A stretch of DNA of 64,000 bases from contig NZ_JAUOEM010000007.1 in the NCBI RefSeq assembly GCF_030540875.1, positions 1 through 64,000 of the forward strand, in the 5' to 3' direction. The notes below the pieces were generated by a model. It ran no database searches. It saw nothing but the letters and a program-made list of their open reading frames with translations, and had not been told where the DNA came from. Within the stretch, counting starts at the first letter, position 1, and the number at the start of each line of letters is the position of its first letter. The DNA is from Flavivirga amylovorans (GTDB taxonomy: Bacteria > Bacteroidota > Bacteroidia > Flavobacteriales > Flavobacteriaceae). Positions 1 to 64,000 of the stretch are shown piece by piece. A program made the position numbers and the translations under genes.

Positions 1-110
1 AAAGGGAAATAAAGTCTAAATCACATATTGAGACTAGAATCTCTGAGCGCTTGTCATAGTTTACTTTATTTCCTTTCTCTTTCTTAAATTTATAAAAAAC
101 AAATCTAAAG

Positions 111-167
111 GAGCGCAGTCGAAACCTCCTTTATTTAATAAGGTGTTTTTAGTTCTCGACTGCGCTC
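111..167. repeat. REP-like inverted repeat
   Basis: Perfect 12-bp inverted repeat GAGCGCAGTCGA (111-122) and TCGACTGCGCTC (156-167) around a 33-base AT-rich loop. It lies downstream of the last minus-strand gene at the left edge, so it may act as a 3' stem-loop. The motif resembles the short dispersed palindromes (TTCGACT..GCTCAGC type) common in Flavobacteriaceae; a related copy is embedded in glnS at 2961-2978. Confidence 0.6.
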
Positions 168-224
168 GAACAGACATTTAATTTTTATTTACCTTTTTAG
201 ATGATCTCCTTGCTTTTTTTAACC

Positions 225-731
225 CTATAACTTTTTATACTCAGGTTGTTCTTTCTTTTTTTCGAGGTCACCATCATCATTACTCAGTACTCTTCCTGGA
301 AATGTTAAAGCGGTACTTGCAAACGTTGTTCCAAAATTAATATGTGCATGATACACTTGACTAACAGCATCTTTTACTTGGTGTTCAGATAATTCCTTTA
401 GCGGATGAATAAATACAGACCATAAAACACCATCTGAAACAGCATATTTAACATCTAAAGCCGTGTGGAAATTTGCAACTAAGGCCGCTTTAATTAGTTC
501 ATCACTCAAACTATTTGAATCTGCAATTGGAGACATGATTCGCATTCTATTATGATTCGTATCTGTAATACTTATAAGTGGAGTTTCTTTAACAAAAAAT
601 TGCCAGGCTCCAGGATTTCCTTGAATGGAATCACTAACAGATATATAAATTTTACTGAGTTTTTCGTTATTCATATCCTGAGAAAAAATGCAGAATGGAA
701 GGAATAATAAAACGAACGTTAGTGTTTTCAT
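225..731 (-). CDS. small secreted hypothetical protein
   Basis: Protein of 168 aa that I cannot assign to a family. It starts with a clear signal peptide (MKTLTFVLLFLPFCIFS, then Q), so it is exported to the periplasm or beyond. I chose the ATG at 731 rather than the TTG 31 codons upstream because the ATG places the signal peptide at the N-terminus and leaves a 62-base gap to the neighbour. The mature part is soluble, with alternating short hydrophobic stretches and a very charged C-terminus (DLEKKKEQPEYKKL). It lies directly downstream of the acyltransferase gene on the same strand and may share its transcript. Confidence 0.65.
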   Translation of the reverse strand: MKTLTFVLLFLPFCIFSQDMNNEKLSKIYISVSDSIQGNPGAWQFFVKETPLISITDTNHNRMRIMSPIADSNSLSDELIKAALVANFHTALDVKYAVSDGVLWSVFIHPLKELSEHQVKDAVSQVYHAHINFGTTFASTALTFPGRVLSNDDGDLEKKKEQPEYKKL

Positions 732-793
732 AATATTTATTTTATAAGGGTTATGTCGAAAAAATAAACATATCCAAACAAAAGCAATCCAAT

Positions 794-1954
794 TTAGTTT
801 TTGAATGGGTGTCGCTCTTTCCAATCTTGAGTTGGATTCATAAGTCCGAAGATAGCTTTTAAGATCGTATTCATAAACGTATTGGTATGTTTTAAATATA
901 CCAACATAGCCTTTGGCTTTGCTCCTATAGAGCTTTTAATTTCCATCGCAGTTCTAGCATATACTATTGATGAAAATTTATTTTCAATCCCAAATTTCAC
1001 CATATCGTAAAGCATGTTTAGATATAACTGATTTGAATATTGGTGCTCTTTATCATAACCTAGAAAATAAGTTTCTAAGTTTTTACCATTTAAAATTAAT
1101 GTATAGAACCCTACCAATTTATCCTCTAAATAATAACCAAATACTTTAAAATGCTCATCTAAATTTTGTTTTAAAATATAGAAATGTTTTTCTGGTAGAA
1201 TAAAGGTGTTAAACTTCGCATTATTAGAAACATTTAAATATAAACTATGTAATTTTTTTGAATAGGCTTCAATAGATTTCAGGTCTAATTCTATACATTG
1301 TATGGTTCCTAATTTCTTTTTTGCTCGTTTACATCGATCTCGATACTTTTTATTTAAATCTGCTGTATAATCTTCAATTTTCACCCAGTTAGAGCGTGTA
1401 GACATAATCATATTAGGTTGGACAAACACGTCATGCAATTTATGAGCATTAAAAGAATCCTTATTTTTATGAATAGGATCTTCAATAAAAAAATCTTTAA
1501 GCATGATCGCTCTTATTTTTTTTCCTTGAGTCTCTCTTATTTTTATTCTTAACGTATCTAATTTTTCAAAAATAACGTTGAAAAAATCTGATTGTGTCAT
1601 GTCGTTTTCATCAAAAAACAAAGCGTGCTGCCCCGTATGTGTTAGGTTTCCAACAACTAATATATTTCCTTTAAGGATTTTTGAAATGATATTTTGAAAA
1701 AACTCTTTTAAACAGGACACTTTTGTTTTTCTAAACATGTCTTTTAGGTACAATTGTACGCGTTGAATAATAGCAACACCAACTAAAAGGTCGTCATTAA
1801 AAACGCCAACGTAAAAAAGCTGAATATTATCTGGAGACGCTTCTTCTAAAGCTTTTAAATAACTTGTTTGTAAAAAGATATCATGCTTTACAAATGCATC
1901 CCAACCTTCGGGAAGGTTGTTAGCAGAATAATAAATGTGAGATGTTTTATTCAA
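794..1954 (-). CDS. FemAB/BioF2-like GNAT acyltransferase
   Basis: 386 aa, cytoplasmic. The C-terminal half (about residues 190-350) has the look of a BioF2-like/FemAB-like acetyltransferase domain (Pfam PF13480 type): a basic helix rich in K/R, then strands such as VFGYYLEDKLVGFYTLI, then YFLGYDKEHQYSNQLYLNML, the usual acyl-CoA-fold pattern. The substrate is unknown; relatives transfer acyl or aminoacyl groups onto cell-wall or surface molecules. No ATG is available near the family N-terminus, so TTG at 1954 is the probable start. That puts the start only about 14 bases after the terminator hairpin of the gene upstream, so its own promoter is not obvious. Confidence 0.65.
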   Translation of the reverse strand: MNKTSHIYYSANNLPEGWDAFVKHDIFLQTSYLKALEEASPDNIQLFYVGVFNDDLLVGVAIIQRVQLYLKDMFRKTKVSCLKEFFQNIISKILKGNILVVGNLTHTGQHALFFDENDMTQSDFFNVIFEKLDTLRIKIRETQGKKIRAIMLKDFFIEDPIHKNKDSFNAHKLHDVFVQPNMIMSTRSNWVKIEDYTADLNKKYRDRCKRAKKKLGTIQCIELDLKSIEAYSKKLHSLYLNVSNNAKFNTFILPEKHFYILKQNLDEHFKVFGYYLEDKLVGFYTLILNGKNLETYFLGYDKEHQYSNQLYLNMLYDMVKFGIENKFSSIVYARTAMEIKSSIGAKPKAMLVYLKHTNTFMNTILKAIFGLMNPTQDWKERHPFKN

Positions 1955-1967
1955 AAGGAATAATAAA

Positions 1968-1997
1968 AAAGACTGAAAATTACAGTTTTCAGTCTTT
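1968..1997 (-). terminator. intrinsic terminator after DUF1761 gene
   Basis: Perfect 12-bp stem AAAGACTGAAAA (1968-1979) / TTTTCAGTCTTT (1986-1997) with a 6-base loop. Read on the minus strand it is followed by a T-run. It lies 27 bases past the stop codon of the DUF1761 gene and just before the TTG start of the acyltransferase gene. Confidence 0.8.
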
Positions 1998-2023
1998 AAA
2001 TATGTTAAAACTTTACAAAATGA

Positions 2024-2509
2024 TTATTTCCAGCCACAAATAATAGCTCCCATAACGCCTAAGGTTACAATCCAATAACCACTATTAATAAAAATATATT
2101 TAGCTCCTTTTCGTTCAAATAAAGCGTTTGTTCCTATAATAGGAAGTGCAATAAAAACACCCGCTATAACACCATGTAAGGCACCATGTTTGAAGGTTCT
2201 AAAAGCATCACCATAATCATTCATTAGAGCTTCATAAGATGGTAATGCAACAGAAGGATCACCACCAACTAGACTAAAAACACCCATTTGATGAATTACA
2301 ATACTAGGAAGTGCTGTAGCTAATAAGAAAGCGAATAAGAGTGCTAAGCCAAAAATCTTAGCCATATTCCCTCCCTTTACTTGTTCGTCTGTCATACCTG
2401 CTGCTTGCATCCAAGCATTACCAAACACTTTTGGGTTGTACCAAATAAATCCGACAACTAATGCCGAAACTGCAGCAACAATTATTGCTGGAAAGTTTAA
2501 AAATTCCAT
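2024..2509 (-). CDS. DUF1761 membrane protein
   Basis: 161 aa with four predicted membrane segments (about residues 5-25, 50-70, 110-130, 138-158). The opening part, a hydrophobic helix followed by GFIWYNPKVFGNAWM, is typical of the DUF1761 family (PF08570), small inner-membrane proteins of unknown function. Length is normal for the family. ATG at 2509. It is a single-gene unit ending in a strong terminator. Confidence 0.85.
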   Translation of the reverse strand: MEFLNFPAIIVAAVSALVVGFIWYNPKVFGNAWMQAAGMTDEQVKGGNMAKIFGLALLFAFLLATALPSIVIHQMGVFSLVGGDPSVALPSYEALMNDYGDAFRTFKHGALHGVIAGVFIALPIIGTNALFERKGAKYIFINSGYWIVTLGVMGAIICGWK

Positions 2510-2599
2510 AATAAATTAGTTATAGTTAGAATATAAATATAAATAAAATTATAACACAATCATCATTTTTAGTGATTTATGGGGTTTTCAAATTATGTT

Positions 2600-4624
2600 T
2601 TAAATGGCCTCAGACTCAGTTACTAACAATGGATTTTTGTCTTCTAGAGCTTTAGTAATAAAATTATTTATAGCGTCATTTTTCACTTGTCCATTTTCTA
2701 ATAATACACCCAAAGTAAGCACTACTGCGATTCTGGTTCCCACCTTTTTAGCTGCGGTATTAAATAAAGGCTCCAGCTCTTCATATGTTACATTTTTAGC
2801 AAGCTCTTGAATCTCAGCTTTTATTTTTTGTTGTTTTATTTCCGGTAAGTTTGTGTACTTTTTTCCTAGTTGTTGAATAATATCAATCGGTTTTCGTTTT
2901 GGTTGCTGCGATTTGTTGTTTTGTTGTTTTTGATTAGAATTATTTTGAGCCGGTTTGCTTCGACTATGCTCAGCACGGGTTTGTTTAGCCCAAGAATCAC
3001 GTAACCCAACAGTCTTGTTAAATATAATTTTTTCTGAAGTAGTATCGTCATCCACATTAAAATACCCCAATCGTTGAAATTGAAACCTGTCTCCTATTTT
3101 AGCATCTGTTAAACTTGGCTCAGCAAAAGCTTGAATAATTCTTAAAGAGCTTGGATTTATAAAATCCATAAAGTCTTTATCTTGATGACTATCTGGAGCT
3201 TCGTCCATAAATAAACGATCATATTCTCTAACTTCTGTTTTTATGGCGTGCTTAATGGATACCCAGTGCAAGGTTCCCTTTACTTTTTTGGAAGTGTCTT
3301 CGGAATAGATACAATGGATTTCTATAATATTCCCATCGGTATCTTTTTTAACACTTTCAGCTTTAATTATATATGCGTTTTTAAGACGAACCTCACCTCC
3401 TAATTTCAGTCTAAAAAATTTATTACCAGCTTCTTCTTTAAAATCATCTTTTTCAATATATAGCTCGCGAGAGAAAGGCACCTTTCTAAAACCAGCACGC
3501 TCATCTTCTTGATTATTTTCAGCGTCTAACCATTCTTCTTTATCTTCAGGATAGTTAGTAATTACTAACTTTACGGGATCAAGAACAGCCATTACTCGTG
3601 GTGCTGTTTTATTCAAATCTTCCCGAATACAGAATTCTAAAAGAGACACATCAATAATATTATCTCGTTTTGCAACACCAACAGTTTCTACAAATTTTCT
3701 AATAGCATTTGGCGTATAACCGCGACGGCGTAAACCAGAAATAGTAGGCATACGTGGGTCATCCCACCCGCTTACAACACCATCATTAACTAATTGAAGT
3801 AACTTACGCTTACTCATAATTGTGTAGCTCAAGTTTAAACGAGCAAATTCCCGTTGCTTAGGTCTAATAAGCGATGTGTCTACGACCTGATCTAAAAACC
3901 AATCGTAAAGCTCTCTGTGAGGCTTAAACTCTAAAGAACATAGTGAATGCGATATTTGTTCTATATAATCGCTTTCTCCATGAGTCCAATCATACATAGG
4001 GTATATACACCAATCGTTTGCTGTTCTATGATGATGTTTTTTTAAAATACGATACATAATCGGATCACGCATGAGCATATTTGGGTGCTGCATATCTATT
4101 TTAGCGCGAAGTATATGTGAACCTTCCTCAAATTCACCGTTTTTCATACGTTCAAATAAATCTAAATTTTCAGCAACACTCCTATTTCTAAAAGGCCCAT
4201 CAACACCAGGTTGGGTTGGTGTTCCTTTTTGTTCTGCCATAGCTTCACTAGATTGTGAATCTATATAGGCTTTTCCTTCTTTTATAAGAACAATGGCCCA
4301 ATCATAAAGTTGTTGAAAGTAGTCTGAAGAAAATAATTCTTTATCCCATTTGTAACCTAACCAGGCAACATCTTCTTTAATAGCATCTACATATTCCTGC
4401 TCTTCTTTTGCTGGGTTTGTATCATCAAAACGAAGGTTAACAGGAGCGTTATATTTTTCGCCCAAACCAAAACTAATACCAATGGCTTTTGTATGACCAA
4501 TATGTAAGTAACCATTGGGTTCTGGAGGAAATCTAAAACGCAACGCGTCTTTTGATATACCATTAGATAAATCTTCTTCTATAATTTGCTCAATAAAATT
4601 GAGTGGTTTTCTTTCTTCAGACAT
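2600..4624 (-). CDS. glnS: glutaminyl-tRNA synthetase with C-terminal extension
   Basis: Charges tRNA-Gln with glutamine in the cytoplasm. 674 aa. The class I signature HIGH is at residues 41-44 (PPEPNGYLHIGH) and the KMSKS-type loop appears as IMSKRK near residue 270. The catalytic and anticodon-binding parts end near residue 540. A low-complexity Asn/Gln/Lys linker (about 548-585) then leads to a helical domain (about 585-674) absent from E. coli GlnRS. Bacteroidota GlnRS proteins are often described as YqeY-domain fusions, and this tail is probably that module. The linker contains an in-frame REP-like sequence at 2961-2978. The ATG at 4624 is preceded by a good -7 box. Confidence 0.95.
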   Translation of the reverse strand: MSEERKPLNFIEQIIEEDLSNGISKDALRFRFPPEPNGYLHIGHTKAIGISFGLGEKYNAPVNLRFDDTNPAKEEQEYVDAIKEDVAWLGYKWDKELFSSDYFQQLYDWAIVLIKEGKAYIDSQSSEAMAEQKGTPTQPGVDGPFRNRSVAENLDLFERMKNGEFEEGSHILRAKIDMQHPNMLMRDPIMYRILKKHHHRTANDWCIYPMYDWTHGESDYIEQISHSLCSLEFKPHRELYDWFLDQVVDTSLIRPKQREFARLNLSYTIMSKRKLLQLVNDGVVSGWDDPRMPTISGLRRRGYTPNAIRKFVETVGVAKRDNIIDVSLLEFCIREDLNKTAPRVMAVLDPVKLVITNYPEDKEEWLDAENNQEDERAGFRKVPFSRELYIEKDDFKEEAGNKFFRLKLGGEVRLKNAYIIKAESVKKDTDGNIIEIHCIYSEDTSKKVKGTLHWVSIKHAIKTEVREYDRLFMDEAPDSHQDKDFMDFINPSSLRIIQAFAEPSLTDAKIGDRFQFQRLGYFNVDDDTTSEKIIFNKTVGLRDSWAKQTRAEHSRSKPAQNNSNQKQQNNKSQQPKRKPIDIIQQLGKKYTNLPEIKQQKIKAEIQELAKNVTYEELEPLFNTAAKKVGTRIAVVLTLGVLLENGQVKNDAINNFITKALEDKNPLLVTESEAI
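2961..2978. repeat. REP-like sequence inside glnS linker
   Basis: TTCGACTATGCTCAGCAC, a match to the short dispersed palindrome type also seen at 111-167. On the glnS strand it is read as RAEHSRSKP within the low-complexity linker between the synthetase body and its C-terminal extension. Confidence 0.5.
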
Positions 4625-4654
4625 TTTTCTGATTTATTTCAACTAAATAAACCC

Positions 4655-4662
4655 CAAAATTA
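4655..4662 (-). promoter_or_regulatory. -7 promoter box of glnS
   Basis: On the minus strand the sequence is TAATTTTG, matching the Bacteroidota -7 consensus TAnnTTTG, 30 bases before the glnS ATG. No convincing -33 TTTG was seen. Confidence 0.5.
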
Positions 4663-4801
4663 CGGAAATTCGAGTTATTTTAGCCCAATACTAAAAACAT
4701 TTGGAAATACTATTTGGGATCATATATTTAAGAAGCGTAACAAACTTTTAATTACACAGACTTATAATGTGTATAGTAATAACTTCATAACTATTTAACC
4801 C

Positions 4802-5011
4802 ATGCAAAATTTAAAATATGAGTGTCCAAAATGTCATAGTAAAGCTTATAAAATAGGTCAGATGAGAGCAACAGGAGGAACATTTTCTAAGATTTTTGAT
4901 ATACAAAATCAGAAATTTACTTCTGTTACATGCGAACGTTGCACTTATACAGAATTTTACAAAACCAAAACGAGTGCACTAAGCAACGTTTTTGATTTCT
5001 TTACAAATTAA
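4802..5011 (+). CDS. zinc-ribbon nucleic-acid-binding protein
   Basis: 69 aa. Two CxxC knuckles, CPKC at the N-terminus and CERC near residue 47, form a zinc ribbon of the DUF2082/zinc_ribbon type, a family annotated as nucleic-acid-binding. Between the knuckles is the family stretch QMRATGGTFSKIFDIQNQKF. Function is not established. Its stop codon overlaps the folB start by one base, so the two are translationally coupled. Confidence 0.8.
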   Translation: MQNLKYECPKCHSKAYKIGQMRATGGTFSKIFDIQNQKFTSVTCERCTYTEFYKTKTSALSNVFDFFTN

Positions 5012-5373
5012 TGGGTATTATAAAAGTTGAAAATATTAGGGTATTTGCCTATCATGGTTGTCTTAAAGAAGAAACTAAAATAGGAAGTGATTATCGTGTT
5101 GATCTGGAGGTTAAAGCTGATTTACAAAATTCGGCAAAGACAGATAGGTTATCTGATACGGTTGATTACGTGTTTTTAAATCGAATTATTAAAGAGGAAA
5201 TGGAAGTTCCTTCTTATTTGCTTGAAACAGTAGCTAGGCGTATACTTGATAGAATTTTTAATGAAGATAAATTGGTGAAAAAAGCAACGGTTTTAGTAAG
5301 TAAATTAAACCCACCTATTGGAGGCGATGTTGAAAGGGTAACGATAAAAATGACCGATAAGCGTAAAAAGTAA
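5011..5373 (+). CDS. folB: dihydroneopterin aldolase
   Basis: 120 aa, normal FolB length. It converts 7,8-dihydroneopterin to 6-hydroxymethyl-dihydropterin and glycolaldehyde in folate synthesis. Family features are visible: the N-terminal VENIRVFAYHGCLKEE, the strand DYRVDLEVKADL, the DTVDYVFLNRIIKEEME block and ETVARRILDRIF. The ATG overlaps the stop of the upstream zinc-ribbon gene by one base. The tRNA-Cys promoter follows closely. Confidence 0.92.
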   Translation: MGIIKVENIRVFAYHGCLKEETKIGSDYRVDLEVKADLQNSAKTDRLSDTVDYVFLNRIIKEEMEVPSYLLETVARRILDRIFNEDKLVKKATVLVSKLNPPIGGDVERVTIKMTDKRKK

Positions 5374-5403
5374 TTTAAAGTAAGGATAAGTTATATTTTT
5401 TTT

Positions 5404-5411
5404 TACTTTTG
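5404..5411 (+). promoter_or_regulatory. -7 promoter box of tRNA-Cys
   Basis: TACTTTTG, matching TAnnTTTG, ends 16 bases before the tRNA 5' end. Confidence 0.6.
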
Positions 5412-5427
5412 TATTCCATTTATAAAT

Positions 5428-5498
5428 GGCGTCGTGGCCGAGTGGCTAGGCAGAGGTCTGCAAAACCTTCTACAGCGGTTCGAATCCGCTCGACGCCT
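5428..5498 (+). tRNA. trnC: tRNA-Cys(GCA)
   Basis: 71 nt. The acceptor stem GGCGTCG pairs with CGACGCC; the D arm is GCCGAGTGGCTAGGC. The anticodon arm GAGGT-CTGCAAA-ACCTT carries GCA at 5460-5462, and the T arm is AGCGGTTCGAATCCGCT. The discriminator is U (5498), as expected for tRNA-Cys; CCA is not encoded. Confidence 0.96.
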
Positions 5499-5504
5499 CA
5501 AACG

Positions 5505-5535
5505 AACCTTCAAGTTTCTCTTGAGGGTTTTTTTA
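5505..5535 (+). terminator. terminator after tRNA-Cys
   Basis: Stem AACCTTCAAG (5505-5514) / CTTGAGGGTT (5520-5529), 10 bp with one G-U pair, 5-base loop, followed by a T-run. Confidence 0.8.
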
Positions 5536-5569
5536 TGATAAATTTTTAGAAAAAATTAATTAAAGAAAA

Positions 5570-5618
5570 GCAAAACCTTCTATCCAGATTTATTTTTCGA
5601 ATCCGCTCGACGCCTCAA
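5570..5618 (+). pseudogene. partial decayed copy of tRNA-Cys 3' half
   Basis: GCAAAACCTTCTA at 5570-5582 repeats tRNA positions 5460-5472, and 5596-5618 repeats the T-loop, acceptor 3' strand and discriminator region (TTCGAATCCGCTCGACGCCT and on). The bases between are changed and the 5' half is missing, so it cannot fold as a tRNA. This is what remains after integrase-type insertion and loss at a tRNA 3' end, or a broken tandem duplication. Confidence 0.8.
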
Positions 5619-5649
5619 AAAAAGCTTTCAGATTATTCTGGAAGCTTTT
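5617..5649 (-). terminator. terminator overlapping the LysE stop codon
   Basis: Stem 5620-5632 / 5637-5649 (13 positions, one G-U) with loop 5633-5636. On the minus strand it is followed by seven T supplied by the A-run 5617-5623 next to the tRNA fragment. The TAA stop of the LysE gene lies in the loop. Confidence 0.75.
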
Positions 5650-6328
5650 CTTTTATAGGGGTTATTTGTTCTAACTTTTCTTTATTTTTTTCATATGCTT
5701 CAGGAAACAATCCCTGAACAAATAACAAAATTCCAAAACCTAAAATAACCATGGCAATTACTTTTTTGGTTTTAAAAATAAGTCGTGGTGTTAATTTTGC
5801 TTTTAATCTTTTGGCTACCAAGATTTTAATTAGATCCGTAACAAAATAAGATATTATCATGGTAACAATAAAAACAATATCGCCGTTTTCTGATGTTGTT
5901 AATGTATCTCCCAATACCATGAAACCTAGCCAACCAATTAGAACACCAATATTTATAAAATTAAGTAAGAAGCCTTTTATAAAAAGCTTGCCATAGTCTT
6001 TTTGAATTTCAACTTTGTGATATTCTTTAACGATTGCCCTAAAAGATTTTGATGTTTTTATGAAGGAAATGACGCCATAAACAATTAATAAAACACCTCC
6101 AAAAACTAAAAAACTCGGATCGTTACTAATTTTCCCCCTTAAGTTATTGGTACTATAAAAAGCGATAACAATAAAAATAATATCGGCAAGAACAACACCT
6201 AAATCGAATATTAAAGCACTTCTAAAACCTTTTGTGGCACTTGTTTCTAAAAGCACAAAAAATACAGGACCAATAGTAAAGGCTAGTATTATTCCAAAGG
6301 GAATGGCGGTTAAGACATCATCAAACAT
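5633..6328 (-). CDS. LysE/RhtB-family exporter
   Basis: 231 aa, about six membrane helices. The N-terminus (FGIILAFTIGPVFFVLLETSATKGFRSAL) carries the conserved GP motif of LysE-type amino-acid exporters, and the LGxxxADxxF pattern follows. The substrate is unknown; relatives export basic or neutral amino acids. ATG at 6328. It is a single-gene unit next to the tRNA-Cys remnant, so it could have been acquired or rearranged with it, but its composition is not obviously foreign. Confidence 0.85.
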   Translation of the reverse strand: MFDDVLTAIPFGIILAFTIGPVFFVLLETSATKGFRSALIFDLGVVLADIIFIVIAFYSTNNLRGKISNDPSFLVFGGVLLIVYGVISFIKTSKSFRAIVKEYHKVEIQKDYGKLFIKGFLLNFINIGVLIGWLGFMVLGDTLTTSENGDIVFIVTMIISYFVTDLIKILVAKRLKAKLTPRLIFKTKKVIAMVILGFGILLFVQGLFPEAYEKNKEKLEQITPIKEKLPE

Positions 6329-6401
6329 AACTTAAGTGAAGGTTTATACAAAGTAAAGAAATATTTTGTAACTAATATAAGTATGATAGCCACAAATAAC
6401 A

Positions 6402-6431
6402 AAAGGGTGTGATAGTAAAATCACACCCTTT
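6402..6431 (-). terminator. terminator of the beta-glucan operon
   Basis: Stem AAAGGGTGTGA (6402-6412) / TCACACCCTTT (6421-6431), perfect 11 bp, 8-base loop, followed on the minus strand by a T-rich stretch. It lies 55 bases after the last gene of the operon. Confidence 0.8.
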
Positions 6432-6486
6432 CTTAGCGAATCAAACAAACTAAATACTTATGAAACGGCTATTTCTTAGTTTATAC

Positions 6487-7413
6487 CTATACAGAGGTTT
6501 TGTTTTTATTAAAAAGTACAGGAGTTGAATAGAATTTGGGTTTTTCGTATTTATCCCATAATCCCCAAAATGCACCAACATCTCCTTCATCTCCTACTTT
6601 CCACGATTCATCAAATGATGAAAAATAAAAAATATCGATATCGTCTTGTTTAGACCATTGTTGGGTATTGATAAAGTACGTTATCGCGTTTATAAATGAA
6701 GGTAAAGCACCATTTAAGCCCTCACCTTGGCTAGGCCATCCGGTTTCAGATATAATAACCTTTTTACCATTGGCTGCTTTTACGGCTTGGTTAAACATAT
6801 CTTTCATATAGATCAATGAATATTCGATATTACACCCTTCCCAGTAAGGATAACAATTGGCCAAAATAACATCGCATGCTTCTGTTATTTTTGGTCGTTG
6901 TGTAAATTCGTAGTAAGCATCTACATAGCCAACAGGAGTATCAGGAATTTTATTTTTTACATGGTAAATGAAACCCAAAAGCTCATCTTCTTTTAAATCA
7001 CCTCTATACATCACTTCGTTTCCAACTGCAGCAATATCTACATAACCCTCTTTTGCAAGTTTTATAAGCCCAGATATTTCTTTTTTGTTTATTTCAGTGT
7101 CATCACCTAACCATGCTCCTACTAAGGTTTTAATACCGTACTCTTTAGCAATAACAGGAATTAATTCATTGCCGTCTGTACAGGAGAACGATCGGATCCA
7201 TTTGGTATAGGGTTTTATAATTTCCATACGGCGCCTAATTTGCTCAACATTTATTTGGTCTCCAGGTGACTGCCCTTCTTCGTAAGGACTAAAGCATAAT
7301 CCATGCATGCCACTTTTAAGGACTCTCTTAAATGTATTCTGTAACCCTTTTATTGTTTTGTTTTCTAGGTTAAGGCCAGATAGGGCCATAATTTTATCTG
7401 ATCTGTACGACAT
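6487..7413 (-). CDS. GH17 beta-1,3-glucanase without signal peptide
   Basis: 308 aa TIM-barrel glycosidase of family GH17, which hydrolyses beta-1,3-glucan with retention. The acid/base is E133 (AVGNEVMYRG) and the nucleophile E223 (IISETGWPSQ). The AWLGDD and ANCYPYWEG stretches are also family-like. No signal peptide or lipobox is visible, unlike the second GH17 in the operon, so it should act in the cytoplasm on imported laminari-oligosaccharides or have an unusual export route. It is the last gene of the operon, 18 bases after the symporter gene, which supports an intracellular role. Confidence 0.88.
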   Translation of the reverse strand: MSYRSDKIMALSGLNLENKTIKGLQNTFKRVLKSGMHGLCFSPYEEGQSPGDQINVEQIRRRMEIIKPYTKWIRSFSCTDGNELIPVIAKEYGIKTLVGAWLGDDTEINKKEISGLIKLAKEGYVDIAAVGNEVMYRGDLKEDELLGFIYHVKNKIPDTPVGYVDAYYEFTQRPKITEACDVILANCYPYWEGCNIEYSLIYMKDMFNQAVKAANGKKVIISETGWPSQGEGLNGALPSFINAITYFINTQQWSKQDDIDIFYFSSFDESWKVGDEGDVGAFWGLWDKYEKPKFYSTPVLFNKNKTSV

Positions 7414-7431
7414 AGTTTGTTGATTTTATAT

Positions 7432-8994
7432 TTATAGTTCTCCTCTCCTTCTTACTAACTCTGCTTTAATCTCTCTTGCTCTTTTTTCATTTAGACTATA
7501 TTTATACATAATCCAAATAGCTATTCCAGCAGTTAAAGAAGGTATTATTATATCTGCAATTCTTAGGCTATGCATGGTTTCAGCACTTTGAGTTTCAGCA
7601 TCAGAAATGAAGCCTACTAATTTTAAAACCAGACCACCTAAAAACAAAGCGATAGACTGTCCAATTTTAACCATCCACCAATAAATAGCACCGAAAGTTC
7701 CTTCTTTACGAGGCATGCCATTTTCTAGCTCATCTAAATCACATACATCAGCGGTCATGCTCATCATTAAAGTAAACAAACCTCCTAAGCCAAAGGCTAT
7801 AAATGGTATGGGCATAAAAATTAGCCACGGTGACCCTTGACTTGTATCAATACTAAACCAAGACATACCTACACTCTCTAAAAATGGATTTAAAGATTCA
7901 AATAAAGACGCTACACCACTATTTAGAGATTGACCAAATGCTGTTTTGTTGAAGTTTTCATTTAGTCCATTATCGAACCCCCACCATTTTAAGATATAGC
8001 CAATTATTGAAATGACTGTTGATATAATAAAGGCTTTTCGTTTCCCCCATTTGTTTGCCATTTTAGAAATAATAGGAATCACAATAAAAGCGGTTATAAC
8101 TGCTGTGATTGTCGAGAACCAGGCTGGCCATGTGCCGGCATTTGCATAACTTCCATTATACATATAAAATACAATAATATATACACTAAAAGCCGCGACC
8201 ATTTGAAAACCATTAAAGACTAAGAATGTTGCACCACAAAGCTTCATAAATGGTTTGTTTTTTGAGACCTGTTTAATACCATCCCATAAATCTTTAAGGT
8301 TTGAGGCTAGTGTTTTAAACGTAATTTCTTTTCTGTTTTCCATATTTGCAGAGTCAATACCTCTACAGAAAATAGCAGGTAGTAAGCCTAAAATAACACA
8401 AGCAATACCTACAATTATGGATAGGTGTCTTACTCCTACAGCTTGCGATTCATATATTTGAGGATCGGCAATGATTACCCAAAACCAAGGCACAATCATC
8501 CAGGCAATTTGACCCATAGTGTTTGAAAAAGCCATAAGTCTGGTACGCTCATTATAATCTGATGTCATTTCATAACCCAGACCTACTAACGGCGTAGCAT
8601 ACATCGTATTACCAGCTAAAAATAGTATGGATAGTATAAGAAAATACCAGAAATTATACATTTGAGAATTTTCAGGTGACATTTGCCATGATAAAGCAAA
8701 TAATATTCCGCTTAAAATAGCGCCAATAAATATATAGGGTCTTCGTCGCCCCCATTTTGACTTTGTATTATCAGAGATGAATCCCATAATAGGATCTGAA
8801 AGCGCGTCAAAAAGTCTTGGAAGTGCTCCTAATATTCCTGCATAAAGCGGATCCATTCCAAAAGCGGTAAGTAAAAAGAACATAAAGAACCCTAAGGCAC
8901 CTGGTAATAAATTAAGAACAAAGTGACCAGCTCCAAAAGCGGCTTTTTGCCCTATTGGTACTCTATCTTTCGCTGCAGTTTTTATATTTGACAT
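7432..8994 (-). CDS. GPH-family sugar:cation symporter (MFS)
   Basis: 520 aa with about 12 membrane helices. N-terminal family signatures include LPRLFDALSDPIMGFISD and KWGRRRPYIFIGAI, typical of glycoside-pentoside-hexuronide:cation symporters (MFS_2, MelB-like). There is a long periplasmic or cytoplasmic loop (about 335-385), larger than in MelB. In flavobacterial laminarin loci such symporters are expected to move released glucose or short gluco-oligosaccharides across the inner membrane. It sits between GH30 and the leaderless GH17 with short gaps (30 and 18 bases). Confidence 0.88.
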   Translation of the reverse strand: MSNIKTAAKDRVPIGQKAAFGAGHFVLNLLPGALGFFMFFLLTAFGMDPLYAGILGALPRLFDALSDPIMGFISDNTKSKWGRRRPYIFIGAILSGILFALSWQMSPENSQMYNFWYFLILSILFLAGNTMYATPLVGLGYEMTSDYNERTRLMAFSNTMGQIAWMIVPWFWVIIADPQIYESQAVGVRHLSIIVGIACVILGLLPAIFCRGIDSANMENRKEITFKTLASNLKDLWDGIKQVSKNKPFMKLCGATFLVFNGFQMVAAFSVYIIVFYMYNGSYANAGTWPAWFSTITAVITAFIVIPIISKMANKWGKRKAFIISTVISIIGYILKWWGFDNGLNENFNKTAFGQSLNSGVASLFESLNPFLESVGMSWFSIDTSQGSPWLIFMPIPFIAFGLGGLFTLMMSMTADVCDLDELENGMPRKEGTFGAIYWWMVKIGQSIALFLGGLVLKLVGFISDAETQSAETMHSLRIADIIIPSLTAGIAIWIMYKYSLNEKRAREIKAELVRRRGEL

Positions 8995-9024
8995 ATCTTA
9001 GCTAATTAGTTAGTTAAACTTCAT

Positions 9025-10518
9025 TTAGTTAGAAATTACAATAGTTTGAATGGCTTTAGCGTCTATTGCAAATTCTTTTACTTTTCCATGCATCGACAGG
9101 TTAATACTTTTAGGGGTTTCGGTTTCATTAAAAGTCACAACAACGATAGATCCATCAGGGTTTTGAGCTGCTGTAACCATAAGTTCTTCATCTGAGTTTT
9201 CAAGTCCGATAATTTTTGCTCCGGGTCTGATATATTTGCTAAAATGAGCCATTGTGTAATAAATAGGAGTGAAGTAAACCTCATCGGCATCTGGATCAAC
9301 AATTACTGGAGCTACACACCAGTTCTCAAACCAGTTAGGCCCTCCTTGACGGTCTAAGACCATATTCCAATCTACCCAACCATCTACCCAATTGTTCAGG
9401 CACCCAATGATATCTCTGGCATATCTATTTACCGGTGCATATTTGGGGTGTAAATGTTTTTCTTCTTCCGATGCCCAATCCCATCCCCAATCGGTTGCTT
9501 CTTTGCTCCAATACCAGGCATCGTCTTTCCATTTTGGGACTTCAGAATCTACACAGCCCTCAGTTTCTATTAAGAGTTTCTCAGGAGCTTTATTATGGGC
9601 ATATTGCAAGGCCTCCGGAAAATAGTCATAAGTACTTTCATACCAGTGTATAGCCGTGCCATCAAAGTATTTTGAGGAGGCTTCATCTCTGTACATTTCA
9701 TCTACCCATTCTTTTAAACCTGCTCGGTTTTGATCGTAGCCTAAAATAATTTTATCGCCATATCCGTCATGTTCTAATTTTGGCCCTAGGTGAAACTGGA
9801 CAAAGTCTGTCATCTCTTTGGGAGAAAAATGCATGCTCTCCCAATTATTACCATTTCCATGAGGTTCATTTTCAACCGTAAATCCCCAAATATCAATACC
9901 TTCGGCTTTATAGGCATCTAGATATTTAGAAAAGAAGAGTGCCCAGGTGTCGTAATACTCTGGAAGCAATTTACCACCAACCCAACTGTTATTATCTTTC
10001 ATCCATGGTGCCGCAGACCATGGAGACGCAAATATTTTAAACCCATCTTCAGAGATTGCCGAAGCATCTTTTATCACAGGGATTAGGTCGTCCATATCTT
10101 CTTCTATGGTAAAATGTTCTAAGTTTTTATCACCTTCTACTGGTGAATATGAATAATTGGATAATGAAAAATCACAAGAATTCATATGTGTTCGTGTAAG
10201 CGAATACCTAGCACCTTCTTTAGCAAAATAAGCTCTTAAAATAGTATCACGATTTTCTTTACTTAACTTGTTTAATAGGTAAGCTGATGACTCTGTAAAA
10301 GCTCCTCCAAAGCCTGTAATAGTTTGAAAGGTTTGCTCTGGTTTTAAGCGGATGTTTACTTTAATATCTGACTTTTGAAACTCATTAATTTTAGTCAGTT
10401 GATTTCCTTTAGCCGAAGTTTCAAAAACGGCAGCTTGCAATTTGTTTTCTGATTCCGTACAACTCATCATCATGAATAAAAGACAGTAGACATAATATTT
10501 TAAATGTTTCATAATCAT
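9025..10518 (-). CDS. GH30 beta-glucanase/glucosidase, lipoprotein
   Basis: 497 aa. The signal sequence ends in MMSC with Cys20, a probable lipobox, so it is anchored in a membrane. The catalytic domain opens with the GH30 hallmark ITGFGGAFTESSA. The acid/base is E218 in TVENEP and the nucleophile is probably E320 in IETEGC, by alignment with glucocerebrosidase SEAC. GH30 members in marine flavobacterial laminarin loci remove beta-1,6-glucose branches or cut beta-1,6-glucan. That role is inferred here from the GH16/GH17 neighbours. The end domain (about 425-497) is a beta-sandwich. The start could be Met1 or Met3. Confidence 0.9.
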   Translation of the reverse strand: MIMKHLKYYVYCLLFMMMSCTESENKLQAAVFETSAKGNQLTKINEFQKSDIKVNIRLKPEQTFQTITGFGGAFTESSAYLLNKLSKENRDTILRAYFAKEGARYSLTRTHMNSCDFSLSNYSYSPVEGDKNLEHFTIEEDMDDLIPVIKDASAISEDGFKIFASPWSAAPWMKDNNSWVGGKLLPEYYDTWALFFSKYLDAYKAEGIDIWGFTVENEPHGNGNNWESMHFSPKEMTDFVQFHLGPKLEHDGYGDKIILGYDQNRAGLKEWVDEMYRDEASSKYFDGTAIHWYESTYDYFPEALQYAHNKAPEKLLIETEGCVDSEVPKWKDDAWYWSKEATDWGWDWASEEEKHLHPKYAPVNRYARDIIGCLNNWVDGWVDWNMVLDRQGGPNWFENWCVAPVIVDPDADEVYFTPIYYTMAHFSKYIRPGAKIIGLENSDEELMVTAAQNPDGSIVVVTFNETETPKSINLSMHGKVKEFAIDAKAIQTIVISN

Positions 10519-10530
10519 TTACAATAGATT

Positions 10531-11820
10531 TTAATGTGTAACACTAAACTCTGCATGCGTTGGAGGCACTAAAACCTCTTGCATTAAAGCTTCTTTATTT
10601 CCATTGTAGGTTTTTGTTATTGGGTTGCCGTCTCTGGTTAATCCATCGAATATGCCTTTATCAACCATGTCCCATAAGGCATATTTGGCTTGCCCTTTTA
10701 GATTAATGAGACCAAAGTGATTTTCTGAGCCCAATTTATTTGCGGCATCTTTCCATTGCTCATCAAAAGCCTCAAAATAGAAGCAGGAGATGTTTGTTTT
10801 ATTAGTCCAGTCTCTCATCAATTCATGATAACGCCCAGATTTATATTCGTCTGTAGCTCTAGACCCCTTTTTACTATAGTGTCCATTTGAGAGGGTTGCC
10901 CATCCTGTTTCTCCAATATGAATAGGTTTGTTTATTCCTAAACTGTTTACATAGCTTGAAACACTGTCGTATTGTGTTTTGGAAAAATTAAGTGCCCGCT
11001 GCATAGCTGATTCAATTTTTTCGTCATCAGACAGGTTAGATTCATCATCAGGAGCTAACCAAAACTCAGGGTTATAATGGGTATTGTGCATTGGGTAGGT
11101 ATGCATGGAAATATAATCTACGGCTTTAATTAGTTTTTCAAGGTCTTCTGTGTGATAGCTTGCGTCTCCACCACCCCAAGAAGAAAAATCATCTGAGCTG
11201 GTTATCCATAAAGACTCTGGAAGCTCTCCAGATGTCTTTAATCCTTGCAGATGGGTTACCCATTTTAAAATGACATTGGGGCGAACAAAGTAGCTTGTTG
11301 CCCAATTTACCATAGCTTCGTTTCCTACAGCAATAATCTTTACAATATCTGGGTATGTTTTAGCCAATGCGACTGCTCTTTCAATTTCGGCTGCATTGTT
11401 TTCGCTTTCAACGTCATGGTTGGGTGCTTTATCAGTCCATGCGTTCTGGCAATCAATCCAGGCACCTAGCATCACATACATTTCAAAAGTTGGGTCGTCG
11501 CTTTTTAATTCTCTTATGGCTTTTAATATGTTTGGAGCTTGTTGCAGTTGTACATTGTAAGTACGTAATATTTTAATTCCCATAGCTGCTAAAATTTTCA
11601 TGTCTTCTTTTAGCTGAGGTATTGTTGGTTGAATATCTCGGGAGACTTGTCTGTAACCTCCATATGAAATGGCTAAATACTCCGGGTTTCCTAAAATATC
11701 TGCTGCAGTTATATGTTTTTCTTCAGTCACTTTTTTTATTGCTTTTTTAGACTTATTTGCACATCCTATTGTGGCAATTAAAATGGTTAGTAATAAGAGT
11801 CTTTTTAACTTTGTTTTCAT
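10531..11820 (-). CDS. GH17 glucanase lipoprotein
   Basis: 429 aa. Lipobox ATIGC with Cys20 after an LLLLTILIA core, so it is a membrane lipoprotein. The GH17 fold is shown by AVGNEAMV (acid/base E168), MHTYPMHNTHYN and HIGETGWA (nucleophile E304). An inserted acidic stretch (about 255-275) distinguishes it from the 308-aa GH17 of the same operon. Likely an endo- or exo-acting beta-1,3-glucanase at the cell surface or in the periplasm. Ten bases separate it from the phosphorylase gene upstream and 12 from GH30 downstream. Confidence 0.9.
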   Translation of the reverse strand: MKTKLKRLLLLTILIATIGCANKSKKAIKKVTEEKHITAADILGNPEYLAISYGGYRQVSRDIQPTIPQLKEDMKILAAMGIKILRTYNVQLQQAPNILKAIRELKSDDPTFEMYVMLGAWIDCQNAWTDKAPNHDVESENNAAEIERAVALAKTYPDIVKIIAVGNEAMVNWATSYFVRPNVILKWVTHLQGLKTSGELPESLWITSSDDFSSWGGGDASYHTEDLEKLIKAVDYISMHTYPMHNTHYNPEFWLAPDDESNLSDDEKIESAMQRALNFSKTQYDSVSSYVNSLGINKPIHIGETGWATLSNGHYSKKGSRATDEYKSGRYHELMRDWTNKTNISCFYFEAFDEQWKDAANKLGSENHFGLINLKGQAKYALWDMVDKGIFDGLTRDGNPITKTYNGNKEALMQEVLVPPTHAEFSVTH

Positions 11821-11830
11821 CGGTTTGCTT

Positions 11831-14800
11831 TTATCTTTTTAGCAATACATTTATTTGAGTTACTTCACCTTTTCTTTGGAAAATTGATTTCGATATTTCT
11901 GAGATAAGGCTTAAATTATCAAAGTTCAATTGTCTATTATTATTAAAAAAGACTTGTAAGCTATCTTTATTTGAAAGCTGATATTTGATAGGAACTTGGC
12001 AGTAGGTAAAGCAAAGTGTATCTGCTTCCAATAACATTTCCCATTCCATCTTTTTAACATCTGTATAGGTGAAAGTTTTCGGGGTTTTTAAAAATTCTTC
12101 TTTACGTAATAAACGTGGGTTAAATGTGATACGGCCATTGTTTACAAAAACACCAAGTTCACCAAACCTGTTTAATACATCTTCTTTAACCTGACCGGTC
12201 ATTCCTGGTTGTTGAGCACCTTTGGTCGCTGGTGTATGGGAATATGGGTCGGTTGGAAATGCACCATAAAGCTCAGGCGACTTATGTACGCCAATACCAG
12301 CGTTTATTTCATAATAATGATCTAAAAGCTTTCCGATGAGTTTTTCGTTTTGACTGGTGTTTATTGCCTGTAAACAATTTTCCTGAACAGCTAATAATAA
12401 CTTAGATACCATGTGCCAGTAAATAGACCCTAAACCTTCGTAACCAAAAAATGTTCCTGAACGCCCGGTGAATGATTTATGATCGAAAATTTCTTCAAAA
12501 ATGGTTAGTAGCAGTTTGGTGTCTTTTTCTACAAGAGGTTCGTAACTGTCTTTTGGTAAATTTTCTAGAGCTTCTTTTAAACTGTTAGCGTTATTGAAGT
12601 TACCATTAAAATGATACCCACTTAAAACATCTTTTTCAACGATATGACTGTTGCCATCTTCTATTAATTGCTTTAATAAATCTGATTGTTCTACTTTTTC
12701 AGACGGAATATTATTTTTCTTATCAAATCGAGGTAATTCTTTGTCTGGGTATAAAACATAACTGTATTGATCGTCTCTAAAGAGCGCACTATTTTTTAAG
12801 CAATTTAATAGATCTAAAGCTTCTTTTGGAGACAAATAACCAGAGCTTAAAGCAGCTACTTGTCCTTCTAACATTTCTGGTAAATACGAGATGGATACTT
12901 CTTCGTCATTTTCAACCGTCATTAAGTTATAGGCATGGAACATATTATCCTTTCGCTTATTAGCATCAATAGTATGTTGTAAATAGTTTTTTGTTATTGC
13001 TATAAAACTTAAAATTGCCGATCGGGTTATAACGGTTTTGTTACTTGTAAACCCTTCTTCATAAATGGTATTTCTATACTTACTTCCTGCTGAACCTAAA
13101 CCATCCAGAATAGTCTTTCTGTCTTTATTTGATACGTTTCCTGAAAGTGTGTGTTTATTTGTTTCTAATGTTGATACAATCTCATCAAAGAAGATTTTTA
13201 ATGCTTCAGATATTTCGATTTGTTTTGTTTCGGATTTTTCAATAATGTTTTCGAAGAAATTTAAAAAGCGATATAAATAGTATAGAGTGACCATAGATAC
13301 GCCATTACCTACTAAGGCATTATTAGCGTCGTTCCATTCTGGCCGTTGTGTGTTTAGCCAAATACCACCTTCGGGAATAAAATTAGACACTTTGGCTAAT
13401 ACCGTAGTGATTAATTTTTCAATTAAATTGACTTTGTAAATGGCATCTTTTTTATCTCTTAGCAATGCACCATCTGCTCCTAATTTTTGTTTAGCTTCAT
13501 TAATTTTTGCATCTAACTTGTGGTCAAAATCAATAGTGTCTTTTGGATTAATGAGTGTATCCTGATAACTTTTAATTTTATAAGGTACATTGGCATAAAC
13601 AAAAATATCCTGATCAAAGCGCGCTTCAAGTTTTCCGGGATAATGGTCTTCTATAAATTCTAGAAACTTTAAAAGGTAAATGATCTGATGATCGCCCCAA
13701 TAGCCAATATAAGACCAAGGGTCGTTCTCTTCAATAACTTCCCAATCGAAGCCATCTTTTGTGACGCGATATGGGTTATAGCCTTCAAATGTGGTAGCAT
13801 TTAAAAACTTATGAATCATACTCTCTATAAATTCTGGGTATGAATGTGCAAGTGCCTCCCAATTTTGAAAAATATCCCGCCAGTTGCCTTCGTAGTCTAA
13901 TATTTTAGAACCATCAATTTCGCTATGTGTATTTATCGAAAACTTATTCCAAGGTCTGCTAGGGTCACCGTGTCTTCTACTAAATTTTAATGGCAAGTAC
14001 TCAAAACTAAGTCGCTTAAAGACATCATCTACGTCTTGTTCTGCAAGATTCTTTAAATAATTAAGTGTGAACGTTTCAGGTAAGTTTTTTAACTGATCTT
14101 TCTTTTTATTAAAAAAGGATTTATTAGCCTTGGCTATATATTTTATAAAATCAGTTTTTTCAATAGTATAACCATCATCAAAAATACCACCACGCATAAT
14201 ATTAAATAGTGTGTTTGAAAAATGCCTAGTGTTGATTAAAGGATCTGCGGTTAGTTGTAATCCATCTGAAGCACTTGTTAACTGAATTAAGTTTTTAGTT
14301 CCGGCATCAATATCTTTTTGAATAAGACGAGTAATATCTTTTTCGTTTTTAATGATTTTTGAAACCTTAACAATATCTGAAATGGACTGATTAACATTCG
14401 CTACAAACATCCAATTTTTTTCTGCTCCTGCATCTAATGTTATTTCGGCTGAGACAAAATAAGCGCCTTTCTCTGCTTTAATGTCAACTTCCTGATGAAT
14501 GTCTTGACGTTTTCTAAAATTGTCTAATTGTAGTGAGGACAATAAATGAGTAGGATTTTGAAGCCCTGCAGACCATACCGTGTTAGCTTTTAAAGCTTCA
14601 CTTGGTTCTGCTTTATCAACAATAACAGCACTTAATGCATAAACACCCAAGCCAACTTCTATCTGTAATTCACTCTTTTTGTAGGCATCTACTAAATTAC
14701 TTCTACCGCTTTGTGTATCGGCGGTTACGCTTGCGGGTAAAATATTTTGTAATCCATCTAAAACATTAACATTAATTTTAAAATCAGAATTATTTATTAA

Positions 14801-15289
14801 CGTTGATTTTTTTACAAATCCAAATTCATTGCTAGTGTTCCAATGGTATCTGTATGTTAAGCCTAAATCAAGGTTATTCTCTTCAAAAACAATTTTATTC
14901 CCATATATATTCTTGTACAGGTTTGTTTGGGTCTTGTAAATACCCATCTGGCGAATAGAAAATGGTTCCCATATGTGTGGCTTTCCATTTTTATGTATCT
15001 GGAAAATAGCCTTACTTCCAGTAATTTCCGATGATTCGGTTATTTTATCATCTGTATAATAAGGAAATAATGAAAACTCCGCATTCTTTCTTCCAGCAGT
15101 TAAGCCCCCGTTGCTTGAAATAAACATCCAGTGATTAGAATCGCTGACTATGCTCATAAAGAAAGAGCGCATCGCATCACTATTAGAAATTTTATAATAG
15201 GTTTCATTTTCAAAGCTCACATAGTCCCCTTTTATACTACTCATATGATTTGAAATTTTAGGTTCATCTATAAAAACTGTACTATTCAT
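11831..15289 (-). CDS. GH149-type beta-1,3-oligoglucan phosphorylase
   Basis: 1152 aa, no signal peptide, so cytoplasmic. Size and motifs fit GH149, the large relatives of cellobiose phosphorylase (GH94) that split beta-1,3-gluco-oligosaccharides with phosphate to give glucose-1-phosphate. Visible: an N-terminal beta-sandwich part, then a helical barrel with RPEWNDANNALVG, whose D654 lies where GH94 has its catalytic acid. The C-terminal block holds HKSPELYGAFPTDPYSHTPA followed by KGAQQPGMTGQVKED, which reads like the phosphate-site region. Its place between surface proteins and glycosidases supports a laminari-oligosaccharide substrate. Family assignment is from memory of the motifs, not a search. 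Confidence 0.85.
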   Translation of the reverse strand: MNSTVFIDEPKISNHMSSIKGDYVSFENETYYKISNSDAMRSFFMSIVSDSNHWMFISSNGGLTAGRKNAEFSLFPYYTDDKITESSEITGSKAIFQIHKNGKPHIWEPFSIRQMGIYKTQTNLYKNIYGNKIVFEENNLDLGLTYRYHWNTSNEFGFVKKSTLINNSDFKINVNVLDGLQNILPASVTADTQSGRSNLVDAYKKSELQIEVGLGVYALSAVIVDKAEPSEALKANTVWSAGLQNPTHLLSSLQLDNFRKRQDIHQEVDIKAEKGAYFVSAEITLDAGAEKNWMFVANVNQSISDIVKVSKIIKNEKDITRLIQKDIDAGTKNLIQLTSASDGLQLTADPLINTRHFSNTLFNIMRGGIFDDGYTIEKTDFIKYIAKANKSFFNKKKDQLKNLPETFTLNYLKNLAEQDVDDVFKRLSFEYLPLKFSRRHGDPSRPWNKFSINTHSEIDGSKILDYEGNWRDIFQNWEALAHSYPEFIESMIHKFLNATTFEGYNPYRVTKDGFDWEVIEENDPWSYIGYWGDHQIIYLLKFLEFIEDHYPGKLEARFDQDIFVYANVPYKIKSYQDTLINPKDTIDFDHKLDAKINEAKQKLGADGALLRDKKDAIYKVNLIEKLITTVLAKVSNFIPEGGIWLNTQRPEWNDANNALVGNGVSMVTLYYLYRFLNFFENIIEKSETKQIEISEALKIFFDEIVSTLETNKHTLSGNVSNKDRKTILDGLGSAGSKYRNTIYEEGFTSNKTVITRSAILSFIAITKNYLQHTIDANKRKDNMFHAYNLMTVENDEEVSISYLPEMLEGQVAALSSGYLSPKEALDLLNCLKNSALFRDDQYSYVLYPDKELPRFDKKNNIPSEKVEQSDLLKQLIEDGNSHIVEKDVLSGYHFNGNFNNANSLKEALENLPKDSYEPLVEKDTKLLLTIFEEIFDHKSFTGRSGTFFGYEGLGSIYWHMVSKLLLAVQENCLQAINTSQNEKLIGKLLDHYYEINAGIGVHKSPELYGAFPTDPYSHTPATKGAQQPGMTGQVKEDVLNRFGELGVFVNNGRITFNPRLLRKEEFLKTPKTFTYTDVKKMEWEMLLEADTLCFTYCQVPIKYQLSNKDSLQVFFNNNRQLNFDNLSLISEISKSIFQRKGEVTQINVLLKR

Positions 15290-15314
15290 TTAACTTTTTT
15301 AAAGTTTGTTTTAA

Positions 15315-15357
15315 TAAAAAGGCTAGCTAGTGGATCACATTTGTGCTAGCCTTTTTT
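15315..15357. terminator. intra-operon terminator/attenuator hairpin
   Basis: Stem with AAAAAGGCTAGC (15316-15327) paired to GCTAGCC plus T-run (15345-15357), loop about 17 bases, T-runs on both strands. It lies between the repeat lipoprotein gene (stop at 15396) and the GH149 gene (start 15289), the only large gap (106 bases) in the operon. Confidence 0.75.
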
Positions 15358-15395
15358 TATTTACACTATGTTTTTTTATGCTTCTTGAACTAATC

Positions 15396-18300
15396 TTATT
15401 CAAGTCTTATATCATCGAAATAATAGGTTTCTTCTGAATCTGTAAGGGTACCATCTGTACCGTCTGGGTTATCTGGTTTTACAACCAGTTGATTAAGTCC
15501 GGTATTATTACCAGGGATGCCCGTAAATACTACCTCTACCTCAGTCCAAGTATTGGCCTGTGTTATGGTTCTATATTGTGGTCCTGGGTTTCCTGAACCT
15601 GGAGGTTGAGGATCGCTATTTACTTCAAACTTCATAACCACATTTGCTTTGGTTGAATACACTTTGAATTTAAATGTTTTAGTAGCATCAAAATTACTAG
15701 GGAAAGGATTTTGGAAACCACCCCATCTATTCGTTCCGTTGCCTTTAACGACTTTCAATACATTATCTGAAGTGTTTATTCCCCCTATTGCAGGGTTTGC
15801 TGAAAGCTCTGTCGTAATACTTCCATCGTTAGCAAAGGTGCTAATGAAAGATTCACAGCTTTCAAAATCTACTGGGAATGCTGTCGCAGCAACTGCCGAA
15901 CCGGAACATCCACCAGTACCACCAGTTGATCCTGACTTATAGAAATATAGGTTATCCATGAAAACAACAGCTGGGTTCACCCCTTTTTGCGCATCAATTT
16001 TGAACTGCAAGATTTTAGTAAAATCAACCCCTGTAAAATCAGTTACAGGAATATCATAACTCTTCCATTCACCTTGTGTTAAATTTGGTAAGCCGACCAA
16101 TAATTCGTTTGGAGGACTTATTGGCGTTATTTCTAATACCGTAGCGTCTGGTGTCCAAACATCGACATGTAAAAATTCCATATCGGAGAAATCCGTATCA
16201 CCTGCCAATTGCATCCCTATGAATTTCACATTGCTATATTTTATCGCATCGTTACCTTGAATAGCCACCGTTTCGGAAACTAAATCACCTTGCCAATTGG
16301 TATCTAAATTGGTACCCGCTATATCCGTATACGTATCACTAAATACTGATTTTACATTCGCAGCGTCCTGAGTTGGTGTTGGTGCCGCCATTGTTGGTTC
16401 TGTAGGCGCAGGTCCTGATTTGTAGAAATACAGGTTGTCCATATAGACTACAGCTGGATTCACACCTTTTTGCGCATCAATTTTGAACTGTAATATTTTA
16501 GTAAAATCAACCCCTGTAAAATCAGTTACAGGAATATCATAACTCTTCCATTCACCTTGTGTTAAATTTGGTAAGCCGACCAATAATTCGTTTGGAGGAC
16601 TTATCGGCGTTATTTCTAACACCGTAGCGTCTGGTGTCCAAACATCGACATGTAAAAATTCCATATCGGAGAAATCCGTATCACCTGCCAATTGCATCCC
16701 TATGAATTTCACATTGCTATATTTTATCGCATCATTACCAGCTATAGACACAGTTTCAGAAACTAAATCACCTTGCCAGTTGGTATCTAAATTAGTACCC
16801 GCTATATCGGTATATGTATCACTGAATACAGATTTTACATTAGCAGCATCTTGAGTAGGTGTTGGTGCTGCCATGGTTGGTTCTGTAGGAGCGGATCCTC
16901 CTGATTTATAGAAATATAGGTTATCCATATAGACTACAGCTGGATTCACACCTTTTTGTGCATCAATTTTGAACTGTAATATTTTAGTAAAATCAACCCC
17001 TGTAAAATCAGTTACAGGAATATCATAACTCTTCCATTCACCTTGTGTTAAATTTGGTAAGCCAACTAATAATTCATTTGGAGGGCTTATCGGCGTTATT
17101 TCTAATACCGTAGCATCCGGCGTCCAAATATCGACATGTAAAAATTCCATATCAGAGAAATCGGTATCTCCTGCCAATTGCATCCCTATGAATTTCACAT
17201 TGCTATACTTTATGGCATCATTACCTTGAATTGCCACCGTTTCGGAAACTAAATCGCCTTGCCAATTGGTATCTAAATTAGTACCGGCTATGTCTGTATA
17301 GGTATCACTAAATACTGATTTAACATTTGCAGCGTCCTGAGTTGGTGTTGGTGCTGCAGTTGTTGGCTCAGTAGATGTACCACCTCCACCATCACCAAAG
17401 GAAATATCATCGAAATAATAAGTTTCTTCAGAATCTGTTAAGGTACCGTCTGTACCATCTGGATTATCTGGTTTTATAACCAACTGATTAAGACCTGTGT
17501 TATTACCAGGTATTCCCGTAAATATTACCTCTACTTCAGTCCACGTGTTAGCATCTGTTATAGTCGCGTATTGTGGGCCGGGGTTTCCAGAACCAGCAGG
17601 TTGAGGGTTGCTGTTTACCTCAAATTTCATAACAGCATTAGCCTTAGATGAGTATACTTTCACCTTAAGTGTTTTGGTCGCATCAAAATTTTCAGGAAAT
17701 GCATTTTGAAATCCAGCCCATCTGTTAGTTCCGTTAGCTTTAACTACTTTTAATACATTATCTGAGGTGTTTACACCAGCTTTATCCGGGTTGCCTGAAA
17801 GCTCAGTAGTTATACTTCCGTCGTTGGCAAATGAGTCTACAAAAGACTCACAGGCTTCAAAATCTACAGGGAATACAGTTGCTGCAACAGGCGTATCTGT
17901 ACATGCTCCTCCTGTAGTATCTGTTTCAACTTGCTCTAAATTATCGAAGTAAAAAGTTCCTGAGGCTGTGCCTGGGCCATCTACAAAAATCACGAGCTTA
18001 GGATATGTTCCCGAATCGGAGAAGTTAAAAGATAATTCTTCCCAACCTGTACCGCCATGATTAACCGTAACTTCGACAAAATCATTTTCTGAAATTTCAA
18101 GTTTAAGTAGTACGCTTATTGGAGCGTCTGACCAAAAATCCATTTTTATGGTTTTTTCTGTAGATAGGTCTATTGAAGTTCCTAACTCGAAAGCAATACC
18201 TTCAAAAGTAGCTCCGCTATTGGTTAATGCTCCAACTTTTGAAGCATCCGTATTTGACCCTGAAGGATCGGGATTATCTACTATTGCAAAAGAAGCACCA

Positions 18301-18692
18301 CTAAAAGGGTCACCACCATAATTCACATTGTCCGAATCGAATGAGATAGGAAACACAACAGCTTCTGGAATTGCTATCTCGATGTCGTCTTCAAACGTAT
18401 CAGATGCTCCTGCAACATTTACAGACTTAAGTGCAATAGTGTAAGTACCATTGGTATAAACTTTTACTGGATTAATGAGAGTAGATGTGTCATCATCTCC
18501 AAAATTCCATTCATAGGTATTTGCGTTTTCTGATATATTGATAAAGGTTACGGTTCCCGTATTCATATCAACGGTATAACTAAAACCAGCTTCAACTCTT
18601 GGTAATACGGCATCATCATCTTCACATGCATTGAAGGATAATGCCAATATCAAAATGGATATATATTTAAATGTTTTTGTTATAGTTTTCAT
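15396..18692 (-). CDS. surface lipoprotein: PKD plus repeated carbohydrate-binding modules
   Basis: 1098 aa. Lipobox SFNAC (Cys23) followed by acidic EDDD, a typical surface-lipoprotein export signal in Bacteroidota. Domains in order: PKD (about 33-110, with YEWNFGDDDTST); a beta-sandwich module (about 112-255); module B1 (about 271-430); three nearly identical modules C1-C3 (about 441-595, 604-755, 766-919); and module B2 (about 927-1098), a close copy of B1. No catalytic residues are recognisable. Modules end in strands like VVYMDNLYFYKSG or EETYYFDDI, typical of carbohydrate-binding jelly-rolls. It probably holds the glucan at the surface beside GH16. It is 16 bases after the GH16 gene. 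Confidence 0.85.
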   Translation of the reverse strand: MKTITKTFKYISILILALSFNACEDDDAVLPRVEAGFSYTVDMNTGTVTFINISENANTYEWNFGDDDTSTLINPVKVYTNGTYTIALKSVNVAGASDTFEDDIEIAIPEAVVFPISFDSDNVNYGGDPFSGASFAIVDNPDPSGSNTDASKVGALTNSGATFEGIAFELGTSIDLSTEKTIKMDFWSDAPISVLLKLEISENDFVEVTVNHGGTGWEELSFNFSDSGTYPKLVIFVDGPGTASGTFYFDNLEQVETDTTGGACTDTPVAATVFPVDFEACESFVDSFANDGSITTELSGNPDKAGVNTSDNVLKVVKANGTNRWAGFQNAFPENFDATKTLKVKVYSSKANAVMKFEVNSNPQPAGSGNPGPQYATITDANTWTEVEVIFTGIPGNNTGLNQLVIKPDNPDGTDGTLTDSEETYYFDDISFGDGGGGTSTEPTTAAPTPTQDAANVKSVFSDTYTDIAGTNLDTNWQGDLVSETVAIQGNDAIKYSNVKFIGMQLAGDTDFSDMEFLHVDIWTPDATVLEITPISPPNELLVGLPNLTQGEWKSYDIPVTDFTGVDFTKILQFKIDAQKGVNPAVVYMDNLYFYKSGGSAPTEPTMAAPTPTQDAANVKSVFSDTYTDIAGTNLDTNWQGDLVSETVSIAGNDAIKYSNVKFIGMQLAGDTDFSDMEFLHVDVWTPDATVLEITPISPPNELLVGLPNLTQGEWKSYDIPVTDFTGVDFTKILQFKIDAQKGVNPAVVYMDNLYFYKSGPAPTEPTMAAPTPTQDAANVKSVFSDTYTDIAGTNLDTNWQGDLVSETVAIQGNDAIKYSNVKFIGMQLAGDTDFSDMEFLHVDVWTPDATVLEITPISPPNELLVGLPNLTQGEWKSYDIPVTDFTGVDFTKILQFKIDAQKGVNPAVVFMDNLYFYKSGSTGGTGGCSGSAVAATAFPVDFESCESFISTFANDGSITTELSANPAIGGINTSDNVLKVVKGNGTNRWGGFQNPFPSNFDATKTFKFKVYSTKANVVMKFEVNSDPQPPGSGNPGPQYRTITQANTWTEVEVVFTGIPGNNTGLNQLVVKPDNPDGTDGTLTDSEETYYFDDIRLE
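15935..17370. repeat. three tandem near-identical ~485-bp coding repeats
   Basis: Three direct repeats within the surface lipoprotein gene. Equivalent points start at 16018, 16501 and 16987, giving periods of 483 and 486 bases (161 and 162 codons). Long stretches are base-identical, including synonymous positions, which indicates recent duplication or gene conversion. Confidence 0.9.
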
Positions 18693-18708
18693 TGTTTTTT
18701 ATTTTGAG

Positions 18709-19551
18709 TTAGTTGCTTCTATTATAAACACGTACATAATCTACAAGCATGGTTTGGGGGAATACGGTTTCTGCGTTTGGAGCACCTGGTAATTCTCCTC
18801 CAACAGCTACATTTAATATGATGTAGAAAGGGCCTTGATTAAACACCCATTCTCCGGGAACGTCTTCGGGTGTTATCTGATTATACAATACATCATCTAC
18901 ATAAAAATTAATATAGTCTGGCCCCCATTCTATACCGAATATGTGAAAACCTGTATCGAATCTATCGTTGTCTAATATGTATGATTTACTTATAGATTCA
19001 CCAGCAGAATACCCAGGGCCATGAACGGTACCAAATATCTTAGAAGGTTCATTTCCTAAATATTCCATGATATCTATTTCACCTATTTGTGGCCATACTT
19101 CTGTACCGTTAGAATCGTCTCCCAATAACCAAAATGCAGGCCAGATACCTTGTCCGTAAGGTAACCTGATACGAGCTTCAAAACGCCCATAGGTTTGTTC
19201 AAACTTTCCTTTAGTTAAAAGTCTTGCTGAAGTATAAGAAGATTGTTCAAATTGTTCTTGTTTTGCCGTTATAATGAGCACACCATTTTGTACTGTAACA
19301 TTTTCGGTACGGTCAGTATAATATTGTAACTCATTATTTCCCCAACCGTTTTGTCCTGTTCCTATATCATACCCCCAAATGGTTGAATTAGGCGCTCCAT
19401 CTGTGTCAAACTCATCTGCCATAACGAGTTCTGTGAACGTTGCTACAGTTTGTGTTTCATTAGTTTCACAGCTAGATATCACAAAAAAGGAAACTATCAA
19501 GAGCACTGAAATGAATAGCTCTTTTATTTTATATGTATGTTTTTTAGTCAT
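18709..19551 (-). CDS. GH16 endo-beta-1,3-glucanase (laminarinase), lipoprotein
   Basis: 280 aa. Lipobox VISSC with Cys28. The mature protein is a single GH16 jelly-roll: IWGYDIGTGQNGWGNNELQYYT at the start, RFEARIRLPYGQGIWPAFWLLG in the middle, and the catalytic signature GEIDIMEYLG with nucleophile E158, D160 and acid/base E163. The residue spacing ExDxxE and the WGNNELQ motif fit the laminarinase branch (GH16_3). It cuts internal beta-1,3 bonds of laminarin, probably at the cell surface. Neighbours on both sides are glycan-binding lipoproteins. Confidence 0.94.
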   Translation of the reverse strand: MTKKHTYKIKELFISVLLIVSFFVISSCETNETQTVATFTELVMADEFDTDGAPNSTIWGYDIGTGQNGWGNNELQYYTDRTENVTVQNGVLIITAKQEQFEQSSYTSARLLTKGKFEQTYGRFEARIRLPYGQGIWPAFWLLGDDSNGTEVWPQIGEIDIMEYLGNEPSKIFGTVHGPGYSAGESISKSYILDNDRFDTGFHIFGIEWGPDYINFYVDDVLYNQITPEDVPGEWVFNQGPFYIILNVAVGGELPGAPNAETVFPQTMLVDYVRVYNRSN

Positions 19552-19584
19552 CTTAATTTCTTTTTAAAAGTTATAGTATCTAGC

Positions 19585-21060
19585 TTATTCTGTGTAGAAG
19601 TATATGTTATCGACAATAATGGATGAAAGTGTAAGTCCAGAGACAAATGTTATTGAACCCATATGAGTTCTATTGGCAATACCACCACTAAAATTATTGC
19701 CACCTGTTGGGTTTGTAAAATTGTCCAATGATAGATCGAAACTCATCCATGTTCCACTTGTTAATTCGCTTGAAGGTATACTAAGTCCACCACCATTATC
19801 AACAAAAGGTTCTATGACACCGTCACTTCCAGCATTAACTAGTTCCACCGTTAATTGATCACCCGAGTCGATTGATTCTTGGATATATAAATCAAAATGT
19901 ATTCTATTCTGGCTGGTTAGGTTTACCGTCGGGTTTACAAATTGTGTGGTTACAAAACCAAAATCTTGATCAAAATTATTATATAAGAGAATATTGTCAT
20001 TCCCTAAACTAGCTACACCTCCTGTGGTGCCCTGACCCTGAAAATTTCCGTTGTAAAAATCAACCGGGATATTTGTATAGGCATCACTAAAAATCGATAT
20101 GACATTGGATTCTGGTAGTGTTGGTGTTGGAGCTGGTTGTAAACTACCATTGGATGTTACTTTTAACGATCCCTTAGCTTCAACACCCGCCAAAACTGCG
20201 GTTATGCTTGCTGTACCTTGACTGTTAACTGTGACCAAGCCATTTTCATCTACACTGGCAACACTTGGCTCTGATGACGTAAACGTGAAATAGGCAGGTG
20301 CTGTGTTTACTGTTACATTCCTTCCATTTGTATTAAACGTTTGTGTAAGGCCACTTGCTGCCAAGTCTATTTGACTGCCGTTAAAAGATTGTTGTTCTAC
20401 ATCCTGACCGCTTAAAATAACAGGTTGTGGCTGCGCAACTGTTCCTAGTTTTTCAAACTTAACTTCATCTATCCAAAAAGTATATCCTACTTCACTACCT
20501 ACTGGACCGATACCTCCTGCTGAGTATCTTAATAAACCACGTTCTTGAATCAACTTGGACGGATCTGGGATAGGAATAGTATATTTTACCCAATTTGTTG
20601 TTAAGTCTATATTTGTTCTAGTGGTTACGTATTTGTTCTCACCAAAATCTTCACCAAACCCCACTTCTCCTATCGTAACAGCTTGAGAAGCCTTTGCCCA
20701 AAACGTTAAGGCATCAAAACCTGATAAATCTCTACCAGAGCCTTCCCCATCGACTCTAAAGATGGCTCCAGCATAATTTCCATCTGGATCGTTTGCATTT
20801 GGCACATCAAAACGCATAGATGCAGTACCTTCATAGCTTACTTCATTATCTACAGTCCAGGCTGTGGCTTTTGATCCGATATAAGGAAAATAAAAATCAG
20901 TGCCTAAACCAACAGGAGAGTCCGTAAAAATTTCTGCTGTGTTTGGGAATGTTGCAAATACGGCTTCATCGGACAATTCTCTTTCGCAGCTTACTAAAAT
21001 TGTAAAAATGAATCCTAAAAGGCAGGTCATTTTTGTATATGTAAATTTTGTATTTTTCAT
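19585..21060 (-). CDS. surface glycan-binding lipoprotein with Big_2 domain
   Basis: 491 aa. Lipobox ILVSC (Cys25). Three parts can be read. A carbohydrate-binding-like beta-sandwich (about 40-215) ends in SEVGYTFWIDEVKFEKL. A bacterial Ig-like Big_2 domain (about 225-310) contains SSEPSVASVDENGLVTV and GTASITA. A C-terminal module (about 325-491) opens with VISIFSDAYTNIP and ends in VDNIYFYTE, a distant relative of the triplicated module in the neighbouring 1098-aa protein. No catalytic signature is visible. Likely a surface glycan-binding protein for the glucan. 12 bases after the barrel-fusion gene. Confidence 0.82.
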   Translation of the reverse strand: MKNTKFTYTKMTCLLGFIFTILVSCERELSDEAVFATFPNTAEIFTDSPVGLGTDFYFPYIGSKATAWTVDNEVSYEGTASMRFDVPNANDPDGNYAGAIFRVDGEGSGRDLSGFDALTFWAKASQAVTIGEVGFGEDFGENKYVTTRTNIDLTTNWVKYTIPIPDPSKLIQERGLLRYSAGGIGPVGSEVGYTFWIDEVKFEKLGTVAQPQPVILSGQDVEQQSFNGSQIDLAASGLTQTFNTNGRNVTVNTAPAYFTFTSSEPSVASVDENGLVTVNSQGTASITAVLAGVEAKGSLKVTSNGSLQPAPTPTLPESNVISIFSDAYTNIPVDFYNGNFQGQGTTGGVASLGNDNILLYNNFDQDFGFVTTQFVNPTVNLTSQNRIHFDLYIQESIDSGDQLTVELVNAGSDGVIEPFVDNGGGLSIPSSELTSGTWMSFDLSLDNFTNPTGGNNFSGGIANRTHMGSITFVSGLTLSSIIVDNIYFYTE

Positions 21061-21072
21061 CTTAGTCTTATT

Positions 21073-24000
21073 TTATTTACCAATATTGATGTGTACATAT
21101 GTTCTAATCTCCCATTCGCTTCCGTTATCAAATCCTACAGGACTTATAGGAGGTATAGCCGGAAATGTGTTTGGAGGAACAGCAGTTGGTGAATATCTTG
21201 GTGAGTTTTGATCTAAGGAACGCCAAGTACCACGGAGACCTATTTTAGTATCTGGAAGAATAAACCAATCTGGCTTACCTATGGATGTAGAAATATCGAT
21301 CATGTTTTGAACCGGGAAAGTCAAGTTGAAATCACGATGGTAATCAAAAGGTCCCCAATCGTTAACCTTGAAACCATATTCTATTTTCCACTTTTTGTAT
21401 ATCATTTTGATGTCACCTCCAAAGCGTTCTATCGTTCTGTCACTATCACCATTTGCCTGAGCGTTGCCTCCATAAAAATTCCCAATAATACCTAAGTCTG
21501 GACTTACTTTAGAAACAACACGAGAACTTAATTCCCAGAGGTCTTGTGCAGGTGCAGCCTGTGGAAAAGCAAAAAATGTACGATTTGCTAAAAACCCAAT
21601 ATGTGCATCTTGTGATGTTGGCTGATGTCTAAATACAAAACCTAAGTTAAAAGCAAATTTTGCATCTTCAGCACGATCGTTGTTCCACTCATAAAACCAG
21701 GATCCAGGGGTTGGATCGAAGGTTAAGAGTAGTTCTCCTGCTGTGGTTTCTCTGTTACCTCTTACAGCGAATGGGTCGTCTATAAAGTTTCTTAATCTTC
21801 CTGGTGCGATTACATCATTAGGCATAGGATCTACTAGAGGTTTTTGCCAAAGGAAATTTGGTGCTATTTGCCAATTTCCAATGCTGTATGTGAAACCAGA
21901 AAGTATATTGGTTTGGTTACCACTTCCAGAGTCTTTAAGTTTCCAGCCCGTAAATGTTCTTGTAGCATCTGCGCCTCCATTGGCGACCAATCCCATATAT
22001 GCAGCTTGTGCATAGAAATTAAACCGTCCTTTTTCATAGGTTATTTTGGCTTTTCCTCCCCAGTTATCATCTGAGTTTATTTTATCTTGATATACTACGT
22101 AGTTACCTGGACCACCTGTTACATCTTGAAATGTACTACCGTTAAGAGGACTTCCTCCCCAAATACCTCCTAAGGAGATACCAAAGGCTCCAAAGTCTCT
22201 TTCTAAAACTACGGTAGCACGTTCTGTGGGCCAAGGTGGAATAACACCACTTTGTACCTGATTAGCATTTAAAAATCGTAGTCCATTATCATCAAATTCT
22301 AGGCTCGTATCTAAATCTCTATGATAAATACCAGTAATATCCCAATGCTTAAAATGAGTTCTGTATTTTAATAATACCGTTGGATTTGCTCCCCACCATA
22401 ATTGTGGGCCAAAAGCAGCTTTAAGGCCTTTTAAAGACCCTTTTCCATCAATCTCCATTCCCAGAATCTCACCATTGTAAATATCTAAGTTTGGTCCGTA
22501 GTTAGCTTCTGGGTATAAGCCAAAGAAATCGCCTTCGTACCCCCAATGGTAGTGGCCGGTTCTGTAAAACCCTCTTACATCTGCCACTTTAGATTTCCAT
22601 TCAAACTCAGCATTGTACACTCTCACTCTGTTGTTATCTGTAATAATAACTTCTTCGCCGTTTGTATTGGTAACTGTAACTGGTCTACCTACGTTCTCGT
22701 AAAATATCTCATTAATAGGGTTTTGTGCTACATTGCCAAGAATATTGAAGTTAACTTCAGCTCTCATGTTTGAGGTGGGATTCCCTTTAACACCAACATA
22801 ATAAGATTGCATGTGGTCAAAACCAAGCTGATTAGGAAATGCTTCTTCATTTGGATTTGCAGTCTTTGGGGTTGTTAATAAAGAACCTCCTGTACTGAAT
22901 GTGGTAAATTCAGCTCGTAAATTGCTTAATCGTATTTTACCTGCACTATTTGCTCCAAGTGCCGCCTTATCACCTCTGGCTCTTAATACCGCATCCATTA
23001 ACTCTATATTGCTGAAATAATTATCAACAAAATCTAAAGTGACATCCTTAGCATAAGGATCTAAACTGTGTGCTTCCTTTAAAGCATAATATGCAGCACG
23101 TGGATATAAGTCATATAAACCTCTTTCGTTAGTTGGTCCTTTTGCACAAATTCCAAACCACTCCTCGTTCATGTTGTTTTGTCCTGGCTCTAAATCGAGG
23201 TAATAGCCTCCATTGGCCCAAGAAGCGTTATTATCATGAACATCAAGGTTTTTTGTTTGCCCGAACTTCCACCAGCCATCACTAAATTGAAATGTAAAAC
23301 CTCCTATAGAGTTTCCTGATTTTCCTAAACCAGCAGCATTTTGATAGATTTCCTTCCAGTTTTCTACCATAAAAAAGGCTTGCATCTTTTGATCCTCTTT
23401 ATTTGTAATGGCATTGAATGCATCAGAACCAAACTCTGTAAACAAGATAGGTTTATTTAATTCGTTTTTAACGCGTTCAAAGGCATCACCAAACGATTTA
23501 CCACGATACATGTTTACACCATAAATATCGACGTCTTTACATTCTTCTGCTACGATATCGGCAAACAATAAATCTCCATTACAAATGGCTACCGGGTGCG
23601 ACGCATCAATGGCCTTCATTTTAAGCACAGCATCGTTCATTAATTTATACATAGGTCTTCCGCGCTTTTCACCTACTTCTCGTTTTTTATCTTCTTCATC
23701 CGGAAAGTCCTCTGTTTCGGCTCCAGCCCAGAATAGACCATAATTATTTTCGTTCCCAAGCAGGAATAATAATAGTCCGGGAGTATCTTTATAGGTCTTT
23801 GCCATTGTTGTTACCTCAGATAAAAGTAATTTCTGAGTGGCTGGATCTCTGTAGTCTGTAACTGCTACCCATGCGCCATTTATGGTTAAACCATATCGAC
23901 CAAATGAATGGTTGAGCATGGTGTAGATACCATAATTCTCATAGATATACTTTATCCATTTAGGTTGTACGCCTGTGTATTGTCTTATAACATTTACCCC

Positions 24001-24252
24001 CATGTTTTTTAACAGACCCATTTCGGCATCTAGTGCTGCTTTAATTACAGCATCAGATTGTTTCCATAAGCTATAGGAGTAATTGGTGCCAATTGGAAAG
24101 TAATCCCAATTCATACCATTAATCATGAAATCTTTTCCATTAACAACTAATTTCATGCCTTCATCATTACTTACAACGGATACTTCATCTGACTGTGCAA
24201 ATGCTGTTACCGTAAATAAGAAGAATACTAATCTTAGAAAATTGTTTTTCAT
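21073..24252 (-). CDS. putative glycosidase fused to an outer-membrane beta-barrel
   Basis: 1059 aa. Signal peptide MKNNFLRLVFFLFTVTAFA-Q. Residues 25-400 form a TIM-barrel glycosidase of GH2/GH5-like type: FMINGMNWDYFPIG, NVIRQYTGVQPKWI, acid/base E168 in LLGNENNYG and nucleophile E273 in PILFTEFGSDA. From about residue 440 the character changes to amphipathic strands with aromatic ends (RVRVYNAEFEWKSKV, ATVVLERDFGAFGISLGGI, KIEYGFKVNDWG, EWEIRTYVHINIGK), as in an outer-membrane beta-barrel. I know no described family with this combination. It is the first gene of the operon and the only candidate outer-membrane pore in a locus without SusC. Domain split and barrel are inferred by eye. Confidence 0.75.
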   Translation of the reverse strand: MKNNFLRLVFFLFTVTAFAQSDEVSVVSNDEGMKLVVNGKDFMINGMNWDYFPIGTNYSYSLWKQSDAVIKAALDAEMGLLKNMGVNVIRQYTGVQPKWIKYIYENYGIYTMLNHSFGRYGLTINGAWVAVTDYRDPATQKLLLSEVTTMAKTYKDTPGLLLFLLGNENNYGLFWAGAETEDFPDEEDKKREVGEKRGRPMYKLMNDAVLKMKAIDASHPVAICNGDLLFADIVAEECKDVDIYGVNMYRGKSFGDAFERVKNELNKPILFTEFGSDAFNAITNKEDQKMQAFFMVENWKEIYQNAAGLGKSGNSIGGFTFQFSDGWWKFGQTKNLDVHDNNASWANGGYYLDLEPGQNNMNEEWFGICAKGPTNERGLYDLYPRAAYYALKEAHSLDPYAKDVTLDFVDNYFSNIELMDAVLRARGDKAALGANSAGKIRLSNLRAEFTTFSTGGSLLTTPKTANPNEEAFPNQLGFDHMQSYYVGVKGNPTSNMRAEVNFNILGNVAQNPINEIFYENVGRPVTVTNTNGEEVIITDNNRVRVYNAEFEWKSKVADVRGFYRTGHYHWGYEGDFFGLYPEANYGPNLDIYNGEILGMEIDGKGSLKGLKAAFGPQLWWGANPTVLLKYRTHFKHWDITGIYHRDLDTSLEFDDNGLRFLNANQVQSGVIPPWPTERATVVLERDFGAFGISLGGIWGGSPLNGSTFQDVTGGPGNYVVYQDKINSDDNWGGKAKITYEKGRFNFYAQAAYMGLVANGGADATRTFTGWKLKDSGSGNQTNILSGFTYSIGNWQIAPNFLWQKPLVDPMPNDVIAPGRLRNFIDDPFAVRGNRETTAGELLLTFDPTPGSWFYEWNNDRAEDAKFAFNLGFVFRHQPTSQDAHIGFLANRTFFAFPQAAPAQDLWELSSRVVSKVSPDLGIIGNFYGGNAQANGDSDRTIERFGGDIKMIYKKWKIEYGFKVNDWGPFDYHRDFNLTFPVQNMIDISTSIGKPDWFILPDTKIGLRGTWRSLDQNSPRYSPTAVPPNTFPAIPPISPVGFDNGSEWEIRTYVHINIGK

Positions 24253-24555
24253 AGTTTCAGTTTAAATTATTTGAGTTAGTCATTTTTTATTCAGAGGCAT
24301 TTACTGGGGGAGATTTCGTAAATGGCCTGAAAGAGACTTTTTAGCTTTTTTAAAATTACTTTATTTAATTGCGAACTTGTCAAAAAACACCTCTACAAAA
24401 AACATACATGATAAAAAAAATGATATTTTTTTATTAAAAACTCAGTATTTATTAGGTTTTTTTAAGATTTTATTTCTAAAAAACGAATTTAAAAAAGTAA
24501 GAAAAAAGCTCAATGTTGTGGTGTTGTATAGGTAAAAAAGGTGTGTGTTGTGTTT
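24253..24555 (-). promoter_or_regulatory. upstream region of the beta-glucan operon
   Basis: 303 bases without a gene between the regulator and the first operon gene. It must contain the operon promoter and a long 5' leader. I see no clear TAnnTTTG box. It holds the candidate operator at 24386-24397 and a copy of GGTGTTGTAT at 24520-24529 that also occurs in front of the regulator gene (27410-27419). Confidence 0.5.
24386..24397. promoter_or_regulatory. candidate operator (AACACCTCTACA)
   Basis: AACACCTCTACA about 134 bases upstream of the operon's first start codon. Close copies lie at 27405-27416, 27501-27512 and 27529-27540 beside the regulator gene, and a weaker one (GCACCTCTT) at 31259-31267, about 145 bases upstream of the beta-helix gene. 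The recurrence in front of three units of one locus suggests a regulator binding site; this is inference. Confidence 0.35.
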
Positions 24556-27360
24556 TTAAATTTCTAGAATATAGTCTGTTAAGCTAGATTCATGCTGTAA
24601 ATTCATCTTTTTCCTTAATCTGTATCGTTTTACTTCAACGCTTCTTGGCGAGATATTGAGTAGCGGAGCTATTTCTTTTGAGGATAAGTTTAACCTAAGA
24701 TATGTACATAATCTTAAATCGTTAGAAGTAAGCGAAGGGTGTTCCTGTTTGATCTTTTTTAGAAAATCTTTATCTGCATTATTAAAAGCTTCTTCGAAGA
24801 CATTCCAGTCATCTGTATTATTTATATTTCTGTCAATTATTTTAATGACATGTTTTACATTTTTAATGTCATTAACATTTTGTAATTCCTTTTTTAAACT
24901 ATTCAAGAACTCATTCTTTTTAATTAAGCTCATTGTTGAAATACCCAGTTCACGATTTTTATTGTCTATATCTTGTCTTAATTTTTCATTATTAAAACTC
25001 ATGAGTTGTTGTCTATTTGCAAGCTCCTTTAGTTCTAGTTCCCGTTTGGTTTTTTGTAGTAATGCTTCTCTTTGTTTTCTGTAATAACGTTTGTAAATAT
25101 GGTGCATCATTAATGAAAACAATAAAACAAAAATGACATATGCTGCTATCATTATATTAGAAAGATACCATGGCCTTTCTATATTGAAACGATAGGAAGC
25201 TATATTTTTAGTAAGGGCATTACCGACCCTTGCTCTTACATTAAATGTATAATTGCCAAAAGGTAAATTTTCGAATAATGTATTAGGTTTGGAGGACCAA
25301 TTACTCCAGTTTGGATACATCCCTTCTAACTGATATTGATACTTTGTATCGAGATATTTATCAAATTCTGCAACACTAAACGAGAACTCTATATTGTTGT
25401 CCTTATTTTCAAAATTTCCGTTAATATTTTTATTTACGGTTTCCCAAGTATTGGAGATACTGTGTTTGGTGATCGAATTAATTGAAATCTCATAAGGCAT
25501 ATTAGATATTTTGTCTAGGTCTAAAACAACAAAACCTGTTGAGGTTCCTATTAAATACTTCTGGTTATATAGGAAGGATATGTTTTCGTAACCTGTTAAG
25601 CCCCGAGGCAATGATTTGGAAAAAGGGATTCTGTTAACCTTTAGGGCATTACTTAATTTACTCGGAGAGATATAATTAAGATTACTTCTAGAAAAGCTCC
25701 ATAAAGTATTTGTTTCTTTGTTAAATTCTAGCCTCCCTGAAGTATAATCTTCTTTTGAGAAAAGTGTACTTAAAACAGTATCTTTTAAAAATTTATTAAT
25801 TTCGGAATGATACTCTAAAACACCTTCTTTATAAATATATAATAGTTTATTATTGTATTTAGTAATACTGGAGTTTAGTTCTTTTCCAAGATCTGGATCT
25901 TTTATAATGTTTAGAGCTTTTGTGAAATTTTTGTCTACATCAATTTTAAAAACACCTTTATATTCGTGGCTTACAAAAATTTGATTATTGTAAAGCTCAA
26001 AGAATTTACTTGATAGGTCAAAACCGTCTATCTTATTTTTAAATACCCATTTGTTATTGATTTTCTGAAGGATGTACAAACCATCATAATTACCTTGTAA
26101 TAGTAAGTCTGTTTTGTCAATTGATTTTATATCCCAGGTACCTTGTTGTATACCTTTAATTTTTTCAGCTATGTTGTTATTTATAACAGAGGTCCCTGTG
26201 TCGTGTCCACAAAACAATGTATTATCTATTATAGTTAAACTCCAAACAGCTTCTTGAACCCCTTCAACTCCTTTGAAATTTTCTTGTGCCTCCAAAGACT
26301 TATAAAATAATCCCTGATTGGTACCTAAATATAAATTACCGTTAAAAACGGAAGTCGTGTATATAGTTCCTATTTTCCCTTTTTCATCGGGATAAATTCT
26401 AAATGGAGACTTAATGTTTATACAATTAATACCATTTTCTAAGGCTAACCAGATATTGTTTTCTACGTCTTCAAAAACCCCATGCACGGTATTATTACTT
26501 AGTCCATGAAATGTGTTGATATTATAATCAATGGTACCATCTGGAGTTAGATGTAAAATACCATTAGATCTGGTTCCTAATATAAAACTATTGTCTTTTA
26601 ACTGAATGCTACGAAATACACTAACCTCTGATAGTTTTTTGTTTGCAGAGATATCCCATTTAGAAAGGTTTTCATCATTTAAAATATAAAACCCGTTATT
26701 CTCAGTCGCTATTAAAAGGTGCCCATTTTTATTAAAAATATTAACGAGTCTATTTTCTTTAAGAATTATATTATCAGAAACGAGTTTTGATTTGCCGTTC
26801 TCTATCTTGTAGATGCCGTCCTTCGTTTTTTGATAGTATATGGTTTTATCAACTTTGAATATTTTGTAAATAATAGTTTCAGAATCGATGATACTATAAG
26901 AAGCATCTGTTTTATTGTAAATATAAATTCTCTTTAAAGATTGAAATAATATGTAGTCATCTACACTTATAATGTTCCAGAATTCTTCATCTTCTAAAAA
27001 GTCTACTTTTAATTTTTCAGATAGCGATGTATAATATAGCTGCCCCAATTCGTTTCGTTGCCAATATCCAAACTCTCTATTACTGCCTGTATATATTAAA
27101 TTATCAATAACGTTAACAGATCGAATAATAGTTTCATTAGGGGACACATATAATTGCCAATTTGCTCCATTAAATTCAAGGAGTCCTTTATTATTGGCTA
27201 CATAAATGTAATTTTCTTTAGATTGAGAAATGGACCAATTTTGAGTTTCGGCACCATAATCTTTTGGTGAAAAAATTTCAATAGGAGGGTGTTCTTGTGC
27301 ATATAAGAAGTTTGATGCCAAGAAAAATAAATTGAAAAGCAAAAAATAGAATCGTCTCAA
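24556..27360 (-). CDS. SusR-like membrane regulator (beta-propeller, Y_Y_Y, LuxR-type HTH)
   Basis: 934 aa. Signal sequence MRRFYFLLFNLFFLASNFLYA, then a large beta-propeller sensor (about 25-640) of the two-component-regulator propeller type. A Y_Y_Y-like domain follows (about 655-730, with YQLEGMYPNWSNWSS), then one membrane helix (about 735-757) and a coiled coil (about 760-840). The C-terminal LuxR/GerE-type HTH (about 870-934) has LSSKEIAPLLNISPRSVEVKRYRLRKKM. No histidine kinase or receiver domain is present, as in SusR of Bacteroides. It probably senses glucan oligosaccharides in the periplasm and activates the operon just downstream. The start is TTG at 27360; no ATG gives the signal peptide. 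Confidence 0.88.
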   Translation of the reverse strand: MRRFYFLLFNLFFLASNFLYAQEHPPIEIFSPKDYGAETQNWSISQSKENYIYVANNKGLLEFNGANWQLYVSPNETIIRSVNVIDNLIYTGSNREFGYWQRNELGQLYYTSLSEKLKVDFLEDEEFWNIISVDDYILFQSLKRIYIYNKTDASYSIIDSETIIYKIFKVDKTIYYQKTKDGIYKIENGKSKLVSDNIILKENRLVNIFNKNGHLLIATENNGFYILNDENLSKWDISANKKLSEVSVFRSIQLKDNSFILGTRSNGILHLTPDGTIDYNINTFHGLSNNTVHGVFEDVENNIWLALENGINCINIKSPFRIYPDEKGKIGTIYTTSVFNGNLYLGTNQGLFYKSLEAQENFKGVEGVQEAVWSLTIIDNTLFCGHDTGTSVINNNIAEKIKGIQQGTWDIKSIDKTDLLLQGNYDGLYILQKINNKWVFKNKIDGFDLSSKFFELYNNQIFVSHEYKGVFKIDVDKNFTKALNIIKDPDLGKELNSSITKYNNKLLYIYKEGVLEYHSEINKFLKDTVLSTLFSKEDYTSGRLEFNKETNTLWSFSRSNLNYISPSKLSNALKVNRIPFSKSLPRGLTGYENISFLYNQKYLIGTSTGFVVLDLDKISNMPYEISINSITKHSISNTWETVNKNINGNFENKDNNIEFSFSVAEFDKYLDTKYQYQLEGMYPNWSNWSSKPNTLFENLPFGNYTFNVRARVGNALTKNIASYRFNIERPWYLSNIMIAAYVIFVLLFSLMMHHIYKRYYRKQREALLQKTKRELELKELANRQQLMSFNNEKLRQDIDNKNRELGISTMSLIKKNEFLNSLKKELQNVNDIKNVKHVIKIIDRNINNTDDWNVFEEAFNNADKDFLKKIKQEHPSLTSNDLRLCTYLRLNLSSKEIAPLLNISPRSVEVKRYRLRKKMNLQHESSLTDYILEI

Positions 27361-27404
27361 AAATATTATTTGTTGTACTACTAAGATAGTAAAAATAAGG
27401 CTTG

Positions 27405-27416
27405 TAAGAGGTGTTG
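27405..27416. promoter_or_regulatory. candidate operator copy before regulator gene
   Basis: TAAGAGGTGTTG, the reverse complement form of the AACACCTCTA motif, 45-56 bases upstream of the regulator start codon. Suggests autoregulation if the motif is real. Confidence 0.3.
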
Positions 27417-27455
27417 TATGGTTTTTGTATGGGTGATAAAAAATATATTAACAAG

Positions 27456-27478
27456 AAACCCGCTACAGGAGCGGGTTT
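27456..27478 (-). terminator. terminator of the beta-helix gene
   Basis: Stem AAACCCGCT (27456-27464) / AGCGGGTTT (27470-27478), 9 bp, 5-base loop; on the minus strand followed by CTTGTTAATATATTTTTT. Lies about 70 bases after the beta-helix gene's stop. Confidence 0.65.
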
Positions 27479-27500
27479 TAAGGATTTTATGTTTTGTAAG

Positions 27501-27540
27501 ACAACCTCTACATTTTTTTGTGCTAGTATAGAGGTGTTTT
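27501..27540. promoter_or_regulatory. paired candidate operators forming an inverted repeat
   Basis: ACAACCTCTACA (27501-27512) and TAGAGGTGTTTT (27529-27540) are inverted copies of the AACACCTCTA motif; ACCTCTA/TAGAGGT (27504-27510, 27529-27535) pair across an 18-base gap. They sit between the beta-helix gene's stop and its terminator, 140-180 bases upstream of the regulator start. Confidence 0.3.
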
Positions 27541-27546
27541 ATATTA

Positions 27547-30500
27547 TTATTTCTTTACTAATCGTGTTCTTATAACTTTATTATTGGTAGATAAAACGAC
27601 TACATAAACTCCAGAACTAAGATTATCTAATACTACTTGAGTATTATGATTTGTTAAGGATTGAGATAGGACTACATTACCAACAAGGTCATAAAAAACT
27701 AAACTTGCATTTGTTTTTAAATCAGTAGACAGTGGAACTTCTACATTAAAAACATGTCCAGCAGGATTAGGATATAACTTGAATCCTTCCTCATCTATGG
27801 TGTTTTCTTCTACAATACTTTCGGCATTGATAGCTTTCGTATCAGCAACTTTAGATGTTGAAGGCTTAGGAGTAATAATAATTCTGGTAGCAACCCAATT
27901 TATATCGGTTCCACCTCCGTCTGAAAACTCTATAGATAGCTTACCATCATTTACGGTAACGTCAAAATTTCTATTAAAAAACGTATTGCCTGGTGTTGTA
28001 TCTATATTGGTTAGTTTTGTAATGCCTTCGGCTTTCACAATAATATCATCATGTGAATTTGTAGCATCTCCAAAGGTAATTAAGACATTGTACTCGCCAT
28101 TTAAAACATCTGCTTCGAATGTTCTTGGTTGACTGGAAAAGACAAAATCTCTATTCAAGTTATTAACCCCTCCAGAAGTTCCACGATCTCTTGAATCTAA
28201 ATTTGATGCATTAGTCCATCCATAGGCTCCTGTGGTAGACTGAGATACTCTATTGTAGCCTGTAAATACTGCAGATGTTGGTGTTCCTAAATCGAATAGA
28301 AGTGGAGATTGCGTTTGCGTTTCTATTGGTTTAATAATCATTCTTGTTAGCACCCAATTTGGGTCGCTTCCGCCTCCATCTGAAAATTCTACAGATAACA
28401 GACCATCATTTACAGCAACTTCAAAAATTCTATTAAAGAACGTATTACCTGTTGTAGTATTTACATTCGTGAGCTTTGTAACGCCTTCTGCTTTTACAAT
28501 AATGTTGTTATGAACAGAAGTTGCATCTCCAAATGTGATTAAAACTTCATAACTTCCATTTGGAACTTTAACTTCAAAAGTTCTGGGTGAACTTCCATAA
28601 ACAAGGTCTCTATTTAAATGATTTACACCTCCGGAAGTCCCACGATCTGTAGCATTTACACCATTGGTATTAGTCCAACCGTATAATCCCCCTGTAGTTT
28701 CGTTAGAAACTCTTTGATAACCGCTAAATACAGTTGAAGTTGTTGTTCCGAAATCAAAAAAGAAACTGGTCTCATTAAATACACCGGCACAAGGCGTCAT
28801 GGAATAAAGTAGTTGACCAGTGTTATAATACAATCTATCATTAATAGTTGCCGGATTATATGGATCGCTTGTATATGATGCTAAGCCTTCAAAATGCTGT
28901 TTAACCATTCGACGATAATCGTTTTTGTTTGGAACGGCACATCGATACGAATCTGAATATAATCCGATACTCTCAAAAGGAATGTTAGGAGCATAACTGG
29001 GTCTAGGTTCTTTAAACTTAAAGTTCATATCGTTTGGGTTTTCAAAGATACTCAAGTTAATCGCTTGACTTCTTTGAACTGCTGCATTCGTATCTCCTCC
29101 TAATTCAACATCTTTGTCATTACTCCAAAACATATTGTCATAATACCTGCATTGATATCCATTCATCTGATTGTTATCTGAATAAGCTTTCATTGAATAA
29201 TTAAAGAATGGATACCTATCCTTCCAAAACTGTTCAATTCTACTATACCAGTTTGTTTCATTCAATCCGGATTGCCATCCTGAAACCCCAATTTTCTGTA
29301 GCATTCTCCCGATATAATTTTCTTTATTTGAAGAAGTCGGTGATTTGCCATTGGTACTATTTATATACTCTATAGAGCTGTTGTACCTTGAAGAACCTCC
29401 TTTACCTTGACGAATTCCTCTGTTACCATCCATTATAACATTAAATTGTACAGTATGCCCAGCACCTCCATTCATTTTCAAAACTTCCCATCCTCCTTTA
29501 TAAGTCACATTTTCTCGCATTTGATCTCCTCCATCAAAATCATCTGAGAAAATAGATGCACGTCCTAATAATGTTGGAATAGACATGATGTGGTGAATAA
29601 AATTATGTCTTAGCATATTTCCATAACTCATAATATCTCCTCCAGAATATATGGCACCTCCATCTCCTTCTTCAATACCTACATTGAAAACCTCATTACG
29701 TTCTATTATATGGTCTATACCTCCATAAGTAATGGGTTGAATATTTTCATTATGAACCAAGTTATTTTTAAAAATATTTCTAACGCCCTGAATTCCAGCT
29801 GCTTTTCCGTTAAAGTCTTTTGAGTAAATTTGAGTAAAATGGCAGTTTTCAATTCTATTGTTACCAGTTACTATGGTTCCATCTGAGGAAAAAGATCCGC
29901 CATACAATCTTGTACAGTTAGGAATGTCAAAGAAATCACAACTTTTAGCTGTAGAATTAGATACATCATGTAAAAAGTTAAGAGCCAATATAGGAGCTGA
30001 AATGTATCTAAATGTAACGCCTCCTACAAAGAAGTTATCTCCAGATTTGAAATTCAAAGCTGCATCTCCATTAACACCTGCTCCCAATCCCTGAATCGTC
30101 ATTTTTTCAAAATGGATATAGCTTCCACCATTAACTTCCACCATTTGAGGACCAGCCCATACGCCTATTGTTGACTCATTTGTTATTGTAGACAATGGCC
30201 ATATGTATAGTTTATTATTAGACTCATCAAAATACCACTCTCCAGGTTCATCTAATTCACATAATAAGTGAGATACAAAAAAGCGATTTGGACCCGGTCT
30301 GTTTTTTATACCATAACGCGATCCATCACGTAAGTGGATCTCACCGGAATTACTAACACTATTAATTGCTAATGTTCCTTTAAACCAATCTGCAGAAACG
30401 TACCCTCGTATAAAAGCACTTCCTGTTCGATTTAACTCTGCATTCCATTTGGATGCATTAAATGAAAAAGCATTGTCCATCTTAAATTTTGCTCCTAAAG

Positions 30501-31113
30501 GGTTACTTGCTGTTCCTTTAGCCGATTGTTGCCCTGATGGAGGTGCCGATTCTGTTGAATTATTGATCGTATTGTCATTAATAGCAGAAAAACCAATGTT
30601 TGGATATCTTGATGGTGTCATCATTTTATCATCCATGGACATCTGAGCCGTTTGAGATTTTTTTATAACATTAATGACCGTTTGATCGGTTAGTGTCTGC
30701 ACATATACATTTCCTGGTGCTGTAGCATGTAGTATACCATTATCCCCTGATGGAACCAGCTCAAAAGCGCTATTGTCTATAAGAATGGTACCATCAAAAA
30801 TAACTTTTTCATTTTGATACCCTGTGTACACTACTGGGCTTCCTGAAGTTCCTGAATCCTGACTCCCAAAAGTAGTTACTGTTGTTACAGGATATCTCCC
30901 TGCTCTAAAATTAACGGTAACACCACCAGAAGAAACGCCTATACTACGAATTTTGTCTCGTGCGCCTTTTAAAGTTCTTAAAGGGGAATTTATTGTTCCC
31001 GAATTTGAATCGTTTCCTGTAGGAGAAACATAAAGATTTGTCTGCCCGTGCATGTCTGGGGGTAATAAGCTGATAGATAATACCAACAGAAATAATTTTA
31101 ATGATTGTTTCAT
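27547..31113 (-). CDS. T9SS-secreted beta-helix carbohydrate-active enzyme
   Basis: 1188 aa. Signal peptide about 1-23. The catalytic part (about 25-780) is a right-handed parallel beta-helix beginning NLYVSPTGNDSNSGTINSPL, with a GDGGAIYSGG motif near residue 485. This suits polysaccharide lyases or beta-helix glycosidases such as GH141-like proteins; the exact family is not recognised. Two tandem carbohydrate-binding modules follow (about 784-928 and 938-1078), each starting FDxGTxTSxVFxGYxRVS and containing RDRGTSGGVNxLNRD. The end (about 1105-1188) is a T9SS sorting domain: FKLYPNPAGHVFNVEV, then GVYVVVLSTNNKVIRTRLVKK. It should be released or attached at the cell surface. Upstream of the regulator, same strand. 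Confidence 0.82.
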   Translation of the reverse strand: MKQSLKLFLLVLSISLLPPDMHGQTNLYVSPTGNDSNSGTINSPLRTLKGARDKIRSIGVSSGGVTVNFRAGRYPVTTVTTFGSQDSGTSGSPVVYTGYQNEKVIFDGTILIDNSAFELVPSGDNGILHATAPGNVYVQTLTDQTVINVIKKSQTAQMSMDDKMMTPSRYPNIGFSAINDNTINNSTESAPPSGQQSAKGTASNPLGAKFKMDNAFSFNASKWNAELNRTGSAFIRGYVSADWFKGTLAINSVSNSGEIHLRDGSRYGIKNRPGPNRFFVSHLLCELDEPGEWYFDESNNKLYIWPLSTITNESTIGVWAGPQMVEVNGGSYIHFEKMTIQGLGAGVNGDAALNFKSGDNFFVGGVTFRYISAPILALNFLHDVSNSTAKSCDFFDIPNCTRLYGGSFSSDGTIVTGNNRIENCHFTQIYSKDFNGKAAGIQGVRNIFKNNLVHNENIQPITYGGIDHIIERNEVFNVGIEEGDGGAIYSGGDIMSYGNMLRHNFIHHIMSIPTLLGRASIFSDDFDGGDQMRENVTYKGGWEVLKMNGGAGHTVQFNVIMDGNRGIRQGKGGSSRYNSSIEYINSTNGKSPTSSNKENYIGRMLQKIGVSGWQSGLNETNWYSRIEQFWKDRYPFFNYSMKAYSDNNQMNGYQCRYYDNMFWSNDKDVELGGDTNAAVQRSQAINLSIFENPNDMNFKFKEPRPSYAPNIPFESIGLYSDSYRCAVPNKNDYRRMVKQHFEGLASYTSDPYNPATINDRLYYNTGQLLYSMTPCAGVFNETSFFFDFGTTTSTVFSGYQRVSNETTGGLYGWTNTNGVNATDRGTSGGVNHLNRDLVYGSSPRTFEVKVPNGSYEVLITFGDATSVHNNIIVKAEGVTKLTNVNTTTGNTFFNRIFEVAVNDGLLSVEFSDGGGSDPNWVLTRMIIKPIETQTQSPLLFDLGTPTSAVFTGYNRVSQSTTGAYGWTNASNLDSRDRGTSGGVNNLNRDFVFSSQPRTFEADVLNGEYNVLITFGDATNSHDDIIVKAEGITKLTNIDTTPGNTFFNRNFDVTVNDGKLSIEFSDGGGTDINWVATRIIITPKPSTSKVADTKAINAESIVEENTIDEEGFKLYPNPAGHVFNVEVPLSTDLKTNASLVFYDLVGNVVLSQSLTNHNTQVVLDNLSSGVYVVVLSTNNKVIRTRLVKK

Positions 31114-31507
31114 AAATTAATTTGTTTGTTATTAGGTTAATCAAATAGCTCCCACAGCGGTTTTAATTTTTATTACTCTTAAATTTACACGTAAAAAAAC
31201 ACTTAATAGGTGAGAGATATTTCTTTTTTGTAGGATGTTTTGTTCAAAATGAGGGTGGCACCTCTTTTTTGGTTTATGAAGTAATCAAAAGTGTGTTATT
31301 AAAAATTTAATGAGCTCTTTTTTTTGCTAAAAAAGGAACAAATTAAGGAGTAAGAAATCCAAAAGAATTTCGGCAAGTAATTAATTCTGTATAAGATTAA
31401 TTGTAGGATATTTTGTTGTGTGTTTGTACTTTATTTGTATCTGTTTTTTGTGCAATGTATTTGAATCCATATGAGTTCATATTATACAATTTGTTAACAA
31501 ATGTTTT
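31114..31507 (-). other. gene-free region upstream of the beta-helix gene
   Basis: 394 bases, AT-rich, no ORF supported. It holds a weak copy of the candidate operator (GCACCTCTTTTTT, 31259-31271) and a perfect 14-base palindrome ATTTGTTAACAAAT at 31489-31502 next to the leucine-rich-repeat gene's stop. A promoter for the beta-helix gene must be here, but no box stands out. Confidence 0.4.
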
Positions 31508-33148
31508 TTAATCAAACCTTAAATTACACCTAAAAGTTTCAGCTGACTCTTTTTGTTTTTCAGAAAATGGATTTCCGTCTAAATAGACATACATTTTATC
31601 ACTGTAATTTTTTATATCCTTGGGAAAAGAAGAAAGCATATTTCTATTTAATTTGATGATTATCAGGTGTTCCATTTTTGAAAAATAATCAGGAAACTCA
31701 TTAATATTATTATTATCAAGCCTCAAAGTTTCCAAGTTATTTAGTTCAATAAAAGATTTGGGAAGCTTTTTAATTTCATTATTGTTTAATTCGAGACTTT
31801 TTAATTCTTTTAATTTACAAATAGATTCGGGTAGTTCGGTAATTTTATTATTGTCTAATTTTAAGACTGTTAATTTCCTTAAATTCCCGATATAAATACC
31901 AATATTTGGAATTTTATTATTTTCTACATTCAGCATATTTAGATTCATGTTGAATTCAATATTTGGGAATTTTTCTATCTTATTATTTGAAAGAGAGAGC
32001 CACTCCAGGTTTTTGTTCTTACTTAAGGCTCCTCCAATATCAGTCAATAAATTATTATCTAAAGTTATACCTCGTAAATTGATTAATTTTCCAAGGCTAC
32101 CAGGAAGTGTCGTTAATTGATTTCCTGATATATTTAAGTACTTTAGACTAGTCATATTACTTATGTCTTCAGGAAGTTTTTTTATTTCATTGAAATTTAG
32201 ATTTAATACTTCTAAAGATTTTAAATTTTTACAATCCAAAGGAAATTCAGTGAGCTTATTTTTATCAATTGTAAAACTGTTTAACAAACTTAAATTACAT
32301 AATTGATTAGGTATTTTTATTATATTATTCTCATCTAGAGACAGTTCTTTTAATTTTACAAGGTTACCAATGGAATTTGGAAGTTCTATTAAATTATTTT
32401 GGCTTATACTTAGAAATTTTAGGTTGCTTAACTTGCCTATAGAATTAGGGATTTGAGAAATTTTATTTTTACTAATATGAAGATTTGATAACTTTTTAAG
32501 TTCTCCTATTTCTTTTGGGAGTTCTCTTAGTTGATTATTTTTAATCCAGAGGTGTGTTAACTTAGTTAAGTTACCGATAGAAGTTGGCAAAATTGTTAAA
32601 TGGTTTGCTGAAAGATCTAATTCTTTAAGTTTAGTTAATTTCCCAACATTATCAGGAAGTTTTTTTAGGTTATTGGATGAAGCATGTAATATTTCTAGAG
32701 CTACCAAATTCCCTAAGCTTTCGGGCAATATTTCAAGATTATTTTTAGAAATAGTCAAAGACTTTAGCCTTTTTAAATTACCTATAGATTCAGGTAACTC
32801 TACAAAGTTGTTTTCAGATAGATCTAGAGATTCTAATTGTGTTAGTTCTCCAATAAAATCTGGAAGTTTATCTGCGTTATAATTTGTTAATTGTAACGTC
32901 TTTAAGTTTTTTAACGTCTTAATAGAATTTGGTATTTCTGTTTTTTCTTCACCGTATAACTGAAGAGATGTAACGTTTTCTTTATATTTCAAGGCTTCCT
33001 CTAGAGAATAAAAACTAGAAGGTATAGGTTCTTTTTTTAAGGAGCCTTTATAATCTACATCAGTAATAATTGTTTCCTGACAAAGTAATAGCGTATTTGG
33101 CGTTAAAAGCAAAATTATTACAAAGTATATGTATTTCATTTTATGCAA
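31508..33148 (-). CDS. secreted leucine-rich-repeat protein
   Basis: 546 aa. Signal peptide up to about residue 24 (start at Met1 or Met4). Nearly the whole mature chain consists of about 19 leucine-rich repeats of 23 residues with the pattern LPxSIGNLxxLKxLxLxxNxL, closest to the plant/Leptospira-like typical LRR class. There is no enzyme domain, TM segment or T9SS tail. Such proteins bind other proteins or surfaces; the partner cannot be read from sequence. Transcribed alone. Confidence 0.88.
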   Translation of the reverse strand: MHKMKYIYFVIILLLTPNTLLLCQETIITDVDYKGSLKKEPIPSSFYSLEEALKYKENVTSLQLYGEEKTEIPNSIKTLKNLKTLQLTNYNADKLPDFIGELTQLESLDLSENNFVELPESIGNLKRLKSLTISKNNLEILPESLGNLVALEILHASSNNLKKLPDNVGKLTKLKELDLSANHLTILPTSIGNLTKLTHLWIKNNQLRELPKEIGELKKLSNLHISKNKISQIPNSIGKLSNLKFLSISQNNLIELPNSIGNLVKLKELSLDENNIIKIPNQLCNLSLLNSFTIDKNKLTEFPLDCKNLKSLEVLNLNFNEIKKLPEDISNMTSLKYLNISGNQLTTLPGSLGKLINLRGITLDNNLLTDIGGALSKNKNLEWLSLSNNKIEKFPNIEFNMNLNMLNVENNKIPNIGIYIGNLRKLTVLKLDNNKITELPESICKLKELKSLELNNNEIKKLPKSFIELNNLETLRLDNNNINEFPDYFSKMEHLIIIKLNRNMLSSFPKDIKNYSDKMYVYLDGNPFSEKQKESAETFRCNLRFD

Positions 33149-33255
33149 TATTTATTAATGAATAAAGGCTCTTTTGGGCACCTATATCTCTTTAAGGACT
33201 TTAAGATAAACATGCTTTATAGTATATAATAGGCACCAAATATGAGTATATATTC

Positions 33256-33301
33256 TCTGCTTAATAATGAATATATTCAGAAATACGTATTATTAAGCAG
33301 A
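33256..33301. repeat. inverted repeat downstream of head-GIN gene
   Basis: Perfect 13-bp arms TCTGCTTAATAAT (33256-33268) and ATTATTAAGCAGA (33289-33301) around 20 bases. It may be a 3' stem-loop of the head-GIN gene, but there is no T-run on that strand. Confidence 0.5.
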
Positions 33302-33358
33302 AAATTAAATGAGTTTATAATTTTTGGAAAAGAAGGTTTTTTTTAAACAAATAAGACC

Positions 33359-34033
33359 TTAATCCATACGTTTTATTCTACCGCCAAGTGCTCTGCTTTC
33401 GTCTACACGCTCTGGCTTGCCATAAATGAATATATCACCACCAGCTCTTATTTTTGCATTTACTAAGGTTTTTGCGCGAACATATGCTTTTCCAGCAATT
33501 CTTATGGAAACATCTGTAAATTCTGTTTTAAGATCTTCACCATCATAAATACCTCCTGTGTAAATGGATATGTCCTGGTGTTTTGCACTTCCTGTAGTTT
33601 CAATAGTAGCGCCTGTAACCGATCTAATGTTAGCATATTTTACATCCAAATTTACTATTATTTTTCCACCTTCTTGTGCGTTTAAATCTATTTCAAATTG
33701 TTCAATAGTCTCTTTAGAAGTGACTTTTGCACCTTCGTTAACATCAATAACATCTAATGCTGTATAGTATAATTGCACCTTTGTTTTGTTGCCATCGAAA
33801 GCTTCTTCAAGTTTCATTTTGATTTTGAGTGTTCCGTTTTTATTATTTACGAGAACATCTTTATTGTTTTTTCCTGTAATAACGATTCTATCATTATCAG
33901 ATTTAATGAGTTCTAGATCTATTAGATCATATACTTTTAAATGTGTAAATTCTCCAATTGATTTTTCTATTGGTTTTTGAGCTACAACTATTGTAGAAAC
34001 TAAAATGGTTAATATTACTATTAGACGTTTCAT
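33359..34033 (-). CDS. head-GIN domain protein (DUF2807)
   Basis: 224 aa from the ATG at 34033, which puts the signal peptide MKRLIVILTILVSTIVVAQ at the N-terminus; an upstream in-frame start would add 12 unlikely residues. The mature part is a putative auto-transporter adhesin head-GIN domain (DUF2807): short beta-strand repeats such as FTHLKVYDLIDLELIKSDNDRIVITG and GGKIIVNLDVKYANIRSVTGATIE forming a small right-handed helix. Function is unknown; exported to the periplasm or surface. Confidence 0.85.
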   Translation of the reverse strand: MKRLIVILTILVSTIVVAQKPIEKSIGEFTHLKVYDLIDLELIKSDNDRIVITGKNNKDVLVNNKNGTLKIKMKLEEAFDGNKTKVQLYYTALDVIDVNEGAKVTSKETIEQFEIDLNAQEGGKIIVNLDVKYANIRSVTGATIETTGSAKHQDISIYTGGIYDGEDLKTEFTDVSIRIAGKAYVRAKTLVNAKIRAGGDIFIYGKPERVDESRALGGRIKRMD

Positions 34034-34310
34034 GTATGAATTTTTTTTATTTAAACGTAAAGTTATCAATAATTATTCCTTTTTTAAAAAATAAAAGAAT
34101 TTTTGAAACGAACTACTCTTGAGACAGAATCACAGAGCTATTTCGCTTATTTCATTTTATCCTTCGGAGGCAAAAGTCAAAATTCTTGTATTTAGATTCC
34201 CATTTTTACTGAAACAAGTTCAGCACAGACACGGGAATGACAATTTCAACGTAAACCATACCTTTGCAGACAGGTAGGTTCGATGCAGATCGTCGGAGAA
34301 TTTTTTTCGA
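34034..34310. repeat. intergenic region with dispersed-repeat fragments
   Basis: 277 bases with no gene. Contains GATTCCC (34195-34201) and CGGGAATGA (34232-34240) pairing as a hairpin of the 'attcccg...cgggaat' type, with CTGAAACAAGTTCAGCAC (34210-34225 region) inside. Both are common dispersed repeat words of Flavobacteriaceae. The element is related to the palindrome inserted in rnr (35697-35716). Confidence 0.5.
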
Positions 34311-34610
34311 TTAAATAATTTTTACTGCTGTTCCTGTAATGGATACTATAATTAAGCCTGACGTTGGGTTTGCTTCTACGTCAATACTAATGCCAACAAC
34401 AGCGTTGGCCTTTAAATTTATAGCATTACTCTTAAGTTTTTGAAAGGCTTCTTCTTTACACTCACCAACTTTTTTCTCATAAGATTGATAGTACTTATTC
34501 ATACTAAAAGAAAAAGTTGCTTTGGGCATACTTACATTTATACCAGTAACAATACCTAAATAGTCTTGTATTGTGTGTCCTTCTATCGAATTTGTTGTCG
34601 TTAAAACCAT
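34311..34610 (-). CDS. YbjQ family protein (UPF0145)
   Basis: 99 aa. The family pattern is clear: IEGHTIQDYLGIVTGINV at the start, the AFQKLKSNAINLKANAVVGISIDVE block and GLIIVSITGTAV at the end. YbjQ/UPF0145 (PF01906) proteins form small pentameric beta-rich assemblies of unsettled function, sometimes described as heavy-metal-binding. It sits 38 bases downstream of rnr on the same strand, so it may be cotranscribed. Confidence 0.88.
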   Translation of the reverse strand: MVLTTTNSIEGHTIQDYLGIVTGINVSMPKATFSFSMNKYYQSYEKKVGECKEEAFQKLKSNAINLKANAVVGISIDVEANPTSGLIIVSITGTAVKII

Positions 34611-34648
34611 GATTTATTTTATTATTAGTTGAATGGTCTTAATAATTG

Positions 34649-36898
34649 TTACAAAAAAATAACGTCATTTTTGCCTACTAAATTAAAGTCAAGATGCTTT
34701 TTAACCAGATCTGTATTTTTAACTTTTACAAGAACTTCATCTCCAAGTTGATACATTGTTTTGGTGTTTCTGCCAACCATAGCGTACTGGTCTTGGTCGA
34801 ATGCGTAATGATCATCTTTCATATCTCGAACACTTACCATACCTTCACATTTATTAGAAATAATTTCTACATAAATACCCCAGTCGGTTACACCAGAAAT
34901 AACGCCTACAAATTCATCATCTTTATGGTCTTGCATAAATTTAATTTGCATGTATTTTATAGAATCTCGTTCTGCTTTAGTGGCTAGATTTTCCATAGCA
35001 CTAGAATGATTGCATTTATCTTCGTAGGCTTCTTCGCTTACAGATTTACCTCCATCTAAGTAATGTTGTAATAACCGGTGTGCCATCACATCTGGATAGC
35101 GACGAATGGGTGATGTAAAATGACTGTAATAATCGAATGCTAAGCCATAATGTCCAATGTTGCGAGTGGTATACTCGGCTTTACTCATACTTCTAATGGC
35201 TAAGGTATCAACAAGGTTTTGTTCCTTTTTACCATTAACTTCTTTGAGTAAATTATTAAGTGATGCCGATGTTGTTTTTCTGTCCTTAAAATTAAGTTTG
35301 TAACCAAATTTAGATACAATACTTTGTAAGTTAGCTAATTTACTGTCGTCTGGCTCGTCGTGTACACGATAGACAAATGTCTTTTTCGGATCTTTTTTAC
35401 CAATAAATTCCGATACTTTTCGGTTTGCCAATAGCATAAATTCTTCAATAAGTTTATTGGCGTCCTTACTGGTTTTAAAAAACACACCTACGGGATTACT
35501 TTCTTGATCTAAATTGAATTTTACTTCTACTTTATCAAAAGAAATGGCACCAGATCCCATACGTTTTTGTCGCATAATTTTAGCTAGTTCGTCCATTTTT
35601 AAAATGGCTTGCGCTATTTCTTTAGGCGTTTGATATTCTTTTCCTGTAAGCGATACTTCTTTTGGTATGGTATTATTAATTTCATTAATGTTGTGGATTC
35701 CTGCCTTCGCAGGAATGACAAGCCCTATATTATTTTCTATAATAGCTTGAGCTTCTTCGTAAGCATATCGTGCATCACTATAAGTTACTGTACGCCCAAA
35801 CCATTCGTTTTTTATCTCACATGTATCATTCATTTGGAATACAGCAGAAAAGGTGTATTTCTCTTCATGTGGACGTAATGAACACGCTTTGTTTGATAAC
35901 ACCTCGGGAAGCATCGGGACTACTCTGTCTACTAGATAAACAGACGTGGCACGTTCATAAGCTTCATCATCTAAAACGGTACCTTCTTGTAAATAATGAG
36001 ATACATCTGCAATATGAATACCTATCTCATACAATCCATTGTCTAAGATTTCGAAAGACAAGGCATCATCAAAATCCTTTGCGTCTTTAGGATCAATTGT
36101 AAAGGTTAAGTCTTTACGCATGTCTCTACGCTTAGAGATTTCTTCGGCCGTAATAGAAGTGTCTAGTTTATTTGCAAAATCTTCTACTTCGTGTGGAAAT
36201 TCATGAGGTAATCCATACTCGGCTAAAATAGAATGGATTTCTGTATTATGGTCTCCTGGTTTACCAAGTACCTGGATCACTTTACCATAAGGTGAATCGG
36301 CTTTTTCTGGCCAGTCTTCAAGTTTTACCAATACTTTATCTCCATCTTCTGCTTTAAAGGTCTTATTAATGGGAACAAAGATATCTTTATGCATCTTTGT
36401 ACTATCTGCAATTACAAAGGCGTAGTTGTTATGTAATTGAATAACGCCAACATATTCGCTTTTATCGCGTTTTATAATGTTGGTTATCTCGCCTTCTAAT
36501 TTTCCTCTTTTTCTACGTTTATATACATAGAACTCTACTTCATCACCATTTAATGCTTTATTAATATTGTTGGATGCTATAAAAACATCGTCATCAAATT
36601 CGTCACAGATAATATAACCAGAACCTTTAGCAGATAAATCTAAAATACCTGTATGATATTCTGTATTAATAACGGCTTTAAATTTCCCTCGTTCTACTTG
36701 TATAATCTCTTGTTTAGCGGCAAGTTTTGCTAAGGTTTTTATAATTTGATTTCTGCTACTGGCATCGTTAACGCCAAGTTTTGCAGCAATTTGTTTATAG
36801 TTGAATGATTGGTTTCTATCTTTTTTTAAAATACTTAGAATGGTATTTGTTAGGTTGGAAATTCCTTTTTTCGATTTCCTTTTTTTCTTTCTTGTCAT
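34649..36898 (-). CDS. rnr: ribonuclease R with in-frame repeat insertion
   Basis: 749 aa 3'-5' exoribonuclease of the RNase II/R family. Order: basic N-terminus (TRKKKRKSKKG), winged-helix region, cold-shock OB domains (about 70-230), the RNB catalytic domain with DPKDAKDFDDALS near 270-283 supplying the metal-binding Asp residues, and a C-terminal S1 domain (about 650-735). Between YEEAQAIIENN and the conserved PKEVSL segment the protein carries VIPAKAGIH (residues 394-402), the translation of a dispersed palindromic repeat (35697-35716). The insertion lies in a variable loop and keeps the frame, so the enzyme is probably functional. Confidence 0.94.
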   Translation of the reverse strand: MTRKKKRKSKKGISNLTNTILSILKKDRNQSFNYKQIAAKLGVNDASSRNQIIKTLAKLAAKQEIIQVERGKFKAVINTEYHTGILDLSAKGSGYIICDEFDDDVFIASNNINKALNGDEVEFYVYKRRKRGKLEGEITNIIKRDKSEYVGVIQLHNNYAFVIADSTKMHKDIFVPINKTFKAEDGDKVLVKLEDWPEKADSPYGKVIQVLGKPGDHNTEIHSILAEYGLPHEFPHEVEDFANKLDTSITAEEISKRRDMRKDLTFTIDPKDAKDFDDALSFEILDNGLYEIGIHIADVSHYLQEGTVLDDEAYERATSVYLVDRVVPMLPEVLSNKACSLRPHEEKYTFSAVFQMNDTCEIKNEWFGRTVTYSDARYAYEEAQAIIENNIGLVIPAKAGIHNINEINNTIPKEVSLTGKEYQTPKEIAQAILKMDELAKIMRQKRMGSGAISFDKVEVKFNLDQESNPVGVFFKTSKDANKLIEEFMLLANRKVSEFIGKKDPKKTFVYRVHDEPDDSKLANLQSIVSKFGYKLNFKDRKTTSASLNNLLKEVNGKKEQNLVDTLAIRSMSKAEYTTRNIGHYGLAFDYYSHFTSPIRRYPDVMAHRLLQHYLDGGKSVSEEAYEDKCNHSSAMENLATKAERDSIKYMQIKFMQDHKDDEFVGVISGVTDWGIYVEIISNKCEGMVSVRDMKDDHYAFDQDQYAMVGRNTKTMYQLGDEVLVKVKNTDLVKKHLDFNLVGKNDVIFL
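35697..35716. repeat. palindromic dispersed repeat inside rnr
   Basis: ATTCCTGC (35697-35704) / GCAGGAAT (35709-35716), perfect 8-bp stem, 4-base loop, flanked by GTGG and GACAAG. The word family GGATTCCTGCCTTCGCAGGAATGAC is a well-known dispersed hairpin, often mistranslated as VIPAKAGI. Here it is in frame inside a conserved gene. Confidence 0.85.
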
Positions 36899-36990
36899 TT
36901 ATAATTTAATTCATAATCGTTCCCATAAAGTAATAGGAGTTAGTTGTTTTAAACTTAATTGAGTGGTGAAGATTTGTATTAAGTTTTGTG

Positions 36991-36998
36991 CAAAGTTA
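36991..36998 (-). promoter_or_regulatory. -7 promoter box of rnr
   Basis: TAACTTTG on the minus strand, matching TAnnTTTG, 93 bases before the rnr ATG, which would give a 5' leader of about 85 bases. Confidence 0.45.
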
Positions 36999-37275
36999 CA
37001 TTTAAAATTTTTAATCGTATTTTTTCTACGTTATGCAATAAAAAAGAAAAGGTTTCTAGAGCGTTAAAATAGCTTGTTTTATGAGAAACGTTGAGGATGT
37101 TAGGTAGAGTAGTGATAGCTCTTGGGTTAAAATCCGACAGAGATTTATTTTCAGACAAACTTGATAAAAATGTTAAGATACTTATGGAGATATAATCCCA
37201 TATCTATGACACTTCTGAATGAAGATGAAATTGAAAAATAGAAATAAGGTGAATTAAACTATATGGCATTTATAG

Positions 37276-37324
37276 AAAATAGCAGAAAAACACAAATTAC
37301 ATAATTGTGTTTTTCTGCTATTTT
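37276..37324 (-). terminator. strong terminator of the FG-GAP gene pair
   Basis: Perfect 20-bp stem (37276-37295 with 37305-37324; core AGCAGAAAAACACAA), 9-base loop, A/T-rich ends serving as a T-run. Lies 26 bases after the stop of the second FG-GAP gene. Confidence 0.85.
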
Positions 37325-37350
37325 ATTATTGATCGTTATTCGTGTGATTA

Positions 37351-38823
37351 TTATTCAATGATTAATTTCTTGGTAGCGTTACCTTTATCGGTTACAATTT
37401 GTAGATAATACATTCCTGAAGATAAGTCAGAGGTATCAATAATGCTTTTTTGAGTGGATTTTATAAACTGGCCTAACCCATTATAAATAGATATTTTTTC
37501 TAAGATTAAACCTTTGTTTAATTTAATGGTTGTTTGAAAAGTAGCTGGATTAGGAGATATACGAAACCGGGATAAAACAAAAGAGTTTGAAGATAAAACA
37601 GGTCTTAAATTGTAAACACGTACATGACCAGAATTTGTAGCATTTAAATTTTTTGGAGCTCCTATGGCTACTTTAGAACCATTGTTTGATGATAGCGATA
37701 CGCTAGAACCTGAAAGATCGGCTATATCTTCACCATCAATATTAGCCCCAATCTTTATCCAATCTTTTGATGATACGTTGTATTTAAAAACCCGAACATG
37801 ACCAGATGCTAGGTTGCTTTGAGGAGAGCCAATGGCTACTATGGTGCCATCTCCAGAAAGCGATACGCTAGTCCCAGATTGATTAGAAGCTGCTTCTCCA
37901 TCAATATCGGAACCTAATTGTTGCCATGAATTAGATATATATTTAAAGACTCTTACGTGCCCTGATGTAACAAGAAGATCACTATTAGTAGGAGAGCCTA
38001 TGGCCACTGTTAAACCATCGTCTGAGAGTGATACACTATACCCCGATTGATCTCCACGATCTTCTCCATCAATGTTATCGCCCATTTTTATCCACTCTCC
38101 AAATGATGAATTATACTCATAAACGATTACATGCCCACCGTTAAAATCATTGCGAGGAGCTCCAACAGCTATAGCAGCTCCATTACCAGAAAATGACACG
38201 CTATACCCTGCTCCATTACCAGCAGTTTCTCCATAAATATCGTCACCCAATTTTTCCCAAGTGCTTGAAGATTCATTATATTCATAAACCTGTACATAGC
38301 TTATATTAACAGCACTAAAATTAGTTGCTCCAACAACAACTTTAGAACCGTCATTGGAAAGCGATACACTATGCCCAAATAAATTACCTGCTGCTTTACC
38401 TTTAATATCATTTCCTACCTTTTCCCAAGTGTCTAATAATTCATTGTATTTATAAATTTGTACTTGACCAAAATCAATACCACTTACTCCATTATTGTAG
38501 GGTGATCCTATAGCTACTATAGAGCCATCATTGGAAAGGGATATACTATAACCGAATTGATCTTCGAGCTCCTGACCTTCAATTTTATCCCCTATCTGTG
38601 TCCAACCAGAGGGTGCATTCTCATAAATTTTTACATGACCAGAATTATTCCCATTATCATTGCTTTTAGGAGCGCTAATAGCCATGATAGAACCATCACC
38701 CGAAAGTGACACGCTATATCCAAATTGATCGTCATCGGCTTCGCCATCAATATCATTATCTATTTGTATTTGACTTATACTAAGCAAGGGAATAAAGAAA
38801 ACTAAGAATAGATTTTTTTTCAT
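37351..38823 (-). CDS. FG-GAP-like repeat protein with T9SS sorting domain
   Basis: 490 aa. Signal peptide about 1-17. The body holds about seven repeats of roughly 55 residues with the core FGYSVSLSGDGSIMAIGAP...GHVRVYEY, an FG-GAP/integrin-alpha-like beta-propeller blade. The C-terminal 75 residues are a T9SS type A sorting domain (FRISPNPATFQTTIKLN to LQIVTDKGNATKKLIIE). So it is secreted through T9SS and attached to the surface. Partner or ligand unknown. It is a tandem paralogue of the gene 25 bases upstream; their 3' ends are almost identical. Confidence 0.88.
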   Translation of the reverse strand: MKKNLFLVFFIPLLSISQIQIDNDIDGEADDDQFGYSVSLSGDGSIMAISAPKSNDNGNNSGHVKIYENAPSGWTQIGDKIEGQELEDQFGYSISLSNDGSIVAIGSPYNNGVSGIDFGQVQIYKYNELLDTWEKVGNDIKGKAAGNLFGHSVSLSNDGSKVVVGATNFSAVNISYVQVYEYNESSSTWEKLGDDIYGETAGNGAGYSVSFSGNGAAIAVGAPRNDFNGGHVIVYEYNSSFGEWIKMGDNIDGEDRGDQSGYSVSLSDDGLTVAIGSPTNSDLLVTSGHVRVFKYISNSWQQLGSDIDGEAASNQSGTSVSLSGDGTIVAIGSPQSNLASGHVRVFKYNVSSKDWIKIGANIDGEDIADLSGSSVSLSSNNGSKVAIGAPKNLNATNSGHVRVYNLRPVLSSNSFVLSRFRISPNPATFQTTIKLNKGLILEKISIYNGLGQFIKSTQKSIIDTSDLSSGMYYLQIVTDKGNATKKLIIE

Positions 38824-38848
38824 AATGTTTAAGGGGTTAAAGTGATTA

Positions 38849-40297
38849 TTATTTAATAATTAATTTCTTGGTAGCGTTACCTTTATCGGTTACAATTTGT
38901 AGATAATACATTCCTGAAGATAAGTCAGAGGTATCAATAATGTCTTTTTTAGTGGATTTTATAAACTGACCTAAATTATTGTAGATAGATATTTTTTTTA
39001 AGATTAAACCTTTGTTTAGTTTAATGGATGTTTGAAAAGTAGCTGGATTAGGAGATATACGAAACCGGGATAAAACGAAAGAATCTGATGATAATATGGC
39101 ATTTAAATCGAAAACACTTGTAGAGCCACCGTTGTTATTATTTGGTGTGCTAATAGCGACCATAGAACCATCAGCAGAAAGTGAAACACTATGACCAAAC
39201 TGACGATCTGTAGTTTGACCATTTATATTGCTGCCTATTTGTTTCCAAAGGCCTGATATGTTTTTATAAATACTTACTTGACCAGAGCTATCTGCACCAC
39301 CATTACCGCCAGGGACTCCAATAGCTACTATAGAACCATCTGAAGAAAGAGAGAGGCTCCAGCCTAATTTATCATCGATTGCACCGCCATCAATGCTATT
39401 ACCTATTAATGACCAACCGCTCGGTAAATTCTCATAAACTCGCACTTGACCAGAATTAGCAGTATTATCTGTGGCGCCAATAGCTACTATAGAGCCATTG
39501 GAAGAAAGTGATACACTAAAACCAGATTTATCATTGCCATATTCTCCATAAATATCATCGCCTAATTGTTCCCAGTTATTAAGTGTGTTTTCATATTTAT
39601 AGATCCTTACATGTCCTGATTTATCACCATTAATATTATCGTTATCGGGAGCTCCAATAGCAATAACATGACCATTAGAAGATAGTGAAATACTTGTGCC
39701 TGATTGATCACCAGCTGCTTGACCGTTAATTTCGTTGCCTATGATACTCCAAGTATTAGATTTATATTCGTAAACTCGTACATGACCCGAACGATTACCA
39801 TTATCACTATTTGCTATGGCACCAATAGCAACGATATGACCCTCTTTGGAAAGCGATAGACTTGAACCCGACAAGTCATCGGCTGCTTTGCCATAAATAT
39901 CGTCTCCTAGTTGACTCCAAACATTAGATTTATATTCATAAACTTTTACATAACCCGAATTATTACCATTAGCGTTATTATTATAAGGTGCACCAATAGC
40001 AAGTATAGTTCCGTCATAAGAAAGAGATACCCGATATCCGAACCAATTGCCAGCCAAACCATAAATGTCACTACCTATCTGTGTCCATATACCTGATGTG
40101 TTTTTATAAATCCGTACAAGGCCTGAAAAAGAATTATACCCTATTGTACCAATGGCCAATGTGGAGCCGTCACCAGAAAGTGACACGCTAAAACCAGATA
40201 GATCAAGGCTTGATTCACCATCAATACTACCACCTATTTGTATTTGGCTTAAACTAAAAAAAGGGATAAGGAAAATTAAAAGTAGATTTTGTTTCAT
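38849..40297 (-). CDS. FG-GAP-like repeat protein with T9SS sorting domain (paralogue)
   Basis: 482 aa, same design as its downstream neighbour: signal peptide (MKQNLLLIFLIPFFSLS), seven FG-GAP-like blades with DLSGFSVSLSGDGSTLAIG as core, and the same T9SS sorting domain ending ATKKLIIK. First gene of the two-gene unit. Repeat sequences differ between paralogues more than the sorting domains do, suggesting conversion of the 3' ends or selection on secretion. Confidence 0.88.
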   Translation of the reverse strand: MKQNLLLIFLIPFFSLSQIQIGGSIDGESSLDLSGFSVSLSGDGSTLAIGTIGYNSFSGLVRIYKNTSGIWTQIGSDIYGLAGNWFGYRVSLSYDGTILAIGAPYNNNANGNNSGYVKVYEYKSNVWSQLGDDIYGKAADDLSGSSLSLSKEGHIVAIGAIANSDNGNRSGHVRVYEYKSNTWSIIGNEINGQAAGDQSGTSISLSSNGHVIAIGAPDNDNINGDKSGHVRIYKYENTLNNWEQLGDDIYGEYGNDKSGFSVSLSSNGSIVAIGATDNTANSGQVRVYENLPSGWSLIGNSIDGGAIDDKLGWSLSLSSDGSIVAIGVPGGNGGADSSGQVSIYKNISGLWKQIGSNINGQTTDRQFGHSVSLSADGSMVAISTPNNNNGGSTSVFDLNAILSSDSFVLSRFRISPNPATFQTSIKLNKGLILKKISIYNNLGQFIKSTKKDIIDTSDLSSGMYYLQIVTDKGNATKKLIIK

Positions 40298-40577
40298 GTT
40301 ATTATTTTATGAGGTTTAATTAATATTGAACGATTGTAAATAATAAAACCCTCTTTATTTTCCTGCTTTTTTAATTGTGCTAAAAACTAATGGTTAGTAA
40401 CGCTTTTGTTTACATACATTTAAAGCTTTTTGTTGAATGTAAACCACTAAAAAAAGAATAAGTAAAATGGTACTTGTTCTAAACTATTTATGAAGAAATT
40501 CTTTATTTGTCAAAAAAAACAATAACTAAACTAAGGTAAGTTTTCTTGTTAATGTTTTTAGGATATTTAGTGTATTG

Positions 40578-41732
40578 TTAAGAAGGCTTCTTATGAAGCA
40601 AGCGTGTAAGCTTAATAGATAAGTCGGTTAAAATAATTTTAGAATTACCATTGCGTTCAATATGGTAAATAGCGTCCTGAAGTTCGTCGCTAATGTCCAA
40701 AATATTATTACCATGTATAAAAGGCGCAAAATTTTCTAACTTAAATTTTGGTGTTTTTGGTTCTAAAAAAACTAAGTCGGTAGCATTATAATTTAGTAAT
40801 AATGCCTGTCTAAAAAAATCTAAGCAGAAATGTAAAAATTGCTTTTGTGTTTCCCGCCCAGTTTTGGCTATATCTTCACTCCATGAAATGAGATCATGTA
40901 TGGCTGCTTTATTCCCTTTGGCTTTAAAAGCACTTCGAATCCAGAAAATAAACCATTCTTCAAATTGTAAATCTTCAGAATCCTGATAAACTAAATCACA
41001 AGCTTTATTGTAATTTCCATTAGATTGATGTGCAATTTTAGTTGCAACAGATATATCTAAACTATAACTTTTAACTAAAGCATCTTTTATTACATCTTCA
41101 GCCAAAGGCGGAAAATGTAAAATTTGACAGCGTGACCTAATCGTATTAATTATTTGTTCCTCATCTTCAGCAATAAGAATAAAGATGGTTTTATTTGGAG
41201 GCTCTTCAATAAGCTTTAAAAGTTTGTTGGCACAAGCAGTGTTCATTTTTTCTGCCATCCATATAAGCATGACTTTATAACCGCCCTCGTAAGATTTTAA
41301 AGTTAAAGATTTTACAATTTCATGGGCTTCGTCTACACCTATTTGTCCTTGCTTATTGTCAACACCAAGTAACTTATACCAATCAAAAAGATTTCCATAA
41401 GGTTGTTCTTTTAATAACTGACGCCACTCTTCAAGATAAATACTGGAAACCGGATGACTTTTTGCCTTGTCGCTGGTAGTTACCGGAAAAGCAAAATGCA
41501 AATCAGGGTGCGATAAATTTTTAAACTTTAAATTACAAGCTTCATTTCCGGTGGTGTTTTTTCCACCCGTATTCGAACATAAAATATACTGGGCATAAGC
41601 CAATGCCATTGGTAGAGTGCCACAGCCTTCATTTCCAACAAATAATTGTGCATGAGGAATTCTACCATTATCAACACTTTGTGTTAAATGATTTTTAATA
41701 TGATCCTGACCTAAAACATCCTCAAAAAGCAT
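40578..41732 (-). CDS. holB: DNA polymerase III delta' subunit
   Basis: 384 aa clamp-loader subunit of the replication machine. N-terminal AAA+ region: VLGQDHIKNHLTQSVDNGRIPHAQLF followed by GNEGCGTLPMA where a P-loop would be. The loop lacks the Lys of Walker A, as expected for the non-hydrolysing delta' subunit. Also seen: LLKLIEEPPNKTIFILIAEDEEQI and TIRSRCQILHF, the SRC motif. Length typical for Bacteroidota. ATG at 41732. Confidence 0.93.
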   Translation of the reverse strand: MLFEDVLGQDHIKNHLTQSVDNGRIPHAQLFVGNEGCGTLPMALAYAQYILCSNTGGKNTTGNEACNLKFKNLSHPDLHFAFPVTTSDKAKSHPVSSIYLEEWRQLLKEQPYGNLFDWYKLLGVDNKQGQIGVDEAHEIVKSLTLKSYEGGYKVMLIWMAEKMNTACANKLLKLIEEPPNKTIFILIAEDEEQIINTIRSRCQILHFPPLAEDVIKDALVKSYSLDISVATKIAHQSNGNYNKACDLVYQDSEDLQFEEWFIFWIRSAFKAKGNKAAIHDLISWSEDIAKTGRETQKQFLHFCLDFFRQALLLNYNATDLVFLEPKTPKFKLENFAPFIHGNNILDISDELQDAIYHIERNGNSKIILTDLSIKLTRLLHKKPS

Positions 41733-42030
41733 AAAACAAACCTACACATTTTTTATTAGATGTTAAAGCATAGAAACGATAAGTAAAGTGAATAATCTTA
41801 CTATTTTTATAAATGATTTTTTATACCGTAAGAATACTTATGGGTATTTAACATAATGTTGTAATAAACACAAAATAAATCGACTTATTTTTATATATTC
41901 AATGAAGTGTTTTATTCGCTGCATAGCAATCGTTACAGAGTAATAAAAAGACAAAATATGAGGATAAAAGAATATTTTGTAGCCAATTATAAAAAGTTTA
42001 AAGCACTTCAATAAACTCAGATTAATTAAA
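41733..42030. other. divergent intergenic region holB / DUF2652 gene
   Basis: 298 bases with no gene. It contains the holB -7 box (41737-41744). No clear promoter for the plus-strand gene was found. Confidence 0.4.
41737..41744 (-). promoter_or_regulatory. -7 box of holB next to its start codon
   Basis: TAGGTTTG on the minus strand (TAnnTTTG), ending only four bases before the holB ATG; transcription from it would give a leaderless or nearly leaderless mRNA. Confidence 0.4.
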
Positions 42031-43086
42031 ATGACTCAAAACGCTATTCTTTTTATCCCTGATATTTCAGGGTTTACAGAATTTGTACATCATACAAATA
42101 TTAGTCATAGCAGACATATCGTTTCCGAACTATTAGAATTGTTGATTGATACAAATACAATAGGCTTAGAATTAGCTGAAATTGAAGGTGATGCCTTGTT
42201 TATGTATAGGCTTGATAATCAAGTTGATATTTTAGCTATCGAGAAACAGATTGAAGCCATGTATTTAGCGTTTCATACGCATATTAAACGATATGAATAT
42301 CAGCGGATTTGTCATTGTGGAGCCTGTTCTTCTGCTTATAATTTAAAGATTAAGTTTGTGGTTCATTATGGGGAGATTGAATTTATAGAAGTTAAGGATT
42401 ATAAAAAACCATATGGAAGCCATGTGATACAAATCCATCGTTTGCTTAAAAATGACGTACCTCTAAAAGAATATGCTATTTTTACTGAAAGTGTTCGAGC
42501 TGTGAATGAAGCGAATAAGCTAATTGCAGACTATGATTTTGGTTCTATTACTTTTACATATAATCCGTTATCGCATTTAAAAGAAAAGCTTCCTGAAATT
42601 GAACCCATTCCAGATGATGTTCCTAAGCATAAGTTATTCGATGAAACTCAATTGATAAAACTTCCCGCTTTAGAACTTTATGAGGTGATTAGTAATTTTG
42701 ATTATAGACTGCTTTGGACAAAGGGAGTTGATAAATTAGAATATGATAAAAATAAAGTGAATCGCGCAGGACAAAAACATAAATGTTTAGTAAATAAAAA
42801 CGAAGAAGTAGAACAAACTACAGTTAAGAAAAAGGTTAGCAAAAACCAATTAGTCTATGGTGAATCTACAACCAATGTCCCTTTTACTAAACGAATGAAT
42901 AACTATTTTATTCTGGAAGAAATAGACGGCGGTTATACAAAGCTTCGTGTAGAAGTTTTTGCAGATTTTAAACCTTTCGGAATTCTTATGAAATGGCTCA
43001 TGAAAAAGAATATAAAGAAAATTATCCCAGAAAATATTAATGAGCTCATTCTACTTATAGACTCTGGATTTTCAACAAAAAAGTAA
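42031..43086 (+). CDS. DUF2652 cyclase-like plus SRPBCC protein
   Basis: 351 aa, cytoplasmic. The N-terminal half resembles a class III nucleotide cyclase: LFIPDISGFTEFV with D11 and EIEGDALFMY with D54 at the places of the two metal-binding aspartates, then KIKFVVHYGEIEF. A Cys cluster (CHCGAC, about 97-102) is unusual. The second half (about 205-351) looks like an SRPBCC/START-type ligand-binding domain. This matches the DUF2652 family (PF10851), function unknown. Whether it makes a cyclic nucleotide cannot be judged, since substrate-specifying residues are not recognisable. Confidence 0.78.
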   Translation: MTQNAILFIPDISGFTEFVHHTNISHSRHIVSELLELLIDTNTIGLELAEIEGDALFMYRLDNQVDILAIEKQIEAMYLAFHTHIKRYEYQRICHCGACSSAYNLKIKFVVHYGEIEFIEVKDYKKPYGSHVIQIHRLLKNDVPLKEYAIFTESVRAVNEANKLIADYDFGSITFTYNPLSHLKEKLPEIEPIPDDVPKHKLFDETQLIKLPALELYEVISNFDYRLLWTKGVDKLEYDKNKVNRAGQKHKCLVNKNEEVEQTTVKKKVSKNQLVYGESTTNVPFTKRMNNYFILEEIDGGYTKLRVEVFADFKPFGILMKWLMKKNIKKIIPENINELILLIDSGFSTKK

Positions 43087-43089
43087 AGA

Positions 43090-43251
43090 ATACCAATTTA
43101 ACTTTGAAATTGTGCATAAGTAAATTGAATTATTTTCTGCTTAATCAAGGCGAAAAATCTAAGCATAGTCTAAACTACGGTTATATTTTTTAACAAAGAG
43201 TAGGCAAAAAAGAAACGATTTATATGTGCTATTTCAAAGTTAAATTGGTAT
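43090..43251. mobile_element. MITE-like element with 21-bp terminal inverted repeats
   Basis: 162 bases. Perfect 21-bp terminal inverted repeats ATACCAATTTAACTTTGAAAT (43090-43110) and its complement at 43231-43251. The interior is noncoding and itself loosely palindromic (left TTTTCTGCTTAATC against right GAGTAGGCAAAAAAG). No transposase. This is the form of a miniature inverted-repeat element or a long imperfect hairpin. Confidence 0.65.
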
Positions 43252-43331
43252 AAAAAATCAATTTATTAATAATCTTCACAAGCTATATCGTTTTCGTGAA
43301 AAAACAGGTTTTATAGCTATTTTTAATTAGT

Positions 43332-43339
43332 TACATTTG
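43332..43339 (+). promoter_or_regulatory. -7 promoter box of pgk
   Basis: TACATTTG, matching TAnnTTTG, 119 bases before the pgk ATG. Confidence 0.45.
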
Positions 43340-43457
43340 TGTGTTAAATAGTTGATAAAACACAAAATAAATATGAATGAAATGTTTATGTTTAGTATTT
43401 ATATAACCTTGACACAAATATGACATTTAATAATAAAAAATAATAAAAGACGAACCA

Positions 43458-44645
43458 ATGAAAACGCTTAACGATTTTAATTTTGAAAATAAAAAAGCAT
43501 TAATTCGCGTAGATTTTAATGTGCCTTTAAACGAAAACTTTGAAGTAACAGATGCCACTAGAATTGTATCTGCAAAACCAACCATAGTTAAAATTTTAGA
43601 AGATGGCGGAAGCTGTATTTTAATGTCTCATTTAGGACGCCCAAAAGGGTTTCAAGACGAGTTTTCGCTAAGCCATATTGCAGAAAAAGTTGAAGATATT
43701 TTAGGTGTTGAAGTAAAATTTGTAAAAGATTGCGTCGGAGCTGAGGTTGAAGCAGCAGCAGCAAGCTTAGAGCCAGGACAGATTTTACTACTAGAAAACC
43801 TACGTTATTATAAAGAAGAAACGGCTGGCGATAAAGACTTTGCAGAGCAGTTATCCAAATTAGGAGATATATATGTAAATGATGCCTTTGGTACAGCCCA
43901 TAGAGCACACGCTTCTACAACTATAGTAGCAGAGTTTTTTCCAGAGAATAAATGTTTTGGAAGTTTATTAGCACAAGAAATAGAAAGTATTGAAAAAGTT
44001 ATGAAAACTGGAGAGAAGCCAGTATTAGCAATACTGGGAGGCGCAAAAGTATCATCTAAAATCACGATTATAGAAAACATTTTAGATAAAGTAGACCATT
44101 TAATTATTGGAGGAGGTATGTCGTTTACCTTTGTTAAGGCACAAGGAGGGAAAATAGGTAACTCAATTTGCGAAGATGATAAAATGCCATTGGCTTTAGA
44201 CATCTTAAAACAAGCGAAAGAGAAAAATGTACAAGTACATATTCCCGTTGATGTCATTGCTGCCGATGATTTTAGCAATGATGCCAATACGCAAACTTTA
44301 GATATAAACGAGATTCCTGATGGTTGGGAAGGTGTTGATGCAGGACCAAAATCGAGAGCGCAATTTCACGATATCGTGATGCAGTCTAAAACTATATTAT
44401 GGAATGGTCCACTGGGTGTTTTTGAAATGGAAAGCTTTGCTGGCGGAACCATAGAATTAGGAAATTCTATTGCAGAAGCCACTAAAAATGGTGCATTTTC
44501 TTTAGTTGGAGGTGGTGATTCTGTTGCAGCTGTAAAACAATTTGGATTCGAAAATAAAGTGAGTTATGTAAGCACAGGAGGTGGTGCCATGCTTGAAAGC
44601 TTAGAAGGTAAAACATTACCTGGAATAGCTGCCATTTTAGAATAA
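43458..44645 (+). CDS. pgk: phosphoglycerate kinase
   Basis: 395 aa, full length. Transfers phosphate between 1,3-bisphosphoglycerate and ADP in glycolysis. Motifs: RVDFNVPLN at the N-terminus, [50 protein letters not shown] and GGGDSVAAV of the nucleotide-binding half. Own promoter box upstream. No terminator stands out after it. Confidence 0.97.
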
Positions 44646-44725
44646 TATTCAATTAAGCTTTCACATTAGCTTAAAAAATACGATTTTAGCCATAGTATCG
44701 TTCAATAATTACCTGAATAGATTTT

Positions 44726-46279
44726 ATGGCTTTTCGTTTTTTTATAGTTATTATACTTTTAAATATTGGAACTTGTTATCCACAAGTTAAAGATTCTGTG
44801 TCTTCACAAAAAGAACAAATTAAAGACTCTTTAATTGATGGGAAACCACATACCATTAAACTTATTAAAGCCGTTTTAGATAGTACTTCAATAAAGAAAC
44901 TTGAAGACAATGAATTTGCTGCGAAATTAGATGAAAAATGGTTCGAAGAATTATATAGTAATACACTATTTGATACCATATATAAATCTGTTACAGAATT
45001 AACTTTTGAAGCAGTTGATTACCCCGAACTACATACCGATACGCTTAAAGCACGTTTAAAGGAATTGGATGCCAGAACACCTTTTAATGTGGCATATAAT
45101 CCAGCATTAGAAAGTGTTATTAAATCATACTTAAAACACAGAAGAAAGTCTATTCAAAAACTAATAACGCTAAGTGGCTTTTATTTTCCTATGTTTGAAC
45201 AAGAGCTTGATAATCATGATATTCCTTTAGAAATAAAATATTTAGCCATTGTTGAATCTGCACTAAGGCCCAGAGCTAAATCTAGAGTAGGTGCTACTGG
45301 CTTGTGGCAGTTTATGTTTAGTACTGGTAAAATGTATGGACTGGATGTAAGCAGTTATGTTGATGAGCGTAGCGACCCTATTAAATCTACAGAGGCAGCA
45401 GCTAAATATTTATCGAAACTTTATGAGATTTTTGGTGATTGGGATTTAGCCTTAGCAGCATATAATTCAGGGCCAGGAAATGTTACCAAAGCAATCAGGC
45501 GTTCAGGGGGTTATAAAAACTATTGGAATATAAGACATAATTTACCTCGTGAAACCGCAGGATACTTGCCAGCATTTTTAGCTAATATGTATATTTTTGA
45601 ATATGCAAAAGAACACGGTTTTAAACAGTATAAACCAGAAACGGCACATTTTGAAACAGATACTATTAGGGTAAAACATATGATTACTCTAGATCAGGTT
45701 TCAGAAGTGACTGGTACACCAATTGAAGAGCTTCAATTTTTAAACCCATCATATAAATTAGATATTATTCCAATTATTAAAGGAGAAAATTATGTTTTAA
45801 GGTTGCCAATTGATGTTATTGGTGATTTCGTGAATAATGAAGAAAAAATTTACGAATTTGCTAAGTCAGAATTTGATAGACGTGAAAAGCCTTTACCTCA
45901 ATTTTTTAATGCAACCGATAGGGTACGTTATAAAGTTAGATCTGGAGATTTTTTAGGGAAAATTTCTAGAAGATATGGCGTTAGGGTTAGTGATATTAAA
46001 AAATGGAATGGTTTAAGAAGTAATAATTTGAAAATAGGACAACGTTTAACTATTTACCCGAGGAAACCATATGTTGCACCACCAACTTCAGCAAAAACAA
46101 CCACAAAAATTACCCCTATTACTGGCGATGTCATTACCTATGTTGTAGAAAATGGAGATTCATTATGGACTATCTCGCAAAAATTCCCTGGAGTTTCTAT
46201 CCAAAACATTAAAGATTGGAACGGTATTAGTAGTAATAAATTAAAACCGGGAATGAAACTTAAGATATCAAAAGGTTAA
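44726..46279 (+). CDS. mltD: MltD-like lytic transglycosylase with LysM repeats
   Basis: 517 aa. Short hydrophobic N-terminus (FFIVIILLNIGTCYPQ) as signal peptide. The SLT domain (about 155-300) has IKYLAIVESALRPRAKS with catalytic E177, GATGLWQFM, and ALAAYNSGPGNVTKAI. LysM-type modules follow at about 320-360 (divergent), 400-445 (YKVRSGDFLGKISRRYGV) and 470-516 (YVVENGDSLWTISQKFPG). It cleaves peptidoglycan glycan strands to anhydro-muropeptides during wall growth or turnover. The gene start is 24 bases upstream of a DUF4837 gene end-to-start pair. Confidence 0.92.
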   Translation: MAFRFFIVIILLNIGTCYPQVKDSVSSQKEQIKDSLIDGKPHTIKLIKAVLDSTSIKKLEDNEFAAKLDEKWFEELYSNTLFDTIYKSVTELTFEAVDYPELHTDTLKARLKELDARTPFNVAYNPALESVIKSYLKHRRKSIQKLITLSGFYFPMFEQELDNHDIPLEIKYLAIVESALRPRAKSRVGATGLWQFMFSTGKMYGLDVSSYVDERSDPIKSTEAAAKYLSKLYEIFGDWDLALAAYNSGPGNVTKAIRRSGGYKNYWNIRHNLPRETAGYLPAFLANMYIFEYAKEHGFKQYKPETAHFETDTIRVKHMITLDQVSEVTGTPIEELQFLNPSYKLDIIPIIKGENYVLRLPIDVIGDFVNNEEKIYEFAKSEFDRREKPLPQFFNATDRVRYKVRSGDFLGKISRRYGVRVSDIKKWNGLRSNNLKIGQRLTIYPRKPYVAPPTSAKTTTKITPITGDVITYVVENGDSLWTISQKFPGVSIQNIKDWNGISSNKLKPGMKLKISKG

Positions 46280-46303
46280 ATTCCGATAAAAACGAAAACC
46301 ATC

Positions 46304-47308
46304 ATGAGGCATATTATTTTTTTAGCATCATTATTATTCTTTTTTTCTTGCGGAGATAAAAAGTCATCAAATGAAAAGTTTCTTTTAGATTCTTCAGGTA
46401 GTATAAACAATGTTTCAGTAGTTATTGATAATAAACTATGGAATGGTAATGTTGGAGAAACGATAAGAACAGTACTAGCCAAGCCAATTTATGGCTTACC
46501 ACAAGACGAACCTACTTTTTCTATTAGTCAAATACCCCCAGCTGTTTTTTCTGATTTTGTAACTAAAAACAGAACCATTTTAAAAGTGGAAATGAATAAG
46601 GAAGCTAGTTTTAAGGTTTTAAAAGATGTATATGCGAAACCGCAAAAGGTTATTTTAGTTTCTGGTAAAACAAAACAAGATATTATTGATTTGATCACTC
46701 AAAATGAGGAAAAAATAATGGAAACTTTTAGAAATGAAGAGATTGCAGAGAGACGACGTCAAATGAGTAAATCACCTCATAAATTCACTTCAATCAAAGA
46801 AAAATTAGGGTTGTCAATTCAATTTCCATCTATTTACGAAGTTGCTAAGGAGACTGATAATTTCTTTTGGTTTAGAAAAGATATTACAACAGGGCATTCA
46901 CATTTGATGATTTACGAATTGCCTTTTGAAGCTCTTGAAAAGAGCGATAGTACAGTAATTCAGATAATTAAAATTAGAGATTCTATAGGGAAAGCTTATT
47001 TTAAAGGACGATTAGACGGAACTGTAAATGCAGATGGAGATACAGTGAGTTCTTTTATGATAACTGAAGATGCTTATGCCCCTTTTCATGGCGAAACAAT
47101 TTTAGATAATAAACCAACTTTTGAAACCAAAGGTCTTTGGGAATTAACCAATGATTTTATGGGAGGTTCATTTATTAATTATACTATCGAGGATAAAGTA
47201 AATAAACGATGGGTTGGTGTTGAAGGGTTTATATTTGCGCCATCGGTTGAAAAGCGTAACTATATGTTAGAGCTTGAGGCTATTATTAAATCTGTTAAAA
47301 TTGATTAA
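46304..47308 (+). CDS. DUF4837 lipoprotein
   Basis: 334 aa. Lipobox FFFSC (Cys16). The mature sequence, with SSGSINNVSVVIDNKLWNG and the middle HKFTSIKEKLGLSIQFPSIYEV, fits DUF4837, a Bacteroidota-only lipoprotein family of unknown role commonly next to MltD-type transglycosylases. It follows mltD by 24 bases and probably works with it in the envelope. Confidence 0.85.
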   Translation: MRHIIFLASLLFFFSCGDKKSSNEKFLLDSSGSINNVSVVIDNKLWNGNVGETIRTVLAKPIYGLPQDEPTFSISQIPPAVFSDFVTKNRTILKVEMNKEASFKVLKDVYAKPQKVILVSGKTKQDIIDLITQNEEKIMETFRNEEIAERRRQMSKSPHKFTSIKEKLGLSIQFPSIYEVAKETDNFFWFRKDITTGHSHLMIYELPFEALEKSDSTVIQIIKIRDSIGKAYFKGRLDGTVNADGDTVSSFMITEDAYAPFHGETILDNKPTFETKGLWELTNDFMGGSFINYTIEDKVNKRWVGVEGFIFAPSVEKRNYMLELEAIIKSVKID

Positions 47309-47324
47309 GCCAAAACAAATAATA

Positions 47325-47370
47325 TTTTAAATAAAAAAGACCTGTACATACAGGTCTTTTTTATTTAAAA
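47325..47370. terminator. bidirectional terminator DUF4837 / tatA
   Basis: Perfect stem of at least 17 bp (47329-47345 with 47350-47366; core AAAAAAGACCTGT) and loop ACAT, extended by four A-T pairs. T-runs on both strands suit both convergent genes. Confidence 0.9.
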
Positions 47371-47379
47371 AGTAAAAGA

Positions 47380-47568
47380 TTACTCTTTTTTATCTTCTTT
47401 TGTTTCTTCTTCTTCTTCTTTACTCGCGTCTTTAAACTCTTTAATACCACTACCTAATCCACGCATCAATTCTGGTATTTTTTTTCCACCAAATAATAAC
47501 AAAACAGCAAGTACTATTAATGCTATTTGCCAAGGTCCAATCGCTAACGGTAACATATATAAGCTCAT
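47380..47568 (-). CDS. tatA: Sec-independent translocase subunit TatA
   Basis: 62 aa. One N-terminal membrane helix ([19 protein letters not shown]), then the conserved hinge [23 protein letters not shown] forming the amphipathic helix, then a short acidic/basic tail. Part of the twin-arginine protein export channel. Own -7 box 20 bases upstream; divergent from the M23 peptidase gene. Confidence 0.94.
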
Positions 47569-47587
47569 AATAATAATTTTATTAATG

Positions 47588-47595
47588 CAAAGTTA
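47588..47595 (-). promoter_or_regulatory. -7 promoter box of tatA
   Basis: TAACTTTG on the minus strand, matching TAnnTTTG, 20 bases before the tatA ATG. Confidence 0.5.
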
Positions 47596-47670
47596 ATAAT
47601 TAATGTTTAATAATATCGTTTTAAGCATAACTTTAGCACAAAGAGAAACAAGTCTTGCAATAATTTTATT

Positions 47671-47678
47671 TAATTTTG
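47671..47678 (+). promoter_or_regulatory. -7 box of the M23 peptidase gene
   Basis: TAATTTTG, matching TAnnTTTG, ends six bases before the ATG at 47685, predicting a leaderless or nearly leaderless mRNA. Confidence 0.45.
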
Positions 47679-47684
47679 TTTTTA

Positions 47685-48551
47685 ATGGAAGAAAATAAGA
47701 AACCTAAAAAGATAAAACGAAAATTATTAGATAAGTATCGATTAGTTATACTTAATGAAAACACATTTGAAGAACGCTTGTCATTTAAGTTAACACGATT
47801 AAATGTTTTTGTTTTGAGCTCTTTAATAGCCGTTTTTTTAATAACATTCACGTATTTATTAATTGCCTATACGCCGCTTAGAGAATATATTCCGGGGTAT
47901 TCGTCAACGGCTTTAAAAAAGCAAGCCACAGAATTAAATTATAAAACAGATTCTTTACAACGGGTTATTGCCATGAATGAACTGTATTATACATCGATAA
48001 AAAAAGTATTAAAAGGAGATGTAAGCGCTAGTGATTTTAATAAAGACTCTATTGTAGAAGCAGTGAGGACAGAAGCAAGCGAAGTCGATTTTGCACCTAT
48101 ATTAGAAGACTCAATTTTAAGAGATAAAGTAGATAAAGAAGATAAATACAATTTATTTGAGTCGGCAACATCTTCAACTAATTTTGTGTTGTTTCCACCA
48201 GCAAATGGTACTATAAGTGAACCATATAATTTAAAAGAAAAACATTACGCTGTAGATATCGTATTAGCAAAAGACACGCCTATAAAAGCAACTGCCGATG
48301 GTATTGTGATTTTTGCAGAATGGACAGTTAGCACAGGGTATGTTATTATTATAGAGCATAGCTATGGATTAATCTCTGTTTATAAGCACAATGCCGCACT
48401 AACAAAAATACAAGGTGATTTGGTTAAAGCAGGAGAAGTTATTGCTACTGCAGGAAATACAGGAGAGCTATCAACAGGGCCTCACTTACATTTTGAGTTA
48501 TGGAATGATGGCTATCCTATTAATCCAACAAATTTTATAGATTTTAAATAA
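47685..48551 (+). CDS. M23 (LytM-type) membrane-anchored peptidase
   Basis: 288 aa from the ATG at 47685; a TTG three codons earlier is less likely. A basic cytoplasmic start (MEENKKPKKIKRKLLDKY), one membrane helix (about 43-63), a coiled-coil-like linker (about 80-150) and a C-terminal M23 domain. The zinc ligands look complete: HYAVD (H...D) and HLHFE in GPHLHFELW, plus GYVIIIEHSYGLISVYKH. It cuts peptide cross-links in peptidoglycan, or activates amidases. The GH3-like gene starts four bases after it. Confidence 0.9.
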   Translation: MEENKKPKKIKRKLLDKYRLVILNENTFEERLSFKLTRLNVFVLSSLIAVFLITFTYLLIAYTPLREYIPGYSSTALKKQATELNYKTDSLQRVIAMNELYYTSIKKVLKGDVSASDFNKDSIVEAVRTEASEVDFAPILEDSILRDKVDKEDKYNLFESATSSTNFVLFPPANGTISEPYNLKEKHYAVDIVLAKDTPIKATADGIVIFAEWTVSTGYVIIIEHSYGLISVYKHNAALTKIQGDLVKAGEVIATAGNTGELSTGPHLHFELWNDGYPINPTNFIDFK

Positions 48552-48554
48552 TAG

Positions 48555-50048
48555 ATGATATCATTAAAATCAGTTCTTGCAAAACCATTTGCAAAACGTA
48601 TTTATAAAAGTATTCAAAAATGGGCTAAGAATCCTGTTGAGACACAAGGCAAAGTGTTTCAAAGCTTAATTTCAAAAGCCGCAGGTACTGTGTTCGGAAA
48701 AGACCACGACTTCGTAAGCATAAATTCTCATGAAGATTTCGTGAAAAGAGTTCCAATTCGAGATTATGAAGCCCTTAAACCGTATGTGGAAAAAGTAGTC
48801 GCTGGAGAAGAAGATATTCTTTGGAAAGGGAAACCCGTTTATTTTGCAAAAACATCAGGAACTACATCAGGGTCTAAATACATCCCCATTACTAAAGAAA
48901 GCATGCCAGCCCATGTTGAGGCAGCTCGGAATGCTATTTTAATGTACATTTATGAAACAGGGAACAGTAGGTTTGTAGATGGAAAAATGATTTTCCTTCA
49001 AGGAAGTCCAATTCTAAATGAACAAAACGGCATTCAATTGGGAAGACTTTCTGGTATTGTGGCACATTACGTTCCCAAATATCTTCAAAAAAACAGACTT
49101 CCTTCATGGGAAACAAATTGTATTGAAGATTGGGAAACAAAAGTAGATGCCATTGTTGAAGAAACATTGCCAGAGAATATGACCATTATTTCTGGTATTC
49201 CTTCCTGGGTGCAAATGTATTTTGAAAAACTTCAACAAAAAACAGGTAAAAAAGTTGGAGATATTTTTAAAAATTTCAATCTATTTATTTTTGGAGGTGT
49301 TAATTATGAGCCTTATAGAGCTAAGTTTGAAAATTTAATAGGAAGAAGAGTTGATAGCATAGAATTATACCCAGCAAGTGAAGGTTTTTTTGCATTTCAA
49401 GATACCCAAAAAGAAAAAGGCATGTTACTTCAATTGAATTCTGGAATCTTTTATGAGTTTGTTAAAGCAGATGAATTCTTTAATGAAAACCCTAAAAGAA
49501 TTACGATTAAAGATGTTGAAATTGGTGTGAATTATGTGTTGATCATTTCCACCAACGCAGGACTTTGGGCATATAATATTGGAGACACGGTTGAATTTAC
49601 TTCAATAAAACCGTATAGAGTTATTGTTTCTGGGCGTATAAAACACTTTATTTCGGCTTTTGGTGAGCATGTAATAGGTAAAGAAGTGGAACAAGCGATG
49701 CAAGAAGCGCTTCAAGATTCAAATATTAGCGTATCAGAATTTACGGTAGCCCCTCAAATAAACCCCAAAGAAGGGTTGCCATATCATGAATGGTTTATAG
49801 AATTTGAAAATGAACCTGAAAATGTTTCTGAATTAGCTAAGAAAATTGATGAATCACTTCAAAAGCAAAACTCGTATTATTTCGATTTAATAGAAGGTAA
49901 AGTATTGCAACCCCTTAAAATAGCTAAGGTTGAAAGAGGAGGCTTTCAAGATTACATGAAATCTATTGGAAAGTTGGGGGGACAAAATAAATTACCGAGG
50001 TTGTCAAATGATAGAAAAATAGTTGAACGATTTCCTCGTAAGAATTAA
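48555..50048 (+). CDS. GH3-like acyl-acid amido synthetase
   Basis: 497 aa member of the GH3 auxin-responsive promoter family (PF03321), relatives of plant JAR1-type enzymes that adenylate a carboxylic acid and join it to an amino acid. The ATP motif is KTSGTTSGSKYIPIT (about 95-109); FGGVNYEPYRAKFENLIG and ELYPASEGFFAFQD are further family stretches. Bacterial substrates are not known. Cytoplasmic. Coupled closely to the M23 peptidase gene (3-base gap). Confidence 0.92.
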   Translation: MISLKSVLAKPFAKRIYKSIQKWAKNPVETQGKVFQSLISKAAGTVFGKDHDFVSINSHEDFVKRVPIRDYEALKPYVEKVVAGEEDILWKGKPVYFAKTSGTTSGSKYIPITKESMPAHVEAARNAILMYIYETGNSRFVDGKMIFLQGSPILNEQNGIQLGRLSGIVAHYVPKYLQKNRLPSWETNCIEDWETKVDAIVEETLPENMTIISGIPSWVQMYFEKLQQKTGKKVGDIFKNFNLFIFGGVNYEPYRAKFENLIGRRVDSIELYPASEGFFAFQDTQKEKGMLLQLNSGIFYEFVKADEFFNENPKRITIKDVEIGVNYVLIISTNAGLWAYNIGDTVEFTSIKPYRVIVSGRIKHFISAFGEHVIGKEVEQAMQEALQDSNISVSEFTVAPQINPKEGLPYHEWFIEFENEPENVSELAKKIDESLQKQNSYYFDLIEGKVLQPLKIAKVERGGFQDYMKSIGKLGGQNKLPRLSNDRKIVERFPRKN

Positions 50049-50060
50049 ACCAAATAATAC

Positions 50061-50068
50061 TATCTTTG
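50061..50068 (+). promoter_or_regulatory. -7 promoter box of the DUF6909 gene
   Basis: TATCTTTG, matching TAnnTTTG, 19 bases before the ATG at 50087. Because gaps downstream are short, it may drive the whole polysaccharide cluster. Confidence 0.5.
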
Positions 50069-50086
50069 GAGCGATAAAAAAGACTA

Positions 50087-51775
50087 ATGAGTAGTAAAAA
50101 ACATCATTCTAGAACGAGAGCTCAAGAAAGCTCGAATGCCATCGAGAGGATGTATATTACCATGCGTCATTTATTTAATAGAGGATTCTATAAACCTATG
50201 GGGATTTCGGGTGAAACTTTACGGCAATCTTTGTTGCTTTTACGTCCGGAGATATATGGCTCCATTGGAGAAGAAAAAGCCGAATTAGAAGGATTGCTTT
50301 ATGTAATAGATAGACTTCCTGCTGGAATTGAAGAATGTACATTTATTAATTTAACAAGTGATGAAGGCTATGGGAATTCACATTTTAAGCCTATCATTCC
50401 GGAAAAAAGACGGCGTAATTGCTATAGAATAGATGTTGAACAAATGAATATCGAGATTACTCGAGGACGATCGGAAATCTACGATATTTTAACACACCTT
50501 ACCTTTCTTTTTATTGAATCTCATAAAATAAGTAATCGTGTTTTAATTAATGAACAGGGAGCAACGACAAGGGATTGGATAAAACTAGAAAAAGCAGTTT
50601 TATCAAAAAAGAAATTAACTCAGGATGAGCGCGAAGTTGCTATCACACATGCAGCTAATATTTTAGGTAGAACTTTTAACGAATTAATAAGTGTTTATGG
50701 TGAGTTTGCAACTGCTTCGCAACCAGAAAGGCTACTTCATATTGTATATTGGTTAGGTAAGTTAGCAATAGAAGAACAAATACATAATAATAAAAGAACC
50801 GTAACTTTTAGTCCAGTTCTAAGAGAACGAATAGGGCATCATATACACGGAGAGATTTGGGCAGATAACATAAAGGCGACTTTATTAAAAAATGATTTAT
50901 TAGAAAGACCTATACATATAATAAGTGCCAATATGCATAGCGTTATGAATACGCTTTTTGTGTCTAATGTATTAAAATCAACAAAGCCTAAAAAAGATGT
51001 TTTCGAAGTATATGAATCTTTAAGTAAAAAAGAAAATGAAGCACTTCGAAATAAAATAAATAAAGAAGCGTTACAGCGAGGGATGATTTATATTAAAGAC
51101 GCATCTGGAGCTAACATTGATGTTCAAATTTTTGACACTAGTAAAATAGACATTTCTAAAACAGATATTGACATTAGTGAAAAAGTATTAAAAGAAGATA
51201 AACCTGTTATATTAGTAATGGATTATGCTTTCGGAGAACAAGCCTATGAGACTATTGATGAATTGTTGAAGCCATATAAAAATAATGACAAGAACACGCA
51301 TTTAAATGTGGAATCGGTGTCAATTATGGGTAAAGCAGGAATTTTAGAAGGAGACAAAGGAGATATTATGATACCTTCGGCACATATTTTTGAGGGTACA
51401 GCAGATAATTATCCTTTTGAAAATGAACTTAAAAAAGAAGATTTACAAGGTCAAGGAGTTGATATTTATGAAGGATCTATGATTACTGTTTTAGGGACTT
51501 CATTACAAAATAAAGATATTTTGAAATTCTTTTATAACTCAACCTGGCAAGTAATAGGATTAGAAATGGAAGGTGCGCATTATCAAAAAGCGATACAAGC
51601 AGCTTCAAAAGTAAGAAGTAGTATTAGTTCCGATGTAAAAGTAAGATATGCTTATTATGCGAGTGATAATCCTTTAGAAACAGGGGCAACACTTGCTTCA
51701 GGGGGTTTAGGAACTTCGGGAGTAAGACCTACATATTTAATAACAAGAACAATATTGAAACAAATACTTAATTAA
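50087..51775 (+). CDS. DUF6909-type protein with nucleoside-phosphorylase-like C-terminus
   Basis: 562 aa, cytoplasmic, conserved in Bacteroidota and, I believe, named DUF6909. The N-terminal half (about 1-240) is helical with RMYITMRHLFNRGFYKPMGISG and matches nothing I know. The C-terminal part (about 300-562) resembles nucleoside phosphorylases/nucleosidases: SVSIMGKAGILEGDKGDIMIPSAHIF (substrate-pocket-like), VIGLEMEGAHYQKAI (a match to the ExEGA ribose-binding motif) and YYASDNPLETG. An activity on a nucleoside or nucleotide is possible but unproven. It precedes wzz by 11 bases. Confidence 0.7.
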   Translation: MSSKKHHSRTRAQESSNAIERMYITMRHLFNRGFYKPMGISGETLRQSLLLLRPEIYGSIGEEKAELEGLLYVIDRLPAGIEECTFINLTSDEGYGNSHFKPIIPEKRRRNCYRIDVEQMNIEITRGRSEIYDILTHLTFLFIESHKISNRVLINEQGATTRDWIKLEKAVLSKKKLTQDEREVAITHAANILGRTFNELISVYGEFATASQPERLLHIVYWLGKLAIEEQIHNNKRTVTFSPVLRERIGHHIHGEIWADNIKATLLKNDLLERPIHIISANMHSVMNTLFVSNVLKSTKPKKDVFEVYESLSKKENEALRNKINKEALQRGMIYIKDASGANIDVQIFDTSKIDISKTDIDISEKVLKEDKPVILVMDYAFGEQAYETIDELLKPYKNNDKNTHLNVESVSIMGKAGILEGDKGDIMIPSAHIFEGTADNYPFENELKKEDLQGQGVDIYEGSMITVLGTSLQNKDILKFFYNSTWQVIGLEMEGAHYQKAIQAASKVRSSISSDVKVRYAYYASDNPLETGATLASGGLGTSGVRPTYLITRTILKQILN

Positions 51776-51786
51776 TAGATATAATT

Positions 51787-52857
51787 ATGAGTAAAGATTT
51801 GCCACAACCGCAGCAATCTGAAGAAGTCGATTTAGGGCAGCTTTTTAAGCTAATAGGGAATGCTTTTAACAACTTTTTCCGTTTTATAGGGAGTCTTTTT
51901 AATAAGCTTTTTTTAGCATTTGTCTGGTTGGTGTTTTTTGTAAAGAAGCATATTCTAAAACTAGTAATTGCTGGTGTTATAGGTATTGTTTTAGGGATAG
52001 TCCTAGAAAAAACATCAGAGCCTGTTTATAAGTCTTCTATTACATTAAAACAGAACTATGATACCGGAGAGAATTTATATAACACGATTGGTTATTATAA
52101 TGATTTATTAAAGCAAGGAGATTTAAGTGCTTTAGAAAGTGTTTTAGGTATTAGAACAGTAGAAGCGGAGTCTATTTTAAATTTTGAAATAGAATCAGTT
52201 ATTAGTGAGAATGAAAAACTTCAAGAGTTTGATGCTTATCTTAAAACACTTGATACATCATTAGTGAAAAACGTAGAATATAAAACTTTTTTAAAAAATT
52301 CAAAAGACCATAATCATCAATATCAAGAAATAACAATAAAAGCTAAAGAACGGAATAATTTTAAAACGGTTTTTGATAAAATTATAGATAATATTAATTC
52401 GAATTCTTATTTTAAACGAGAGCATGAAAAAGATTTAAAAGAACTAAGAGAACAAGCTCTTGCGATTTCTAAATCATTAATTAAATCGGACACTTTATTA
52501 GCTGTTTATCAAAAGGCGATTGTGAAATCTGCTGAAAATAATAACGATTTTCAGGCGCAAATCACAATAGAAAGAGGTAATAAAAGTTCAACCAAAGAAT
52601 TCGATCTTTATACCAAAGATTTGCAATTAAGAAAAGAGTTAGTTGAAATTGAAAGAGAGATAGCCGATAAGGAACATATCATTGAAATCACATCTAGTAA
52701 ACAAGATAGTGGAACAATAGATAACAGTAAAGATTTTTTGGGTAAATCGGTTAGTCCTAAAATATATTACGTGATTATTTTAATGGGGCTTACTTTTATA
52801 ACATTACTTTGTTTAAGAGCTGTTAAATTTTTAGAACGTTATAAAGATAAAATATAG
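51787..52857 (+). CDS. wzz: Wzz-like polysaccharide chain-length determinant
   Basis: 356 aa. Two membrane helices frame a periplasmic coiled-coil domain: the first at about 58-76 (LVIAGVIGIVLGIVLE) and the second at about 325-345 (IYYVIILMGLTFITLLC). The region after the first helix (EPVYKSSITLKQNY) is typical of Wzz/PCP co-polymerases, which set the length of O-antigen or capsule chains. No kinase domain. First committed gene of the surface polysaccharide cluster; rmlB follows after three bases. Confidence 0.88.
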   Translation: MSKDLPQPQQSEEVDLGQLFKLIGNAFNNFFRFIGSLFNKLFLAFVWLVFFVKKHILKLVIAGVIGIVLGIVLEKTSEPVYKSSITLKQNYDTGENLYNTIGYYNDLLKQGDLSALESVLGIRTVEAESILNFEIESVISENEKLQEFDAYLKTLDTSLVKNVEYKTFLKNSKDHNHQYQEITIKAKERNNFKTVFDKIIDNINSNSYFKREHEKDLKELREQALAISKSLIKSDTLLAVYQKAIVKSAENNNDFQAQITIERGNKSSTKEFDLYTKDLQLRKELVEIEREIADKEHIIEITSSKQDSGTIDNSKDFLGKSVSPKIYYVIILMGLTFITLLCLRAVKFLERYKDKI

Positions 52858-52860
52858 TAT

Positions 52861-53910
52861 ATGACTATTTTAATAACTGGAGGTGCAGGATTCATTGGTT
52901 CTCATGTTGTAAGATTATTTGTAGAGAAATATCCTAATTACAATATCTTTAATTTAGACGCACTTACTTATGCAGGGAATCTTGAAAACCTAAGTGATAT
53001 TGAAAATAAATCAAATTATTCGTTTGTAAAAGGAGATATTACCAATGGTGATTTCATAAATGAGTTGTTTGAGACACATAAATTTGATGCGGTTATACAT
53101 TTAGCGGCAGAATCTCATGTTGATAGATCTATTAAAGATCCGCTAGCCTTTGTTAAAACAAATGTTATTGGAACAATGATTCTTTTAAATGCTTTTAAAA
53201 ATATTTGGAAAGAGAACTATGTTAATAAGTTGTTTTATCATATTAGTACAGACGAGGTCTATGGTACTTTAGGAGAAAAAGGGCTATTTACTGAAACTAC
53301 CGCATACGATCCAAATTCACCATACTCTGCTTCAAAAGCAAGCTCAGATCATTTTGTAAGAGCTTATGGAGAAACTTATAATATACCTTATGTAATCACG
53401 AATTGTTCAAATAATTATGGGGAAAATCAATTTCCCGAAAAGTTAATTCCTCTTTTCATAAATAATATTATAAATAACAAGCCATTACCTGTTTATGGTG
53501 ATGGAAATTACACGAGGGATTGGCTTTATGTAAAAGATCATGCTGTAGCAATCGATTTAGTTTTTCATAAAGGAAAAAATAAAGAAACATATAATATAGG
53601 CGGATTCAATGAGTGGAAAAACATAGATCTGGTTAAACTACTATGTAGACAAATGGATGGCAAATTAAATGTTTCACAAGGAACATCAGAAAAATTGATA
53701 ACCTATGTAAAAGATCGTCCAGGTCATGATTTAAGATATGCTATAGATGCAAATAAAATTAAAAATGAATTAGGCTGGAAACCATCAGTAACCTTTGAAG
53801 AAGGGTTAGATAAGACTATAGATTGGTATCTTAATAATGAAAATTGGTTACATAGTGTTACTAGCGGAGATTATAAGTTGTATAACGAAAAACAATATAA
53901 TATTAAATGA
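52861..53910 (+). CDS. rmlB: dTDP-glucose 4,6-dehydratase
   Basis: 349 aa short-chain dehydrogenase-type enzyme, second step of dTDP-L-rhamnose synthesis. N-terminal NAD site [33 protein letters not shown] with the catalytic DE pair, and YSASKAS carrying the catalytic Tyr and Lys. Length normal. Its last four bases overlap the rmlA start. Confidence 0.96.
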
Positions 53911-54773
53911 AGGGAATCATATTGGCAGGAGGCTCAGGAACTCGGCTGCATCCATTAACACTATCAATAAGTAAGCAATTAATGCCTATTTACGATAAGC
54001 CAATGATTTATTATCCATTGTCTACGCTGATGTATGCGGGAATAAATGAAATATTAATCATATCAACCCCTAAAGATTTACCATTATTTCAAGATTTATT
54101 AGGAGATGGAAAAAAGTATGGTTGTAAGTTTGAATTCGCCGTTCAAGAAGCTCCTAATGGGTTAGCGGAAGCATTTATTATAGGAGAAGGTTTTATAGGG
54201 AGTGATAAAGTAGCATTGATTTTAGGCGATAATATTTTTTATGGTACGGGATTAGCCAAACTTTTACAGGCGAACAATAATCCAGATGGAGGAGTTATTT
54301 ATGCTTATAGAGTTCATGACCCAGAACGTTATGGCGTGGTAGAGTTTAATGAATATGGACAAGCTATATCCATTGAAGAAAAACCTAAACAACCCAAATC
54401 TAATTTTGCAGTTCCAGGTATCTATTTTTATGACAATTCTGTGATAAAAATTGCCAAAAATATGAAGCCTAGTTATAGAGGCGAACTTGAAATTACAGAC
54501 GTTAATAAAGAATATTTAAAACAAGAGAAACTTAATGTTAGTATTTTAGATAGAGGCACTGCATGGTTAGATACTGGTACTTTTCAATCTTTAATGCAAG
54601 CATCTCAGTTTGTTGAAGTTATTGAAGAACGACAAGGTTTGAAAATTGGAGCTATTGAGGGTGCAGCATTCGAAATGGGCTATATTAACGAGGAACAATT
54701 TAAGGACTTAGCACAACCACTATTAAAAAGTGGTTATGGTAAAAATTTGTTAGGATTACTTAGAAATAAATAA
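53907..54773 (+). CDS. rmlA: glucose-1-phosphate thymidylyltransferase
   Basis: 288 aa. Makes dTDP-glucose from dTTP and glucose-1-phosphate, the first step of the rhamnose route. [42 protein letters not shown] is the family start; [10 protein letters not shown] and the [11 protein letters not shown]-like [14 protein letters not shown] follow. Overlaps rmlB by four bases and rmlC by one. Confidence 0.97.
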
Positions 54774-55318
54774 TGAGAGTAAAAGAAACTAAACTAAAGG
54801 GGTGCTTTGCTCTTGAACCTAAAGTTTTTGAAGATAATAGAGGTTATTTTTTTGAAAGTTTTAATCAGAATAACTTTAACAAATTAATTGGACAAAACAT
54901 TAGTTTTATTCAAGATAATGAATCCTTTTCTTCAAAAGGCGTACTAAGAGGTTTACATTATCAGAGAGGGGAGTTTGCACAGGCAAAATTAGTTAGAGTT
55001 ATTAAAGGAAAAGTGCTAGATATAGCTTTAGATATTAGAAAAGACTCTGAAACTTTTGGTCAATATGTGTCTCTAGAGTTATCAGAAGAAAATAAAAATC
55101 AATTATTCATTCCCAGAGGTTTTGCTCATGGGTTCATTGTTTTAAGTGACACTGCTATTTTTTCATATAAATGTGATAATTTTTATAATAAGGAAGCGGA
55201 AGCTGGAATTATTTTTAATGATAAGAATTTGAATATAGATTGGCAGTTAAATGAATCAGATTTTATTGTTTCAGAAAAAGATTTAATATTACCAAAACTT
55301 GAAAAAGCAATATTATGA
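54773..55318 (+). CDS. rmlC: dTDP-4-dehydrorhamnose 3,5-epimerase
   Basis: 181 aa cupin-fold epimerase, third step of dTDP-L-rhamnose synthesis. Family marks: EDNRGYFFESFNQNNF, QDNESFSSKGVLRGLHYQ with the catalytic His, and FIPRGFAHGFIVLSD. Overlaps both neighbours (one base with rmlA, four with rmlD). Confidence 0.96.
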   Translation: MRVKETKLKGCFALEPKVFEDNRGYFFESFNQNNFNKLIGQNISFIQDNESFSSKGVLRGLHYQRGEFAQAKLVRVIKGKVLDIALDIRKDSETFGQYVSLELSEENKNQLFIPRGFAHGFIVLSDTAIFSYKCDNFYNKEAEAGIIFNDKNLNIDWQLNESDFIVSEKDLILPKLEKAIL

Positions 55319-56169
55319 TTAAGGTTTTGGTAACAGGAGCTAATGGGCAATTAGGAAAATGTATCCAAGATGTCGCAAAAGAACATAACGGATTATCATT
55401 TGTTTTTACTGATTATCTAGAATTAGATATCTGCAATGAGAAGGCAGTGAATGATTTTTTTCAAGCAAATGAACCATTACATTATTGCATCAATTGCGCA
55501 GCTTACACAGCTGTAGATAAGGCAGAAGAAGAAAAGGAAAAGGCTTATAAAATAAATGTATTAGGAGCTAAACATTTAGCATTAGCATGTAAAATGTATA
55601 ACACTACATTAATTCAGGTCTCAACTGATTTTGTATTTAATGGTTTATCTTCTAAACCTTATATTGAAAAAGACGAAGCTGATCCCATAAGTGTATATGG
55701 AGAAACGAAATTGCAAGGAGAATTGGCAATAATAAATATCTTAAAAGAGCATTTTATAATAAGAACCTCATGGCTATATTCAGAACATGGGAATAATTTT
55801 ATGAAAACCATGTTGTATTTAGCAGAAACGAGAAACAAGTTAAGTATTATAAATGATCAAATTGGAACACCTACCTATGCAAAGGATTTAGCATTAGTAA
55901 TACTAAACCTTATTTCCAACAAGAGTAACTATTTTGGTCTTTACCATTATAGCAATGAAGGTATGGCAAGTTGGTATGACTTTGCTAAAGCTATCTTTGA
56001 AATTACAAAAACGACTATAGAAACGCATCCTGTTAGTACTAGTGAATATTTTACACCCGCTAAGCGTCCAGCTTATAGCGTAATGGATAAGAGTAAAATA
56101 AAATCTGTTTTGGAAATTGAGATTTCTAATTGGAGGGACAGTTTAATAAACTGTTTAAAATTAATATAA
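55315..56169 (+). CDS. rmlD: dTDP-4-dehydrorhamnose reductase
   Basis: 284 aa NAD(P)H-dependent reductase that completes dTDP-L-rhamnose. VTGANGQLGKCI at the N-terminus, INCAAYTAVDKAEEE, STDFVFNG, and YGETKLQGE with the catalytic Tyr and Lys. Ends the rml block. Confidence 0.96.
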   Translation: MIKVLVTGANGQLGKCIQDVAKEHNGLSFVFTDYLELDICNEKAVNDFFQANEPLHYCINCAAYTAVDKAEEEKEKAYKINVLGAKHLALACKMYNTTLIQVSTDFVFNGLSSKPYIEKDEADPISVYGETKLQGELAIINILKEHFIIRTSWLYSEHGNNFMKTMLYLAETRNKLSIINDQIGTPTYAKDLALVILNLISNKSNYFGLYHYSNEGMASWYDFAKAIFEITKTTIETHPVSTSEYFTPAKRPAYSVMDKSKIKSVLEIEISNWRDSLINCLKLI

Positions 56170-56181
56170 AGTTAGAATGCT

Positions 56182-56721
56182 GTGAGAAAATTATTATTTT
56201 TGAACTGTATTTTGCTTATAACCAATTGTAAAAATAAAGGTGAAGAAGGAAAAAACAATATAACTGGTTCTATAATGAATGACTATATGACAGTTATTAT
56301 TAAAGCTAAGGTCATAGAAGATGATAAGTTTCAATTATATTTTTCTGAAAAAATAATCCGTCAATATCACCCAGATGACATCGTAGAGATTAATATAAAA
56401 GGACGAGATGACTGTCAAAATATTGTATTTAACTTGCCTAAGGGCATTCACCCAATAAAAATTAGATTAGATGTAGGTGTGAAAAAGATTGAAACCCCCA
56501 TTTGGATTGAGGAAATTAGTTTTTCTAATGGAGCAAAACATTTTTCTTTTAAAGGAGCTCAGTTGTCAAAATATTTTAGACCTAACAAGTATTTAGAGCA
56601 AAAAACATCTTCAAATACTTATGAAAGAAAAGCTATTGAAGGTGTTTATGATCCTTTTTTAATTAGTATTAATGTAGATAATATTGTAAATAATCTTTTT
56701 AATGAAAGCTCAAATGAATAA
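56182..56721 (+). CDS. putative lipoprotein of unknown function
   Basis: 179 aa with a GTG start at 56182, 12 bases after rmlD. The N-terminus RKLLFLNCILLITNC ends in a lipobox (Cys16) followed by KNKGEEGK, so it is probably a lipoprotein. The mature part reads as a small beta-sandwich. I do not recognise a family. Its end overlaps the aldolase gene start by 20 bases, so translation is likely coupled and its role may be tied to the polysaccharide. Confidence 0.7.
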   Translation: MRKLLFLNCILLITNCKNKGEEGKNNITGSIMNDYMTVIIKAKVIEDDKFQLYFSEKIIRQYHPDDIVEINIKGRDDCQNIVFNLPKGIHPIKIRLDVGVKKIETPIWIEEISFSNGAKHFSFKGAQLSKYFRPNKYLEQKTSSNTYERKAIEGVYDPFLISINVDNIVNNLFNESSNE

Positions 56722-58261
56722 CGTTAAACTTTTAGACTGTACACTTAGGGATGGGGGATATTATACAAACTGGGATTTTGATAAAGCATTAGTAACCGAA
56801 TATTGTAAAGCAATGGAGGCCTTACCTATAAACTATGTAGAAGTAGGATACCGAAGCATTCCATTGGATGGATATTTAGGTGAGTATTTTTATTGCCCTG
56901 AGTATGTAATGAAGTTTTTGAAGATGTTAATGCCTTCAAAAAAACTAGTTATTATTCTAGATGAGAAAAATATAAGGGAAGAACATATAGATGCTTTATT
57001 AAAACCATGTATTCCATATATTTCAATGGTACGTATGGCTATTGATCCAAAAAATTTTAAGCAAGCAATTACTTTAGCTAAAAAAGTAAAAAAGATGGGA
57101 TTTGAAGTAGCATTCAATGTAATGTATATGTCTCGTTGGAAAGAGGATACTTCTTTTTTAGATTTGTTGGATGGTATAGATGATGTTATAGATTACTTTT
57201 ACATGGTAGATTCTTTTGGTGGAGTTTTGCCTAATGATATAATAGAGGTATTATCTTTGGTTAAATCTAAAACTAATGTGCCAATAGGCTTTCATGGACA
57301 CAATAACTTGGAAATGGCATTAATTAATACTCTTACTGCTATGGATCATGGCTGTAGTTTAGTTGATGCTACAATTACTGGAATGGGTAGAGGTGCGGGC
57401 AATTTAAAAACAGAATTATTGTTAACATATTTAGAAAGCATCAATGCTTTTCATGTATCATTTACTGAATTAAGTAGCCTTGTCACAGAATTTGAAAAAT
57501 TAAAGAAGCATTATGAATGGGGAACGAACTTACCTTATATGGTATCTGGTATTTTATCACAACCTCAAAAAGATGTAATGTCGTGGATTTCAAAGCAAAC
57601 TTACCCAATCAGTAGCATTATTACTGCCTTACGAAATAAAAGTGGTAGCATCATGGACAATAAAAAATTAGCTAATTTTGACTTTTCTATAACTTGTTTT
57701 AAAAATGTTTTAATAATAGGAGGAGGGGAAAGTGCTGTACACCACAAAAATGCGATTAAACAGTTTATAAAATCGTATAAAGATACTTGTGTAATTCACG
57801 CAAGCACAAAGAATGCCGGTTATTACAAGGGTCTAGATATTCCACAATTTTTTTGTTTGGTAGGGAGTGAAGGATATAGAATGCAAAAAATATTCAATAG
57901 TGACTTAATCAATCAATCCTATACTTGCATTTTGCCTCCATATCCAAGAAAGATGGGGACTTTTATTCCTAAAGAAGTAATAGAAAGTTCATACGAATTA
58001 GAAAGCGTTAATTTTACTGACAAATATAAAGACTCGTATTTTGCATTAGCGCTTCAAATATCTTTAGAGTTTAAAGCTGCGAATATATATTTGGCTGGCT
58101 ATGATGGGTATGGAGAAAATTTAGGCACTAAAGAATTAGAGCTTTCAGTTGAAAATCAATATCTAATAGATAAATTTGAGCAAATGAACTTAAACTTAAT
58201 TGCCATTACTGATACTAGATATAGTTTAAAAAAGCGATCTATTTACTCTTATCTAAAATAA
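56702..58261 (+). CDS. DRE-TIM aldolase fused to a Rossmann-like MptE/DUF115-type domain
   Basis: 519 aa. Residues about 8-290 are a DRE-TIM (HMGL-like) metal-dependent aldolase/lyase: LLDCTLRDGGYYTNW with the DRE-type Arg-Asp pair, NYVEVGYRS, FHGHNNLEMAL (metal-binding His pair) and ATITGMGRGAGN. Residues about 325-519 form a second domain starting KNVLIIGGGESAVHHKNAI and containing IHASTKNAGYYKG and YLAGYDGYG, reminiscent of the 6-hydroxymethylpterin diphosphokinase-like/DUF115 fold found in glycan loci. In relatives the first domain joins pyruvate or an acyl-CoA to an aldehyde. Between rhamnose genes and a CMP-sugar synthetase, it may build a ulosonic acid. Confidence 0.8.
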   Translation: MKAQMNNVKLLDCTLRDGGYYTNWDFDKALVTEYCKAMEALPINYVEVGYRSIPLDGYLGEYFYCPEYVMKFLKMLMPSKKLVIILDEKNIREEHIDALLKPCIPYISMVRMAIDPKNFKQAITLAKKVKKMGFEVAFNVMYMSRWKEDTSFLDLLDGIDDVIDYFYMVDSFGGVLPNDIIEVLSLVKSKTNVPIGFHGHNNLEMALINTLTAMDHGCSLVDATITGMGRGAGNLKTELLLTYLESINAFHVSFTELSSLVTEFEKLKKHYEWGTNLPYMVSGILSQPQKDVMSWISKQTYPISSIITALRNKSGSIMDNKKLANFDFSITCFKNVLIIGGGESAVHHKNAIKQFIKSYKDTCVIHASTKNAGYYKGLDIPQFFCLVGSEGYRMQKIFNSDLINQSYTCILPPYPRKMGTFIPKEVIESSYELESVNFTDKYKDSYFALALQISLEFKAANIYLAGYDGYGENLGTKELELSVENQYLIDKFEQMNLNLIAITDTRYSLKKRSIYSYLK

Positions 58262-58273
58262 AGCTTTTAGAAT

Positions 58274-58620
58274 ATGAGACATGAATTAATAACTAATTTC
58301 AAAAGAAAACTTAATCATAATATATTTGGGATTTTTTTAAAAACATTGGATAGTTCTGTTGTTGAAATTGCTGGTTATGCAGGATTTGATTTTATTATTT
58401 TGCATAACGAACACGGGAATGCCTCATATGAAACAATCGAGAGTCATATAAGAGCAGCTGAACTTTCAGGAATAACACCAATTGTGAGAGTGCCTGCGAT
58501 TCGATTGAGATAGCAATAAAGTGGAAAAAGTTAGGTATCAATTATATATCATATTCTGTAGATTATGGTATTTTAATGGAAGCCCTTAAAAGTAAAATAA
58601 AAAAAATTAAACATGAGTAA
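58274..58620 (+). pseudogene. HpcH/HpaI aldolase remnant (internal deletion and frameshift)
   Basis: The first 79 codons (58274-58513) match the N-terminus of HpcH/HpaI-family class II aldolases (FLKTLDSSVVEIAGYAGFDF, LHNEHGNASYETIESHIRAAE, TPIVRVP). They stop at TAG. In another frame from about 58498, codons SIEIAIKWKKLGINYISYSVDYG.. to a TAA at 58620 give the usual C-terminus of the same family. About 140 residues in the middle, including the metal and catalytic centre, are missing. It overlaps the CMP-synthetase start by eight bases. Confidence 0.85.
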
Positions 58621-59320
58621 TAAATTCACAGCAATTATCCCTGTAAGAGCAGGCAGTCGTAGACTTAAAAACAAAAATATAGCCCCATTTGGAGGAACAA
58701 ACTTGTTATTGTATAAAATAATGCAATTAAAAAATGTAAAATCCATAGATAGAATCGTTGTATCTTCAGACTCTGATATGATGTTGGATTTTGCAAAAGA
58801 AGTAGGTGTGGAAACCCATAAAAGAGCACCTGAGTACTGCGATGAAAAAACTAAATCTTTTGGAGAAGTAGTTGCTCATATTGCCGAATCGGTTAAAGGG
58901 GAAAATATTGTTTGGGCAACTTGCACAAGCCCTTTGGTTTTTCCTAAGATGTACGAAGAAGGGATAGAGCTTTATAAAAAAGAGGTTTTAGAAGAAAACA
59001 AGTATGATTCACTTATAAGTGTAGAATCTTTTAAAAGATATTTATGGGATGAAAATGGACCTATGAATTATGAATTAGGTGTTAAGCATGTACCTTCTCA
59101 AGAGTTACCTGTTTATTATTTTGTAACAGATGGAATATTAATTGCTCCTAGGGAGAAGATGGTAAAATGGAATTATTTTCATGGGGTTAATCCATATAAA
59201 ATGGAATTAAACAAGAGGGCATGTGTAGACATTGATGATTTTCTTGACTTAGCTGTTGCTAGAGCTTGGATTGATTTAGATGAGTCAGTAACTCATGATA
59301 ATGTTTATTTTACAAAATAA
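58613..59320 (+). CDS. CMP-ulosonate (acylneuraminate-type) cytidylyltransferase
   Basis: 235 aa. Activates an alpha-keto acid sugar with CTP. FTAIIPVRAGSRRLKNKNI is the nucleotide-binding signature of NeuA/KdsB-type enzymes; IVVSSDSDMMLDFAKEVG, WATCTSPL and the metal-binding VDIDDFLDLAVARAW follow. The NeuA side of the family fits better than KdsB. No NeuB or NeuC homologue is in the window, so the sugar acid is probably made by the aldolase next door. Same operon; shares a base with the HAD gene. Confidence 0.9.
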   Translation: MSNKFTAIIPVRAGSRRLKNKNIAPFGGTNLLLYKIMQLKNVKSIDRIVVSSDSDMMLDFAKEVGVETHKRAPEYCDEKTKSFGEVVAHIAESVKGENIVWATCTSPLVFPKMYEEGIELYKKEVLEENKYDSLISVESFKRYLWDENGPMNYELGVKHVPSQELPVYYFVTDGILIAPREKMVKWNYFHGVNPYKMELNKRACVDIDDFLDLAVARAWIDLDESVTHDNVYFTK

Positions 59321-59940
59321 TGAATACTATACTCTGGGATTTTGATGGCGTTATTCTTGATTCCATGGCAATAAGAGATTGGGGATTTAGAAAGATTTTT
59401 AATAGCTTTACTAATGAGGAAGTTGATCGGTTAATAACATTTCATAGCAATAATGGTGGGCTTTCTCGTTATGTGAAAATTAGATATTTTTATGAGGAGA
59501 TTTTAGGAATGTCTATTACTGAGGAAGAGGTTTTACTATATGCTAATGAGTTTTCGAAACTCATGAGAAAAGAGCTTGTAAATCCAGAAAACTTAATTCA
59601 GGATTCGGTAGATTTTATTAAACAAAATTTCAATAAGTATTGTTTTCATATCGTTTCTGGTTCAGATCAAGAAGAATTACGATTTTTATGTAAAGAGCTA
59701 GGTATTGATTCATATTTTATCTCTATCCATGGTTCTCCAACTCCCAAAAAACAACTAGTGTCAATGCTTTTAGAAAAACAGAGTTATAACAAAAGCCAAA
59801 CTTGTCTCATAGGAGATTCAATAAATGATTACGAGGCAGCCGAATTTAACAATATTACTTTTTATGGTTATAATAATTTCGAATTGAAAAAATTAAAGCA
59901 TAAATACATAGATAATTTTATAAGTTTAGAAGGTATTTAG
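59320..59940 (+). CDS. HAD-superfamily phosphatase
   Basis: 206 aa. HAD motif I WDFDGVILDS (Asp nucleophile at residue 7 and the +2 Asp), motif II HIVSGSDQ, motif III region PKKQLV and motif IV IGDSINDYEAA. A helical cap lies between motifs I and II (subfamily IA). In this setting it would remove the phosphate from a phosphorylated sugar acid before CMP activation, the job KdsC does for Kdo; that is inference. Overlaps the synthetase gene by one base. Confidence 0.88.
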   Translation: MNTILWDFDGVILDSMAIRDWGFRKIFNSFTNEEVDRLITFHSNNGGLSRYVKIRYFYEEILGMSITEEEVLLYANEFSKLMRKELVNPENLIQDSVDFIKQNFNKYCFHIVSGSDQEELRFLCKELGIDSYFISIHGSPTPKKQLVSMLLEKQSYNKSQTCLIGDSINDYEAAEFNNITFYGYNNFELKKLKHKYIDNFISLEGI

Positions 59941-59942
59941 TT

Positions 59943-61373
59943 TTGAAAACACAATTTAAATATAGTTTCAGTAATCTAATTAAACTTTTTGAAACACTTA
60001 CCTTAAATATTGGTCTTGCAAGAATAATCTTAGATTTGTCAACATTTGGAAAGTTACAGCAGTTTTTTGTAATTGTAACTTTTTTGGTCACAGTTTCCTC
60101 AGCTTTTCCGACCTCTCTTAACTTTTTTATTGGAAAACATGTCACAAATGTCATGAGAAATACTCTGTTTAAAAGGTTTTTCTTTTCAATGATTGCATTT
60201 GCATTTATGTCTAGTATTGTTATAGCTGTCTTAGACAACCAATTTCTCAAATGGTTTCAAAATGATTATTTTACAAAATTCAATAGCTATTTTGTTGTTA
60301 TTTTGTTTTTTAAAGTCATTAATGCTTTTTTCTCTAATTACTATCTTTTTATAAATAAGCTTAATTTTCTAAATGGTGTAAGTGCTAGCTTTCTATTTCT
60401 TTATTTGTTTGGGTTTGTTTACTGTGGGTTTAATAACTTAAACGTAAATTATGTTTTATCATTTTTTATGATATATGAAGTTCTGAAGTTTACACTATTG
60501 TTTATACCATTTGTAAAAACATTAAAAAACATTAAAGTAAGTGAAAATCTTATTGTTAATAAGCAAGAGTTCAAATTTATTATACCAACAATGTTCTTGG
60601 TTTTGGCAGGCATATTAAATATGCAGATAGATAAATATATGATATCATCTATGGAGTCTCCTGAAGTTTTTGCACTATATCAGGTGGGAGCATTTAATAT
60701 TCCATTTATAGGTGTAATAACTACCTCTTTTTTTACTATAGCGACTCCCAAAATAGCTCTATTGCTTGATCAAAACAAAATCTTAGAAACTTTAAAATTA
60801 ACAAATCAAACCATAAAGCAAATAACATTATTATTGTTACCCATAATTGTTTTTTGCTTTTTCTTTTCAACAGAAATTATAGTGCTACTTTTTGGGAATA
60901 AGTTTGAGTATTCTGGAGAAATTTTTCGAATATACACATTACGGTTTTTATTGTCAGTTTTTCCTTTTAGTATTTATATGGGGGTTATAGGGCTAAAGAA
61001 TTTCGCTTCAGTTCATGTTATTGCGAGTGGTATAGTTAACGTGGTTTGTAACTTGATACTCATTCCCAGAATCGGAGTAATGGGGGCTGTTATTGCAACA
61101 TTGATAGCAAGTTATATTACTGTGCTAATCCCTATAGGTTTTATAAACAAAAGACTGTCAACTAGCTTTTTTACTTATTTTCCAATGGTGTACCTATTAA
61201 AAGTATTGATTTACTCGATACTTATTATATTACCATTATATCTAGTTTATAACGGTGGCTATTTTGTACAACATAATTTTTACATAGTTCCTATGGCTAT
61301 GTTTTACTATGTGGTAACTATATTTGTGATGAAACAATCTTTATTGATCAATTTTATTAAACGAAAATTATGA
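59943..61373 (+). CDS. wzx: Wzx-like oligosaccharide flippase
   Basis: 476 aa, about 12-14 membrane helices across the whole length, MATE/MOP superfamily (polysaccharide biosynthesis protein type). Conserved features include LARIILDLSTFGKLQQFF near the start and GVMGAVIATLIASYITVLIP late. It flips lipid-linked repeat units across the inner membrane. No ATG near the N-terminus; TTG at 59943 is the likely start, two bases after the HAD stop. Confidence 0.88.
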   Translation: MKTQFKYSFSNLIKLFETLTLNIGLARIILDLSTFGKLQQFFVIVTFLVTVSSAFPTSLNFFIGKHVTNVMRNTLFKRFFFSMIAFAFMSSIVIAVLDNQFLKWFQNDYFTKFNSYFVVILFFKVINAFFSNYYLFINKLNFLNGVSASFLFLYLFGFVYCGFNNLNVNYVLSFFMIYEVLKFTLLFIPFVKTLKNIKVSENLIVNKQEFKFIIPTMFLVLAGILNMQIDKYMISSMESPEVFALYQVGAFNIPFIGVITTSFFTIATPKIALLLDQNKILETLKLTNQTIKQITLLLLPIIVFCFFFSTEIIVLLFGNKFEYSGEIFRIYTLRFLLSVFPFSIYMGVIGLKNFASVHVIASGIVNVVCNLILIPRIGVMGAVIATLIASYITVLIPIGFINKRLSTSFFTYFPMVYLLKVLIYSILIILPLYLVYNGGYFVQHNFYIVPMAMFYYVVTIFVMKQSLLINFIKRKL

Positions 61374-62389
61374 AGAATATCTTTTATATACATAGTCATA
61401 TTACATATTTTGTTGCTAAAGGTGTTATAAAGTATTTAGGCTTTAACCCAGATTCTTTGATATATATAATTTCTCGATCGTATCAGAATGATGCATTATC
61501 CAAATCAAAGTGTATAGACTTTACCTTAATTCACAATGAATTAGATTCTTTTGGCGTTTTAAATTTTAATAAAAAATTACCACTAATTAAAGATGTTGAT
61601 AATGTTTTAAAGAATGTATTGAAAGATGAAGAATTTAGGGTTTTTTTGCCACACGTATTTCACCCAATAATGCAAATAATAGGAACCAATACTAATTGTA
61701 AAGAATTACATATTATAGAAGAGGGAGTAAATGCTTACTCAAACTATTTTATGCATTTTAAAGAGAAAAGTATTGTTAAGGGTGTCGTTAAGCGAATATT
61801 GAATTTATTGCCGTTTGTAGGTAAGGGAAGAATCTTCTTTATAAAAAATTTTGATCTTAGAAAGTTTAAGAAAAGTATAAATCCTATTTTTTACACAGTT
61901 ACATCAAAAGGGTTTGAAGGTCTGCCTTATGAGATCGTTAGAGTAGAAATGATTTCTGAAAAGGTCGCTCAATACACTTTAAAAAGTAATCACGTTTTGG
62001 TTCTGGAAGGCGCTGTTGAACAAGGAAATTTGAACCTAAAGCCGTTTTTAGAAGGGATCAAGGTTATTCTAAACGATATTAAAAGTGATCGAATAGCAGT
62101 TAAATTTCATCCAGCTCAAAATTCTAAAAACAAAGACAAAATATTAAGAATTATAGTTGATCAAAATAAAGAAGTAGAGGTTATTCCTGATAATATTGCG
62201 TTCGAGCAAATAATTTTGAATAATCCAAACCTTACTGTTTATGGCTTTGCAACATCTCTATTGTTCTATGCAAAAGAGTTTGGATGCAAAGTGAAGTATT
62301 ACGAACATCAGTTATTAAAAGATAATCTTTTTAAAGAATTTCGTAGCAAGAATGATTTTAATCTAAGCGCATTGTTAAATGAGTCTTAA
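61370..62389 (+). CDS. sialyltransferase-like glycosyltransferase
   Basis: 339 aa, no membrane helix. Weak but telling features: HIIEEGVNAY in the position of the D/E-D-G motif and AVKFHPAQ as the H-P motif shared by GT52/polysialyltransferase-type bacterial enzymes, and FATSLLFYAKEFG near the end. Such enzymes take the sugar from a CMP-activated ulosonic acid, which fits the CMP synthetase three genes earlier. The product and acceptor are unknown. Four-base overlap with wzx and 11-base overlap with wzy. Confidence 0.65.
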   Translation: MKNIFYIHSHITYFVAKGVIKYLGFNPDSLIYIISRSYQNDALSKSKCIDFTLIHNELDSFGVLNFNKKLPLIKDVDNVLKNVLKDEEFRVFLPHVFHPIMQIIGTNTNCKELHIIEEGVNAYSNYFMHFKEKSIVKGVVKRILNLLPFVGKGRIFFIKNFDLRKFKKSINPIFYTVTSKGFEGLPYEIVRVEMISEKVAQYTLKSNHVLVLEGAVEQGNLNLKPFLEGIKVILNDIKSDRIAVKFHPAQNSKNKDKILRIIVDQNKEVEVIPDNIAFEQIILNNPNLTVYGFATSLLFYAKEFGCKVKYYEHQLLKDNLFKEFRSKNDFNLSALLNES

Positions 62390-63521
62390 AATTAATAAAA
62401 GCACATTGCTCCTTTTGCTACTATGTCTGTTTATTGGAATGTCTGTAGTAGCAACAAATATAGGATCTAGTTTGAGGTACATTAAATATACTATTCCAAT
62501 ATTTTTCTCTTTATTTTTACTAATAAATTATAAAAAGATTAAAGTTTATAGAGTTCCTATAAAGAACCTTCAACTTTTTTTGGTGCTTATAATTATCAAC
62601 TTTATTTATTCTCTTTTTACTTTTAACCTTTCTATAAGATTTATAGAAGAATCGGTTTTAATATTAATTCCGATTTTAGCAGTAATAGTATCTACATCTA
62701 TAATAAAAACACCCATACACAATATATTAGATTATTTATTTGTTGTATACGGTATTGTCTTTTTTGTTGGCAATAGTCAGTTTTTTTTCAACCCAAATAT
62801 TGTTAACGAGTTTATTGATGCTTTAAGAACCTCTACTATGCCTACTGAATCGTGGATGGCATTTCCATTTGGTTTATTTTCGTTGCATTATATTTTGCAG
62901 AGAAGAAAATTAAGAGCATTTATTGCTCTTTTATTCTTTGTACTCGCCTTTAAAAGAATTTCGATTCTTGCGGCTTGTTTAGCGCTTCTAATTTTTTGGT
63001 TTTTTTATAAATATCGAAAGAAAACATTTAATCCAAATAGAGCATTTGTTTGGTTTATTGTTTTAAATAGTGCTTTGTTAATTATTATATATAATTTTAT
63101 TCAAGGTAACTTTGACGCAGCTATAAAAGATATAACGGGTTTAAGCCCAAATCATTTTACACAAGGAAGATTAAGAATTTATACAGATAGTGTTAATCAT
63201 TTTGATGATAATTTACTTTTCGGCAATTCACTAGGTTCAACAAATCTGTTTTTAAAAGAAAACTTTCCAAATATTCATTTCCTTCATTCAGATATTTTGA
63301 AAATAATTTTGGAATTAGGAATTGTATCTTATTTAATATGGCTAATTACTTTCTTTAAAATAAATTTGGTAAGTGCTAAGGCTGTTCCAATATTAATCTT
63401 TATGAATATTCTCTTTTTGTCAGATAATGTTTTTATATATTTCGACACATTATTTATTTTTTATTTAATGATTGTATTATATCATAATAATAATTTAGAT
63501 GAAAGGAGAGAAAGTATTTAA
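62379..63521 (+). CDS. wzy: Wzy-like O-antigen polymerase
   Basis: 380 aa with about ten membrane helices and one larger periplasmic loop (about 245-300, with SPNHFTQGRLRIYTDSVNHFDDN and GSTNLFLKENFPNIHFLHSD). This topology is typical of Wzy polymerases and WaaL ligases, which are hard to tell apart by sequence; the position after wzx favours polymerase. No soluble domain. Confidence 0.75.
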   Translation: MSLKINKSTLLLLLLCLFIGMSVVATNIGSSLRYIKYTIPIFFSLFLLINYKKIKVYRVPIKNLQLFLVLIIINFIYSLFTFNLSIRFIEESVLILIPILAVIVSTSIIKTPIHNILDYLFVVYGIVFFVGNSQFFFNPNIVNEFIDALRTSTMPTESWMAFPFGLFSLHYILQRRKLRAFIALLFFVLAFKRISILAACLALLIFWFFYKYRKKTFNPNRAFVWFIVLNSALLIIIYNFIQGNFDAAIKDITGLSPNHFTQGRLRIYTDSVNHFDDNLLFGNSLGSTNLFLKENFPNIHFLHSDILKIILELGIVSYLIWLITFFKINLVSAKAVPILIFMNILFLSDNVFIYFDTLFIFYLMIVLYHNNNLDERRESI

Positions 63522-64000
63522 TGCTATTGTTGAAGCTTTTTTTATTGGCATGGCAATTACAATTCCATTTTGGATGCTATTCAATAACATTGTTGTTATT
63601 TTAGGATTATCAACTAGTATAATTTACTTTTTTAAGTTCAAAAAAGATAAGAGAATCTGGCAGTCTATTTATACAGCGTACATATTTCTTTATGCTTTAA
63701 TGATAATTGCACTTTTATATACTGCTAATTTGAAAATAGGATTTCAAAAACTTGAGCAACGTTTACTTTTTATAGTTTTACCTTTGATTTGTTTTTCTTT
63801 TACTAAATACATAAACAGTAGTTTGATTAAAAAAATATTGAAATGGTTTGTCTATTCTATACTGGTCGCAGTTTTTATTATTTTAATAGTAGCCACAAAG
63901 AAAACATTGTATTTTGGATCGTTAAACCCTTTTAATGAAATAAATGGGAATTTCTTCTCATATATAGAATTTACCAATGTACTTGATGAAATACATCCCA
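63499..64000 (+). CDS. second O-antigen polymerase/ligase-like membrane protein (partial)
   Basis: An ORF opens with ATG at 63499, 23 bases inside the wzy gene, and stays open to the right edge (167 codons). It begins KGEKVFNAIVEAFFIGMAI and encodes several hydrophobic segments separated by short basic loops, e.g. AYIFLYALMIIALLYTANL. Resembles O-antigen ligase or polymerase proteins. The remainder lies outside the window. Confidence 0.75.
   Translation, partial: MKGEKVFNAIVEAFFIGMAITIPFWMLFNNIVVILGLSTSIIYFFKFKKDKRIWQSIYTAYIFLYALMIIALLYTANLKIGFQKLEQRLLFIVLPLICFSFTKYINSSLIKKILKWFVYSILVAVFIILIVATKKTLYFGSLNPFNEINGNFFSYIEFTNVLDEIHP

Follow-up and report, generated by a model that had tools for sequence, protein, structure and literature searches.

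The window (the whole 64,000-nucleotide stretch of Flavivirga amylovorans DNA that was analysed) encodes at 21073..24252, on the minus strand, a 1059-residue protein, here GH-OMBB, for which structure prediction, fold searches and strand statistics support a fusion of a clan GH-A glycosidase with an outer-membrane beta-barrel. GH-OMBB represents a conserved and widespread family of marine Bacteroidota and, in the window, is encoded within a laminarin cluster. On balance, we infer that it acts as an outer-membrane portal for laminarin with a built-in hydrolase on the periplasmic side.

The GH-OMBB open reading frame is real and intact; the plus-strand frame over the same interval contains many stops. 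A signal peptide (approximately residues 1-20, as judged by eye) is directly followed by a GH-A TIM barrel (approximately residues 24-405), then by a helical joint (residues 406-432), which in the AF2 model of the full chain leads into the first strand of the predicted outer-membrane barrel (residues 440-1056). The quality of this full-chain model is intermediate (pTM 0.51, pLDDT 69.4), most of residues 322-382 having a pLDDT <50. The first-pass annotation had proposed this architecture, with full-chain structure prediction as a check; the model obtained contains both the N-terminal TIM barrel and the C-terminal outer-membrane barrel, with neither soluble sandwich modules nor catalytic glutamates displaced from a GH-A active site being observed.

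The catalytic half (residues 1-415; 23008..24252, minus strand) has the two motifs named when a TIM-barrel glycosidase was originally proposed, i.e. those of the acid/base E168 (GNEN) and the nucleophile E273 (TEFG). Both residues lie in a predicted GH-A fold and are invariant, both in 63 full-length homologues (alignment A1, which leaves out 18 of the 80 loci) and in 32/32 enzyme-domain sequences with identities down to 24%. In profile and fold searches the best structural matches of the enzyme half are GH158 endo-laminarinases, with GH157 ranking fourth and seventh; the top PDB match of the enzyme profile is GH158 9oro (E 2.8e-15), in whose alignment the two glutamate motifs coincide, whereas the single sequence matches GH158 only with E 0.15. 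GH-OMBB has in common with GH158 (BuGH158, PDB 6pal; GH158(Pro), 9oro) and GH157 (LaGH157, 9fz9) the GH-A TIM barrel, with an Asn-Glu acid/base after strand 4 and a Glu at strand 7, although identities in the fold alignments are 12-13%. The BuGH158 catalytic residues used for comparison are from a passage of PMC7157763, which also describes an Ig-like domain at the C-terminal end of BuGH158, packed on its TIM barrel. In GH-OMBB this domain is absent and the outer-membrane barrel is present instead, whereas in stand-alone homologues the chain stops behind the joint helix. GH-OMBB also matches the TIM barrel model GH2_C (28.9 bits, cut-off 21). GH2 enzymes have sugar-binding and Ig-like domains N-terminal to the TIM barrel; no Pfam match to such domains was found before that of GH-OMBB, and an ordinary GH2 assignment was rejected because these other GH2 domains are missing. 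The enzyme probably cuts laminarin, its domain having a putative beta-1,3-glucan specificity.

The barrel half (21076..22977, minus strand) is predicted to comprise 26 strands, or 24 if the 707-714/717-724 hairpin is counted as a loop. The earlier proposal that an outer-membrane barrel begins at about residue 440 is borne out in that AF2 predicts the C-terminal 634 residues as a transmembrane beta-barrel (pTM 0.71, pLDDT 72.5 for the barrel half), with which the fold search and strand statistics agree. With Foldseek, the best 50 of 277 matches (E <= 0.001) are all outer-membrane barrels, the TM-scores with solved barrels being low (0.2-0.4). The amphipathic alternation, calculated for strands of 8 or more residues, is 0.363 compared with 0.202 +/- 0.030 in within-strand shuffles, with 0/5000 shuffles being as high. 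The inter-strand segments alternate between long and short, with means of 21.6 and 4.8 (p = 8e-5, one-sided Mann-Whitney; a pair of 4-residue strand elements in a single loop had been set aside in advance). The predicted structure has the barrel features of an even strand number, amphipathic strands and short periplasmic turns. Chitoporin, AlgE, LptD and TonB receptors have a similar barrel fold, but profiles reveal no sequence relation to that of GH-OMBB; to our knowledge, none of them has a fused glycosidase. SusC and other TonB-dependent receptors have an N-terminal plug domain; no plug match was found in GH-OMBB, and assignment as a SusC-like TonB receptor was rejected on this basis. Descent from a present-day free-standing porin was likewise rejected, because the barrel query and the barrel profile gave only long frames: the query had matches in 13 of 295 genomes from the class, all of them within open frames of 1041-1093 residues, and the profile found no ORF under 950 residues among the fetched loci searched.

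As first proposed, GH-OMBB heads its operon, being the first gene after that for a regulator (24556..27360, minus strand) with Reg_prop, Y_Y_Y and LuxR-type DNA-binding domains; the upstream gap is 303 bases and the following gaps are 10-106 bases. A relative of the regulator is upstream on the same strand in 61/67 loci. The genes that follow, all on the minus strand, encode the 491-residue lipoprotein CBM491 (19585..21060), with a Big_2 domain and a Cys25 that precedes an acidic stretch (C-ERELSDE); a laminarinase-like GH16 (18709..19551) and a PKD protein (15396..18692), with lipoprotein-type starts (C-ETNE and C-EDDD, respectively), the latter having repeated domains that probably bind glucan; a GH149 beta-1,3-glucan phosphorylase (11831..15289; NCBIfam GH149, 1794.7 bits, cut-off 1150); a GH17 (10531..11820), of endo type by position, with a Lys-rich lipoprotein-type start; a GH30 (9025..10518), with a lipoprotein-type start by eye; an inner-membrane MFS_2 sugar transporter (7432..8994); and a second GH17, GH17B (6487..7413). 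No signal peptide was seen by eye for GH149 or GH17B. The first GH17 scores 26.5 bits against a cut-off of 28.2, and 28.2 when its neighbours in the frame are included. The GH16, GH149, GH17, GH30_1 and MFS genes are common to the window and to laminarin PUL variant B, or 'variant 1' (Formosa Hel1_33_131, Polaribacter, Muricauda), which, unlike the window's locus, has a SusC/SusD pair.

CBM491, a predicted lipoprotein, directly follows GH-OMBB in 76/76 checkable loci and in 20/22 distant loci; in one of the other two a relative is upstream and in the other the contig ends. The cassette is conserved, and Cys25 of CBM491 is invariant in 24/24 sequences. Stand-alone enzymes without the barrel, with 52-60% identity in the part that matches, lack a CBM491 neighbour in all 8 of the fetched loci, which span 3-16 kb (neither a ninth enzyme-only gene, in G392, nor a broken gene, in G291, belongs to this set). 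Because the barrel-less enzymes have no such neighbour, the barrel and CBM491 probably work together, with CBM491 likely being the surface partner of the barrel. The enzyme tree requires at least 5 changes between the fused and the stand-alone state, and a decayed barrel piece lies behind the stop of one stand-alone gene (L157).

The initial observation that SusC/SusD is absent applies to the window's locus, but not to the family. The contig concerned (C11) has no SusD_RagB or Plug match, with 37 and 83, respectively, elsewhere in the genome; by contrast, SusCD is within the same gene run as GH-OMBB in 24/67 loci, a co-occurrence by which mutual exclusion of the two was rejected. At least 12 gains or losses of SusCD around the cassette are apparent on a tree that leaves out L185 and L186. 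For 22 more distant loci, no SusCD was seen within the sequence fetched, which in 20 cases extends ~8-9 kb upstream; one of these genomes (G038) has a SusD ~11 kb upstream of GH-OMBB, outside the sequence fetched. The related proposal that GH-OMBB replaces SusCD finds partial support in 3 of 30 tested carrier genomes (G050, G124 and G311), which have full-length GH-OMBB genes and no SusC/SusD above cut-off in searches that leave out the further SusD models PF12741 and PF12771. It is weakened by the status of SusCD as an optional neighbour and by a separate beta-glucan-type SusCD locus in the window's genome (SusC-SusD-GH16-GH3, contig C7), which could import beta-glucan. The SusC model has matches at E <= 0.001, most below its cut-off, in 7/7 genomes tested, implying that other kinds of TonB receptors are present. 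SusCD also lies directly upstream of 2/8 stand-alone enzymes and, since the pair either shares the gene run or adjoins stand-alone enzymes, it may be the importer in some loci.

In the proposed mechanism, the ~26-strand barrel would be oriented with its short turns facing the periplasm, which would place the N-terminal enzyme in that compartment. The putative surface lipoproteins CBM491, PKD protein and GH16 would bind and nick laminarin, chains of which would pass into the barrel; the GH158-like domain, at the periplasmic mouth, would cut the beta-1,3-glucan as it emerges, so trapping the products and drawing transport inward. Periplasmic GH17 and GH30 would trim the products, the MFS protein would take in the trimmed pieces, and cytosolic GH149 and GH17B would complete degradation. 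More tentatively, a large porin with a fused periplasmic glycosidase and a dedicated surface lipoprotein may constitute a new class of importer, in which cleavage of the incoming chain would render import directional, providing Bacteroidota with a SusCD-independent, and perhaps TonB-independent, route for polysaccharides. Such an arrangement, with enzyme and pore in one chain, would present a testable case of hydrolysis-coupled transport over a membrane without its own energy source.

The barrel may, however, be an anchor alone rather than an open pore, with the enzyme displayed on the cell surface, the joint threading the barrel outward in the manner of an autotransporter, and SusCD or other TonB receptors importing the products. 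The helical joint that runs into the first strand is consistent with this possibility, as are the co-occurrence of SusCD, the second SusCD locus in the window's genome and the presence of other TonB receptors. Classical (type Va) autotransporters have a 12-strand C-terminal barrel, whereas that of GH-OMBB has 24-26 predicted strands and thus falls outside their class, and the long loops opposite its N terminus put the latter in the periplasm. Given also that homologues without the barrel exist, and that the GH16 already resembles a surface lipoprotein, which leaves little reason for an anchor of 600 residues, we consider a role in anchoring alone to be unlikely. GH-OMBB might instead be an auxiliary enzyme-porin, trimming oligosaccharides in the periplasm beside a general diffusion pore for small oligosaccharides and enabling modest uptake, with SusCD carrying the main flux. 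The frequent gain and loss of SusCD around a constant cassette (12 changes) and the presence of oligosaccharide porin and substrate-specific porin folds (chitoporin, Opd/Occ) among the barrel matches would fit such a role, which nonetheless appears improbable in light of the retention of the gene in genomes without SusC/SusD above cut-off and of the constant CBM491 neighbour, which suggests a dedicated rather than a general portal. A soluble all-beta arrangement of the C-terminal half, such as a beta-sandwich, is very improbable and was rejected on the basis of the AF2, Foldseek and strand alternation results, despite no Pfam family matching this half of the window's protein, only scattered weak Pfam matches with a 31-member barrel alignment (one to the porin model BBP2_2, E 0.064) and no PDB match for the barrel profile.

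Glycan uptake by Bacteroidota is usually interpreted via SusC/SusD, and surveys of their glycan loci often demand the pair (e.g. as stated in part of PMC11573768). If GH-OMBB is an importer, a common locus for laminarin, an algal storage sugar that is the sea's main storage glucan and a major marine carbon flow, has been misread, with its transporter overlooked and taken for just another soluble glycosidase. The first-pass annotation knew of no described family of this build; judging from position and Pfam, the gene is probably already represented by the 'GH2' of the laminarin locus in PMC13188888 and perhaps by the 'GH0' of that in PMC10108472, although excerpts of these papers contain no mention of the barrel. 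A literature search for a glycosidase-porin fusion found none. An excerpt of PMC13188888 gives Muricauda GH30 and the second GH17 as predicted cytoplasmic, which differs from our scheme with respect to the periplasmic GH30. In sections of PMC6246565, the GH16 of PUL 2 of Formosa sp. Hel1_33_131 is expressed only on laminarin, and the Formosa laminarin genes are near TonB receptors and SusD proteins, with uptake being ascribed to SusCD. Gene order suggests that PUL 2 is the GH-OMBB cassette, and the cassette also occurs in L072, a MAG that bears the name Formosa sp. Hel1_33_131 and whose stretch contains no SusCD. The FbGH17b-MFS protein, as described in part of PMC6246565, resembles GH-OMBB in joining an enzyme from a laminarin cluster to a transporter, putative in the case of GH-OMBB. 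It differs in that its transporter is helical and of the inner membrane and is followed by the enzyme, whereas in GH-OMBB the enzyme precedes an outer-membrane barrel.

At the coordinates given by the first-pass annotation, 21073-24252, translation of the minus strand yields the intact 1059-residue open reading frame of GH-OMBB, an N-terminal glycosidase with a predicted C-terminal outer-membrane β-barrel; the plus-strand frame there is interrupted by many stops. AF2 prediction of residues 426-1059 alone gave a barrel model (pTM 0.71, pLDDT 72.5) with 28 strand elements, of which two 4-residue ones were put aside as a loop hairpin, leaving 26, or 24 if 707-714 and 717-724, as they may, also form a loop hairpin. 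The best 50 of 277 Foldseek matches in the PDB (E ≤ 0.001) are all outer-membrane barrels, including TonB receptors, MOMP, ushers, LptD, Opd porins, chitoporin, AlgE and others; one, titled just 'membrane protein', we take to be LptD. TM-scores against solved barrels are low. The barrel half lacks a plug domain, and its sequence in the window matched neither a Pfam family nor, as a profile, any PDB entry. The full-chain AF2 model has a pTM of 0.51, with poor confidence across residues 322-382. Inter-strand segments average 21.6 residues after odd strands versus 4.8 after even ones, though one of the latter has 21 (p = 8e-5 by a one-sided Mann-Whitney test, and 8e-5 with 24 strands too), and hydrophobic alternation along the strands exceeds that of 5000/5000 within-strand shuffles. 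F, I, V, L, Y and W abound on the more hydrophobic face of the strands, and G, N, E, T, R, K and D on the opposite one, a description rather than a test, the faces having been picked by hydrophobicity. Since the strands are even in number and the long loops lie opposite the N terminus, the model implies that the enzyme half should lie in the periplasm.

A GH2 TIM-barrel Pfam model matches GH-OMBB at 28.9 bits, just above its cut-off of 21; one weaker match, Glyco_hydro_cc, falls below its own cut-off. A profile of 32 enzyme relatives, considered over the best 60 of 105 PDB matches, ranked the GH158 entry 9oro first (E 2.8e-15), followed by a GH2 glucuronidase, BuGH158 (6pal), LaGH157 (9fz9) and then many GH2 enzymes, with the GNE and TEFG motifs aligned to their GH158 counterparts; the single enzyme sequence was insufficient to reveal this likeness (E 0.15). 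E168 and E273 are invariant in 32/32 enzyme relatives and 63/63 full-length proteins. In the AF2 model E168 follows strand 160-166 and E273 lies inside strand 269-275, the clan GH-A arrangement reported for BuGH158 (E137, E220) in PMC7157763. Foldseek likewise placed BuGH158, an endo-laminarinase, at the top (E 8.2e-12), with GH158 entries at ranks 1-6 and GH157 seventh. The profile, the position of the active-site residues in the AF2 model and the Foldseek ranking thus lead us to reject a GH2 assignment and to regard the enzyme half as a GH158/GH157-like, probably unclassified, β-1,3-glucanase domain.

GH-OMBB is a member of a family rather than an oddity peculiar to the window genome, since matches occur across relatives, a Bacteroidota spread and a large scan. 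The full-length fusion is present in 14 of 60 related genomes, a count that includes the genome of the window; another 8/60 have no more than a distant relative of the enzyme domain, encoded in frames of 338-362 residues. In the spread sample 48/395 Bacteroidota genomes gave a match, by hand tally 33 near full length, 9 to the enzyme part (53-61% identity, two with an internal stop), 1 a broken gene and 5 distant enzyme relatives. A scan of 84,980 species genomes gave 475 confirmed stretches, the best 80 of which were analysed as loci. Distant stand-alone relatives of ~340-360 residues, 24-26% identical with both catalytic glutamates retained, also lie in four laminarin clusters with no fusion in the fetched stretches, between the first GH17 (GH17A) and GH30 (L167:6998-8041, L168:7794-8807, L169:7679-8764) or between the second GH17 (GH17B) and GH149 (L158:7148-8209).

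Preceded by a regulator gene (24556-27360), GH-OMBB heads a tight minus-strand run from 24252 down to 6487, with intergenic gaps of 10-106 bases, in the order GH-OMBB, CBM491 (a 491-residue predicted lipoprotein, 19585-21060), GH16, PKD lipoprotein, GH149 (the β-1,3-glucan phosphorylase), GH17, GH30, MFS and GH17. CBM491 is immediately downstream in 76/76 of the best 80 of 475 loci having at least 1.6 kb downstream, and in 20/22 additional loci of distant genomes (L161-L166, L183-L198), the remaining two having a relative upstream and a contig end, respectively. In a Maribacter MAG (L079) the cassette is split, with GH149, GH17A, MFS and a regulator relative upstream on the opposite strand. 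The cysteine at the CBM491 lipobox position is invariant (24/24). An acidic lipoprotein start is a surface-export signal in Bacteroidota; acidic residues usually follow the cysteine in CBM491, GH16 and the PKD protein, GH17A being mostly without. At least two acidic residues occur at +2 to +6 in 45/58 CBM491, 57/66 GH16, 59/60 PKD, 5/33 GH17A and 9/20 GH30 proteins, the denominators reflecting a crude lipobox pattern that left the others of the 79, 81, 69, 65 and 32 scanned without a lipobox. Weak domain matches among 24 CBM491 proteins were to CBM11 (4) and CBM30 (2); the window's has Big_2-type domains only.

Barrel-less copies of the same enzyme, 52-60% identical, occur in eight fetched loci (L150-L157, 3-16 kb), in frames of 438-480 residues and one of 364 truncated by a contig end. 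By profile, CBM491 is absent from 8/8 of these stretches; GH149 is kept in 6/8, a GH17 in 5/8, and a SusC/SusD importer pair (SusCD) lies directly upstream in 2/8. The label fusion or stand-alone changes at least five times over the tree of the enzyme, five changes being forced by well-supported branches. At L157:3180-3650 the stand-alone gene is followed by a stop, ~55 codons resembling the first barrel strands and then GH149, enzyme end plus relic being 44% identical to residues 378-494 of the window's GH-OMBB over 117 columns; judged from this decayed relic, the L157 lineage lost its barrel. Barrel and CBM491 appear and vanish as a pair, which in this analysis is the strongest sign that they function jointly; a raw Fisher test on 7 stand-alone loci gives 8e-7 but disregards shared ancestry.

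The window gene set is that of the laminarin locus variant B or 'variant 1' of PMC6298971 and PMC10108472, except that, unlike that set, it is without SusCD. The first-pass annotation proposed that GH-OMBB, if correctly read, would replace SusCD import, and part of this stands: the cassette exists without SusCD. SusD_RagB is absent from 6/30 carrier genomes; three of these (G109, G201, G260) have SusC above cut-off, and three (G050, G124, G311) have no SusD_RagB, no SusD-like_3 match and no SusC match above cut-off, G050 counting for less, with its fusion gene on a 5.8-kb contig (genome 98% complete). Models built from SusC and SusD proteins of the window's genome, 20 of each, found no SusCD in the fetched stretches of 22 distant loci, 20 extending 7.9-9.4 kb upstream and two hardly any; in G038 (fusion C1:447452-450583) a SusD (C1:461464-462045) lies ~11 kb upstream, outside the fetched stretch. 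Against replacement, SusC-SusD lies between regulator and fusion gene on the same strand in 24/67 loci (at least 9.5 kb upstream each); in two more, SusC/D lies past the regulator or on the opposite strand. Over the 88-row fusion tree, same-run SusCD is gained or lost at least 12 times, 11 of them forced. The cassette therefore needs no SusCD yet often co-resides with it. In the window organism β-glucan could also enter via a second locus of β-glucan type on contig C7 (L199, C7:156001-172000) encoding a LuxR-type regulator, SusC, SusD, a GDPD-GH16 fusion whose GH16 part resembles β-1,3(4)-glucanases, a phosphatase-family protein and GH3, which counts against replacement here.

With architecture, conservation and linkage established computationally, we infer enzyme locations, specificity and transport as follows. 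Surface lipoproteins would capture and nick laminarin, the barrel would admit chains and the fused enzyme would cut them at the barrel's periplasmic mouth, a hydrolysis that we hypothesize to drive import; GH17 and GH30 would trim the products, MFS would import them and GH149 and GH17B would complete breakdown inside. A Muricauda cluster of this type is described in PMC13188888, where GH30 is predicted to be cytoplasmic and which includes a 'GH2 β-glycosidase' that, by position and Pfam, is probably the GH-OMBB gene. Strongly expressed laminarin loci list 'GH0' beside GH149, one locus being without a susCD pair (PMC10108472), and a GH17-MFS fusion and laminarin induction of Formosa loci are described in PMC6246565. 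No description of the barrel was found in the open-access literature searched.

Upstream of the regulator, a 1188-residue protein (27547-31113) combines a Por secretion tail with a weak GH141-insertion match and, in two stretches, a β-agarase-type galactose-binding domain. A 546-residue leucine-rich-repeat protein (31508-33148) has TTG as its listed start. The adjacent proteins at 37351-38823 and 38849-40297, alike by eye, are probably a tandem duplication; in the former, Pfam identifies FG-GAP repeats as well as a Por secretion tail.
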